Shown in pieces: positions 1-45,443 of a stretch of 45,443 nt of DNA. This DNA is from an uncultured Verrucomicrobiales bacterium. GTDB taxonomy: Bacteria; Verrucomicrobiota; Verrucomicrobiia; Verrucomicrobiales; Akkermansiaceae. Below the pieces are notes generated by a model that was given only the letters and a program-made list of their open reading frames with translations, was not told where the DNA came from and did not search any database. Both the position numbers and the translations under genes were made by a program. The stretch's first letter is position 1. The number at the start of each line of letters is the position of its first letter. The stretch is from NCBI GenBank assembly GCA_937128235.1, contig CAKZMG010000337.1:1-45443 (forward strand). Reading direction: 5' to 3'.

Positions 1-54
1 CTCATCGACATCACGCACTATCTCGATGACCTCATCAACAAGTGCAGAAAATAA
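1..54 (+). CDS. 3' end of a gene entering from the left (unidentified)
   Basis: The first 54 bases read as an open frame of 17 codons ending in TAA (C-terminus ...DDLINKCRK), followed 18 bases later by the next gene on the same strand. The tail is too short to assign a family. The main support is that the frame runs open from the window edge and that its stop sits at a normal distance from the next start. Confidence 0.45.
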   Translation, partial: LIDITHYLDDLINKCRK

Positions 55-72
55 TCATTTCAAACTAAAATC

Positions 73-426
73 ATGGATTACACAGTATATAAAATCATTC
101 ACTACGTTGGCATCTTCACGCTCATGCTTTCGCTCGGTTCTATTTTTACAAAATACAATAAATGCGCGGTGATCGGGCATGGTGTGGCTTTGTTACTTAT
201 TATTTTAGGTGGGTTTGGGATGCAGGCTAGAATGAAGGCGGCATACGTTGCTCAGTTCGAGACAGGCTTCCCTAACTGGATGATTGTAAAACTGATTATC
301 TGGATCATCTTCGGAGCTGCTATCGTCCTCGCAAAGCGCGACATCTTAAAAGGCTCCACCGCTTGGATCGTGATGATAGCACTAGCATCAGCAGCAGCTT
401 ACCTCGGCTTGATGAAGCCGTTTTAG
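73..426 (+). CDS. small four-helix membrane protein, SirB/CopD-like
   Basis: A 117-residue protein that is almost entirely membrane: hydrophobic segments lie near residues 8-25, 31-50, 69-86 and 96-114, with a short charged loop (about 50-65) between the second and third. The N-terminal pattern KIIHYVGIF puts a His in the first helix, as in SirB-like and CopD-like small membrane proteins, but the match is general and no function can be fixed. It starts with ATG and ends 11 bases before the convergent gene on the minus strand. It may be cotranscribed with the gene whose end lies at the left edge. A heme-associated or quinone-associated role is possible but unproven. Confidence 0.6.
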   Translation: MDYTVYKIIHYVGIFTLMLSLGSIFTKYNKCAVIGHGVALLLIILGGFGMQARMKAAYVAQFETGFPNWMIVKLIIWIIFGAAIVLAKRDILKGSTAWIVMIALASAAAYLGLMKPF

Positions 427-437
427 TTCATGCTAAG

Positions 438-1904
438 TCACTCTGCTGTTAATTCTCTGTTATCCATGTTAGCAGCGACTAAGTCATAGAGACTTATAGG
501 TAGGTCAGTTTTTGAATCAATTTTTACACCTTTGGTTTTATATCCTATATGTAAGGCATATTCCATAGGTGAAGCAACTTCGCTATTGTAAGTTTTGGGG
601 TCAACATAACAAACGCTATTTTGATCCGAGATCAGCTCGAAATATTGGTTTTCAATGTTCATCATTCTTCTATTAATTGATAAATGTATTTCTTCTTGTT
701 TCTTCTCTTCATCTGTTAATTTTTTTGTCTCAGCTGGTTTTACATAGGGTTTATCTATGGAACGTTCTTTTTTCTCATCTTTACCTTTTATAAAATGTTC
801 GCCTTTGCTGTATCTGATCAGTGACTCTGCAAGTAATGGATTAGCTTCTACCCAGAGGTCATCGAAATAGAAAACTGAGCTGAGGTATTCCATTCGACCG
901 TATTGGTCACCTTCTGAATAAACTATATTATGAAACCTGATTTGGCAGAAATGATCAGATGTTTGAACTCGCGGTTTGCCCATGTTGTAGCTCCATACAG
1001 AGTTTTCTCCTTGAGACTGAATCAAATTTTCTAATGTTTGCTGATCATGGGTAAGTTTTTCGTTGTCCCCAGACATAAATGCTGGGTCTTTATATAGCTG
1101 ATTGCCAATGGGAGATCGGTTAGCGTTGAGGTTATTCACTTTATCACCGAGTGATTCTAGTAGTTGCGGAATGGATTGAGTTTGGGTTGTGACTAGATGC
1201 GCCTTTAGTAAAATGACTTCATCTTCCCAGAATGGTCTCATTTCTCCATCCCGTCCTTGTTTTATAGGGTTTTCGATGTTGAGCAGGTATTTACCAAATT
1301 CAGGTAATCTAACTCCCTCAAACTTAAATGAACCAGTTATATCCTCAATGGTGATGCCATCACGAGAGGTGAGGAAGACGCAGTAAGTGGAACCTTGTTC
1401 AGAGCTATTGTGCTCTTTCAATGGAATGACAGACTGTAAGTTAATTTCCTGACCTCTCTCTTCAAAAGCTAGTGGAAATTCCCATGTAGGGTGCAAAACG
1501 TAGTTCACGCGTTCAGGATGTAGTTTCGCAAAATCTTCAGTAAAGAAGCACCACTCGACAGAAATCTCATCATCGTTAGTAATCACTGAGATATAGTCAT
1601 CGTTAAAAATGACTTCACCTTCAACACTAATTAGTTCAGCCCAGGCTTTTAGTTCAGCTGTGTTCCGAGGTGGATTCTTGCCGTAGTCTAGCATGGCTGC
1701 CCAGATGCTATCAAAATCGTATACTCTACCAACTAGTTTTTCTGAGTGTTTTTGACTCACTTCACGAGTGACCCAATGGTTTTGTACCCAGTCTAAAATA
1801 CTGTCAGCCTCAAATTCAACTACACGGTGACCTAGTGGAATTTCGTATTCACTCCTAACGACAAAGTAGAGTTTCTTTTTAGATTTGCTGCGGAAAATTT
1901 TCAT
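438..1904 (-). CDS. hypothetical protein, 488 residues, AT-rich
   Basis: An intact frame of 488 codons with no signal peptide or membrane segment. The protein is acidic and rich in aromatic residues, with a basic start (MKIFRSKSKKK) and a lysine/glutamate-rich stretch around 375-410 that is probably a disordered linker or short coiled coil. A compact C-terminal part of about 75 residues follows. I do not recognise the family. The gene is visibly richer in A+T than the housekeeping genes downstream, stands alone between convergent and divergent neighbours, and carries one copy of the GGTAAGTTTTT word in antisense. Recent acquisition or a fast-evolving lineage-specific gene would both fit. No toxin, nuclease or phage motif was seen. 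Confidence 0.6.
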   Translation of the reverse strand: MKIFRSKSKKKLYFVVRSEYEIPLGHRVVEFEADSILDWVQNHWVTREVSQKHSEKLVGRVYDFDSIWAAMLDYGKNPPRNTAELKAWAELISVEGEVIFNDDYISVITNDDEISVEWCFFTEDFAKLHPERVNYVLHPTWEFPLAFEERGQEINLQSVIPLKEHNSSEQGSTYCVFLTSRDGITIEDITGSFKFEGVRLPEFGKYLLNIENPIKQGRDGEMRPFWEDEVILLKAHLVTTQTQSIPQLLESLGDKVNNLNANRSPIGNQLYKDPAFMSGDNEKLTHDQQTLENLIQSQGENSVWSYNMGKPRVQTSDHFCQIRFHNIVYSEGDQYGRMEYLSSVFYFDDLWVEANPLLAESLIRYSKGEHFIKGKDEKKERSIDKPYVKPAETKKLTDEEKKQEEIHLSINRRMMNIENQYFELISDQNSVCYVDPKTYNSEVASPMEYALHIGYKTKGVKIDSKTDLPISLYDLVAANMDNRELTAE

Positions 1905-2035
1905 ATTCAGAAAATTGGCTAAGATTGGTTATTTGAGAAGAGAATAGCTTCTGAGCTAAGGGTAAGTTTTTGTTGGTTTGAGTGGGATTAATGGCGGGGA
2001 TTGGGAGGTTTTTGGAGTTGGGACGGTTTGAGGAT

Positions 2036-2058
2036 TAAAAGCTGAGATGGTTCTCAGC
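2036..2058 (-). terminator. rho-independent terminator of tag
   Basis: A perfect 7-bp stem, GCTGAGA (2041-2047) and TCTCAGC (2052-2058), closes a TGGT loop. Read on the minus strand it is followed by four T residues. It lies about 20 bases after the tag stop codon, as expected for an intrinsic terminator. Confidence 0.6.
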
Positions 2059-2076
2059 ACTCAATATTGTCTGTGG

Positions 2077-2637
2077 TTAGCAACATTTTTTATAGCAATC
2101 ACAATCTGTGGTGTGGTCGTTGACCATGCCGATGGCTTGCATGTAGGCATAGATGATGGTGGGACCTACGAAGGTGAAGCCGCGTTTTTTTAGGTCCTTG
2201 CTGATGGCTTCTGAGAGTGGGGTGGAGGCGGGGATGTCGTTGTGTTTTTTGAATGTATTGATGATCGGCTGGTGGTCCACCCAGCTCCAGAGGTAGTTGT
2301 CTAGGGTGCCTGTTTCTTCTATGAGCTTGAGGGTGGCGAGGGCGTTTTTTCTGGCTCCGAAGACTTTGAGCCGGTTGCGGATGATGCCTGGATCGAGAAG
2401 GAGTTTTTCTAGCTGTTTGTCAGTCATTTTAGCTACTTTCTGGACATCGAAGTTATGGAAGACTTTTTTGTAGTGGGCGCGTTTTTTGAGAATAGTGATC
2501 CATGAGAGCCCTGCTTGTGCGCCTTCAAGGATGAGCATTTCGAAGAGTTCGCGTTCGTCGTGAAGGGGGACTCCCCATTGATTGTCATGGTAGTCGATGT
2601 AGAGGGGATCGTTGGTGACCCATTGGCAGCGTTTCAT
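2077..2637 (-). CDS. tag: DNA-3-methyladenine glycosylase I
   Basis: Tag excises 3-methyladenine from alkylated DNA to start base excision repair in the cytoplasm. The protein has the family length (186 residues; the E. coli enzyme is 187) and aligns along its whole length: RCxWVxxDPLYIxYHDxxWG at the start, LEGAQAGLSWxTILKKR around 37-53, GIIRxRLK near 83 and KKRGFTFVGPT near 149. The four zinc ligands of the E. coli enzyme are present at the same positions (C4, H17, H175, C179), and the conserved Glu that recognises the base is E38. It starts at ATG. It is transcribed alone, divergently from tig, and ends at an intrinsic terminator. Confidence 0.96.
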   Translation of the reverse strand: MKRCQWVTNDPLYIDYHDNQWGVPLHDERELFEMLILEGAQAGLSWITILKKRAHYKKVFHNFDVQKVAKMTDKQLEKLLLDPGIIRNRLKVFGARKNALATLKLIEETGTLDNYLWSWVDHQPIINTFKKHNDIPASTPLSEAISKDLKKRGFTFVGPTIIYAYMQAIGMVNDHTTDCDCYKKCC

Positions 2638-2845
2638 TTTGTGAGTGTAGTGGAAAATGGCGGGTAAATAAAGTGATAATGTGAGGTGAAAAAGGCTTTG
2701 ACCTTCGTGAGTTTCCTGCCTACGTTCCCGCCCCTGCGTGAGCTAGTTATAGGCGAGTTGCGGATGAGTTATTCATCTGGCTTCATTCCACGTGGCGACA
2801 ATCTAGTTAAATTATAAAATTTTAAGAACATCAAGAGATACTGAT

Positions 2846-4183
2846 ATGAACATCACTGTAGAAAAAAAACCAGAGTGCATGGCTACTGTAAATGTAGAGG
2901 TGCCAGCAGATAAGGTGGCTTCAGAGCGCCAAAACATCGTTAGTGCATACACGAAGCAGGCTAAGATTCCGGGATTCAGACCTGGGAAGGCACCGGTGAA
3001 GGTGATCGAGAAGCGTTTTGACAAGCAGATCAAGGAAGAGCTATATAGTAAGCTGATCAACTTAGGTTGTGAAGATGCGATCAAGCAGGAGGATCTCAAG
3101 GTGATCTCTGTGAATGTGACAGATGAGCCTAAGCTTAGTGATGGTGGAGAACTTTCATTTGCGGCGGACATCATTCTTGCTCCAGAATTTGAAGTGCCTG
3201 AGTATCTCGGAATAGACATCGAGGCTCCTAGCGATGAAGTGACTGACGCAGAGGTGGACAATTCACTGACTGATCTTCAGCAGAGATTCGCAGAGTTCAA
3301 TGACGTGGAGCGCGAGCTTGCGGATGGAGATTTCGCAGTGGTGGATTTCACCGCTACTACGGATGGGAAGCCAGTGGCAGATGCCATCGGTAAGTCAGCT
3401 GGGTTCCTAGAGGGACGCGAGGATCACTGGACTAAGATCGAGGATGACTCATTCATGCCAGGATTCGGAAGCGGACTAAAAGGTCTCAAAAAAGGCGATA
3501 AGAAGGAGCTCACACTGACGATGAATGATGAGTTTCCTCTATCAGACGTGCGCGGTGCAGAGATCGTGTTCGATGTCACAGTGAAGGAAGTGAAAGAGCA
3601 GGTTCTCCCTGAGCTAGACGATGACTTTGCTGGAAAACTTCTTCCTGAAAAGGGAATGGACGAGCTTAAGAACGTAATCCGTGAACAGCTAGGCGAAGAG
3701 AAAAAGAAGAGCGTAGCAGATGCTAAGGTGAATCAGGTTGTAGAGATTCTCAATGAGCGTGTGGACTTCGAAATCCCCGCAGCACTCCTAGAGCAGGAAG
3801 CTCAAGGCAATGCGATCAACATGATCGAGCGTGCTAAGCAGCAGGGAATGACTGAGGAAATGATCGCAGAGCAGGAGAACGAAATTTCTGAGTCAGCTGA
3901 AAAGCAAGCTAAACTCAACCTTAAGACAAACTTCATTCTTCAGGAAATCGCTATTAAAGAAAACATCGAGGTGAATGACCAAGATGTGATCCAGAGAATA
4001 GCAGGAATGGCTCAGCAGGCGAATAAGCCAGTGAAGAAATACATCAAGGAACTTCAGAAAGCAAATGCGATCCAGAATGTCCGTAATTCAGTTCTTATCG
4101 GAAAGACCATTGACTTTGTCGTAGAGAAGGCGAACGTGAAGGAAATCACAACTCCTGAAACTACAGAAAATGATGCAGAATAA
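2846..4183 (+). CDS. tig: trigger factor (ribosome-associated chaperone)
   Basis: Trigger factor binds next to the ribosome exit tunnel and protects nascent chains. At 445 residues the length is normal. Three regions are visible: an N-terminal ribosome-binding domain with the signature GFRPGKAP at 43-50, an FKBP-type peptidyl-prolyl isomerase domain (about 155-245, containing GFLEGR and FxPGFGSGLxGLKKGD), and a long helical C-terminal substrate-binding region. It opens the tig-clpP-clpX block, a widely conserved order. Its last 14 bases overlap the start of clpP, suggesting translational coupling. The 208-base gap to tag should hold divergent promoters, but no box is clear enough to call. Confidence 0.97.
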
Positions 4184-4835
4184 CATTACAAATCAATCAG
4201 GGAGCTCTACCGCTCCACAGAACAACTATTACCCGATCCCCACTGTCATCGAGCAGGACGGGAGAGGGGAGCGCGGGTATGATATCTATTCACGCTTGCT
4301 CAAGGACCGCATTATCTTCATCGGTACTGGTATCGATGACAACGTCGCTAACGCAGTGATCGCACAGATGCTTTTCTTGCAGATGCAGGATCCTAAGAAA
4401 GACATTCATATCTATATCAACTCCCCAGGTGGCTCAGTCACTGCTGGACTCGCGATGTATGATACGATGCAATTTCTCACCTGCGATGTGAATACATACT
4501 GCATAGGAATCTGTGCCTCTATGGGTGCGGTTCTGCTGACAGCAGGCACTGAAGGGAAGCGTTTTTGTTTACCGAACTCACACGTAATGATTCACCAGGT
4601 ATCTGGCGGAGCACAGGGAACAGCTTCAGATGTGGAGCGCACTGTGGAATTCATGTATGGGCTAAAAGGTAGGCTCAACAAGATCCTCGCACACCACACT
4701 GGCAAGACAGAAAAGCAGGTAGAAAAAGACGCTGACCGCGACAACTACATGAGTGCTGAAGAAGCAGTCAAATACGGACTCGTGGACAAGGTGCTAGAAA
4801 GCAAGCCTCTTCCTACTGAGGACAAGAAGAAGTAA
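4170..4835 (+). CDS. clpP: ATP-dependent Clp protease, proteolytic subunit
   Basis: ClpP is the tetradecameric serine protease that degrades proteins unfolded and fed in by ClpX or ClpA/C. The 221-residue protein carries the catalytic triad S117 (in ICASMGA), H142 (in VMIHQ) and D191 (in DRDNYMS), along with the family blocks INSPGGSV and [11 protein letters not shown]. The first 25 or so residues are Asn/Ser-rich and probably form the propeptide. Two ATG codons are adjacent (4170 and 4173), and either could be used. The gene overlaps the end of tig by 14 bases and is followed by an intrinsic terminator, so clpX probably also has its own promoter. Confidence 0.97.
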
Positions 4836-4865
4836 ATTTTCTTTCTATCTAAATTTTTTTTGTGA

Positions 4866-4898
4866 AATGCCCAAGCCTTAAATGGTTTGGGTATTTTT
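4866..4898 (+). terminator. intrinsic terminator after clpP
   Basis: An imperfect hairpin (CCCAAGCC at 4870-4877 pairing with GGTTTGGG at 4884-4891, one G-T pair, six-base loop) is followed by TATTTTT. It is about 35 bases past the clpP stop, so it would end or reduce transcription of tig-clpP before clpX. Confidence 0.6.
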
Positions 4899-4968
4899 AT
4901 GTAAACTAGGTAATTTCACCATTCCTCGAAAAAAACAAAAATAGGCGATTTCATGTCTCAGATCGACC

Positions 4969-4997
4969 TTGCGAAAATGTTTATGAAATGTAATAAT
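4969..4997 (+). promoter_or_regulatory. candidate sigma-70 type promoter for clpX
   Basis: TTGCGA (4969-4974) and AATAAT (4992-4997) are separated by 17 bases, 76 bases upstream of the chosen clpX start and just after the clpP terminator. The match is 4/6 at -35 and 5/6 at -10. This is a by-eye call with no experimental support. Confidence 0.35.
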
Positions 4998-5072
4998 CAC
5001 TAAACAAAAGCTAAGGTGCGCGCTCATGTGGTGCACTCATCTATATTCTTATCTAATTTAATCACTGTTAAA

Positions 5073-6362
5073 ATGGCAAAAAATTCTAATCTCACCATGT
5101 GCTCGTTCTGCGGGAAGAGTCACTCAGAAGTCAAAAAGCTGATCGCAGGTCCTGGCGTTTACATTTGTAATGAATGCATCGATGTCTGTAGCGGAATCAT
5201 GCACAAGGAACTCGCCAATATTTCTCATGGTGATCCTCTCCCTGAAGAGCTATTTAATGCAGAAGATCTGCTCACTCCGGCGGAAATTACTGCTCTACTT
5301 AATGAATACGTTATAGGTCAGGAGCATGCGAAAAAAACTCTCTCAGTAGCAGTGTACAATCATTACCAAAGGCTACGCCAGTATGAGGATGATGCGGATG
5401 TGAATGGTGAGTACGAAGATGTTGAGATAGAGAAAGCGAATATCCTCATGCTTGGGCCTACAGGCTCAGGGAAAACTCTCCTAGCAAGAACTCTCGCGCG
5501 GGTGCTGAATGTGCCGTTCACTATCGTAGATGCTACCACTCTAACAGAAGCTGGATATGTTGGTGAAGATGTAGAAAATATTATTTTAAAGCTCCTCCAA
5601 GCAGCAGATGGAGACATCGATAAAGCTGAGCGCGGAATTATCTATGTGGACGAGATTGATAAGATAGGGCGCAAGACAGAGAACGTATCGATCACCCGAG
5701 ATGTCTCAGGTGAGGGTGTGCAGCAAGCACTTCTCAAGATACTCGAAGGCACTGTCTGTAACGTCCCGCCACAAGGTGGACGCAAGCACCCGAACCAGGA
5801 ATACATTCAGGTGAATACGGAGAAAATTCTCTTCATCTGTGCAGGTGCATTCGTAGGAATGGATGAGCACGTGAAGAACCGTATGGGTAAACGCACTCTA
5901 GGATTTGTCCAAGATGAAGAGACTGAAAAAGAGGCAGCACTCACCCAGTCAGAACTCCTCACTAAGGTGGAGCCACAAGACTTGCTTCACTTCGGGCTGA
6001 TACCTGAATTTGTGGGCAGACTACCAGTCATTTCCTCACTTAGAAAACTCACAGAAAAAGAGCTAGTGCAAATTCTAACAGAACCCAAGAACGCAATCAT
6101 AAAGCAGTACCAAAAGCTCTTAGGCATGAACGATGTGAAGCTGAAAATAACCAAAGACGGACTAGCCGCACTCGCTGAAGAAGCGGTGAAACGCGGCACT
6201 GGCGCACGTGCTCTGCGCGCTATCTTTGAGAAGCTCATGCTAGACATTATGTATGATGTCCCTAGCCGACCAGACATCGACACAGTCACCATCAACCGCC
6301 AAGTAGTGGAAGGTAAAAAAGCACCCACTCTCACGAAGAGAACCTCAGTTGACGCAGCATGA
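5073..6362 (+). CDS. clpX: ATP-dependent Clp protease ATP-binding subunit ClpX
   Basis: ClpX is the AAA+ unfoldase that recognises substrates and threads them into ClpP. From the ATG at 5073 the protein has 429 residues (E. coli 424). Visible are the N-terminal zinc-binding domain with four Cys (C10, C13, C32, C35), Walker A GPTGSGKT (128-135), the pore loop GYVGED (161-166), Walker B IIYVDEID (189-196), the GGRKHPN loop, and LGF in place of the usual IGF tripeptide that docks on ClpP. The frame stays open upstream to a GTG at 5016, but that would add 19 residues unlike the family, so the ATG was preferred. The stop codon overlaps the proC start (ATGA). Confidence 0.97.
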
Positions 6363-7177
6363 AACTAGGACTTAAACTAGGACTAATAGGCTGTGGAAAG
6401 ATGGGCAGAGCGCTCATCGAAGGCGCGCTTAGAAACAAAGTGGTGTCACCTACTGATGTTTACGTCAGTAGCCGCACTCCTTCAGCCATAGAAACTATCA
6501 CATCCGAGCTGGGGGTGAACGCAGTGGAGAGTAATATAGAAGTGGCTAAACATTCAGACGTGGTTCTTCTCTGCCCTAAGCCAGCAGACATACCGTTAGT
6601 TCTGTTAGAATTAGCCAATGAATCTGAATGCCTCACCAACACCCTACTCATTTCCGCAGCAGCCGGTCTTACCATCGCTCAGCAAGAGAAAATCTTACCT
6701 CTAGGGGTGCGCTTTGTGCGCTGTATGCCAAACACTCCAGCCCTCATCGGTCAAGGAGCAGCAGCCTACACACTAGGAACCTCTGCCACAGATGCAGATG
6801 CAGAACTTACCTGTAAAGTGCTCGGTTCATCAGGCAGCGTTATTGAGGTAAAAGAACAACTCATGAATGCAGTCACTGGCGTCTCAGGCAGTGGTCCTGC
6901 TTATGTTTACACATTTATCGAAGCACTCGCAGATGGCGGAGTCGCGGAAGGATTGCCAAGGGCACAAGCTCTCGAACTCGCAGTAAAAACCGTCCAAGGT
7001 GCAGCCGGAATGGTCGCTGATACAGGGCTTCATCCAGCTATCCTCCGAGACATGGTCACCAGTCCTGGAGGCACTACCATAGAGGCACTCAACACGCTAG
7101 AAAACCAAGGCTTCCGCTCCGCAGTCATTAATGCCGTCCGCACCTCCAGCCAGCGAGCAGAAGAAATGGGAAAATGA
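6359..7177 (+). CDS. proC: pyrroline-5-carboxylate reductase
   Basis: ProC performs the last step of proline synthesis, the NAD(P)H-dependent reduction of pyrroline-5-carboxylate. It has 272 residues, as usual. The Rossmann signature GCGKMGRA lies at 11-18, RCMPNTPA at 121-128, GSGPAYV at 177-183 and the family signature TSPGGTT at 234-240. It is coupled to clpX by a 4-base ATGA overlap. The N-terminus contains a tiny in-frame duplication (KLGLKLGL) from an 11-base direct repeat at 6362-6384. The shorter family N-terminus (about MKLGLIGCG) suggests the repeat added four residues. Function should not be affected. Confidence 0.95.
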
Positions 7178-7180
7178 TTT

Positions 7181-7204
7181 CATTTAGCATTTAACATTTA
7201 GCAT
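7181..7204 (+). repeat. short direct repeat between proC and ilvE
   Basis: CATTTAGCAT occurs at 7181-7190 and again at 7195-7204, separated by TTAA. It sits immediately after the proC stop codon. The copy is exact, but its meaning is unknown; replication slippage is the simplest source. Confidence 0.6.
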
Positions 7205-7269
7205 GTGGTCATTTCATGCACGATGAAGCATCACACATACACCCCAAGAAATAAGAACAAATTATTACA

Positions 7270-8169
7270 ATGAGCGAAACAAGCACTACAAGCGACAACC
7301 AGAAAATCTGGTTAGACGGAGAGATCATAGATCAAGCAGAAGCCAAAATATCCGTCTTTGACCATGGACTACTTTATGGCGATGGCATTTTCGAAGGCAT
7401 CCGCATGTACAACGGCAGAGTCTTCAGACTAGAGCAGCACATTAAGAGGCTCTTCTCATCTGCTAAATCCATCTTACTAAAACTTCCTTGGACTGAACAA
7501 GAAGTCATCCAAGCCACAGTAGATACCATCAAAGCAAATCATCTAACAGAAGGATATGTGCGTCTTGTTATCACGCGCGGAGTAGGCGGGCTAGGGCTGA
7601 ATCCTTACCTCTGCCCTAAGCCATCCATGTTCATCATCGCGGCTAACATCCAGCTCTACGCAGATGAAAGCTATGAGAATGGACTAGAGCTCATCACCTG
7701 CGCCACCCGCAGACCCACACCTGCATCACTTAGCCCGCAGGTGAAATCTCTGAATTATCTTAATAACGTCATGGCAAAAATTGAATGCATCCAGGCTGGC
7801 GTCATGGAAGGCATCATGCTCAATGAGCAAGGTTACGTGGCAGAGTGCACCGGAGATAATGTATTCATTGTCAGAGACGGAGTAGTGCACACCCCACCAG
7901 TCTCAGACGGCTCACTCGATGGCATCACCAGAGAAGTCATCTTCGACCTCTGCAAAAGCGAAGGCATAGAAATCCGCGAGACCACCATGACGCGACATGA
8001 CATCTTCATCGCAGACGAAGCCTTCCTCACAGGCACAGCGGCAGAAGTCATCCCGTTCGTGAAATTAGACCAAAGAGAAATAGGCAACGGAACCCCAGGC
8101 AAGATCAGCAAACAGCTCATCACCGCCTTCCGCAAACTAGCGAACAGCGAAGGCACGCCTTGTGTTTAA
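7270..8169 (+). CDS. ilvE: branched-chain amino acid aminotransferase (class IV)
   Basis: A PLP-dependent fold-type IV transaminase that interconverts valine, leucine and isoleucine with their 2-oxo acids. It has 299 residues (E. coli IlvE has 309). The Schiff-base lysine is K159 in QVKSLNYLNN, and the PLP-binding glutamate is E192 in GYVAECTGDN. The start block FDHGLLYGDGIFEGIR (about 30-45) is typical of the family. The YLNNVMAK and LTGTAAEVIP blocks favour IlvE over D-amino acid transaminase or aminodeoxychorismate lyase. It starts at ATG, 92 bases after proC, and could be read from its own promoter. Confidence 0.93.
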   Translation: MSETSTTSDNQKIWLDGEIIDQAEAKISVFDHGLLYGDGIFEGIRMYNGRVFRLEQHIKRLFSSAKSILLKLPWTEQEVIQATVDTIKANHLTEGYVRLVITRGVGGLGLNPYLCPKPSMFIIAANIQLYADESYENGLELITCATRRPTPASLSPQVKSLNYLNNVMAKIECIQAGVMEGIMLNEQGYVAECTGDNVFIVRDGVVHTPPVSDGSLDGITREVIFDLCKSEGIEIRETTMTRHDIFIADEAFLTGTAAEVIPFVKLDQREIGNGTPGKISKQLITAFRKLANSEGTPCV

Positions 8170-8183
8170 AAAGAGTGCTTAGT

Positions 8184-8217
8184 CTTACTTGCCAAGTTCG
8201 TTTTCAGGGTAGAGAAT
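8184..8217 (+). promoter_or_regulatory. menB: candidate promoter of menB
   Basis: TTGCCA (8189-8194) and GAGAAT (8212-8217) are spaced by 17 bases and end about 10 bases before the menB ATG. The block 8184-8208 is 19/25 identical, without gaps, to 10512-10536 in front of the sialate esterase gene. This suggests a shared promoter or regulator element. By-eye call. Confidence 0.35.
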
Positions 8218-8226
8218 ACTATCACT

Positions 8227-9042
8227 ATGTGGACCACTGCAAAAGAATTTGAAGACATCAAGTATGAGACTGCCGATGAAGGGCAGATCGCGAAGATCAC
8301 GATCAACCGCCCAGAGGTAAGGAATGCCTTCCGCCCTCAGACGGTGAAGGAAATGCTAGTCGCATTTGATCTCGCGCATGAAGACCCGAAAGTGGGTGCC
8401 ATCATTCTCACTGGTGAAGGAGAGAAAGCCTTTTGCTCAGGAGGCGATCAGAAAGTGCGCGGGCATGCAGGCTACATCGGAGAAGACGGAGTGCCTCGCC
8501 TCAACATCCTCGATGTCCAACGCAAAATCAGAACCCTACCCAAGCCAATCATCGCTATGGTAGCTGGCTATGCAATCGGTGGTGGTCACGTGCTCCACGT
8601 GGTTTGTGATCTCTCCATCGCGGCAGACAATGCTATCTTCGGTCAAACTGGACCTAAGGTAGGGAGCTTCGATGGTGGGCTCGGCTCAAGTTATCTTTCA
8701 AGAATAGTAGGGCAGAAAAAAGCGCGTGAGATCTGGTATCTCTGCCGCCAATACAATGCTCAAGAAGCGCTCGACATGGGGCTCGTAAACACAGTGGTTC
8801 CTTACGCTGAGCTAGAAAAAGAAACCGTGCAGTGGTGCCGCGAGATGCTCCAGCACTCACCCATGGCGCTCCGCTGCCTCAAAGCTGCGCACAATGCAGA
8901 CTGCGATGGTCAGATGGGTCTCCTAGATATGGCAGGAAACTCCACCCTCCTCTACTACATGAGCGAGGAAGCCAAAGAAGGCAAAAATGCTTTCGTAGAT
9001 AAACGCAAACCAGACTTCAGCAAGTTCCCAAGGGTGCCGTAA
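8227..9042 (+). CDS. menB: 1,4-dihydroxy-2-naphthoyl-CoA synthase
   Basis: MenB is the crotonase-fold enzyme that closes the second ring of the naphthoquinone during menaquinone synthesis, using o-succinylbenzoyl-CoA. It has 271 residues. The features that separate MenB from general enoyl-CoA hydratases are present: SGGDQ at 71-75, GGGHVLH at 118-124, [11 protein letters not shown] at 141-151 and [13 protein letters not shown] near 170-182. No other men genes are in the window, so the pathway must be completed elsewhere. The gene implies that menaquinone is a respiratory quinone of this organism. It starts at ATG. Confidence 0.95.
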
Positions 9043-9079
9043 AATCGGCAACACAATGCATCTCATCAGCCTACACCTT

Positions 9080-10507
9080 ATGAAAACACTACTTAGCATT
9101 ATCATTCTGTCGTTATTTCACTCAGCAGTTTCTGCGAGCAGCTATGCCATCGTTGTTAGAGACGCTGTTTATGCTGATGCGGATTGGCAAAAAGTCTGTT
9201 CCGCGCTCCAGAAAAAGCACACTGGTGCTGTGGTTTTAAAATGGAAAGATGACCTAGAGGAGACTCTCCCTGAGCTGAAGAAATTGCATCCTGCTCACAC
9301 ATGCTTCGTTGCTCCGTGTGATCAAGTTGGACCCAAAGTTGTGGCGGAGATTCATCGGCTCACGCGTCAGTATGATGATGACATTTACACGGACACGCGC
9401 TGGGGAATACTCACTGGTTACGATGCCAATGCCGCGCTTGCTACAGCTGAATTTAATCAACCAATCGTAGTGAAAAAAGTAAGCTCTGGCACAGAGATCG
9501 CTATGGAAATGGTGGAAGAAGGCATCGCTTATGATGAACTGGTGAAGAACAAAGTGGTGAAGAAAATGGATGGTGCAAAAGAGCCAGTTCAGAGTGAAGG
9601 TCCCACAGACACTACGCAGTTATTGGCTGAGACTCTAACAGATTGGAAATCTGATCTATTTATCACCTCTGGTCATGGATATGAGCAAGGCTGGCAGATT
9701 GGTTTTAGTTATAAAAATGGCTACTTCCGCTCAAGTGATGGTAAGCTCATGGGAGAAAAAATAGGTGGTGAGAAATTTCCGTTTAGCTCAGATCATCCCC
9801 GCGTTTATCTTCCCATCGGAAATTGCTTAGTAGGATGCATCAAAAACAAAAATGCCTATGCTCTAGCGATGATGAAGAGCGGAGGAGTCAAGGGAATGAT
9901 CGGTTACACCGTGCCAACTTGGTATGGTTACGCAGGCTGGGGAATGTTAGATTATTATGTAGAGCAACCTGGACGCTACACGCTCAATGAAGCATTTCTC
10001 GCGAACCAACACGCGCTGGTTCACCGACTAGAAACATCATTTCCCGGCAGTATGAAGCATCATCCTGATCCAGGTAAGACTGTGCGCCCTGCAAAAGATT
10101 TAGTAGTGAAAAGCCCTGCTGGTCCTGGTCTAACAGATAATGTTAGAGATTTTCCAGGCCTGCTGCATGACCGTGATGTGCTCGCCTACTATGGCGATCC
10201 CGCGCTCAGCGCGCGCATGTCTCCACGCGTCTGTGCTTATGATCAGAAGTTAATCCAAGAAGGCGGTGTCTATACTTTTACTGTGACGGGGAACCGAGGG
10301 GAGAAGTCATTTGCTCCAGTGAATAGGAATGGATCACAGCGAGGAGGTCGCCCTATCTTACAGTTCTTGCCTGCCAGAGTAGCAGAGGTCGAAATCATAG
10401 AAGGAAAAGAACTGCATCCCGTGATCACGGATGATTTCATCCTCATCCCTAACCCAGGAAAGGGTGATAGGCTGACAGTGAAGTTCCGTGTCATTAGTTC
10501 AAAATAA
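9080..10507 (+). CDS. secreted candidate clan CD (gingipain/caspase-like) cysteine peptidase
   Basis: From the ATG at 9080 the protein has 475 residues and a clean signal peptide (MKTLLSIIILSLFHSAVSA). An upstream in-frame ATG at 9056 would spoil it. The middle holds the two blocks expected of a clan CD peptidase in the right order: a hydrophobic strand ending in His-Gly (DLFITSGHG, H199) and, about 50 residues later, a second strand ending in Cys (VYLPIGNC, C249). A Pro-rich region and a possible beta-sandwich tail (about 405-475) follow. This pattern is that of C25-type peptidases. The assignment is inferred from motif order, not full similarity. The gene follows menB by 37 bases but is unlikely to be linked to it in function. 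Confidence 0.55.
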   Translation: MKTLLSIIILSLFHSAVSASSYAIVVRDAVYADADWQKVCSALQKKHTGAVVLKWKDDLEETLPELKKLHPAHTCFVAPCDQVGPKVVAEIHRLTRQYDDDIYTDTRWGILTGYDANAALATAEFNQPIVVKKVSSGTEIAMEMVEEGIAYDELVKNKVVKKMDGAKEPVQSEGPTDTTQLLAETLTDWKSDLFITSGHGYEQGWQIGFSYKNGYFRSSDGKLMGEKIGGEKFPFSSDHPRVYLPIGNCLVGCIKNKNAYALAMMKSGGVKGMIGYTVPTWYGYAGWGMLDYYVEQPGRYTLNEAFLANQHALVHRLETSFPGSMKHHPDPGKTVRPAKDLVVKSPAGPGLTDNVRDFPGLLHDRDVLAYYGDPALSARMSPRVCAYDQKLIQEGGVYTFTVTGNRGEKSFAPVNRNGSQRGGRPILQFLPARVAEVEIIEGKELHPVITDDFILIPNPGKGDRLTVKFRVISSK

Positions 10508-10516
10508 ATCACTTAC

Positions 10517-10545
10517 TTGACCGATTTCTTTTCAGGTTGTAGATG
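10517..10545 (+). promoter_or_regulatory. candidate promoter of the sialate esterase gene
   Basis: TTGACC (10517-10522) is followed 17 bases later by TAGATG (10540-10545), a weak -10. The surrounding block 10512-10536 is 19/25 identical to 8184-8208 before menB. If used, transcription would begin near 10552, the second ATG, which would make the mRNA leaderless. Confidence 0.3.
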
Positions 10546-11997
10546 TTATCTATGACTATTTATTACAAATCCGCAGCCGTTTTTCTCGCAGGAACTTTTT
10601 CTTCATTAGCGGCTATTAGTGTGCCGGCATTCTTCTCAGATGGGATGGTGTTGCAGCGAGAGACTGGAGCTAAGATTTGGGGAACAGGTGATCCTAACAC
10701 GAGTGTGAAAGCGCAGTTCGCAGGTCAAAAACTTACCTCTAAGACTGATGCGGATGGTAAGTGGATGGTAGATTTCAAGGGTCTCAAGATGAGTAAGGCT
10801 GGTGCGGCTCTTCAGGTAAACATCGGTAAAGATACGCTCATCATCAAGGACGTAGTCGTAGGAGAAGTGTGGCTCGCCAGTGGGCAGTCTAACATGGAGT
10901 GGACGATGAGACGCACCTCAGGTGCTGAAGATGCCAAGACTGCTAAGGATGATCTCCTACGAATCTATGTCTCGGGTAACTCGACTGCCGCTAAACCACA
11001 AACAGATTTCAAAGGCAGCTGGAAAAAAACTGACCCAGCAAATACGCCAAACTTCACAGCTGTGGGTTATGAGTTTGCTAAGAATCTACGTGCGAAGTTA
11101 GATGTGCCAGTGGGTGTCATCGAGTGCTCATGGGGCGGTAAGCCGGTGGAGTCATTTGTCAGTGAGGAGGCTCTCAAGGTATTACCAGAAGCGAAGATAG
11201 TGCTAGATAAAAAGGCAAATCAGCTGAAGCGATGGAAGCAAATGTTAGAGAAAAATCCCAAGGCTAATCCTAAGCAAAATCCCGAGCTGAACCCGGGGAT
11301 GCATTCTACGATTTATAATGCGATGATCGCACCGCTTGCAGGATACGGAGCGCGTGGAGCGATCTGGTATCAGGGTGAGTCAAATGCGAGGGGAGGAACA
11401 GCAACCCATTATGGCGAACTCCTAAAGTGTTTGATCGATGACTGGAGAAAGAAGTGGGGGAGTGATTTATCATTTTATTATGTCCAGTTAGCGAATTTCG
11501 ATGGCAAAAATAATTTTCCTCACTGGGTGATGGTGCAGGATGAAATGCGTCGTCTGTTAGATGAGTCTCCAAAAGTTGGTATGGCAGTGATCAATGACAT
11601 TGGAGCTGCAAAAAATATTCACCCTAAGAATAAAAAAGATGTGGGAGCGAGACTAGCACGCTGGGCACTGAGTAAAGATTATGGTGTGAAGGATATGGTG
11701 ATTTCGGGACCACTTTACAAGAGCCATGAGATAAAAGGGGCAAACGTAGAGGTAAGTTTTTCTCATGCTGAGGGGCTAAAATCCCGTGCAGGTAATCCGC
11801 TAGGAGGATTCGAGGTCAGTGATGAATCAGGTAAATGGCACCCAGCAGAAGCAGTGGTCAAAGGTGATAAGATCATCGTGACGAGCAAAGCTGCGGCTCA
11901 TCCAAGCAACGTTCGTTATGCTTGGAAAAGTAATCCAACCAAAGCAAACCTAGTGAATAAAGCTGGTCTTCCGACTAGCTGTTTTGTGGGGAAGTAG
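10543..11997 (+). CDS. secreted sialate O-acetylesterase (SASA family)
   Basis: A hydrolase that removes O-acetyl groups from sialic acids or other acetylated glycans outside the cytoplasm. It has 484 residues with a signal peptide (about 1-24; ATG codons at 10543 and 10552 are both possible). The SGNH-type nucleophile is S116 in ASGQSNMEW. WYQGESN (275-281) and the His of NIHPKNKKDVG (H360) complete the usual family pattern. A beta-rich N-terminal domain (25-105) and C-terminal domain (390-484) flank it. Such enzymes are common in Verrucomicrobia that degrade mucins or algal glycans. No sialidase or glycan-uptake gene is adjacent. One copy of each dispersed word lies in the gene in addition to a second copy of the longer one. 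Confidence 0.88.
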   Translation: MLSMTIYYKSAAVFLAGTFSSLAAISVPAFFSDGMVLQRETGAKIWGTGDPNTSVKAQFAGQKLTSKTDADGKWMVDFKGLKMSKAGAALQVNIGKDTLIIKDVVVGEVWLASGQSNMEWTMRRTSGAEDAKTAKDDLLRIYVSGNSTAAKPQTDFKGSWKKTDPANTPNFTAVGYEFAKNLRAKLDVPVGVIECSWGGKPVESFVSEEALKVLPEAKIVLDKKANQLKRWKQMLEKNPKANPKQNPELNPGMHSTIYNAMIAPLAGYGARGAIWYQGESNARGGTATHYGELLKCLIDDWRKKWGSDLSFYYVQLANFDGKNNFPHWVMVQDEMRRLLDESPKVGMAVINDIGAAKNIHPKNKKDVGARLARWALSKDYGVKDMVISGPLYKSHEIKGANVEVSFSHAEGLKSRAGNPLGGFEVSDESGKWHPAEAVVKGDKIIVTSKAAAHPSNVRYAWKSNPTKANLVNKAGLPTSCFVGK

Positions 11998-12003
11998 GTT
12001 TTC

Positions 12004-12660
12004 TTATGACGTAATGAGTTTTCCATCAGCGATGTTGATGACTTGGTCAGCTTGATTGGCGTCTGCGTCTGCGTGGGTGACCATGATGACGGTGTTGCCT
12101 TGTTTGGCGTAGTCTTTGAAAAGGTTGATGAGAATCTCAGTGTTTTTGTTGTCGAGGTTGCCGGTGGGCTCGTCTGCTAGGAGGAGTTTTGGCTGGGAAA
12201 TGATGGCGCGTGCGAAGGCTACGCGTTGGCACTCGCCCGCGCTTAGTTTGGCGGGGTGGTGGCTGATGCGGTGCCCTAGTTCTAGCTGGTCGATGAGTGA
12301 TTTTGCTTCAGAGGCGTAGTGGTCTAGGGGTAAGTTTTTTGCGACGCTGGGAAGAGTGATGTTCTCTAACACATTGAGATAGGGGAGTAGGTGGAAGTTC
12401 TGAAAGATCATGCCGATGTTCTCTGCTCTGAGTACAGATCTCTCTGCTGGTGAAATTTCGTAGAGTGAGGTGCCGTCTATTTTCACACTGCCAGAGGTGG
12501 GTCTGACGAGTCCGGAGAGGGTGCTGAGTAAGGTGCTTTTACCTGAGCCGCTGGGACCTTGGAGGGCGATGAATTTTCCGGCTTCTATTTCTAGGGAAAC
12601 GTCATCGAGCGCGGTGACATTTCCTGGGTAAATCATGCTGAGGTTCTGGATGCTAATCAT
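12004..12660 (-). CDS. ABC transporter ATP-binding protein, LolD/MacB type
   Basis: A 218-residue ATPase of the MacB/LolD/FtsE group that powers extrusion or mechanotransmission by FtsX-like permeases. Walker A is GPSGSGKST at 35-43, the signature is LSAGE at 139-143 (Ala for the usual second Gly), Walker B is LLLADE at 159-164, and the D-loop begins GNLD. The switch His is in MVTHAD. Its start overlaps the end of the permease gene by 8 bases, so the two are coupled. The gene is last in a minus-strand cluster with two propeller proteins and an anchored envelope protein, which are the likeliest functional partners. Confidence 0.9.
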   Translation of the reverse strand: MISIQNLSMIYPGNVTALDDVSLEIEAGKFIALQGPSGSGKSTLLSTLSGLVRPTSGSVKIDGTSLYEISPAERSVLRAENIGMIFQNFHLLPYLNVLENITLPSVAKNLPLDHYASEAKSLIDQLELGHRISHHPAKLSAGECQRVAFARAIISQPKLLLADEPTGNLDNKNTEILINLFKDYAKQGNTVIMVTHADADANQADQVINIADGKLITS

Positions 12661-13948
12661 GTCTGAGGGTATTTAAAGGTTGCTGGCTGGTGACGCTGAG
12701 TGCGGGTAGCCATGTGGCGGTGAGTGCGATGAGCGGTGGCGCAAACGCCAAGATGATGAGCATTTGCTGATCTAGTTTAGTAAATGTGAGGCTAACGATA
12801 ATGGTGATAACAGCGGCGATGACTCCGATGATGAGCGCGCGGATGAGGAAGAGTGAGAGTACCTTGCTGGTCTTGGTGCCGAGTGCGCGGAGGATGCCTA
12901 CTTCTTCTTTGCGGTGTTTTACATTGAGAATGCAGAGAACTGTTAGAGTGATGAAGGCGATGATGAGGAGCAGTGGGATGAGGAATGTATTGAGTGATTC
13001 GAGGCTCTTTCTGGACTCCGCTCTGGTGGTCTGGATGGTCTGCATTTTCTCATTTCCCTGGGTGATGATTTGCGCCCGCATGGTGTCTGCGCGGGATGAA
13101 GTTTTGACTCTGGTTTCTGCGCGGGCGAGGGCTTTTGATCCTACTTCGATGATCTGGACATCTGGGATGATGGCTTCTAGTTCCTTGCGGATGGTGCCCA
13201 CGCGGTCTGCGCTGGCGCAGTTGCAGCCTAGGCATTTGATGGAGGAAATTTTGCCTTCTAGGTTGTAGAGCTTCTGCATTTCTGCGAGGTGGATCCAGGC
13301 GGTGCCATCGTCACGGAAGTCTCGGCTGGGGTACGTTTTTGCGACTTTGTAGCTAGTGCCGTTGATGGTGACGTCATCGCCCACTTTGATACCAAGTGGC
13401 TTGTGCAGGTCATAGCCTAGGAATACGGTGCCGGGTTCGAGCGGCTGCATGATGGGCTTCATGTGATTGCGATGTGCCATGGGGACTTGCCCGGCTACTC
13501 CTATGAGCATGATGTTGCGGTTCTGCTCTTTCCATTCTGTGCGGCGGGCGAGCTGCGGTAGGAGGTGATTGATGGTGACTACTTTGCTGTCTGCGAGCTT
13601 ATTTGCGTAGGCTTGGGGTAAGGTTTTGATGGAGTAGCCACGCTCTTTGATGGCTTCGATGGGTTCTTGATTTGAAAAAAGATAGACATTGAATCCGAGT
13701 CCTTTCATGGATTTTCGGATGTCGTTTTCTAGGTTTTTGAGAACGGTTTCTGTCTCGGTGTTGTGCTTGGTGAGTTGTTGTTTGACCTCGGTCTCATGGT
13801 TCTGAAGTGAGGCTGTGGTCTCTGCATCAAATTTATCTAACAGGCTGATGGAGTAAACGCTAAGGCAGAGAGTGAGCGCAATGGCGATGATGCTGAGGAT
13901 GAAGTTTCCTCTGCGGTGTTTGATTTCTCTCAGAATAAGATGGAGCAT
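12653..13948 (-). CDS. FtsX/MacB-like ABC transporter permease
   Basis: A 431-residue permease with the type VII ABC layout: one N-terminal helix (about 15-37), a large extracytoplasmic domain (40-320) and three C-terminal helices (about 321-342, 365-389, 395-418). The cytoplasmic coupling region RKEEVGILRALGTKTSKV (about 347-363) is the FtsX-family signature. The extracytoplasmic part includes a MacB_PCD-like core, a Gln/Thr/Glu-rich probable coiled coil (45-80) and an unusual cysteine cluster, C239-x2-C242-x-C244. The gene overlaps the ATPase gene. Upstream lies a protein with a comparable cysteine cluster, so metal or disulfide chemistry may be involved. Confidence 0.85.
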   Translation of the reverse strand: MLHLILREIKHRRGNFILSIIAIALTLCLSVYSISLLDKFDAETTASLQNHETEVKQQLTKHNTETETVLKNLENDIRKSMKGLGFNVYLFSNQEPIEAIKERGYSIKTLPQAYANKLADSKVVTINHLLPQLARRTEWKEQNRNIMLIGVAGQVPMAHRNHMKPIMQPLEPGTVFLGYDLHKPLGIKVGDDVTINGTSYKVAKTYPSRDFRDDGTAWIHLAEMQKLYNLEGKISSIKCLGCNCASADRVGTIRKELEAIIPDVQIIEVGSKALARAETRVKTSSRADTMRAQIITQGNEKMQTIQTTRAESRKSLESLNTFLIPLLLIIAFITLTVLCILNVKHRKEEVGILRALGTKTSKVLSLFLIRALIIGVIAAVITIIVSLTFTKLDQQMLIILAFAPPLIALTATWLPALSVTSQQPLNTLRHD

Positions 13949-13986
13949 GCTTTGGATTGAAGATTTTGGATTGAAGGTGGGGGATT

Positions 13987-15105
13987 TTAGCGGAGTTGAG
14001 ATTTTTTGTAGATGAGGAATGAGCCGATGATGATGCCTATTCCTACCAGACCTGCGAAGATCTTAGCGGAGAATATGAGAGCATCTATTTTTTGTCTTTC
14101 TTGTTGTGGGAGAGAGTGAACGATCTCAGTGTCTGTCGTTGCAATGGGCTTGGCAGTGATGAAGTCTCCAGCTCCAGTGAGCTCTGGGATGGCTTTTTCG
14201 ATGATGGCGGAGGAGTTGATCAGGTGCTCGTCCCAGTTGCTGTTGATAAGGAGGTCAAAGCCTGGGTTCTCGTCTTTCACGCTGCAGGCGCAGGCGTTGC
14301 AGAGGTATTGGCATTTCTCCATGATGAGTGCCTCGGTGAGCTTACTGGCTGGCATAAGAGCTAGACAGCGACCTCTGCCAAAGACGGGCGCGATGAGTGA
14401 TTTGCTTGTCTCGGGGAGTTGGTCGATGGTGTTGCCATTGAGTAGAATGCGGATGAAGTCTTGCTCGGCAGGATCTGCGGGGTCTAGGGTGACGATGCTG
14501 AAGGCGATTTTGAGTGGGATTTTTGAGCGCAGGACGTCATCGAAGTCGATGTCGCCTTTGGCTTGTGCTTCTGCTACTTCGTCTGGATTGATGACGCCTT
14601 CTGGGAGCTCAATGGTTTCTTGAGCTTTGGTGAGTGTGGACTCTAACAGTTTTCTGGTGCGCTCGTCTGTGGCTTTATTTCCTGAGAGGAGATGGATGAA
14701 TACAGCGGAGTCGCCAGCTAAGAGTTTTTCTTTGATTGCGGTGCGAACGGGAGAGTCTGTTAGAGACTTCCAGGATTTCTCAGTGGTTTTCTGGATGAGA
14801 ACTGGTTGCTCAAGATTGACTGAGTCTGGAGCAGTGAGGATGTGAGATGGATATTCAGTGACTTGATCTAGCCCTACGATAGACCATTGCTGTGCATCTG
14901 TTAGATTTTTTGCATCAAAGTATTCTGTGCTAATGTTGGCGTGTTTCTGCTCAGGTAGTTTGACGAAGGAGTCTTTGTGGAGGACTTGGAGGCGGTATTT
15001 GTCTGCCTGCCATCGTTCAAGGGCGTAGCGGAACACGGGCACCTGACACGCGAGTGTGCTGGCGGTGGTGGCTGCTAGAAACCAGATTGTTAGAGATTTC
15101 CACAT
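13987..15105 (-). CDS. membrane-anchored envelope protein with VPVFRYALERW motif
   Basis: A 372-residue protein with an N-terminal signal that ends at or just before C20 (possibly a lipoprotein, although the lipobox is imperfect), followed at once by CQVPVFRYALERW. I associate this opening with uncharacterised planctomycete and verrucomicrobial proteins encoded beside ABC transporters. A helix near 343-366 with a short basic tail anchors the C-terminus, so most of the protein should be outside the cytoplasm. A cysteine cluster (C265, C269, C272, C274; also C247) lies before the anchor and could bind metal. The gene sits 38 bases upstream of the permease and 45 bases downstream of a propeller gene, all on one strand. 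Function unknown. Confidence 0.65.
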   Translation of the reverse strand: MWKSLTIWFLAATTASTLACQVPVFRYALERWQADKYRLQVLHKDSFVKLPEQKHANISTEYFDAKNLTDAQQWSIVGLDQVTEYPSHILTAPDSVNLEQPVLIQKTTEKSWKSLTDSPVRTAIKEKLLAGDSAVFIHLLSGNKATDERTRKLLESTLTKAQETIELPEGVINPDEVAEAQAKGDIDFDDVLRSKIPLKIAFSIVTLDPADPAEQDFIRILLNGNTIDQLPETSKSLIAPVFGRGRCLALMPASKLTEALIMEKCQYLCNACACSVKDENPGFDLLINSNWDEHLINSSAIIEKAIPELTGAGDFITAKPIATTDTEIVHSLPQQERQKIDALIFSAKIFAGLVGIGIIIGSFLIYKKSQLR

Positions 15106-15150
15106 GGTTGATTAGGTGTTGATGGACAGAGACAGGATGTCTCTGGCACT

Positions 15151-16542
15151 TTATTTAGTGAAGCTGATGATTTCTCCTTTGTTGGTGGAGACGATGAGGT
15201 GTCCGTTTGAGACGGAGAGTCCGTGGGCGGTGCCGTCGATTTTTGTTTCCCAGAGCTTTTTGCCATCAGTGGCATCATAGATGATTATTTTTTGATGGTA
15301 GCCGCAGATGAGGTGATTGCCAGCAACAATAAGCTCGGCTGGGGAGGGGGCGTTGATTTCCCAGAGCCAGCTGTTTTTGATGTCTTCTTTACATTGAGCG
15401 AGTTCAGCTTTGAGTTCATCTAGTTTGGCTTTTTGTGCTGTGTTTGGTTTTTTGATGATGACGCTGAGCTGGGCTTTACGGTCTGAGTTTTTGGAGAATT
15501 GTGCGTGGTTGACGGCTTTTAGTTTGTTGCCACTTTGTAGGAAAATTTTGTTTTTGTGAGCGACTACTCGGTTGGTGTTATTGAATGCTGCTACGGATTT
15601 TCCGGCTGCATCGGTGAGTCCGATGTGGTCATCGGCTATTTTCTGGCTGGGTGGTCCAGCGATGAAGTAGTTGTCTTCTGTGAGGAGGCAGAAGGTGCCG
15701 CCAGCGTGCCCTATGGTGCCAATTTTCTTACCTGTCTTGGCATCAAATTTTAGTGCAGCTGCTCGTCCTTGTGGGATGAAGAGGTTGTCTCCGTCTGTGA
15801 GGATGGCACCTTGGAGCGTGGCACCAGTGGAGTTTTGATTATAGCCGCCAAGTGCACGTTCTATGCCTTCTGCTTTGGTTTGGTATCTGGCTCTGCCGTT
15901 GCTCTGGTTCACAGAAACGAGGTAGGAGTCCTTCCAGGGGAGGAGTGAGCCTGCGAAGATGGCTTGGTTGCCAATCAGGGTGACTCCGGTGCGGATGGGG
16001 TGGGTGGAGATGGTTTTTCCGTTGTTGAAGATGAGCCTTTCTGGGTTTTCTTTACTACTTTTTGGGATGGATGAGGTTTTCCAGATGAGCTTGCCGTCTG
16101 TGGAATTTAGCGCGTAGGCGAAGCCATCGTCTGAGCCGAAGAAGAGCTTATCACCTGCGATGCTGGGTGGGATGCGGACTGCGCTGTTGGTGAAGAAGGT
16201 CCAGGTTTCTTCACCTGAGGCGAGGTCTATACAGTGGACGGCGTTGTCTGCTGATGAGCCGTAGAAGACTTTATTGTTAGAGATGGTGGTGTAGTGGCAG
16301 GGGTCAAAATTTCTCATGGACTGGAGACCAGCATTGGCTGCGTATGCGTCCCATTTGGCTGGGCCAGTCCAAGCTTGCTGAGGTGCTCCGCCTTGGTGTG
16401 ACCAGGATTTCTTGAGTGGGAGTGTGAGGGTCTGGTCTGTGGAGCCACTGCGGCGATTGTCTGCACGGTAGGTGGGCCAGTCTGCTAGGGTGAGGGAGAC
16501 TGTGGAGATGAGAATGCTGAGTGCGGTGATGGTGTGTTTCAT
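15151..16542 (-). CDS. secreted PQQ-like beta-propeller protein
   Basis: A 463-residue protein with a signal peptide (MKHTITALSILISTVSLTLA) directly followed by DWPTYRADNRRSG, the usual opening of PVC quinoprotein-like propellers. Repeated blades of the type NNKVFYGSSADNAVHCIDLASGEETW run from about 85 to 460. A charged insert (about 365-392) interrupts the propeller late on. Blades of this type fold as in PQQ dehydrogenases or BamB. Cofactor binding cannot be judged from the sequence, and a structural or scaffold role is as likely as an enzyme. The gene is in line with the anchored protein and ABC transporter downstream. Confidence 0.8.
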   Translation of the reverse strand: MKHTITALSILISTVSLTLADWPTYRADNRRSGSTDQTLTLPLKKSWSHQGGAPQQAWTGPAKWDAYAANAGLQSMRNFDPCHYTTISNNKVFYGSSADNAVHCIDLASGEETWTFFTNSAVRIPPSIAGDKLFFGSDDGFAYALNSTDGKLIWKTSSIPKSSKENPERLIFNNGKTISTHPIRTGVTLIGNQAIFAGSLLPWKDSYLVSVNQSNGRARYQTKAEGIERALGGYNQNSTGATLQGAILTDGDNLFIPQGRAAALKFDAKTGKKIGTIGHAGGTFCLLTEDNYFIAGPPSQKIADDHIGLTDAAGKSVAAFNNTNRVVAHKNKIFLQSGNKLKAVNHAQFSKNSDRKAQLSVIIKKPNTAQKAKLDELKAELAQCKEDIKNSWLWEINAPSPAELIVAGNHLICGYHQKIIIYDATDGKKLWETKIDGTAHGLSVSNGHLIVSTNKGEIISFTK

Positions 16543-16591
16543 GGATGCTAAAAATTTTGACTTTAGAAAGGCTAAATGAGATTATGTAGTC

Positions 16592-16726
16592 ATGGATACG
16601 GTTAAGAAATTAGATGAAGCCCCTCTTGCTAAGACGGTGTATGTTGGTGATTTTCTGATGTTGGACGTTTCTTTGGATCGTGAAGTGGTGCGTGATGTGA
16701 TACGTGAGGAGCGTGATAGTAGATAA
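16592..16726 (+). CDS. possible small protein, 44 residues
   Basis: An ATG-started frame of 44 codons (MDTVKKLDEAPL..., ending ...REERDSR) lies alone on the plus strand in the gap between two minus-strand propeller genes and fills most of it. It is charged, with no membrane segment. The composition looks protein-like (amphipathic, Val/Asp/Arg-rich), but no family is recognised and the ribosome site is weak. It stops 10 bases short of the end of the convergent 912-residue gene. It could be a real small protein or a chance frame. Confidence 0.4.
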   Translation: MDTVKKLDEAPLAKTVYVGDFLMLDVSLDREVVRDVIREERDSR

Positions 16727-16736
16727 GAAAATGAGG

Positions 16737-19475
16737 TTATTTTTTAATGGGTGCTAGACCTAGTGAGGTTTCCATCCAGCCGCCGCATGAGCAGCCAGCA
16801 CCGCCTTCTGGGATGAGGAGCATGCCGTTGGAGGGGATGAAGCTTAGCCAGCAGCTGGGACGGAGGCGTTTCCAGCCAGTGGGCTTTTTCTCATCTACTC
16901 CCCAGATGGTGATCATGCCACCACCGCCGCGGTAGAAGATGCTGTCTGTGGTGCCTACTGCGGCTGAGCAGGCGGCGCGGGGCCCGTAGTTATAGCCGAT
17001 GGGTCTGCCGGTTTTGATTTTGACGCCTGTGGGGTCACAGTAGATTTTGTCTCTGATGATGACTGGGTGCTGGATGTGTGCTCCGTGGTGGTTTGCTCGC
17101 CATGGAGTTTCGGCTTCCCATTTGAGTTTTCCAGTTTTGGCATCAAAGTAGTGGTAGGTGTATAAGCCTTTGTTGGTGCCATGCACTGCTTGTGAGAGGA
17201 CGGGGAGGAAGGCGTCTTTGGTAGCGACTCCGTAGCCAACTTGGACGCTGCTTTTTGTGGAGTCAACGTATTTGAGTGCTGGGAATGGCTGGATCCAGCG
17301 GGGTCTGCCAGTTTCTAGGTTGAGGCAGACTGCTTTTAGATTTTCTGTCCAGAGTTGATTACTGGAGATTTTTCCGTTTGATTCTTCTTTGAGGTTGGGG
17401 CTCTGGTTTTCTAGGAAGTAGATATTTTTTCCTGAGATGGTGATGGTGGAGTTGATGATGACTCCTTTTCCGTATGCCCATTTGCCTTTGCCTGTGGTTT
17501 TATCGTAGGAGAAAATGTTGTCACTGATGACTTGGGCGATGGCGTCTCGGTTGCCTGCACCATCGAACCATGCTTTGCTGGTCCAGATGTTGGTGAATGC
17601 GGCGTTGGCTTTGACGCTGGAGCCGATGAGGGATTTGTCTGTGACTGCGATGTATCCCCAGTCGTGCGTGCCGCGGACTGCGGAGGTGAGCATGAAGGCT
17701 TCTTCTTGTTTGCCGTTAGCGGCGTTTATTTTCCATGCTCGGTCTTTGATGGCGACGTAGAGGTGGTCTTTGTCAGCGCACCAGTTTGAGCAATCGCGAG
17801 GGATGTTTACGCGGCGGAGGTCTGGGATTTCCATGCCCCAGAGGACTTGTCCGTTGTAGGAATCTAGGGCGACTAGGCGATCGTGCCCTTGGTGGAAGAG
17901 TCTGCCATTGGCTGCGAGTGGGGCAGGCATGCGGGGCTGGCGGTCGATACCGAAGTCACCGCCTGGTCTGCCTAGCCATTGGACTTGGAGGTCGGTAGTG
18001 GCGGTTGCGCCGCCGAGGGATTCACCTACGTTTGAGGTGTTAGCGGCGTTTCCGTATTGGTGTCCCCAGTCGTTGGTTTCTTTGACGGTTTTTGTTTTCT
18101 TGGAAACGGTGGTGCCATTGATGTTGACGAGGTGGCTGTTAGGGCTGAGGAGCTTGTGAGCGAGTGTGGTGGAGCAGGGGAGTTTAGGGTGCTCGGTGAC
18201 GATGATGTTGGCTGTGTTATGTGCGAGTGGGATGTTGTTCAATTTCTCGACTGTGAGGATGCTGATGCGTGAGCCATAGACTCCAGTGGCGTAGAAATTT
18301 TTACGGATCTTTTGGATGCGTTCTTGGTTGGATTCTATGCAGATGACTTTGTAGTTTGTCTGGCGTGCTATCTGGTAGGCGAGCTTGCCGTCTCTGAGCC
18401 CGATGACGAGGCAGATGCCGGCTCTCTGGGGATCAAGGGCGGCAATTTTCTTAGCGAGTGCGTAGGTTTCTGGAGATTTCAGAGCAGGTGCTTCTGGAGC
18501 TTCTGGGACGCTCATGTTCATGGTGGTGGTGAACTCGTAGATAGGTGAAAATTTATTTTTGCCGTCAACTTTTCCGCCGAGGCGGTAGTAGTAGGTGGTG
18601 GCTGGCTCTAGCCCGGTGATGCGGATGGAGTGCTGGGTTCCGCTTTCTGATGAGGTGGCGATTTCACCGAAATTCTTAGTGAGTCCGTAGGCGATGGCTC
18701 CTTTTCCTGGCTGCGTGGCTTCCCATGAGACGAGTGCTTCTGATGGTCCTGTGAATGAGACTTTGGGGCGGACGGCGAACTCGTAGCGGGTTTGCCCAGC
18801 GAGTTTTTTTATGGCTGCAGCGGTGAGTGCGGTGTCGTGAATTTTGATATTTCGGATGCGACCTTCCATGGGGAAGAATTCGTCTTTGTCCTTGTAGGCA
18901 CCGATGACGAAGGGAGTGGGGGCGGTGTCGTTTAGTATTTTTCCGGGGAGGTTGATGGATTTTGAGAGAATGCCATCGGTGTAGAGTTTGAGGGTTTTTC
19001 CATCGTAAACGGAGATGATGTGTGCCCACTGACCTGGTGAGAAGGATCTGTTGTGGGCGGCGGTTTGGAGTGCTCCTCCATTGGAGGCTTTTACGCTGTA
19101 GTTGGAGTTGGTGTAGCCGAGTAGCCAGCCGCGTTCGTGGTTGCCGTTGTCTTGGGAATAGCCGATGATTCCTCCCCATTTGTTTGGCTGGTCTATGCGG
19201 ATGATGGCTTCTACAGAGAATGTTTCAGTAGAGATGCTTTTTGCGTGTTTTTCATCGATGAGGATGTGCTGATCGTTTTCGAAAATGAGTAGCCCGTCTT
19301 TGTCAAATTTGGCTGGCTTCTGGAGTTTGCCTTCCGCGCCTTGTTTTGATTGTAGTGTGTCTGCTTGGATGTGCTTTTTATCTATGCTCCACTCAAAGAG
19401 GACTTTTGCTTGGCTCATCATGGTTAGACATGAGGATAGGCATAGGAAGAAGGAGATAGACCTTAGGATATTCAT
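16737..19475 (-). CDS. secreted LamG / FnIII-like / methyltransferase-like / PQQ-propeller fusion protein
   Basis: A 912-residue protein with a signal peptide ending near residue 23. In order it has a LamG (concanavalin-like) domain (about 50-220, with WGGIIGYSQD and GRIRNIKIHDTAL), a fibronectin-III or purple-acid-phosphatase N-like domain (235-318, with GLEPATTYYYRLGG), a region with the fold pattern of a SAM methyltransferase (about 335-450: VIGLRDGKLAYQIA, then ICIESNQERI) and a PQQ/WD-type propeller (about 470-905). The tail holds a C895-S-C897 motif. A methyltransferase-like domain in an exported protein is surprising and may be a non-catalytic scaffold. The gene heads the minus-strand cluster ending in an ABC transporter and is transcribed divergently from the ThiS-like gene. 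Confidence 0.75.
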   Translation of the reverse strand: MNILRSISFFLCLSSCLTMMSQAKVLFEWSIDKKHIQADTLQSKQGAEGKLQKPAKFDKDGLLIFENDQHILIDEKHAKSISTETFSVEAIIRIDQPNKWGGIIGYSQDNGNHERGWLLGYTNSNYSVKASNGGALQTAAHNRSFSPGQWAHIISVYDGKTLKLYTDGILSKSINLPGKILNDTAPTPFVIGAYKDKDEFFPMEGRIRNIKIHDTALTAAAIKKLAGQTRYEFAVRPKVSFTGPSEALVSWEATQPGKGAIAYGLTKNFGEIATSSESGTQHSIRITGLEPATTYYYRLGGKVDGKNKFSPIYEFTTTMNMSVPEAPEAPALKSPETYALAKKIAALDPQRAGICLVIGLRDGKLAYQIARQTNYKVICIESNQERIQKIRKNFYATGVYGSRISILTVEKLNNIPLAHNTANIIVTEHPKLPCSTTLAHKLLSPNSHLVNINGTTVSKKTKTVKETNDWGHQYGNAANTSNVGESLGGATATTDLQVQWLGRPGGDFGIDRQPRMPAPLAANGRLFHQGHDRLVALDSYNGQVLWGMEIPDLRRVNIPRDCSNWCADKDHLYVAIKDRAWKINAANGKQEEAFMLTSAVRGTHDWGYIAVTDKSLIGSSVKANAAFTNIWTSKAWFDGAGNRDAIAQVISDNIFSYDKTTGKGKWAYGKGVIINSTITISGKNIYFLENQSPNLKEESNGKISSNQLWTENLKAVCLNLETGRPRWIQPFPALKYVDSTKSSVQVGYGVATKDAFLPVLSQAVHGTNKGLYTYHYFDAKTGKLKWEAETPWRANHHGAHIQHPVIIRDKIYCDPTGVKIKTGRPIGYNYGPRAACSAAVGTTDSIFYRGGGGMITIWGVDEKKPTGWKRLRPSCWLSFIPSNGMLLIPEGGAGCSCGGWMETSLGLAPIKK

Positions 19476-19610
19476 GATTTTAAATTACTCGCTGTGGCGA
19501 GACGTGCAAGTCTTAGAAAATATCAAAATAGACAATGTCATGTGCAAAATGGGTATTGCTTATTAAACCGTTGCATTAGACTTTAGCGAGGTTCAGAGTG
19601 TTGATACTGT

Positions 19611-19880
19611 ATGAAGATTATTTACCAAGGACAGATAGGGGCTGTGGCTGGGCTGACGAGTGAAGAGCGAGATGTTAGTTCGGACACGACTGTTGCTGAG
19701 CTTATTGCTGAGATTGCAAAAGGTAAGCCAGCTGAGGTGGCGCGGTTTCTAGTGGATAGTGAGGGGAATGTGAGCAAGAGTTTGCTCGTGGTGGTGGATG
19801 ATGATCATGTGCTGGATTATTCTGTTAGAGTGGGCGATGCTCGGGAACTTTTACTGATGCCTCCAATGGCTGGTGGGTAA
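19611..19880 (+). CDS. ThiS/MoaD-family sulfur-carrier-like protein
   Basis: An 89-residue ubiquitin-fold carrier. The chain ends in ...PPMAGG, and the C-terminal Gly-Gly is the residue pair that an E1-like enzyme adenylates and that then carries sulfur as a thiocarboxylate. The DxTVAELIAEI block near 25-36 and VRVGDARELLLMPP near the end match MoaD/ThiS. The next gene, 31 bases downstream, encodes an E1-like protein, followed by a molybdate-type transporter. This points to molybdenum or tungsten cofactor sulfuration rather than thiamine, by inference from context. Confidence 0.82.
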   Translation: MKIIYQGQIGAVAGLTSEERDVSSDTTVAELIAEIAKGKPAEVARFLVDSEGNVSKSLLVVVDDDHVLDYSVRVGDARELLLMPPMAGG

Positions 19881-19911
19881 GCTGGTGGATAATTTTAATT
19901 AAAATTTTACG

Positions 19912-20646
19912 ATGCTCTCAGATAAAGATAAGGCTTATTATGCGTGGCAGCTCAATGTCCCAGGCTTCGGTGTGGAGGGACAGGAGAAGCTGCGTAATGC
20001 GACTGCGCTGGTCTCGCGTGTGGGTGGATTAGGTGGACCGCTGGCATTTTCTCTGGCGGCAGCGGGGTTTGGGAAAATCATTTTAGCGCATAGTGGTGAG
20101 CTGCGGGAGGATGACTTGAATAGGCAGATTTTGATGAAGCATGATGGCCTGGGGGGCGCGCGTCATGAGCAAGCGGCGGAGACTTTGCGCAGGTTTAATC
20201 CGGATGTGGATGTGGAGAGTGTGGGTGAGAATATTTCTGAGGGAAATGTGGTGGGCCTGGTGGAGCAGGCGGATGTTGTGTTTTCTTGTGCGCCATTGTT
20301 TGAGGAGAGATTGCTCATGAATCGTGAGGCGGTGAGGCAGAAGAAATTTTTAGTGGATGGTGCGATGTTTAATATGGAAGGACAGGTTCTGGCGGTGAAG
20401 GGTGGCGAGACTGCTTGTCTGGCGTGTCTGGTGGATGAGCCACCTGAGCACTGGCAGAGGAGATTTCCTGTGATAGGGGCATTGTCTGCGATGATGGCTC
20501 AGATTGCGGCTTTAGAAGGAATAAAAATGCTGACTGGTCTGGGAGAATCTCAGGTGGATAAGTTGATCCATGTGGATGCTTTGACGATGAATATGCGGAA
20601 AATCAAGGTGCGCAGAAACCCTCATTGCAAACATTGTAAAGTATGA
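19912..20646 (+). CDS. divergent MoeB/ThiF/HesA-family E1-like protein
   Basis: A 244-residue member of the family that adenylates the C-terminal Gly of MoaD/ThiS carriers. The Rossmann glycine loop (RVGGLGGP, 36-43), the LNRQ motif (69-72) and the two Zn-binding CxxC pairs (C169/C172, C239/C242) are present. Two ATP-site elements are not: the usual DxD before LNRQ reads HSG here, and the usual DCTDN reads SCAPL (125-129), losing both aspartates. It may be a divergent E1 using other residues or a non-catalytic relative. It overlaps the next gene by 4 bases (ATGA), tying it to the transporter. Confidence 0.85.
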   Translation: MLSDKDKAYYAWQLNVPGFGVEGQEKLRNATALVSRVGGLGGPLAFSLAAAGFGKIILAHSGELREDDLNRQILMKHDGLGGARHEQAAETLRRFNPDVDVESVGENISEGNVVGLVEQADVVFSCAPLFEERLLMNREAVRQKKFLVDGAMFNMEGQVLAVKGGETACLACLVDEPPEHWQRRFPVIGALSAMMAQIAALEGIKMLTGLGESQVDKLIHVDALTMNMRKIKVRRNPHCKHCKV

Positions 20647-22148
20647 AGAAGCTAGGGATATTATTTGGTTTGCTGAGCGTGCTGGGCTTGTGTTTATATT
20701 TCGTTTTACGCGAAGAAGGTGACGATGCTGGATATGTCAGTGAGCTTGAGATGCACTGCGCAGCGGGGCTACAAAAGCCGGTGGAGGAGATAGCGCGGCA
20801 GTATGAAGAGGAGTTTGGGGTGAAAATAAAGCTGAACTTCGGTGGCTCTGGGCAGTTGTTTGCGAAGCTAGAAGTGGCGGGTGGTGATGTTTATTTACCT
20901 GCTGATGTGAGCTATATTGAAAAGGCTAGGGATGAAAATTTAGTAGTAGAGTCTATCCCTGTGAGTAGGTTGACTGCGGGAATAATTGTGGCGAAGGGTA
21001 ACCCTAAGAACATTAGGTCACTGAAAGATCTGACTCGTGATGATGTGCGGGTAGTGCTTGCGGAGCGCTCGGCTGCGGTGGGGAAATTTACTCACAAGGT
21101 GCTGGAGGAGGCTGCTGTGTTAGAGGCGATTGATGGGGGGGTGATTTCTAAGATGGGTACGGTGAATGAGGTTGCACTACAGGTAGATATTGGTGCTGCT
21201 GATGCTGGTATTGTGTGGGATGCGTTGATGCCGCATTTTAAGCAGAGTGAATTTGTGAGTGTGCCAGAGTTTGAAAAGCGACAGAAGCGCGCTACGGTGG
21301 GAGTCTTAAAAAGTAGTAAGAATGGAACGGCTGCGCTTAAATTTGTGCGCTATCTTACTGCGAAAAATAAGGGGGCAGAGGTTTTTAAGAAGCATGGATT
21401 TGATGTTCAGCCAGGGGACTTGTGGGCAGAGAAACCTAAAGTGGTGTTTTTCTCTGGGTCGATGTTGCGTCCGGCGATACAAGATCAGTTGGCTATTTTT
21501 GAGGAGCGTGAGGGGTGCGAGATCACGGTGAAGTATGCGGGCTGTGGTGAGCTAGTGGCACTGATGCGCGCTGGTGATATGCCAGATTATTATGCTTCAT
21601 GTGATATGGAATTCATGAAGATGGTGCAGGATAAATTTAGGAAATCAGAAGTCGTTTCAGGGAATAGGATCGTTATACTGGTGTCGAAGGGGAATCCTCG
21701 AAAGATTAAAACATTGAGTGATCTCACTCAGAGTGATTTAAAACTGGGGATTGCTGATAGGACGCGTTCTGCGTTAGGCACGCTGACTTATAAATTGTTA
21801 GAAGATGAGAGGCTGTTAGAAGGTATCGAGAAGAGTGGTAATCTTCAGGTGCTAGTGGCGAAGGGGGATGACCTTGTGAATCAAATGCAGACTGGTGCTT
21901 TGGATGTGGCATTGCTCTACCGGAGTAATGCGATGGCTAGTGCGGGTATTATGAAGCATTGTGAAATTATTGAGATCGAGAATAAAAAATCTTTTGCTAC
22001 GCAGCCATTTGCGATTGCTAAGAAAACTGAACATGCTCAGTTGTTGGAGCGGCTTGATAATTTCCTGACGAATAAAGAGGGAAAAGAATCCTTCATGAGG
22101 TATGGTTTTTTCTGGTATAAGGATGCTGTTAACAAGACAGATGAATAA
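20643..22148 (+). CDS. tandem two-domain ModA-like substrate-binding protein
   Basis: A 501-residue protein with an N-terminal hydrophobic signal or anchor (about 4-22) and two complete periplasmic-binding domains of the molybdate/tungstate ModA type, about 36-255 and 268-490. The repeats share blocks: KGNPKNIRSLKDLT (118-131) and KGNPRKIKTLSDLT (349-362), and the ligand-loop patterns NFGGSGQL (65-72) and YAGCGELV (298-305). A normal ModA has one domain of about 230 residues. Two fused binding domains could give two sites per transporter or two specificities. The oxyanion is inferred from family resemblance and from the carrier/E1 genes; sulfate or another anion cannot be excluded. It overlaps the permease gene by 8 bases. 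Confidence 0.82.
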   Translation: MKKLGILFGLLSVLGLCLYFVLREEGDDAGYVSELEMHCAAGLQKPVEEIARQYEEEFGVKIKLNFGGSGQLFAKLEVAGGDVYLPADVSYIEKARDENLVVESIPVSRLTAGIIVAKGNPKNIRSLKDLTRDDVRVVLAERSAAVGKFTHKVLEEAAVLEAIDGGVISKMGTVNEVALQVDIGAADAGIVWDALMPHFKQSEFVSVPEFEKRQKRATVGVLKSSKNGTAALKFVRYLTAKNKGAEVFKKHGFDVQPGDLWAEKPKVVFFSGSMLRPAIQDQLAIFEEREGCEITVKYAGCGELVALMRAGDMPDYYASCDMEFMKMVQDKFRKSEVVSGNRIVILVSKGNPRKIKTLSDLTQSDLKLGIADRTRSALGTLTYKLLEDERLLEGIEKSGNLQVLVAKGDDLVNQMQTGALDVALLYRSNAMASAGIMKHCEIIEIENKKSFATQPFAIAKKTEHAQLLERLDNFLTNKEGKESFMRYGFFWYKDAVNKTDE

Positions 22149-23025
22149 CTCTAACAGAAACAAACATCATATAGAAGGGAAGGGCGGCTTGTTTGGTGCT
22201 TGGCTCGGTACTTCGTTGTTTGTGTATCTCGCTTTGATTGTTCTACTCATTGTAGCAGATGTCTGGTATGTGCTTGCGGCTTGCTGGGATAGTCCAGATG
22301 GAGTGACTGTAATGTTAGATTGGCCCAATTTGTGGGATTCAGTGAAGCTCACATTTCTGAGCTGTACGATTAGTGCTATTTTATCCGTAATCATAGCGGT
22401 TCCGATTGGTTACCTGCTCTCAAGGTATCGTTTTTTTGGCAGGTCGGTGATCGATGCGATGCTAGATATTCCTGTGGTTTTGCCTCCATTGGTGATTGGT
22501 CTGAGTTTATTGATTCTGTTTAATAATTTTCCGCCTAAGATTCTAGGCTGGGGGGCGGAATCGCTGGATGGATATCTGAGTGATTTTGGGATGAGGGTAA
22601 CGAATACTAAGTTGGCGGTGATTTTAGCGCAGTTCACTGTGGCAGCGGCTTTTGCGATCAGGACGGTGAAGGCTACGTTTGATCAGATAGATCCTAGAAG
22701 TGAGCAGGTGGCGATGACGATAGGAGCATCAAGAGGGCGAGCATTTTTTGATGTGGTGATGCCGCAGTCCTACAGAGGAATAGTAGCGGCAGGGACATTG
22801 GCTTGGGCAAGAGCACTGGGAGAGTTTGGTCCTATACTCGTGTTTGCAGGGGCTACTAAAGGGAAGACTGAGGTGCTTTCGACTTCGGTTTATTTGGAGA
22901 TTAACACCGGAAATATTAATGGAGCGGTGATCATTTCGTTGTTGATGATAGCATTGGCTATGATCACTATTTTAACTGTTAGATATTGTACAGAGAGAGG
23001 AGCGGGGTATGACTTACATCGATAA
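22141..23025 (+). CDS. modB: molybdate/tungstate-type ABC transporter permease
   Basis: A 294-residue integral membrane protein of the binding-protein-dependent permease family. It has about six helices, with a long first hydrophobic segment near 20-45. The ABC-coupling EAA loop is visible as QVAMTIGASRGRAFFDVVMPQS (roughly 199-220). The block IDAMLDIPVVLPPLVIGLSL resembles ModB/CysT/WtpB. The ATG at 22141, overlapping the binding-protein stop, was chosen over an upstream in-frame ATG at 22102, which would overlap more and give an unlikely N-terminus. A TCTAACAGA word falls right at the gene start. Confidence 0.85.
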   Translation: MNNSNRNKHHIEGKGGLFGAWLGTSLFVYLALIVLLIVADVWYVLAACWDSPDGVTVMLDWPNLWDSVKLTFLSCTISAILSVIIAVPIGYLLSRYRFFGRSVIDAMLDIPVVLPPLVIGLSLLILFNNFPPKILGWGAESLDGYLSDFGMRVTNTKLAVILAQFTVAAAFAIRTVKATFDQIDPRSEQVAMTIGASRGRAFFDVVMPQSYRGIVAAGTLAWARALGEFGPILVFAGATKGKTEVLSTSVYLEINTGNINGAVIISLLMIALAMITILTVRYCTERGAGYDLHR

Positions 23026-23659
23026 TATTTCTGTTAGAGCGGGTGAGTTTATTCTGGCTGATGTTAGTTTTGAGATTCAAAGAGGTAAGTGTATAGCCCT
23101 AATGGGGAAAAGCGGGTCTGGCAAGACGACTCTGATGGAGGCAATCTGTGGCTTGAGGGAAGTGATGAGCGGGAGCATAAAGATAGGTGATGTGGATTGC
23201 ACTAATGCCGCACCTAAGGATAGGATGGTGGGTTTGGTGCCGCAGGATAATGTTTTATTTAGCACCATGAGCGTGCGGGAGCATCTGGCTTATGGGCCAC
23301 TTTTAAGGAAGTGGAAACGAGCTGATATAGATGCTCGTGTGGAAGAAGTGGCAGATGAGTTAGGGATAAAAGATCTTCTGGATCGGCAGCCGCGAGGACT
23401 TTCTGGCGGGGAGGCGAAACGTGTAGCAATAGGGCGTGCTATTGCGGCTAAGCCAGCCTTGCTCTGTCTAGATGAAAGCTTTACTGGGCTAGATGAAGAA
23501 ACACTGCAAGAGGTGATGACGGTGGTGAAGGCAACTATTCAAAGAGAGGAAATAAGCACACTACTCATAACTCACCAGATATCCGAAGCCAAGTTACTGG
23601 GGGATGTGATTTATCAGATTAAAGAAAGTGGGAGGGTAGAAAAATTGATTCTTGATTAG
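23009..23659 (+). CDS. modC: molybdate/tungstate-type ABC transporter ATP-binding protein
   Basis: A 216-residue ABC ATPase: Walker A GKSGSGKTT (33-41), Q-loop in LVPQDN, signature LSGGE (131-135), Walker B LLCLDE (151-156) and the switch His in LLITHQ. It lacks the C-terminal TOBE/Mop domain of classical ModC, so ligand-dependent regulation through that domain is absent, as in some tungstate (TupC) and other short ATPases. It overlaps the permease gene by 17 bases and has a GA-rich ribosome site in front. It is the last gene of the operon, ending two bases before the convergent gene. The substrate is inferred from the neighbours. Confidence 0.85.
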   Translation: MTYIDNISVRAGEFILADVSFEIQRGKCIALMGKSGSGKTTLMEAICGLREVMSGSIKIGDVDCTNAAPKDRMVGLVPQDNVLFSTMSVREHLAYGPLLRKWKRADIDARVEEVADELGIKDLLDRQPRGLSGGEAKRVAIGRAIAAKPALLCLDESFTGLDEETLQEVMTVVKATIQREEISTLLITHQISEAKLLGDVIYQIKESGRVEKLILD

Positions 23660-23661
23660 CT

Positions 23662-24477
23662 TTAAGGCGCTACCGTTTGAGGAAACTTAGCGATTCGGAT
23701 GGGCTTCCTGCTATCCGAAATTCGGTTATGGAAGACGAAATCTAAGCGCTGATTATTGTCTAGTTTAATTGCTGAGTTACCTATCTTTAGAGTTTTGTCT
23801 TTAAGTTTTGCAAAGCCTTTAATGCGGATGTTCTTGCCTTTTGGGAGGGTTACTTTCTTAACCTGACCTGATTTCAATGTGACTGATTTATTTTCAATCA
23901 TTACTCCCACGGTAAGTGATGATGCGTTTACTATTCGGACGGTTTGTGGAGGGAAGTTTACTTTATCGTTCGAGAGAACGATGGTTCTTGGTTCATTCCA
24001 TGTTTTGGATTTAATGTGCTTGTAGAGGATGATGAGATTCTCCCGAGATTCAGCTGGTAGTTGAATGGTAGAATACGGTTTGGCTTCCACCGCGAGAGTT
24101 TCTGATGCGCTTAGTTTTAGGCTGCTACCTTTTGTTTTTACATCAATGGTAGGACTCATCATTCCCAGAGATAAGCGTATTTTTTCCTTAGAAGTGCTTT
24201 CTTTATCTTTTTCATTATTTGAGTTCTCCTTCTTTTTCTGGTCTTTATGGATAAAGAGTAGCTTGGGTGGTAGTAATTTTTTATCGATCTCGGCTTCGTG
24301 ACCGATCATGGCTTTGACAGATTTTTGAGTCATAATCATCCGTGAAATAGGAGTGTCTCCTACAGCAAGTATACGAACTTTACGGGTTCCTTTTTTATCC
24401 GTGTTTGTTGGTGGTGTTGCTGTTTCTTGAGCGAGAGAAACGCCCATACTGGTTAAAATAAAAAGTAAGATTTTCAT
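23662..24477 (-). CDS. secreted hypothetical protein downstream of Verru_Chthon A
   Basis: A 271-residue protein with a short signal peptide (MKILLFILTSMGVSLAQ). The remainder is basic, with a Lys/Asn/Glu low-complexity stretch near 95-125 and two repetitive beta-rich parts. The phrases PPQTVRIVNAS and KNIRIKGFAK suggest beta-sandwich folding. No enzyme motif is visible. The gene lies 18 bases after the Verru_Chthon A gene on the same strand and is probably cotranscribed with it. It may therefore be exported or assembled with the same pseudopilin-like surface apparatus. I do not recognise a named family. Confidence 0.6.
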   Translation of the reverse strand: MKILLFILTSMGVSLAQETATPPTNTDKKGTRKVRILAVGDTPISRMIMTQKSVKAMIGHEAEIDKKLLPPKLLFIHKDQKKKENSNNEKDKESTSKEKIRLSLGMMSPTIDVKTKGSSLKLSASETLAVEAKPYSTIQLPAESRENLIILYKHIKSKTWNEPRTIVLSNDKVNFPPQTVRIVNASSLTVGVMIENKSVTLKSGQVKKVTLPKGKNIRIKGFAKLKDKTLKIGNSAIKLDNNQRLDFVFHNRISDSRKPIRIAKFPQTVAP

Positions 24478-24495
24478 GGTGTGTGTCTGTATTTT

Positions 24496-27400
24496 TTAAA
24501 GTTCATTTTCGTTCATCCAACGGAATCTGATGATGTTGAATTTTCTTCCCCATTCGTCATCTTTGATGGGGTTGATTCCAGAGGAGTCTGGTTGAATAGG
24601 TTGTGTGCTACGTTGAACAATTACTTCGCAGTAAGCTTTGGCTAGGATTTTACCGCTACTATCTTTAGCGCATCCATAGGCTCTTATTTTGAATGTATCT
24701 GATCTAGCAAAAAGCGATGGGCTGAGTGTCTGGAGAATGTCTGCTTGCATGAGGTATCCAGGAGCTCCAGCTGCACTGTGTTTGGCTTTGAGTGTTTGAT
24801 CAAGTGTGCCACGAATCTGACCACCAGTGTTGATCTTTGTTTGATCAATGGCGTAGTCATTGAAGTTGTCATTTAATCCAGCGTTTTCGATGGCTTGCTG
24901 GAGTACTCCATATCGGACTCTAGGGTCATCGGAGAGTCTTCTGTTCACAAAATCACTAACAGAAACAAATGGACCACGCAGTTTGACTTGCTTTACGATT
25001 TCGCGTGCGAGTGTGTCAAGCTGCTCATCAGTAAGTGATCGGAAACCATTCCAAGTATCATCATCATCTGAGGCAGAGCTATTTGCTTTTTCTTTTGCTG
25101 TTAGAATTCTCGCGAAAGGAGTTTCGCCAGAGTTTTCTGTTCCCGCTATCTTACGCCCTCTATTAGATGCAAGTAGAGCCTTCCAAGCAATGACGCTAGT
25201 TGAGTTAACGTTGAACCCGCCATCTTTAGCGAGGCTGTAGGCTGCTTTGTGGAAGTCTATGAGTGATTCTTTTAGTTGATTTTTATTTCCTGCATTAAGT
25301 AATGTAAGATGCTCATTCGAAATGTGGGTGCTGTTATTGTCAGCGGCTTGATTTTTCTCAGTTTCTTTGGCTCCTGAGAGGAAATAGCGATCCCATATTC
25401 CGTAGTTTATCTCATAGCTGCAGTCATACATGAGCTGATCGATCTCAGTGCTTTTAGATCTCGGGTCACGTTGGATCCAGCGTTGGAAAAGTGCTTGAAT
25501 GTAGCTATTTTGTAAGTTTTGTGTCCATCCTCCACGGGCAGTATATTTATGTGAACTTTGTTTTAGTTGAGCACGAGGATCTGGGAATGAATTGCCAATA
25601 ACGTAAGTAGGATGCCAACCAAATGCCGAGATTGGGGTGTGCTGAAATTTAGCAATGGATATTAGAGGAACATCTTCTTTAGGAAGTTCAAAGAGGATGT
25701 ATCTCTCCGCAGCCCAGTCTTGAGGAGCCGCAAAGGGATTGCCTCCAAACTTACCTCCATCTAGCGGGATAGGTTCCATGTTATCCCAGCCTACATCGAC
25801 ATTCCACATGTCGCGGGTGTAGTTTCCAAACAGTTCTGGTTCAGTCCAAGTGAGTAAGGAGTGAGGGGTGCGCATGTGTAGCTGAGCACGGATATTTCCG
25901 TTTGCTATGTGTGAGACTTGGAGATTTCTTGATGGACTAGCCAGTGCTTTGTTTGAGCCATGCTCATCGAACCATCTTAAGCGGTACCCTTCGCGTGTTT
26001 TGTAGTTTGGTTTGGCGTTGTAGCCTGTCGCTGTCGGTTCAATGGGAGGCTCAACAGCGCTGTTCCATCTTCCGTGTGCGTTTCCATAAGCTCCAGCTTT
26101 GTAACTAGCTTGAACTACTTGCAGAGCATTAAAGCTTTCTCTCATATTACTGTAACTAGCACCAGCATTGTATGAATTGTTAGGGTATCCAAGAAGGATC
26201 GTCATGTAGTCTTGAGAGGAACTTGAATTAAACTTGAACTGCCTAGGTGAAGAGTCAAATGTGCTTAGCGCGCCATCACTATATACCGCGTTATCTAGGT
26301 AGAAGTTATCAGTTCCAGGGCTTTTGGTGGCAGTTAAAACATTACGCGTTGGTTGAGCTACATTAAATGGAGTGGAGTTCCCAGCAGCAGGGCTAAAAAC
26401 GAGGCATTCTCCAGGTTCTAAATCCACTGGTGCTAGACTGAATATAAGGCAACCTTTACGGGCATCGCCCGTGGGCGTGAGAACAGTATCGAATTTAGGC
26501 AGGTGAAAGGTGCAATCTTTTGTAGTGGCGTCAGCCATCCTGATGGTCATATTTTGGTCGCCTATCATTCTGTTATGCACCAGGTAAGGAGCCGCTTTTA
26601 TTGTTACGTTGTAGGGATTCCAGAGCACTACTCTAGGATAAATATGAAGTCGAAGCACGCGTTTGCCGCCAGATATTCTACTTGTAAGGTTAGTGTAAAT
26701 TGAGCTTTCCACTAAGATAGGACGGATTTCAACTTTGCTCTGATCGTCAAGAGCAGCTTGTTGTTTTAGTACTCTATCATCATCATATTCTTGGAATCTG
26801 TTAGCAATTTGGATTGGGATGCTTGAGCTAGAAGATCCTGAGTGTTGTTTAGCATAATCTGTCCATGATTTTAACAGGCCCCAGCGAGGAGATTGTAGTT
26901 TGTGCTTGGATTCACTATTCCAGTTTTTTCCGTAATAAGTTGCCTCTTCTTCATTTCTAAAACCCGCCATACGGTCACTAGTTTTAAGACCAAATGATAG
27001 TATTTTAGAGCTTTCTGTTAGATTAGGCTGGTCACCTTTTTCTAAGAAGACACTGAGATCTTGTTTCAAATTTCCACGTAGCGTGTCAGCTAATATGGAC
27101 TGGCTATCTGACGATACATCATAGAGGTAGCGGTCAAAGTTAGCGGAGTTTCCGTCCACGAGATCTAACATATCTAAGGATATAGCCTTAGGTTTGTCTT
27201 GTTCTACGAAATCTAGGCTAGTTTCGATCAGCGCCTCAGTGGGTCTCGTCAGACCATTGAGAGCTAGTTGATCATTAGTTACTTCCTTTAAGTTGAGTCT
27301 TATTTTTTGATTCTCATCACTGACCCAGTAGGCATAGCCTCCATCTGGTAGAGTTACTTCAGGAACGAAAACGGGTTTTCTTGTGCCATTCATCGTTGAG

Positions 27401-27948
27401 GTGAGTTGAACTGCGTTTAAACTGGAGTCAAAATCAATGGGGGAAAGATTTTCTCTGCCGCTGCCGCTAACAAGCCATTGTGAGACTCTACTTTTTTTCC
27501 AGTCTGTTGAATCCCATGCGAGATTAGTTCTTCTATCGAATAATCCACCTAAAAGATCATCACGATAGATCATTTCCTGATCATCTATTCGTGTGTCTGA
27601 GGCTCCTGCCCATTGAGGTTGGTTCACGTTATCTATTTCTAATGTATCGATATTGGAGTCGAGTATACTAGCGTTAATGCTCACTCTCTGATCTGGTCCC
27701 ATTGTTTCTTGGAGCTGAGCAATGGCTGTCATCAGAGCAATTCTAGCGTTTGCTTGTGCAGCCACATATGGGTTAGTGAATTTACTAGTACGCGTGGTAA
27801 TGGCAGAAAAACTAAGCATCGAAAATGCGATCATGGTGAGCAAAGTCATGATCATTATTGAGCTAATTAGCGCGAAGCCTTTATCACGTAGATGAATAAT
27901 TCTTGTTTTCCCATCGGGGAAAGGCTGATGTTTGATTTGGTGCTTCAT
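24496..27948 (-). CDS. Verru_Chthon cassette protein A-like (pseudopilin-type)
   Basis: A 1150-residue surface or envelope protein. After a short basic leader it has a type III (prepilin) signal, with cleavage expected at G24|F25 (DKGFALISSIMIMTLL...), followed by one long hydrophobic helix. The pilin Glu at +5 is Ser, as in PilX/GspK-like minor pilins. The large C-terminal region is rich in Asn, Ser, Trp and Tyr, and matches my memory of cassette protein A, which normally sits with small pseudopilin genes B, C and D. Those are absent here. The frame continues upstream to a TTG at 27978, but the ATG at 27948 gives the natural leader. The gene is divergent from a hybrid regulator. Confidence 0.7.
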   Translation of the reverse strand: MKHQIKHQPFPDGKTRIIHLRDKGFALISSIMIMTLLTMIAFSMLSFSAITTRTSKFTNPYVAAQANARIALMTAIAQLQETMGPDQRVSINASILDSNIDTLEIDNVNQPQWAGASDTRIDDQEMIYRDDLLGGLFDRRTNLAWDSTDWKKSRVSQWLVSGSGRENLSPIDFDSSLNAVQLTSTMNGTRKPVFVPEVTLPDGGYAYWVSDENQKIRLNLKEVTNDQLALNGLTRPTEALIETSLDFVEQDKPKAISLDMLDLVDGNSANFDRYLYDVSSDSQSILADTLRGNLKQDLSVFLEKGDQPNLTESSKILSFGLKTSDRMAGFRNEEEATYYGKNWNSESKHKLQSPRWGLLKSWTDYAKQHSGSSSSSIPIQIANRFQEYDDDRVLKQQAALDDQSKVEIRPILVESSIYTNLTSRISGGKRVLRLHIYPRVVLWNPYNVTIKAAPYLVHNRMIGDQNMTIRMADATTKDCTFHLPKFDTVLTPTGDARKGCLIFSLAPVDLEPGECLVFSPAAGNSTPFNVAQPTRNVLTATKSPGTDNFYLDNAVYSDGALSTFDSSPRQFKFNSSSSQDYMTILLGYPNNSYNAGASYSNMRESFNALQVVQASYKAGAYGNAHGRWNSAVEPPIEPTATGYNAKPNYKTREGYRLRWFDEHGSNKALASPSRNLQVSHIANGNIRAQLHMRTPHSLLTWTEPELFGNYTRDMWNVDVGWDNMEPIPLDGGKFGGNPFAAPQDWAAERYILFELPKEDVPLISIAKFQHTPISAFGWHPTYVIGNSFPDPRAQLKQSSHKYTARGGWTQNLQNSYIQALFQRWIQRDPRSKSTEIDQLMYDCSYEINYGIWDRYFLSGAKETEKNQAADNNSTHISNEHLTLLNAGNKNQLKESLIDFHKAAYSLAKDGGFNVNSTSVIAWKALLASNRGRKIAGTENSGETPFARILTAKEKANSSASDDDDTWNGFRSLTDEQLDTLAREIVKQVKLRGPFVSVSDFVNRRLSDDPRVRYGVLQQAIENAGLNDNFNDYAIDQTKINTGGQIRGTLDQTLKAKHSAAGAPGYLMQADILQTLSPSLFARSDTFKIRAYGCAKDSSGKILAKAYCEVIVQRSTQPIQPDSSGINPIKDDEWGRKFNIIRFRWMNENEL

Positions 27949-27959
27949 AAAATACAGGT

Positions 27960-27973
27960 TTTGTATATACAAA
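27960..27973. promoter_or_regulatory. 14-bp palindrome before the Verru_Chthon A gene
   Basis: TTTGTATATACAAA is a perfect palindrome 12-25 bases upstream of the cassette gene ATG, in the region shared with the divergent regulator gene. It is a candidate operator, possibly overlapping the promoter or leader of the cassette gene. Confidence 0.4.
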
Positions 27974-28008
27974 TACAATACTAACGCACTGGAGCCTCAA
28001 CAACTTCA

Positions 28009-28051
28009 AAGGTCTAGCGAATTAGTCAAATGATATGTAGATATAGACCTT
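28009..28051. promoter_or_regulatory. paired inverted half-sites in the divergent region
   Basis: AAGGTCTA (28009-28016) and TAGACCTT (28044-28051) form a perfect 8-bp inverted repeat 35 bases apart centre to centre. They lie 61-95 bases upstream of the cassette ATG and 54-96 bases upstream of the regulator ATG. The position suits autoregulation or activation by the adjacent regulator. The spacing is too wide for a terminator. Confidence 0.4.
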
Positions 28052-28104
28052 GTAAGCGATTTTCTTTGCAAAAGCAGTAGTTAGAACTGTAGAAAACGTC
28101 AAAC

Positions 28105-29277
28105 ATGCAAGAAGCGTCATCAGATATGATTAAAAAAATAGGAATCAGAATCCCTAGTTGGTATCCAGGTAGGAATGCGATCATCCGAGGAATTCTTTAT
28201 TTTCTGCGTAAAAATGAAGTTTCTTGGCAGCTTGAGATACCTCGTAAATCTGATGGTGAATTACCTGAACTCAAAATCGATGATAGCTGGGAAGGGGATG
28301 GAATAATCAGTTTTCGCTATACAGAAGATGAGATAAAATCTTTTCAAGAACGAGGCATTAACTTGGTGAATATAAGTTCAGTGCTGGCTCCAAATGTTAC
28401 CACCATTAAGCCTGATAATGTCCAAGCTGGAGAAGTGGCAGCCAGACATCTGTCTGACCTTGGTTTGAAACGCGTGATTTTTATTGGCAGGAGTAACCGT
28501 GATTATTCAAGTGACCGATGGACAGGGCTCAAGGGTGAGTGTGATAAGAAAGGGATAGAGCATGCTTTGTATGAGTTTGATGTGAATGCATTGCCCCAGC
28601 ATGAGAGGGCTGCGTTTCTAAAAGAAAAACTTTCAGGAATGTTACCAGAACTGGAATATCCGATAGGCGTTTTAGCATCAGATGATCTTATGGCCGGTAA
28701 TGTTATCAGTATTTGTAAGCAGTTAGAAATCGAAATTCCTAAACAGGTTGCGATAGTTGGTTTCGGGAACAATCCGCTCTTCTGTCTGACTCACCTACCT
28801 TCTCTCACGAGCGTGGATATTCCCAGCACAAGTATTGGCTATAAGGCGGCAGAAGCGATGAATGCACTCATTAATGGTAAAACTTATCCGGCAATGACTG
28901 AGATACCTGTGGAGCAGTTTAAAATGCGCACCTCTACGAACACCCTAGCTTATCACGACCCTAGGACAAAGGCGGCTATCGAATACATTCGGGCAGAAGC
29001 ACCTAGGAGGTTGCTCAAAGTTCAAGATGTCTGTAAGGCGGCTAATCTGAGCCAAAGCTCATTAAAGGTAATTATGGCTAAGACACTGGGGCGTTCACCT
29101 AAGAAGGAGATTGATATAGTTCGTGCAAATACGTTCCGTGAATATCTTATCAATACCGATAAAAGTATCGGGGAGATAGCTTATGCGATGGGCTTCACTG
29201 CGAGTGAGGATGCCTCGCGGTTTTTCCGCAAGATGATGCAAATGACTCCTACGGAATACAGAAAGCAGCATAAGTAG
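28105..29277 (+). CDS. hybrid transcriptional regulator: LacI-type sensor plus AraC-type DNA-binding domain
   Basis: A 390-residue XylR-like regulator. Residues about 10-275 form a LacI/periplasmic-binding sensor (VAIVGFGNNPLFCLTHLPSLTSVDIP near 220-245 is the classical LacI-sensor end). Residues about 285-390 hold two helix-turn-helix motifs of the AraC family (VQDVCKAANLSQSSLKVIM and IGEIAYAMGFTASEDASRFF, ending PTEYRKQH). The ligand is probably a sugar or sugar-derived signal. It is divergent from the Verru_Chthon A gene across 156 bases that contain a palindrome and paired half-sites. Such regulators are commonly found beside Verru_Chthon cassettes. A second ATG at codon 8 (28126) could be the true start. 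Confidence 0.88.
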   Translation: MQEASSDMIKKIGIRIPSWYPGRNAIIRGILYFLRKNEVSWQLEIPRKSDGELPELKIDDSWEGDGIISFRYTEDEIKSFQERGINLVNISSVLAPNVTTIKPDNVQAGEVAARHLSDLGLKRVIFIGRSNRDYSSDRWTGLKGECDKKGIEHALYEFDVNALPQHERAAFLKEKLSGMLPELEYPIGVLASDDLMAGNVISICKQLEIEIPKQVAIVGFGNNPLFCLTHLPSLTSVDIPSTSIGYKAAEAMNALINGKTYPAMTEIPVEQFKMRTSTNTLAYHDPRTKAAIEYIRAEAPRRLLKVQDVCKAANLSQSSLKVIMAKTLGRSPKKEIDIVRANTFREYLINTDKSIGEIAYAMGFTASEDASRFFRKMMQMTPTEYRKQHK

Positions 29278-29327
29278 TATTTTTTGTGATTTGATTCATA
29301 GAAAAAATGATCTAACACTAGTCGCTC

Positions 29328-30938
29328 GTGCAGAAATCTAATCACTTATCATTTTCTATTTTATTCATTGGCATACTCATCTTGAGTTGCGTATTGGCGA
29401 GTATTTCATCCACAGGTGATTCTGCTCTTGTACGTGCAATCTGGCCAGCAATGGTTGCGTTACTCATTACCCTGATTGCGCATCAGGCTACTCTCGGGTT
29501 GTTTTTTGGTTCTCTCACTGGGGTAATTTTTCTAACAAATGGGAATATTTTTCACGCGGTGGTCCATCTAACAGAAAAACATTTCTTTCCTGCTTTCTCA
29601 GGAACGTGGCATATTGGTGCGATACTTTTTACGCTGATCCTAGGAGCTTTCGCTCTGGTTATAGAGAAGTCTGGCGGGTTTGAAACTCTGGCAAATAAAC
29701 TGTTAGGTAAAAAACAAAGTGATCCTCAGCGTAGTTTAGAGGCGACAACTGCAGGGCTAGGATTGCTCTGTTTTTTCGATGGCTTGGCAAATTCTCTTCT
29801 CCTTGGGAGAATTTCTAAACCACTCGCAGACAAACTCAGCGTGCCAAGAGCAAGGCTCGCCTACATCGTGGATTCTACTTCTAGTTCGGTGGCGTGTATC
29901 GCATTTATTTCCACTTGGATAGCCACTCAGCTGTCACTCATAGAGCAGGCTATCCAGCCATATACGCAAGTGACGGACAGCGCGTATCAACTGTTTTTTA
30001 AATCAATACCTAACAATTTCTACTGCCTGTTCACGCTCATTTTTCTCGCATTAGTTATTTTCAGAAAATGGAATATAGGCCCGATGAAACGTGCTAAGGC
30101 TACTCATCCCGTAGGCGCACCGAGAGATAAAAAACTTACCTCTAGTGATTCCAGCAGCCCTATAAAAGTAGCATTATCTCCCATCTTCATTCTTTCAGTA
30201 GCCATACTCACGCTCTTTTATACTTGGGAAACTGCCACACTATTTCCGATTACTAGCACTAAGTTAAAGGACGCATTTAGTGGCGATGCAGGTCCCTATG
30301 CGCTCACCATCGGAGCACTCATTGGGCTTTTTGCAGCCTGCGCATTTTTCCCTAAAGGAAAGCGTGCAGAGCTTCCTGAGACTGTGAAATCTGGCGTCTC
30401 ATCCATGCTCCAGCCCGTGCTTCTTCTCATCCTAGCCTGGACATTTGGCAGCGTGATCAGTGAGCTGGGCACGGGAAAATGGGTAGCCTCCGCGCTCGGT
30501 ACACATTTCCCCGTGCACTATCTGCCGGCTGCCATTTTTGTGACAGGAGCAGCGATGTCTCTTGTCACTGGTTCGTCATGGGGGACGATGGCACTGCTCA
30601 TGCCGATCGCTATACCTGCCTACCTGGATCTAGCAGGAAATGAAATAGGCTTGCTTCCGGCAGCCATATCAGCCGTCTTCAGTGGAGCGGTGTTTGGCGA
30701 TCACTGCTCACCATTTTCAGACACCACCATCGTCGCCGCATTCGCCTGTGGAGTCACGCCTCAAGAGCATGTCATAACCCAACTTCCCTATGCCCTGATC
30801 GCAGCTGGCACGGCACTCATTCTAGGCTTCATGACCATAGCACACGGCTTATCACCAATTTTAGCTGTTGTGGCTGGTGCGGTGTTCTTGGCGGTTTTGA
30901 CGTTTACAGCTTCACGTCACTTCACCTCCACGCGGTAG
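29328..30938 (+). CDS. Na+/H+ antiporter, NhaC family
   Basis: A 536-residue inner-membrane antiporter with about 12-13 hydrophobic helices. The C-terminal blocks VTGSSWGTMALLMPIAIPAY and SGAVFGDHCSPFSDTTIVAA, the latter with the Asp and Ser residues of the ion path, are the clearest NhaC markers. It exchanges sodium for protons or related cations or solutes, which fits a saline habitat. The gene starts with GTG at 29328, 50 bases after the regulator, and no ATG gives a better start. Its last 22 bases overlap the convergent cupin gene. It may share transcription with the regulator, but no functional link is evident. Confidence 0.88.
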   Translation: MQKSNHLSFSILFIGILILSCVLASISSTGDSALVRAIWPAMVALLITLIAHQATLGLFFGSLTGVIFLTNGNIFHAVVHLTEKHFFPAFSGTWHIGAILFTLILGAFALVIEKSGGFETLANKLLGKKQSDPQRSLEATTAGLGLLCFFDGLANSLLLGRISKPLADKLSVPRARLAYIVDSTSSSVACIAFISTWIATQLSLIEQAIQPYTQVTDSAYQLFFKSIPNNFYCLFTLIFLALVIFRKWNIGPMKRAKATHPVGAPRDKKLTSSDSSSPIKVALSPIFILSVAILTLFYTWETATLFPITSTKLKDAFSGDAGPYALTIGALIGLFAACAFFPKGKRAELPETVKSGVSSMLQPVLLLILAWTFGSVISELGTGKWVASALGTHFPVHYLPAAIFVTGAAMSLVTGSSWGTMALLMPIAIPAYLDLAGNEIGLLPAAISAVFSGAVFGDHCSPFSDTTIVAAFACGVTPQEHVITQLPYALIAAGTALILGFMTIAHGLSPILAVVAGAVFLAVLTFTASRHFTSTR

Positions 30939-31285
30939 AGGTGCATGGTTTTTTTGCCGGTATTTTCTATGCTGTAGTGCGGGCGGTTAGCGGGTGTCCA
31001 GTAGGCACCTTTTGGGGGCGCGCCTTGGCTCACTATTTTCCCTGTGGCGTCTCTGACTATGCTCTCAGATGTTTGATGAACAATGATGACTGCGGGTAAG
31101 TCATGATTGTGTAGCGGGACCTTGCCGCCTGGAGGGAGAATGACCTCCATCACACGAGCGCGCTGGTTTTCCAAGATAGGTTTGTGCCCATCTGGGACGG
31201 GTTTGAGCGCGTGGTGGTTTGGGTGATGGTGTGAGCAAGAATTTAGAAAAATGCCAGCTGAGACACTGATGATGGCGAGGCGCAT
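30917..31285 (-). CDS. small cupin-fold lipoprotein
   Basis: A 122-residue protein with a lipoprotein signal (lipobox LNSC, C17) followed by a His-rich stretch (HHHPNHH, about 19-25) that could bind metal. The body resembles a small cupin: the strand PLHNHDLPAVIIV (H59, H61) supplies the usual His-x-His, and YWTPANRPHYSIENTG is the second cupin block. No enzyme activity can be assigned; envelope metal handling or a sensor role are guesses. Its 3' end overlaps the antiporter gene by 22 bases in convergent arrangement. Twelve bases upstream lies the end of another small lipoprotein gene on the same strand. Confidence 0.65.
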   Translation of the reverse strand: MRLAIISVSAGIFLNSCSHHHPNHHALKPVPDGHKPILENQRARVMEVILPPGGKVPLHNHDLPAVIIVHQTSESIVRDATGKIVSQGAPPKGAYWTPANRPHYSIENTGKKTMHLYRVEVK

Positions 31286-31296
31286 GATCTAACTTA

Positions 31297-31434
31297 CTAG
31301 CAGACAATCATCGGTCCAGTAGTGGTATTGTGCACTGGTGGGATGACGTTATCATTTCCAGATGGCATGGTCTGGCAGGATGAAAATGAGATGGCTATGA
31401 TTGTTGCGATGCTGAGTTTGATTAGTGTTTTCAT
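31297..31434 (-). CDS. 45-residue lipoprotein
   Basis: A short frame that is nonetheless convincing: MKTLIKLSIATIIAISFSSC is a textbook lipoprotein signal (lipobox FSSC, Cys at residue 20), followed by 25 residues (QTMPSGNDNVIPP..., ending in Cys) and a TAG stop. It starts at ATG, lies 17 bases downstream of the coiled-coil/TPR gene and 11 bases upstream of the cupin lipoprotein gene, all on the minus strand. The mature peptide is short, with Thr/Pro/Gly-rich character and no recognised domain. It could be an entericidin-like or lineage-specific lipoprotein. Confidence 0.65.
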   Translation of the reverse strand: MKTLIKLSIATIIAISFSSCQTMPSGNDNVIPPVHNTTTGPMIVC

Positions 31435-31451
31435 TTTGATTGTAGTATTTT

Positions 31452-33719
31452 TTATTGGGCTTTATCGATCCCTATCTTTTTCTCGTATTCAAAATTTGGT
31501 GGTAGTCCAGCCCGGAGTGCATTGTTGTAGGCTTCTTGTGCCTTCGTTTTTTCACCTAACATATAGTGGATCTGAGAGAGGTTGAACTGAGCTTCCTTGT
31601 GCTCAGGGTCTATTCTAGTTGCTTTTTTTAGATGTTCTTTTGCTTTGCTATCATCGCCATTCGCGTGCGCGATGAGTCCCAAGTAGATATAAGCATCTAC
31701 ATAGTCTGGGCGGATGTGAATGGCTGCCTCTAGTGACTTCTTCGCCATCACATCATTATTATTTTTGAATCTACAGTAACCTAACATGAAGTGCGTGTAG
31801 GCATTTTTTTCTTTAAGCTGTGAGCCAGATTCAAAAATTTCTTCAGCTTCCATAAACTCGCCTAACTGAGCGCGGACTACTCCTCGGTTAATGAAGAATG
31901 GGTAGTGGTGACCGTGGTCATCATAAGCTTGATCGAAGATGTCTTTTGCTGTTTTCAGATTACCTTTTTCTATACATTTTCTGGCGATAGATTCTAAGGC
32001 TTCGATTTGGTTTTTGGATTTGGTTTTTGCTATCTGTCTGACTTCAGCAGATCGAGTACCACTAGCGATGGTAAATCTATCAGTGTCTTCTTTTTCCTTG
32101 AGCATCTGAGTTTCTCTCGCAGTGAGGGTGACGTTATTATCTGTTAGACTCACGATGGCATCCATGAGAGCTGGGTTTTTAATGTTCGCTTTTTGGTATT
32201 CCTCTACGAGTATCTGCTCAGCTTGCTTCCTGCGCTCTAGCTGAGTGGTGATACGCTTCAGCGCGGTCTTGAGAGTTTTTACCTCTTCTGCTTGGAGTGG
32301 ATTGTTAGCACCTTTAGCGATGCCTTGCTCTATCTGGGCTTTAGTGGCTCTGAGGTTATCTTCGAGTGAGCCGATGCGCCTGATGTAGGCGGTGTTCTCG
32401 TTTTGAAGGTTGATGATTTTTCTTTTCGCAACTGCGAGCTTGGCTTGTGCGTCGAGTATATCGTCCTGAACTGCATTTTGGTTTGCTTGCAGTTGTTTGA
32501 TGGAGTCTTGAGCCTTCCTGAGCTCTTCCCCGAGTCTGAGTGCTTCTTGGATAGTTTTCTTGGTGCGGTCAGTTTGGTCTAGGTCGAGCAGTGCTGAATA
32601 CTTGTCTCTTTCTAGGGTGACAGCGGCAAGGTTTTGAGTGAGTTCTCTGTTGATCTCATCAGTAGTAGCTAGCTGGGTTCGTAGCCCTTCATTTTCGGTA
32701 TTGAGAGCAGCTACTTGGTTATTAAGCGCGGTGATCTGAGCGGCTTGGGCTTTGATCTGCCCTCTGAGTGCTTTCACTACTTTGTGGCTAGCCGCTTTGG
32801 AATTATCTAGCTGCTCGGTCTTCTGCTTGTAGGCACTCTGAGCGAGCTTTAGTTCGTTTACGAGATCATCTCTTTGCTTGGCGAGTTCTTTATGACTATC
32901 GAGTAGTTTCTTGTGATGGGAAACGAAGTTTTCTAGTTCGGTTTCGAGTCGTTGCTTGTCCTGTGCGAGCTTTTCAATGTCTTTTTTGAGGGGAGCAGTG
33001 GCTAGCTTGGCGCGTTCACGTGTGAGTTTATCCAGTGTTTGGATGGTCTTGTTCTGAGCTGCTTTGGATTGCCTCTGAGAGGATCTGAGCTGCTCTTGTA
33101 GTTTATGAATTTGGTCGTTGAGAATTTTAGTCTGGGAATTTTCTGTGCCTATACCTTGAGCAGATTTTCTCACGTGATTCTGGAGTTTGGTTATCTCCTG
33201 ATTGAGTCTGTGTGTTTCTGCTTTGTGCTCGCGGCGTTCTTTGTTGAGCTGAATTTTATATTGCCTTTCTCTGGCGCTGAGATCCGCAACACGCTGTTGC
33301 TGCCTGCCGCTGAGTTTAGGTAAATTAGGACTAGGAATGCCGTTCTCTGAGGTGTTAGACTCGATGTATTTTTTATACTTTTCTCTACTGGCGAGTTGTT
33401 CTTTTTGTGCTAATGGTTCCACACGGGCAATACATTTATTGGTGCTTTCTATCCGAAGATTGACGAGTGTTTTTTTCCACTCCGGGTAGTTGTTGCTGAG
33501 CGTTTTATAATACCGCATAGCCTGGTGGTATTTATTCCAAGCTTCTTTGTATTTTTCATCAGCTTCTAGCTTTTCTGCTTCGTTGAGGGCGGAGTAGCCT
33601 GAGAGAAAGATAGATCCTGGCTTCACCTTATGCCTAGCGGGATTTTGCACTTGTGCATGGCTCTGTGGAGTCAGCGCAAGTGATGTGAATGTAAATAGAA
33701 AGAAGTAAAGTAGCTTCAT
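31452..33719 (-). CDS. secreted long coiled-coil protein with C-terminal TPR repeats
   Basis: A 755-residue exported protein: signal peptide (MKLLYFFLFTFTSLALTPQSHA), an alpha-helical N-terminal repeat region (about 40-105), a very long Glu/Lys/Gln-rich coiled coil (about 130-530) and a C-terminal tandem TPR region (about 570-740: AKDIFDQAYDDHG, EAEEIFESGSQ, AKKSLEAAIHIRPDYVDAYIYLG, AKEHLKKATRIDPEHKEAQFNLS). Such proteins usually act as periplasmic scaffolds that span distance through the coil and bind partners through the TPRs. No catalytic residues are seen. It leads a minus-strand run with two small lipoproteins. Confidence 0.8.
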   Translation of the reverse strand: MKLLYFFLFTFTSLALTPQSHAQVQNPARHKVKPGSIFLSGYSALNEAEKLEADEKYKEAWNKYHQAMRYYKTLSNNYPEWKKTLVNLRIESTNKCIARVEPLAQKEQLASREKYKKYIESNTSENGIPSPNLPKLSGRQQQRVADLSARERQYKIQLNKERREHKAETHRLNQEITKLQNHVRKSAQGIGTENSQTKILNDQIHKLQEQLRSSQRQSKAAQNKTIQTLDKLTRERAKLATAPLKKDIEKLAQDKQRLETELENFVSHHKKLLDSHKELAKQRDDLVNELKLAQSAYKQKTEQLDNSKAASHKVVKALRGQIKAQAAQITALNNQVAALNTENEGLRTQLATTDEINRELTQNLAAVTLERDKYSALLDLDQTDRTKKTIQEALRLGEELRKAQDSIKQLQANQNAVQDDILDAQAKLAVAKRKIINLQNENTAYIRRIGSLEDNLRATKAQIEQGIAKGANNPLQAEEVKTLKTALKRITTQLERRKQAEQILVEEYQKANIKNPALMDAIVSLTDNNVTLTARETQMLKEKEDTDRFTIASGTRSAEVRQIAKTKSKNQIEALESIARKCIEKGNLKTAKDIFDQAYDDHGHHYPFFINRGVVRAQLGEFMEAEEIFESGSQLKEKNAYTHFMLGYCRFKNNNDVMAKKSLEAAIHIRPDYVDAYIYLGLIAHANGDDSKAKEHLKKATRIDPEHKEAQFNLSQIHYMLGEKTKAQEAYNNALRAGLPPNFEYEKKIGIDKAQ

Positions 33720-33823
33720 CGCCAGGGAGACTAGGCAGAATTCGACTCTGGGTGAAGCAGAATTTTCATAAAGAGTTTACATTGCAACCATTTGTAGATT
33801 TCAAACTGAACCAGAACTATACG

Positions 33824-33858
33824 AAAAAGCCTTTACTCGATGACCGAGTAAAGGCTTT
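33824..33858 (-). terminator. strong intrinsic terminator of rpsB-tsf
   Basis: A perfect 14-bp stem (33826-33839 with 33845-33858) closes a five-base loop. On the minus strand the stem runs directly into five T residues (33828-33824). It starts about 40 bases after the tsf stop codon. Confidence 0.9.
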
Positions 33859-33897
33859 GAAATGTGTTTCTCTTAGGTTCTAAATTAGATGCCTAAA

Positions 33898-34767
33898 TTA
33901 GATACCAAATCGCTCGTAGCGGCGGATGGTGAGGGTGTCACCTAGGTCCTTGCCTTTTGCTTCGAGAAGCTTAGCGATGCTGAGGTCTGGATCTTTTACA
34001 AATGCCTGCTCAGTGAGGACTTGCTCGCTGTAGAATTTGTTGATCTTGCCGATGAGGATCTTGTCGATGATCGCTTCCGGCTTGCCGTCTGCGAGGAGTT
34101 GCTTGCGGTTGATCTCGTTCTCTTCTTCTACGACTGTGCCATCAATGTCATCGCGTGTGAGTCCAGCTGGGCTGGCTGCTGCGATGTGGAGTGTGATGTC
34201 CTTGAGAAGTGTGCTGAACTCATCGTTACTAGCAGTGTCTGCATTTTCGCATCCTACTTCGAGAAGAACTCCTACCTTGCCACCCATGTGGATGTATGAG
34301 GCGATGGATCCGTTTCCAGATACTTCAAAGCGAGCGAGGCGTGAGATCTTTATCACTTCTCCGAGCTCAGCGAACTTAGCACCAAGAGCGTTTTCTACTG
34401 TGCCTCCCTCTGAACCAAATGAAACTGCGAGAGCTTCCTCTGCTGAAGCTGCTCCGCTGTTTGCAACGGCTTCTAGAACTTCTCCGACCCATGCTTGGAA
34501 TGCATCGTTCTTAGCCACGAAGTCTGTCTCACAGTTTACAACTGCGAGGATGCCTGAGTTAGCGTCTGCTGCTACGTGTGTAGCTACGATGCCTTCAGAT
34601 GTCTCACGGTCTGCACGGTCACTGCGCTTAGCTTCTCCCTTTTCACGGAGGAGTTTAGCGGCAGCTTCGAGATCGCCGTTAGTTTCTGTTAGAGCCTTTT
34701 TGCAAGCCATCATGCCTGCACTAGTTTGTTTACGCAGTTCTGATACTGCTTTTGCTGAAATAGCCAT
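33898..34767 (-). CDS. tsf: translation elongation factor Ts
   Basis: EF-Ts recharges EF-Tu by exchanging GDP for GTP. It has 289 residues (E. coli 283). The N-terminal UBA-like domain contains LRKQTSAGMMACKKALTE (about 11-28), and the exchange core holds the hallmark TDFVAKND (about 80-87), where the Asp-Phe pair pushes on the EF-Tu nucleotide site. Two dimerisation-type core repeats follow. It sits 34 bases downstream of rpsB, the universal bacterial order, and is followed by a strong terminator. It contains a TCTAACAGA word reading Leu-Thr-Glu near its start. Confidence 0.97.
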   Translation of the reverse strand: MAISAKAVSELRKQTSAGMMACKKALTETNGDLEAAAKLLREKGEAKRSDRADRETSEGIVATHVAADANSGILAVVNCETDFVAKNDAFQAWVGEVLEAVANSGAASAEEALAVSFGSEGGTVENALGAKFAELGEVIKISRLARFEVSGNGSIASYIHMGGKVGVLLEVGCENADTASNDEFSTLLKDITLHIAAASPAGLTRDDIDGTVVEEENEINRKQLLADGKPEAIIDKILIGKINKFYSEQVLTEQAFVKDPDLSIAKLLEAKGKDLGDTLTIRRYERFGI

Positions 34768-34801
34768 ATCTTTAGTGTGAATTATATTTTTCTGATGAAA
34801 A

Positions 34802-35485
34802 TTATCCTTTTGCTCCTACTACGATAGAATCAACAAGATTCTGTAGGATGATGCGGATTGAGCGGATCGCGTCGTCGTTTCCTGGGATCGGGTAGTCAAC
34901 TTTTGCTGGGTCAGCATTTGAGTCAACGATAGCGATCACTGGGATGTTAAGGCGGCGAGCTTCTGCTACTGCGATGGTCTCACGAGCGGAGTCAACGATA
35001 ACGATTGCGTCAGGGAGTTTCTCCATGTCGCGCACACCATCTAGGTTGCGGAAGAGCTTCTCGCGCTCACGTCCGAGTGCTGCGAGTTCTTTCTTAGACA
35101 TTGCCTTGAACTCAGCAGATTTCTCGATGTCTTCAAGATACTTGAGACGCTCTACAGAACGGCGGATGGTCGCGAGGTTAGTAAGTGTGCCACCGAGCCA
35201 GCGATGATTCACGTAGTATTGACCAGCTGCTCCAGCTGCTTCTTTTACTGCTTCCTGTGCTTGGCGCTTGCATCCTACGAAGAGGATTTTCTTACCTTTG
35301 CCAGCGAGGTCACTGAGGTAGTCGCTCGCTTTATCGAGGCACTGCACAGTTTTCTCTAGGTCGATGATGTAAATACCACCTTTGTCCTTCATGAGGTAAG
35401 GCTTCATCTTCGGGTTCCATTTGCGCGTCTGGTGTCCATAATGAACGCCAGCGTCAACCATCTCTTTTATTAGTTCGTTTACCAT
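34802..35485 (-). CDS. rpsB: 30S ribosomal protein S2
   Basis: S2 joins the small subunit late in assembly and helps anchor S1. It has 227 residues, slightly shorter than E. coli (241) because of the C-terminal tail. The family signatures are clear: [23 protein letters not shown] at the start, [11 protein letters not shown] near 91-101, and [12 protein letters not shown]...[13 protein letters not shown] toward the end. It heads the rpsB-tsf operon. Its ATG lies after a 208-base gap shared with the PEP-CTERM gene end; the promoter must be there, but no box is convincing. S2 autoregulates its operon in other bacteria. Confidence 0.97.
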
Positions 35486-35662
35486 TGTATTTAAATTGCT
35501 TACCTTGATTCAGGTGAGCAGAATTTTGGGTGAAAAGCCCGTCGCATTTAGGGTCCTCGCTTGCCAGTACTTTTCGTTTTTTTGCGGCGGCTAAAAACAA
35601 GCGCGCGCGGACTTAACCCGCTGAGGATGATTTAGCAAGATAATTGATGAATTGTTTTTGAA

Positions 35663-35698
35663 AAAATGCAGGCAGTTAATTCAGTAGGATTAACTACC
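35663..35698 (-). terminator. terminator overlapping the end of the PEP-CTERM gene
   Basis: A 10-bp stem with one T-G pair (35671-35680 with 35689-35698) closes an eight-base loop and, on the minus strand, is followed four bases later by six T residues. The hairpin includes the stop codon of the PEP-CTERM gene at 35694-35696. Confidence 0.5.
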
Positions 35699-36626
35699 TT
35701 CTTCTTCTGAGTGCAAAAATCCCTCCTGAAACGAGGATAAGTAGTGAGCTAGATGGCTCAGGAACCACATTGAAGCCTAGATCTTTGAGTATTCCTAGTT
35801 CTAAGGCACTGACATCTCTAGCACTAGGACCTGGATCAGCTGCAGCTTCCATGAGAAGATTCTGAGAAGTGTAGAATGCATCATCAAGATGGCTCCCACT
35901 ACTACCGTTTTCCCATGGTCCAGGAGAATAGAGATAGACTGGGTTTCCACCATTAGCTGCCACAGCATTTGCTCCGTTGAAAATGAGGCCAGATGATCCC
36001 GCTCCACCTACGGAAGCCGTATTCCAGCGAGAAGAATTTAAAGCAAATGTTGACCCATCAATAATAGCACCAGATGAGTCAGCCACGAATTCGTCAAAGG
36101 GCAGCCAGAAACTATTAGCTGATCCTACTGAGCTACCAAATGGGTCACCACCGTTTTGGGCGATTGAGCTAGCAAAACCCACTGCGTGTAGAAGCTCATG
36201 TTTGATAGTGGATTTAAAATCAAATGCGCCAGCAGCAACATTATCATCGAAATCCCAGTTGTTAGCAAAGTTCACATCTACTGTTCCGTCAAAGGCTGAA
36301 CCATTTGCGTCAGCTCCACCTAAAATCTTAGTGCCAACGATTCCTCTGTTTCCGAAGCCAGCTGCACCAGAGGCAGCGAACTCTGAACCTGCGCTTGCGA
36401 GAACTCCGTTATTAATATTGGAGCTAGTTACTCGCATGTTGATGGTGGCGGTGTGGTTAAAAATGGCGCCTAGCTCACTAGCCACGGATTCAAGCGATGC
36501 CATGCTTGTAGCATCAAAATCACTAGCAGCAGAATAGTCAAAAGTGAACTGCACAGCTGCTGAACTGGGTAAGCCTAGAGGTAATGCGAAAAGGGAGCTT
36601 ATCAAAAGTGTTTTTATATTTGTCAT
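35694..36626 (-). CDS. PEP-CTERM-anchored HExxH metalloprotease-like protein
   Basis: A 310-residue exported protein. The signal peptide (about 1-24) is followed by a Gly/Ala/Ser/Asn-rich body with the zinc motif H143-E144-L-L-H147 in KHELLHAVGF. A later SHLDDAF and NLLMEAA pair resembles the end of metzincin-like catalytic domains. The third zinc ligand expected in HExxHxxGxxH is not His (position 153 is Ser), so activity is uncertain. The C-terminus is a PEP-CTERM sorting signal: VPEPS (288-292), a hydrophobic stretch and a final RRRR. An exosortase system, encoded elsewhere, would process it. It is transcribed divergently from the nitroreductase gene. Confidence 0.85.
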   Translation of the reverse strand: MTNIKTLLISSLFALPLGLPSSAAVQFTFDYSAASDFDATSMASLESVASELGAIFNHTATINMRVTSSNINNGVLASAGSEFAASGAAGFGNRGIVGTKILGGADANGSAFDGTVDVNFANNWDFDDNVAAGAFDFKSTIKHELLHAVGFASSIAQNGGDPFGSSVGSANSFWLPFDEFVADSSGAIIDGSTFALNSSRWNTASVGGAGSSGLIFNGANAVAANGGNPVYLYSPGPWENGSSGSHLDDAFYTSQNLLMEAAADPGPSARDVSALELGILKDLGFNVVPEPSSSLLILVSGGIFALRRRR

Positions 36627-36695
36627 CGGTCGATATTTTCCAAATTACTTAGGATGTCAATTCGTTTCAAGAGAGTATTCTCAATTTTGGAGGGC

Positions 36696-36724
36696 TTGAC
36701 CTGTTCGGTTCTCAGCACTATGAA
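36696..36724 (+). promoter_or_regulatory. candidate promoter of the nitroreductase gene
   Basis: TTGACC (36696-36701) and TATGAA (36719-36724) are spaced by 17 bases. The predicted start of transcription falls at about 36731, on the GTG start codon, so the mRNA may be leaderless. By-eye call; matches are 5/6 and 4/6. On the opposite strand a perfect TTGACA (36660-36655) could serve the divergent PEP-CTERM gene. Confidence 0.4.
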
Positions 36725-36730
36725 TATGCC

Positions 36731-37315
36731 GTGAATATTACAGAGACAGCGGCAATGATAGCAAATAGGCGGAGCGTGAAGCCTATCAATATGGATTCTG
36801 ACAAGGAGATCACGGATGGCATGTGGCAGACGCTGATAGAGTGTGCGAACTGGGCGCCTAGCCATAATCATACTGAGCCATGGAGGTTTACGATCTTTCG
36901 TGGTGAGAGTAGGAAACATTTGGCTGAAGCCTTGCAAGAAGCTTACAAGGTGGATACTCCTGAGGCAGAGTTTAAGCCTGAAAAGTATGAAAAAATGGGG
37001 CGGAATCCGCTGTATGCTCATGCAGTGATGGCGATCATTGCGAGTCCGGGAAATTTACCTAAGATCCCGATGGTAGAAGAGATAGCGGCGGTGGCGTGTG
37101 CGGTGCAGAATATGCATCTGGCAGCATCGTCAGCAGGGTTAGGAATGTTTTGGTCCTCTCCGGCAGTGGCGTCTGGTGAAAATTTTGCAGAATTTCTGAA
37201 GCTAGGTGATGATGATAAATGCCTAGGGCTGCTCTATGTGGGCTGGCCAAAGGAGGGGAGAGAATGGCCTAAGAGTAGTAGAAAGCCAGCGATGGATAAG
37301 GTAGTTTGGAAATAG
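36731..37315 (+). CDS. nitroreductase-family flavoprotein (YdjA-like)
   Basis: A 194-residue FMN-dependent oxidoreductase. The flavin-binding start IANRRSVKP (about 10-18), NWAPSHNHTEPWRF (near 40-53), MAIIASPGNLP and the late block HLAASSAGLGMFWSSPAV (about 123-140) are family features, with most resemblance to the short YdjA/TdsD branch. The physiological substrate is unknown. The frame starts with GTG at 36731; the next in-frame ATG (36755) would remove part of the flavin-binding segment, so GTG was kept. It is followed 19 bases later by uvrC on the same strand and may be cotranscribed with it. Confidence 0.88.
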   Translation: MNITETAAMIANRRSVKPINMDSDKEITDGMWQTLIECANWAPSHNHTEPWRFTIFRGESRKHLAEALQEAYKVDTPEAEFKPEKYEKMGRNPLYAHAVMAIIASPGNLPKIPMVEEIAAVACAVQNMHLAASSAGLGMFWSSPAVASGENFAEFLKLGDDDKCLGLLYVGWPKEGREWPKSSRKPAMDKVVWK

Positions 37316-37334
37316 GGAGGGGTAAAATTTAGCA

Positions 37335-38888
37335 ATGTCAACTAAGCTGCCAGAACTCCGCGCTAGAATGCATACCGTGCCACTGAAGCCCGGTGTTTAT
37401 ATTATGCGGGATAGGCTGGGGCATGTGATCTATGTGGGGAAGGCTAAGGTGCTGCGAAAGCGGCTGGGGTCTTATTTCATGCCATCGCGCAAGAAGAGGG
37501 CGGACATCAAGACGCGGGCGTTGTTGGATTCTATCTGGGATTTCGAGACGCATGTGGTTCGGAATGAAGAAGAGGCGCTCATTTTAGAAGAAAAGCTGAT
37601 CAAGCAATACCGCCCACGCTACAACATCGCGCTGAAAGATGATAAACGTTACTTCTTAGTGAAGATAGATTTGGAGGCGAAGTATCCGGTGTTTAAGCTG
37701 TGCAGGATACGGAGAAATGATGGGTATAAATACTTCGGTCCCTTTGTGCATGGTAGCGCGTTGATCGCTACGTTGGATTGGATTAATAAGGAATTTGGCA
37801 TCTGGACTCAGGCGCCAAAGGCTGAAAATGACCCCGCGTACAAGCAGGTGGGTGAGGTGCTGAACCGCCGTTATGGTGAGCAGTATGTGGGTGAAATTTC
37901 TGATCAGGAATACCTAGAGAGAGTGGAGGATGCCTGTGCGCTGCTCTCCGGGAAAGGTAGGCGTGACAGGGTGAATCAGCTTAAACGGGAAATGGAGAAG
38001 GCATCTAGTGATCTTGATTTCGAGAAGGCTGCTGAGCTGCGAGACGTGATAGATAATTTAGAGAAAACAACGATCAAAGCGCGACAGTTTGCCCATACCA
38101 AATCGATCCCTACTACAGTTCTGCCAGCTGAAGATTTAGCGGAGCTAGGCGACTATCTCAAGCTCTCCAGACCTCCCGGGATTATGGAATGTTTTGATAT
38201 TTCAAATGTGTCATCGACCCACAGCGTGGCGTCTATGGTGAGGTTTCTGAATGGTGCGCCGGATAATGCTAACTATCGTAGATACCGCATCAAGACGGTG
38301 GAGGGGCAAGATGATTTTGCATCCATGGCGGAGGTGGTGAGAAGAAGATACTACCGAATAGCAAGTGAGAGCATCCGTGCTAATCCGGAGCTTGAGCACT
38401 CGCAGGATGATCTAACAGAAACACTTTATCGGCTGCGTGCTGAGGGGGCTAGTCCCATAGCGCTTCCGGATTTAGTGATCGTGGATGGGGGGAAAGGACA
38501 GCTCTCAGCAGCTCATGCGGAACTCACTAAGCTGGGTCTGCACGGGCTAAATATCATCGGTCTAGCGAAGCAACGAGAGGAAATCTTCTTCCCGGGGAAC
38601 AGCACGCCACTCCGCATCGACCACAGCCAAGGCGCGCTCAAGCTCATGCAGCGCATCCGTGATGAAGCCCACCGCTACGCCAATCTCTACAACGAACTCC
38701 TGCTCAAAAAACGCATGAGAGAAAGCCTTCTTGATGACTGTCCGGGAATGACTACCGTCCGTAAGAATGCGCTGCTGAAGAAATTTGGCTCCATCGCTAA
38801 AATCAAAAAAGCGACTCAGAAAGAAATCGAGTCAACCCCCGGGATAGGTCCTCTGACAGCAGAGAAGATTATCCATTTTTTGCACTAA
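37335..38888 (+). CDS. uvrC: UvrC-type excinuclease subunit lacking the Fe-S cysteines
   Basis: UvrC makes both incisions in UvrABC nucleotide excision repair. This copy has 517 residues, about 90 fewer than E. coli (610). The GIY-YIG nuclease (PGVYIMRD 19-26, VIYVGKAK 31-38, R42), UVR motif (about 213-243), RNase H-like nuclease (D288 in CFDIS, D384 in VDGGKGQ, H446 in DEAHR) and helix-hairpin-helix pair (464-516) are all present. The segment after the first nuclease (136-200), which in most UvrC proteins carries four Cys binding an Fe-S cluster, has no Cys; the only nearby one is C201. A strong GGAGGGG ribosome site precedes the ATG. Its end overlaps the acyltransferase gene by 20 bases. 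Confidence 0.9.
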   Translation: MSTKLPELRARMHTVPLKPGVYIMRDRLGHVIYVGKAKVLRKRLGSYFMPSRKKRADIKTRALLDSIWDFETHVVRNEEEALILEEKLIKQYRPRYNIALKDDKRYFLVKIDLEAKYPVFKLCRIRRNDGYKYFGPFVHGSALIATLDWINKEFGIWTQAPKAENDPAYKQVGEVLNRRYGEQYVGEISDQEYLERVEDACALLSGKGRRDRVNQLKREMEKASSDLDFEKAAELRDVIDNLEKTTIKARQFAHTKSIPTTVLPAEDLAELGDYLKLSRPPGIMECFDISNVSSTHSVASMVRFLNGAPDNANYRRYRIKTVEGQDDFASMAEVVRRRYYRIASESIRANPELEHSQDDLTETLYRLRAEGASPIALPDLVIVDGGKGQLSAAHAELTKLGLHGLNIIGLAKQREEIFFPGNSTPLRIDHSQGALKLMQRIRDEAHRYANLYNELLLKKRMRESLLDDCPGMTTVRKNALLKKFGSIAKIKKATQKEIESTPGIGPLTAEKIIHFLH

Positions 38889-39972
38889 TGATTTGCTTCA
38901 ATTTCTGCTCTATGCGTCTCAAAAAAATAGCCCAGACGATGATGAAGCAGATGAAAATAATGCATAAGCAGATGCTCTTCCACCACGATGGATCGTCTTT
39001 CGCCCAGTCTAACAATGGTGATCTTAGGTAACCATTGCAAAGAAACAGATACATAGAAAGACCTCCTAGATAAAGCATAGCGCGGTCTAAGATTTGGCTT
39101 TTACTACATGTGATGACCAAGATTCTGAGCAGAGGAATTAGTAAAATAGTCATAGCTAAGGCGGCAATGATCCACATCGTTGCACCATAATTCCCCAAGA
39201 CAAATAATGCACATGCCGTAGCGAAAACCCACAGAGGAATTGTTAGTTTCTTATAGTGAGCTGCTAGCATTCCTAGACCGCAGACATCTAAGTGACCCAG
39301 GATGGTGTGATTGATGTTTAAAGAAAATTTCTGCCTCAACACAGGTCCTAAAAAATATTCTAACAAGATAGAGGTGATGATTAAACCTAACAGAAATGCA
39401 GTTCGGTTCCATAATTTCTGCTTCAGGAAAAAAGGAACCAGCAGATAAAACTGAACAATCACTCCGATAAACCACCAAGGTCCGATAGGGTGATAAATGT
39501 TATCAGGAATGAAATTAGAGACACCAGTGATCTGTCTCACTAGATTCCATCCTTCGATGGCGAAAACTTCTTCGCTGCCCAAGCGTAAGCCAACATAGAT
39601 TAAATATCCACAAGCTGCGACCAGAATAGCAGGGTAAAGTGAGAGTAGCCTTTTCTTAACAAATGACCACCACGATGGAATGTGATCTCGGTATTTGAGA
39701 GCCACTCCGTAGCCACTCAGAAAGAAAAATACTTGCACCCCATAATGCCCCAAATAAGAAAAAATAATCCTCACGAAATCAGCGGGAGTATTCCATAAGC
39801 CATCTAAAAAATATTGGAATTTCTCAGATGAATAACCAAACTCATTCTCCCCAGGGGCACCCATGATCAAGTGCAGAAAATTATGCATTACTATCATCAG
39901 AATCGCCAAAGAACGAATCCGATTACTTTCCGAGAGACCTATTTCTCTCCACTGATATGCTGGTAGTCTCAT
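38869..39972 (-). CDS. membrane acyltransferase, acyltransferase-3 family
   Basis: A 367-residue multi-spanning protein (about 10 helices) of the OafA/YrhL type, which transfers acetyl or other acyl groups to surface glycans, lipids or exported molecules. The first helix carries the catalytic His context SLAILMIVMHNFLHL (about 22-36), and FFFLSGYGVALKYRD (about 77-91) is the second family marker. No SGNH domain is fused. The substrate cannot be told from context: its neighbours are uvrC (convergent, overlapping 20 bases) and pheT (divergent). The gene appears to be a single transcription unit. Confidence 0.87.
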   Translation of the reverse strand: MRLPAYQWREIGLSESNRIRSLAILMIVMHNFLHLIMGAPGENEFGYSSEKFQYFLDGLWNTPADFVRIIFSYLGHYGVQVFFFLSGYGVALKYRDHIPSWWSFVKKRLLSLYPAILVAACGYLIYVGLRLGSEEVFAIEGWNLVRQITGVSNFIPDNIYHPIGPWWFIGVIVQFYLLVPFFLKQKLWNRTAFLLGLIITSILLEYFLGPVLRQKFSLNINHTILGHLDVCGLGMLAAHYKKLTIPLWVFATACALFVLGNYGATMWIIAALAMTILLIPLLRILVITCSKSQILDRAMLYLGGLSMYLFLCNGYLRSPLLDWAKDDPSWWKSICLCIIFICFIIVWAIFLRRIEQKLKQIISAKNG

Positions 39973-40145
39973 TTGTGAAAATTCAAAGTCCTTGTTATCG
40001 CACTGCTTTGCAAGATTATAAAAAGCTAGGTCATTACTCCGCTTTTACTCTTTCATCTTGCCAGCTATCTTGCTGGAAGACTCTTGACTTTTTCTCTAAT
40101 GTCCGCAATCAAGTGCCAGCAAAATTTAACTACTTATCACTAACA

Positions 40146-42551
40146 ATGAACGTCTCACTCAACTGGCTCAACGACCACCTAGATCTCAGCAATCATTCTA
40201 TCCAAGAAATCGATGACCTGCTCACCTTCGCGGGTGTGGAAGTGGAGGGGATTCAGCAGCAAGGTCTCAGCACGGAGCTGGTGGTGGTGGCGCAGATCAA
40301 GGAGGCGGTGCAGCATCCAGATGCGGATCGCCTCAAGGTTTGTCAAGTGGATGCGGGCGAGGGGAGTCTGCGTCAGATCGTTTGTGGCGCACAGAATTAT
40401 CAAGTAGGTGACAAGGTTCCCTGCGCGCTTCCAGGTGCAGATCTCGGTGGCGGGTTCGTGATTAAGGACGGAAAACTCCGTGGTGTGGAATCCAGAGGAA
40501 TGTTGTGTGGCGGAAGCGAAATTGGTATTCCTGATGATGTGGATGGCTTACTTATTTTGCCATCAGACTCAGAAATAGGTAAGCCATTAGTGCAGATGTA
40601 TGAGTCAGACACGATCATCGAAGTAGAGGTCACGCCGAACAGACCTGATCTTCTCAGCCACACTGGCATGGCGCGCGAGCTGTCTGCGCTTACAGGCATC
40701 GAAAGGAAACTTCATACTTATCCGATCTGTGATTCTAAGGAGTTTCTTAGCTTCATTTCTCTCTCTGCACCTGAGCGATGCCCGTTCTACTCGGCAGTGA
40801 AAATTTCTAACGTAAAGGTGGCTGATAGCCCAGCTTGGCTGAAGACAAAGTTAGAAGCCATCGGCTTACGTCCTATCAATAACATCGTAGATATTACCAA
40901 CTATGTTCTGCATGAGTTAGGGCATCCGCTACACGCATTTGATGCGGCGAAAGTGGATCAGAAGCTAGACATCCGCCTCGCAAATGATGGTGAGAAATTC
41001 ACCGCCCTCACTGGCGAAGAACACACTCTAACAACTGATGATCTCCTCATCTCAGATGCATCTGGAAGCGCGCTAGCCCTAGCCGGCATCATGGGTGGTG
41101 AGGATAGTGGAGTCACTGAGACTACCACTGACATCATCCTAGAGTCTGCGTATTTCACTCCGTCATTCATCCGTAGAACATCTCGCCGCACCGCTCTCAC
41201 CTCAGATTCTTCATACAGATTTGAGCGAGGCACGGACTCACAAAATGTCCTCACAGCATCCGCTTATGCAGCCAAGCTCATTACTGAAATCACAGGAGGC
41301 GAGATTACGAGCCACACTCTAACAGCAGGCGAGGCTCCCACACTCGTGGAGCCAGTGAAGCTGGACATAGCCAAGCTAGATCAGCTCATGGGTGGTAGTA
41401 TCTCGCTCGATGATGCTAAGGATATTTTGACCAAGCTCGGTCTAACAGAACGCAAAGGAAACATGTGGGAGGTCCCGCATTTCAGGCTCGATCTAAGCCG
41501 TCATATTGACCTCGTTGAAGAGGTAGCCCGTGTTCATGGCTTAGAAAATGTTACCTCACGTTTCGGTGGAGCTTATGTCGCGGAGAGCGATGTGGACCAG
41601 GCTTATGACTATCAATTATCAGTCAAGAAGCAGCTCGCATCACTCGGTCTCTACGAGACGCAGACCATGAAGCTTATCGCGCATGATGCTACCGAGAATA
41701 CCATCGCTAAAATTTCTGATGCACTTCCGCTCAGACCCCTCATCGATGGAGACCTCATTCAAGTGAAGCTTCCACTCAGTGAAGACCACGCGATCATGCG
41801 TCCGAGCTTAGTGCCTGGACTTGTCGCCACTGCAGCGAGAAATATCCGCCAAGGGGCGAAGTCACTGCGCTTCTTCGAGATAGGAAAACAATTCCGCAAC
41901 GCTGGCGGTGGCAAAGCAAAAGACCTTGAAGCAGAGTCACTAGCCATCCTCATTTCTGGTGAGAAAGCACCATCAAACTGGGCAAACAAGCAACCTGAAA
42001 TTTCTGACCTGTTCGATCTCAAAGCTATTATTTCTGCGTTGCTTCCAGGTTCTAACATTCAGCTCAAACCTCGCGAGCGTGATGGTTTCATCCTCTCAGC
42101 GGACGTGTTAGCAGATGATAAACCATGCGGAGTTTTTGCACAGCTCAGCCCTGCGCGCTGTCGCGAGTTGGATTCAAATTCACCGATCTACGTAGCCGAG
42201 CTAGACATCAAAAAGCTTCAACAACTCAACACTGGCGAGAGAAAAGTCAGTGAGCTCCCGCAGTTCCCTGGATCAAGTAGAGATGCCGCGATGGAAGCTC
42301 CCATCACTCTAACAAATGCGCAAATCGAGCAAGCCATCAAGAAGCACAATGAGTCACTTCTCGTGAGCTATCATTGCTTCGATGTCTTCATGGATCCGTC
42401 TGGTGAGAAATTGCCAGCCGATAAGAAATCCATCGCCTACAGCTTCCACTACCGCTCACCACAGAAGACGCTTAAGTCCAAAGAAGTGGACACTGCTCAC
42501 AAGAATCTGTTAGATCATCTCCAGAAATCTCTACAAGTGAATTACCGCTAG
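40146..42551 (+). CDS. pheT: phenylalanyl-tRNA synthetase beta subunit
   Basis: PheT charges tRNA-Phe together with PheS as an alpha2-beta2 enzyme. From the ATG at 40146 it has 801 residues (E. coli 795). The order is N-terminal helix-loop, EMAP/tRNA-binding domain (about 40-155: VVVAQIKEAVQHPDADRLK), B3/B4 editing domain (about 215-385), B5 (about 405-475), catalytic-like core (about 485-690) and FDX-ACB anticodon-binding domain (about 705-801). The frame remains open upstream to 39957, but the extra 63 residues do not belong to the family. pheS is not adjacent. The gene has at least two TCTAACAGA-type words and three further TCTAACA copies. Confidence 0.95.
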   Translation: MNVSLNWLNDHLDLSNHSIQEIDDLLTFAGVEVEGIQQQGLSTELVVVAQIKEAVQHPDADRLKVCQVDAGEGSLRQIVCGAQNYQVGDKVPCALPGADLGGGFVIKDGKLRGVESRGMLCGGSEIGIPDDVDGLLILPSDSEIGKPLVQMYESDTIIEVEVTPNRPDLLSHTGMARELSALTGIERKLHTYPICDSKEFLSFISLSAPERCPFYSAVKISNVKVADSPAWLKTKLEAIGLRPINNIVDITNYVLHELGHPLHAFDAAKVDQKLDIRLANDGEKFTALTGEEHTLTTDDLLISDASGSALALAGIMGGEDSGVTETTTDIILESAYFTPSFIRRTSRRTALTSDSSYRFERGTDSQNVLTASAYAAKLITEITGGEITSHTLTAGEAPTLVEPVKLDIAKLDQLMGGSISLDDAKDILTKLGLTERKGNMWEVPHFRLDLSRHIDLVEEVARVHGLENVTSRFGGAYVAESDVDQAYDYQLSVKKQLASLGLYETQTMKLIAHDATENTIAKISDALPLRPLIDGDLIQVKLPLSEDHAIMRPSLVPGLVATAARNIRQGAKSLRFFEIGKQFRNAGGGKAKDLEAESLAILISGEKAPSNWANKQPEISDLFDLKAIISALLPGSNIQLKPRERDGFILSADVLADDKPCGVFAQLSPARCRELDSNSPIYVAELDIKKLQQLNTGERKVSELPQFPGSSRDAAMEAPITLTNAQIEQAIKKHNESLLVSYHCFDVFMDPSGEKLPADKKSIAYSFHYRSPQKTLKSKEVDTAHKNLLDHLQKSLQVNYR

Positions 42552-42552
42552 A

Positions 42553-43812
42553 CTACTCTTTAATCGCGTTATAGATAATAGGCTTAAGGGTTTTCTCTAG
42601 GTTCCAATTATAGGGCATGGTTTGCTCCATCGTGATCACTACGAGTTGATGTTTTGGCGAGACCCAGTAGTGTGTGCTGGCGGCACCTCCCCAGCCGTAT
42701 TCGCCTTTCGGAGCATCAGCGTCCCAGCGTTTATCTGCGTCTGTGCGAACACAGAAACCGAGACCAAACCCTACTCCATGGCGGACCTCTTTACCGAAAC
42801 TTATCGCTTCAATTTCTTTAGGAAGCTGGTTGGTAGTCATGAGGTTTATTGATTTCATGCTGAGGTATTTCTTGCCTTGGAAGTCCCCACCATTCGCGAT
42901 CATTTGCAGGAAACGAGCGTAGTCTGTGATGGTGGAAACCAGTCCACCGCCACCAGAAAGATGTTTGTTTCTCTCCAAGTAAGCGCTGCCGATGATGCGG
43001 TCGGTAGGTATGAGAAAGCCTGCCTTGCTTCCGTAGCAGACTGAGAATCGATTGGCTTTATCTTTGGGGACATAGAATCCTGAATCAACCATACCGAGCG
43101 GCTTGAAAAAATGTTTCTCTAAATGTTCATCAAGCGGCTCTCCGGAAGCAACCTCTACCACGCGGCCGAGCACATCAGAATTGATACCATAGACCCAGCG
43201 AGTGCCGGGCTGGTATAGCAGGGGAATGTCTTTCACTGAAGTGATCATCTCAGAGAGGTTCTTACGTTTGCTGAGGGGCTTCGCTTTTTTATAGAGTTGA
43301 TCTACAGGATGATTCGACCAGCCGTAGGAAAATCCCGCAGTGTGGCGGAGTAGGTCTCGCACCGTAGGGGCAGGATTGGCGGGTTTTGGGTCCCCCTTAG
43401 CTTGCCAAACTGTTAGATTCTCGAACTCAGGTAGGTACTTAGAGATAGGCGCATCGAGATCAATTTTCCCTTGGTCATTTAGCCTCATGGCAGCGGCTGA
43501 AGTGACAGCCTTAGTCATGGAATAAATACGGAAAATAGTGTCTGCTTTCACAGGTGCTTTTGTTGCTTTATTTCTGAATCCAAACTGGTTTTGATAAACA
43601 ATGTGTCCTTTCCGCATCACGAGCACGGAGCCGCCAGCAAGGAGGTTTTTCTTGATGAGTTTCTCCACAGCAGGAGAAATTTTTGCCAACTCTTCCGATG
43701 ACATGCCAAGTGTTTCTGGCTCAGCAACGGGAAGTTTCTTTGTGACTGGCTCCTTTGCTTGAAGTGGGTTTAGTAGAGCGAGGATAGAAGAATAGAGGAT
43801 TAAATTACGCAT
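42553..43812 (-). CDS. secreted beta-lactamase-fold serine hydrolase (class C / esterase type)
   Basis: A 419-residue exported hydrolase with a signal peptide starting at the ATG at 43812 (MRNLILYSSILALLNPLQA). An ATG five codons upstream (43827) is also possible. The nucleophile motif is SMTK, the general-base Tyr lies in WVYGINSDVLG, and the third box is GWGGAAST, which is the WGG form of EstB-type esterases rather than the KTG of true AmpC. The most likely activity is ester, amide or D-amino peptide hydrolysis in the periplasm; beta-lactam resistance should not be inferred. It is convergent with pheT with a one-base gap. Confidence 0.88.
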   Translation of the reverse strand: MRNLILYSSILALLNPLQAKEPVTKKLPVAEPETLGMSSEELAKISPAVEKLIKKNLLAGGSVLVMRKGHIVYQNQFGFRNKATKAPVKADTIFRIYSMTKAVTSAAAMRLNDQGKIDLDAPISKYLPEFENLTVWQAKGDPKPANPAPTVRDLLRHTAGFSYGWSNHPVDQLYKKAKPLSKRKNLSEMITSVKDIPLLYQPGTRWVYGINSDVLGRVVEVASGEPLDEHLEKHFFKPLGMVDSGFYVPKDKANRFSVCYGSKAGFLIPTDRIIGSAYLERNKHLSGGGGLVSTITDYARFLQMIANGGDFQGKKYLSMKSINLMTTNQLPKEIEAISFGKEVRHGVGFGLGFCVRTDADKRWDADAPKGEYGWGGAASTHYWVSPKHQLVVITMEQTMPYNWNLEKTLKPIIYNAIKE

Positions 43813-43935
43813 GTCGTAGAGTATCATTCGTGCCAGAGCTGTCGAGTGAGTTTTGTTTCATGCTATAGTTAGTTAGAGGTAAGTTTTCTATTATCCGCTT
43901 TTTCTCTATCCATTGATGAGTTAAGATAGCTTATC

Positions 43936-44304
43936 ATGAAGATGCTAACGATCAATAATCTATATAAGCTGTTGCTTGCGGTATCACTCATTATACTGGG
44001 TGCGTTTGCTATGCTTACCTTTTGTAAACATCAACTAAATCTGGATTCTAACCCGCGTCTCAGCTTGGCAGATGCACTTTATGTTACGGATACAGAAGTT
44101 ACTAAAATTTACGGTCCAGGGACGCGTGTTCAGCAGCATATTATCGAACAACTTAAGACGCAAAAAACTATGAACGAAATCACGTTCACTCAACCATTCG
44201 TTTACCGCATGGGGCTAGATTCTGGTGATACGAATGAGGGGATTATTCTGATGAATTTCTCCCCAGCCCATCCACAAATGGCAAAACTCTTAAGCCAGAG
44301 GTAA
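43936..44304 (+). CDS. small membrane-anchored hypothetical protein
   Basis: A 122-residue protein with one N-terminal transmembrane helix or uncleaved signal (about 10-29, LYKLLLAVSLIILGAFAML) and a soluble domain of about 90 residues, presumably outside the cytoplasm. It includes SLADALYVTDTEVTKIYGPG and ends ...MAKLLSQR. No family is recognised. Copies of the AGAGGTAAGTTTT word lie about 50 bases before its start (43875-43887) and across its stop codon (44297-44309). The gene is alone on the plus strand between two minus-strand genes. Confidence 0.6.
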   Translation: MKMLTINNLYKLLLAVSLIILGAFAMLTFCKHQLNLDSNPRLSLADALYVTDTEVTKIYGPGTRVQQHIIEQLKTQKTMNEITFTQPFVYRMGLDSGDTNEGIILMNFSPAHPQMAKLLSQR

Positions 44305-44337
44305 GTTTTTATCTACAACTTATTTCCAGCTTTATTT

Positions 44338-45234
44338 CTAAAGCCCGCCAGAGTCACCTGCTCTTGAGAGTGGTCTGTTTAGTGGGGCAGGGAGCTTGCC
44401 CATGCCGCCATCGCCACTTCTTTTCTGAGCTTTGAGTGCGCTGGCGAGTGCTGATGCCATGCGGTCTCTGTAGCCGACTTGGGAGAGAAGGGTTCTCTCT
44501 GCGCTGTTAGATAAATATCCTAGTTCCACAAGTACACATGGGATCTGTGGGTTCCGCGTGAGTCTGAGGCGGCGTCTCACCAGTCCGCGGCTTTTTTCTC
44601 GGGAGCTGACAGCTGACATGGCACGCTGCATCCGCTTCGCTAGGCTGTAGCTATCCACTCGGAAATAATACGTCTCTGGTCCTCTAACAGAACTTGATCT
44701 TGAGTGATTCAGATGGATGCTCACTAGCACCGCGTCATCGAATTTATGCGTAGCTCTCACACGTTTATCTAAATCCACGAAGTAGTCTCCATTTCTGATA
44801 AATACTGCCTTGAAGCTACCACGGAGTTTTGCGCGGAGTCTCCTCGCTACATCGAGTGCCAGCGTTTTCTCAGACACACCATTTACCACAGCACCAGAGT
44901 CTCTGCCACCATGCCCAGCATCGATGATCACCGTGCTGAAATTTTTGGGACCAGGTCTGTGACCGAGACGGTCTCTGGTTTTGTTGCTACTTAGGCGTTT
45001 CACCGAGACGGGGGTTACTGCTTGCTGGGGAGGCGTGACTGAATAGCCTGGCGAGTGGGGGAGTTCGCGACCATAGCTCCCGTAGTAAACTGTTCTTCCG
45101 CCATATTCACTGTAGCTAGATCCTGGAGAGGCACCGTATCCTCCAGCGTTTGTTCCTGTGGAGCAGGCACTTACCATCATCACCATTAGAGCAGCTACAC
45201 TCATCATTCCTAAAATTATTCTTGGAGGTCTCAT
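44338..45234 (-). CDS. N-acetylmuramoyl-L-alanine amidase lipoprotein (Amidase_3)
   Basis: A 298-residue peptidoglycan hydrolase of the AmiA/B/C type that cuts the bond between N-acetylmuramic acid and L-Ala, usually in daughter-cell separation. The signal ends in lipobox VSAC (C24). A Gly/Tyr/Ser/Pro-rich linker (25-98) follows, then the catalytic domain: H108 in IIDAGHGG, E122 in VSEKTL, H174 in SIHLNH and E237 in VLVELGYLSN give the zinc ligands and catalytic Glu. The family order is intact. It starts at ATG. Beyond the domain there is only a short tail. Lipid anchoring at C24 would place it at the outer membrane in a Gram-negative PVC cell. Confidence 0.93.
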   Translation of the reverse strand: MRPPRIILGMMSVAALMVMMVSACSTGTNAGGYGASPGSSYSEYGGRTVYYGSYGRELPHSPGYSVTPPQQAVTPVSVKRLSSNKTRDRLGHRPGPKNFSTVIIDAGHGGRDSGAVVNGVSEKTLALDVARRLRAKLRGSFKAVFIRNGDYFVDLDKRVRATHKFDDAVLVSIHLNHSRSSSVRGPETYYFRVDSYSLAKRMQRAMSAVSSREKSRGLVRRRLRLTRNPQIPCVLVELGYLSNSAERTLLSQVGYRDRMASALASALKAQKRSGDGGMGKLPAPLNRPLSRAGDSGGL

Positions 45235-45415
45235 ATCTCTGAAAAATAAAAGACGATTCTCTAGATTACCAGCGAATAAGGCATCCTTAACTTTGCTTAG
45301 GAATTAATAGCTAATGAAATTCGTCAATCGCATCACCAGATTTAACCACACCTGCTACAAGCAGAGTAGGGACTTTACACTAGGGAGAAACATCTTAAAT
45401 CACTACTTTTTCAGC

Positions 45416-45443
45416 CGCAGATTTTCGCTGATGTACGCTGATT
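45416..45443. repeat. decamer-phased repeat running off the window end
   Basis: The last 28 bases show three 10-base-phased units: CGCAGATTTT, CGCTGATGTA and CGCTGATT. From memory, CGCAGATT/CGCTGATT decamers are a dispersed short repeat in many bacterial genomes, PVC members included, sometimes next to small GxxExxY genes. The repeat is cut off here, so its extent is unknown. Confidence 0.45.

Follow-up and report, generated by a model that had tools for sequence, protein, structure and literature searches.

A conserved and undescribed gene set of Verrucomicrobia that probably gives exported CxC beta-propellers a sulfur-ligated metal or similar cofactor

The window analysed here is a stretch of 45,443 nucleotides from an uncultured bacterium of the Verrucomicrobiales (contig CAKZMG010000337.1 of assembly GCA_937128235.1). 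The initial annotation had placed five genes on its minus strand, encoding a short propeller, an anchored protein, a permease, an ATPase and a 912-residue propeller fusion. An ORF check of the window confirmed all five at their places, and Pfam supports the families (ABC_tran; FtsX, 40.8 bits; PQQ_2). The gaps between them, in the order ABC/PERM/ANCH/PQQ/FUS, are -8, 38, 45 and 194 bases. The five do belong to a conserved unit, but they do not make up all of it: the span 12004-19475 is only half of it, and the divergent plus-strand set at 19611-23659, with ThiS, ThiF, a tandem ModA, ModB and ModC, belongs to the same unit. The features are listed below.

12004..12660, minus strand: ABC, LolD/FtsE-type ATPase of the FtsX-type transporter, 218 aa (PF00005, 124 bits; 8-base overlap with PERM)
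12653..13948, minus strand: PERM, FtsX-type permease, 431 aa (PF02687, 40.8 bits)
13223-13225 and 13217-13219, minus strand: codons of PERM C242 and C244, in the predicted extracytoplasmic domain
13987..15105, minus strand: ANCH, anchored protein, 372 aa, with two predicted thioredoxin-like domains and a C-terminal TM anchor
15046-15048, 14290-14292 and 14284-14286, minus strand: codons of ANCH C20, C272 and C274
13993-14106, minus strand: TM anchor of ANCH, residues 334-371 (AF2 helix)
15151..16542, minus strand: PQQ, exported short beta-propeller, 463 aa (PF13360, 70 bits)
16737..19475, minus strand: FUS, exported, 912 aa, with LamG, fn3/PAP-N, a weak methyltransferase-like Rossmann match and the CxC propeller (Pfam)
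16743..17978, minus strand: CxC propeller domain of FUS, with H797 (HxxHxxHP) and C836, C875, C895 and C897 (17-sequence alignment)
16968-16970, 16851-16853, 16791-16793 and 16785-16787, minus strand: codons of FUS C836, C875, C895 and C897
19611..19880, plus strand: ThiS/MoaD-like sulfur carrier, 89 aa, ending PPMAGG (PF02597, 30.3 bits, cut-off 22.5)
19912..20646, plus strand: MoeB/ThiF-like E1, 244 aa (PF00899, 162 bits)
20643..22148, plus strand: ModA2, membrane-anchored tandem ModA-type binding protein, 501 aa (PF13531, 256 bits; TIGR01256, 126 bits)
20757-20759, 21543-21545 and 21600-21602, plus strand: codons of ModA2 C39, C301 and C320
22102..23025, plus strand: ModB-type permease, 307 aa (TIGR01581, 192 bits against a cut-off of 210), adjoining ModA2 in relatives
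23009..23659, plus strand: ModC/WtpC-type ATPase, 216 aa (PF00005; NF040840, 182 bits, below cut-off)

A single-sequence, contig-wide search with ANCH gave three relatives; whole-genome profile searches recovered more, and found ANCH in 52 of 383 genomes. The linkage on which the initial annotation had staked its claim in advance is conserved within Verrucomicrobiota. PERM occurs in 38 of the 383 genomes and full-length ModA2 in 30, every one of them with ANCH (38/38 and 30/30; hypergeometric 4e-41 and 7e-31), and the profile of the 912-aa FUS matches 19, again always with ANCH (19/19). ModA2 is confined to genomes with ANCH even where it lies on another contig (G392, G071, G170, G199, G061). 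The minus- and plus-strand sets of the window often form a single operon in other Verrucomicrobiota, ordered ModA-ModB-ModC-ANCH-PERM-ABC-ThiS-ThiF at three loci (L075, L076, L079) and FUS-PQQ-ANCH-ThiS-ThiF-ModA-ModB-ModC at another (L026). PERM-ABC or ModA2 is absent near ANCH at some loci, and six ANCH loci have zero partners within 10 kb. The genes form one conserved unit with strong linkage, and the ANCH set in Verrucomicrobia is a patchily distributed, co-inherited group of envelope genes. The initial annotation knew of no system of this composition, and we found no description of the gene set in the openly licensed literature searched. The signatures of ANCH and of the CxC propeller are presumably common in Planctomycetota as well.

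FUS had been conjectured to be a component of one exported complex of the five proteins, coupled mechanically to ATP hydrolysis. It is part of the conserved unit, but it fits better as its client: CxC propellers, long propellers with a C-x(16-20)-C-x-C at their end, occur only where ANCH occurs. A CxC-propeller profile (A6) matched 33 of 60 genomes with ANCH and 0 of 80 without, and a wider profile (A7) matched 18 further genomes with ANCH; its five weak matches among 70 genomes without ANCH (E at least 9e-12) end before the CxC and lack the signature. Overall, CxC propellers are found in 51/60 genomes with ANCH against 0/70 without (Fisher 3e-27), and the C-x(16-20)-C-x-C is present at 29 of 30 matched loci of the former. 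Both ANCH states exist within six genera (g1, g7, g23, g88, g98, g101), where the CxC propeller tracks ANCH. There may be other clients than CxC propellers, since nine of the 60 genomes with ANCH gave no match to the profiles; among these nine, G071 does have a CxC propeller, encoded next to ThiF and ModA2, and G320 has a broken ANCH.

The cysteine motifs first pointed out in FUS, PERM and ANCH are all present, and their key Cys are conserved, so that the claim also passes the second test that the initial annotation had set for it. Not every Cys in the motifs is kept, however: PERM conserves C242/C244 and ANCH C272/C274 but not C265/C269. In FUS, C836, C875, C895 and C897 are conserved. The four cysteines of FUS are each kept in 10/10 sequences, and in the alignment of 17 CxC propellers they are invariant and the His nearly so. 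The conservation analysis gave no conserved Cys in the short propeller, and in other genomes, e.g. at L031, L111, L112 and L126, the PQQ and CxC-propeller matches lie on one long ORF. A quinoprotein role for the short propeller was set aside with scores far under the family cut-offs, such as 30.6 against 480 bits for PQQ-dependent alcohol dehydrogenase (TIGR03075, with no match for FUS). For BamB (TIGR03300) it reaches 55.2 against 285 bits, below the equivalog cut-off. PQQ_2 is matched by both propellers, Laminin_G_3 and Pur_ac_phosph_N by FUS, and a sequence search of solved structures with FUS gave weak LamG-type and other matches only. The CxC propeller has the fold of the eight-bladed BamB, tetrathionate hydrolase and PQQ alcohol dehydrogenases (Foldseek places it at E 1.5e-12 from tetrathionate hydrolase, and VIA gives Z 23 with BamB), but it is only 11-16% identical to them, misses the equivalog cut-offs and has the invariant four-Cys/His set. 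Nitrous oxide reductase was absent among its best Foldseek and VIA matches, which does not exclude such a likeness. The AF2 model of the propeller has a pLDDT of 81.6 overall, but C875, C895 and C897 fall in its final ~40 residues, where the pLDDT is below 60.

ABC adjoins PERM in most relatives, and the pair has the FtsX fold and LolD/FtsE-like ATPase of LolCDE, MacB and FtsEX but misses all of their equivalog cut-offs. ABC reaches 205 of 308 bits for LolD and 206.6 of 264.9 bits for FtsE (NCBIfam), membership of LolCDE is missed with 38.5 against 362 bits for LolC/E, and the MacB scores are 181 and 25 against 966 bits, with ATPase and permease here on separate genes. Neither LolA/B nor MacA was seen beside PERM-ABC. 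What sets it apart is the C-x-C in its predicted extracytoplasmic domain, with C242 in 37/38 and C244 in 35/38 homologues and no other Cys conserved within CLGCNC. A LolCDE/MacB-like transporter could, with ANCH as adaptor, read the CxC as a tag and move the propellers through the envelope, and both its superfamily and the place of the CxC near the C-terminus of FUS, a possible position for a sorting tag, would suit this. We consider such a sorting or surface-export machine improbable: in many clients the CxC stands well inside the protein, with hundreds of residues after it, it lies within the propeller in company with an upstream conserved Cys and His, and ModA2BC and ThiS/ThiF would be left without a role.

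ANCH has no Pfam or NCBIfam match, and its profile found nothing in a sequence search of solved structures. A phage or plasmid origin was rejected, with no relative of ANCH among the viral contigs or plasmids searched. Its AF2 model (pLDDT 89.6, with a helix at 334-371) aligns with thioredoxin over residues 118-272 (VIA Z 8.9, 100 residues, 2.4 A), and Foldseek gave matches to PDI and calsequestrin, the best at E 1.8e-3 (a PDI a-b pair) and none under 0.001. ANCH is thus predicted to consist of two thioredoxin-like domains and a C-terminal membrane anchor. The predicted tandem thioredoxin-like domains would be shared with protein disulfide isomerase and calsequestrin, but ANCH is TM-anchored and has no CxxC; in place of the Trx/PDI active site there are C20-x-x-P and C272-x-C274, the latter in the C-terminal signature C-x-C-x-x-K-x-x-N-P-G. 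In 59 sequences C272 is kept in 59 and C274 in 58, so that in the motif CQYLCNACAC the last two Cys alone are invariant (C265 in 19/59, C269 in 24/59), and C20, which was not part of that motif, is as conserved as they are (58/59).

The cysteines of the components could be disulfides rather than ligands. ANCH would then be a PDI-like oxidase/isomerase with a CxC of its own, PERM-ABC and ModA2 its redox partners, and the clients proteins in need of correct disulfides. The predicted PDI-like domains, the C-x-x-P context of C20, where a helix of the model begins, and the conserved Cys in all extracytoplasmic partners speak for this relay, the lack of a CxxC motif against it. Nor would one expect a general folding helper to go with a single family of clients, or with a sulfur carrier and an importer of tandem ModA type, and three Cys in ANCH and in ModA2 and four in the client fit ligands at least equally. 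We find a thiol-disulfide relay unlikely, if worth keeping in mind.

The plus-strand half of the unit resembles molybdate uptake and molybdopterin synthesis. ModA2 passes the ModA equivalog cut-off (TIGR01256, 126.2 against 62.5 bits), and ModB and ModC are of the ModABC family. It differs from ModABC and the Tup and Wtp importers in having two ModA domains on one N-terminal anchor, in its restriction to genomes with ANCH, and in its cysteines (C39, C301 and C320, kept in 25-26 of 26 sequences), which by alignment appear to sit in the pocket, where the sister domain and ordinary ModA have Ser or Ala. According to this mapping, domain 1 keeps a GGS[GT] loop and has Gly at the Ser12-like position besides the invariant C39, and in domain 2 the Ser of the loop is replaced by Cys and a further Cys is present. 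The sulfur carrier, like MoaD, ends in GG (11/11 aligned relatives) and lies next to an E1, but it misses the MoaD equivalog cut-off (23 against 66 bits). The E1 scores 130.7 against 376.6 bits for MoeB (TIGR02355), and in an alignment to MoeB 1jw9 and relatives the catalytic Lys86 and Asp130 are replaced by Arg and Pro, and DCTDN by CAPLFEER. A rhodanese-like lipoprotein, named from its sequence, adjoins ModA2 in three related genomes (L034, L037, L073), which speaks for the cofactor reading set out below; the other conserved neighbours of ANCH are just general genes, such as sulfatases and dehydrogenases.

It could be that ModA2BC takes up molybdate or tungstate, with ThiS/ThiF in the roles of MoaD/MoeB and the remaining proteins delivering a pterin cofactor to an exported enzyme. 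ThiS/ThiF, present in only part of the genomes with ANCH, are found near ANCH or ModA2 in 19 of 31 genomes with MoaA and in 0 of 14 without, the window genome encodes MoaA, and MoaD-like genes are reported alongside an operon for a tungsten aldehyde oxidoreductase (PMC6365974). This molybdopterin reading we nevertheless judge to be quite unlikely, given the replaced residues of the E1 and the invariant Cys, which are atypical of ModA pockets. Moreover, MoaA was undetected in 14 genomes with ANCH, four of which (G085, G194, G262, G392; 95-97% complete) have full-length ModA2, so that MoaA is not generally required and the usual supply of molybdopterin cannot be what the unit is chiefly for. No Moco or other riboswitch was matched in Rfam at the gathering threshold in the window and five relatives. 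A tungsten aldehyde oxidoreductase cluster with AorD/AorE, to which the combination of MoaD, E1 and ModABC had pointed, was rejected with no match to AFOR_C (PF01314) in the window genome, in a search that matched 5 of 14 controls.

Handling of a metal or redox cofactor, as first proposed, is plausible and is the class we favour. We read the cluster as an accessory system dedicated to exported CxC propellers, most likely loading them with a thiolate-ligated cofactor (a soft metal, either alone or together with inorganic sulfide), and we put this at a little under an even chance. ModA2-ModB-ModC would capture and import a thiophilic ion or oxyanion, and ThiS/ThiF, where present, would supply sulfur in the cytoplasm. 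PERM-ABC might hand the loaded species outward or power its release with ATP, ANCH would accept it through C20/C272/C274 on the outer side of the inner membrane, and from there it would pass to the site formed by the four Cys and the His in the exported propeller. The cofactor is inferred, and the sequence of steps is tentative, as is any choice of element. A more specific version, which we regard as doubtful, is that a pterin-free sulfur-ligated metal centre (e.g. Mo, W or Cu bound by sulfide and Cys thiolates) is assembled and inserted into the exported propellers, with the metal or oxyanion coming via the Cys-bearing tandem ModA, the sulfur partly via ThiS/ThiF, and the product reaching the anchored tandem-thioredoxin chaperone through the FtsX-type transporter.

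There is an analogy for the proposed loading system. NosDFY and NosL, an accessory ABC transporter and an anchored Cys-containing copper chaperone, equip the exported propeller enzyme N2O reductase (NosZ), and a sulfide supply has been proposed (PMC6530538). The present cluster differs from them in its FtsX-type permease, tandem thioredoxin-like ANCH, tandem ModA importer and ThiS/ThiF, and its client is a propeller of PQQ/BamB type. The CxC motifs in several extracytoplasmic components and the conserved His and Cys of the propeller would also be in line with homeostasis of copper or another toxic soft metal, bound for storage or efflux with the propellers as metal sinks. We think this most improbable: one client and one machine in the window genome are unlike a sink, and no CopA-, CusA- or CsoR-like genes were noticed in a non-systematic look at the neighbourhoods.

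Verrucomicrobia have many very large PQQ-like propellers that are annotated by fold alone, and the CxC propellers form a sharp subset of them, tied to a specific accessory machine across the phylum, which makes for a testable system of enzyme plus maturation. This also gives a concrete question to ask about the roles of the FtsX-type transporter, of ANCH as an orphan thioredoxin-like protein on a membrane anchor, and of the ModA relative with its cysteines. If the cysteines only form disulfides, the unit would still be a folding system specific to its clients. Should the cofactor reading hold, there would be a new extracytoplasmic metal-sulfur centre with its assembly route, and if the centre is pterin-free, CxC propellers would be a new class of extracytoplasmic metalloenzymes.

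The five minus-strand genes that the initial annotation had placed in one envelope cluster exist, in the order it gave, and a divergent gene set on the other strand starts 136 bases upstream of the first of them.

16737-19475, minus: FUS, exported 912-aa propeller fusion (LamG, fn3/PAP-N, weak methyltransferase-like Rossmann stretch, C-terminal propeller); promoter-side first gene
15151-16542, minus: PQQ, exported short propeller, 463 aa; second
13987-15105, minus: ANCH, membrane-anchored protein, 372 aa, no family; third
12653-13948, minus: PERM, FtsX-type permease, 431 aa; fourth
12004-12660, minus: ABC, LolD/FtsE-type ATPase; last
19611-19880, plus: ThiS/MoaD-like protein, 89 aa, ending PPMAGG
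19912-20646, plus: MoeB-like E1 (ThiF)
20643-22148, plus: ModA2, 501 aa, two ModA domains behind a single N-terminal anchor
22102-23025, plus: ModB-type permease
23009-23659, plus: ModC-type ATPase

The ModC gene is followed immediately by a gene on the minus strand for a 271-aa protein without any family match (23662-24477), and an exported 483-aa protein without a Pfam match (9056-10507) adjoins a sialate O-acetylesterase-like gene (10543-11997). Elsewhere in the genome, on contig C75, is a second copy of ANCH (L021:5420-6637; 39% identical); it is flanked by a PQQ propeller that lacks CxC and by a KefC-like antiporter, with no transporter partner alongside.

The five proteins had been proposed to work together, and their linkage is indeed conserved in other genomes, the same partners recurring around about 57 ANCH loci. 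Among 58 near relatives, 13 have a relative of ANCH, and among 383 Verrucomicrobiota genomes 52 do, spread across many families; the arrangement of the window is found again in a closely related uncultured Rubritalea MAG (L038). The minus-strand genes and the divergent ThiS-ThiF-ModA2-ModB-ModC set form one unit, as seen in the single-strand order ModA-ModB-ModC-ANCH-PERM-ABC-ThiS-ThiF (L075, L076, L079), in ANCH-PERM-ABC-ThiS-ThiF-ModA-ModB-(ModC-like ATPase) (L029) and in FUS-PQQ-ANCH-ThiS-ThiF-ModA-ModB-ModC (L026). Within 10 kb of 60 ANCH ORFs we found PERM 39 times, full-length ModA2 28, ThiF 17 and the CxC propeller (a long exported beta-propeller with C-x(16-20)-C-x-C) 21 times, while six ORFs had none of these. 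PERM (38 genomes), full-length ModA2 (30) and the FUS profile (19) were confined to the 52 ANCH-bearing genomes among the 383, with hypergeometric values of 4e-41 for PERM and 7e-31 for ModA2 that serve as guides, since they ignore shared ancestry and few candidates were scored per genome. ModA2 accompanies ANCH even from other contigs (e.g. G392, G071, G170, G199, G061).

The loci also vary. Tandem PERM genes (L094, L097, L104) suggest a heterodimeric permease, and separate single-domain ModA proteins, some with CHVGG for CAAG, replace the tandem form in L089, L092 and L104. ModA2 is immediately followed by a small rhodanese-like lipoprotein in three genomes that are related to each other (L034:6460-6951, L037:10287-10748, L073:7257-7853), a hint of periplasmic sulfur transfer. 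A 1192-aa ORF (L040:9944-13522) joins the N-terminal part of ANCH to an unrelated extension without a Pfam match, and an RHS-repeat protein with a C-terminal Ntox16 domain (L036:1831-3696) lies close to an ANCH cluster. Sulfatase genes recur near ANCH (L023, L027, L029, L037, L040, L076, L104 and others; nine loci in neighbour clustering), which may be background because sulfatases are abundant in these genomes.

Several cysteines of the cluster proteins are conserved in the collected sequences: C20 (58/59), C272 (59/59) and C274 (58/59) in ANCH, C242 (37/38) and C244 (35/38) in PERM, C39 (25/26), C301 and C320 (both 26/26) in ModA2, and C836, C875, C895 and C897 (each 10/10) in FUS; PQQ has no conserved cysteine there. 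The cysteine motifs pointed out at first thus held in part, ANCH C272/C274 and PERM C242/C244 being conserved but ANCH C265/C269 and PERM C239 not. When the ModA2 domains are aligned, the GGSGTL loop of domain 1 corresponds to NGCGIL in domain 2 and AAD to ACD, and C39 maps in our alignment immediately ahead of where ModA has Ser12; ModA2 would therefore have thiols in its pockets where ModA holds the oxyanion by serine and main chain.

FUS has a C-terminal propeller from a diverse family in which four cysteines are invariant and a histidine nearly so (alignment A6); it is the only CxC propeller found in the window genome with profile A6 or the wider A7. Distantly similar long propellers beside ANCH have the same C-x(16-20)-C-x-C signature (e.g. 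YTRTCTC, HNCACY, SICTCD, GCKCEV, GCTCSY). Profile A6 matched 33/60 ANCH-bearing genomes and 0/80 others. A7 matched 18 of the 27 ANCH-bearing genomes missed by A6 and recovered all eight re-tested ones, the signature being present in 29/30 ANCH-bearing loci returned; in 70 genomes without ANCH it gave five weak partial matches, none with the signature. Together this makes 51/60 against 0/70 (Fisher 3e-27), and the worry about shared ancestry is largely answered, since in six genera of mixed state (g1, g7, g23, g88, g98, g101) only ANCH-bearing members have the propeller. In other genomes single ORFs of 1000-1800 aa combine the short PQQ propeller with a CxC propeller, which supports that the two act together.

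The ANCH model (pLDDT 89.6) alternates alpha and beta elements and ends in a helix (334-371). Foldseek ranks PDI fragments and calsequestrin highest (best E 1.8e-3), residues 118-272 match thioredoxins in VIA (Z 8.9, 100 residues, 2.4 A), and ANCH, which lacks CxxC, is thus predicted to have tandem thioredoxin-like domains. The model of the CxC propeller has a pLDDT of 81.6 but falls below 60 in the final ~40 residues, where C875, C895 and C897 lie; its matches include the propellers of tetrathionate hydrolase and BamB (Foldseek E 1.5e-12; VIA Z 23).

With ModA2 read as ModA and ThiS/ThiF as MoaD/MoeB, the annotations they would get, the cluster would supply molybdopterin, but it is not simply that. 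MoaA was undetected in 14 ANCH-bearing genomes, four of which (95-97% complete) have full-length ModA2; no aldehyde oxidoreductase was found in the window genome; no Rfam match reached the gathering threshold in the window or five relatives; and the cluster E1 has lost Asp130 and Lys86, both important residues in MoeB. The E1 of the window (19912-20646) and its relatives, in nearly all cluster members, have CAPLFEER for MoeB DCTDN and Arg for Lys86, possibly marking a retooled or inactive E1; some clusters have a canonical MoeZ-like second E1 (L083, L096, L098, L100, L102), which in L096, L098 and L102 lies ahead of ANCH. On the other hand, ThiS/ThiF lie near ANCH or ModA2 in 19/31 ANCH-bearing genomes with MoaA against 0/14 without (6e-5, a comparison limited by contig ends), so ThiS/ThiF may have a link with the pterin pathway, even though MoaA is not required by the core system.

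Neither ANCH nor the CxC propellers are covered by a Pfam or NCBIfam family, and the openly licensed literature searched described no system of such composition, as had been supposed from the start. The folds of the parts are known, as are accessory genes for an exported enzyme as a kind of system; as far as our searches reach, the novelty lies in the composition, the client family and the cysteine scheme, and it is less likely that the system is new in category. The best explanation, with cargo, direction and order as we infer them, is a client-specific cofactor system for CxC propellers. ModA2-ModB-ModC would import an oxyanion or ion that is thiophilic, sulfur would come from ThiS/ThiF where these are present, PERM-ABC would pass the product outward, and ANCH would hold it on its three cysteines before giving it to the CxC propeller as final recipient. 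NosDFY and NosL are described as accessories of N2O reductase, itself a propeller enzyme (PMC6530538), and the cluster would resemble them in its way of working, not in family membership.
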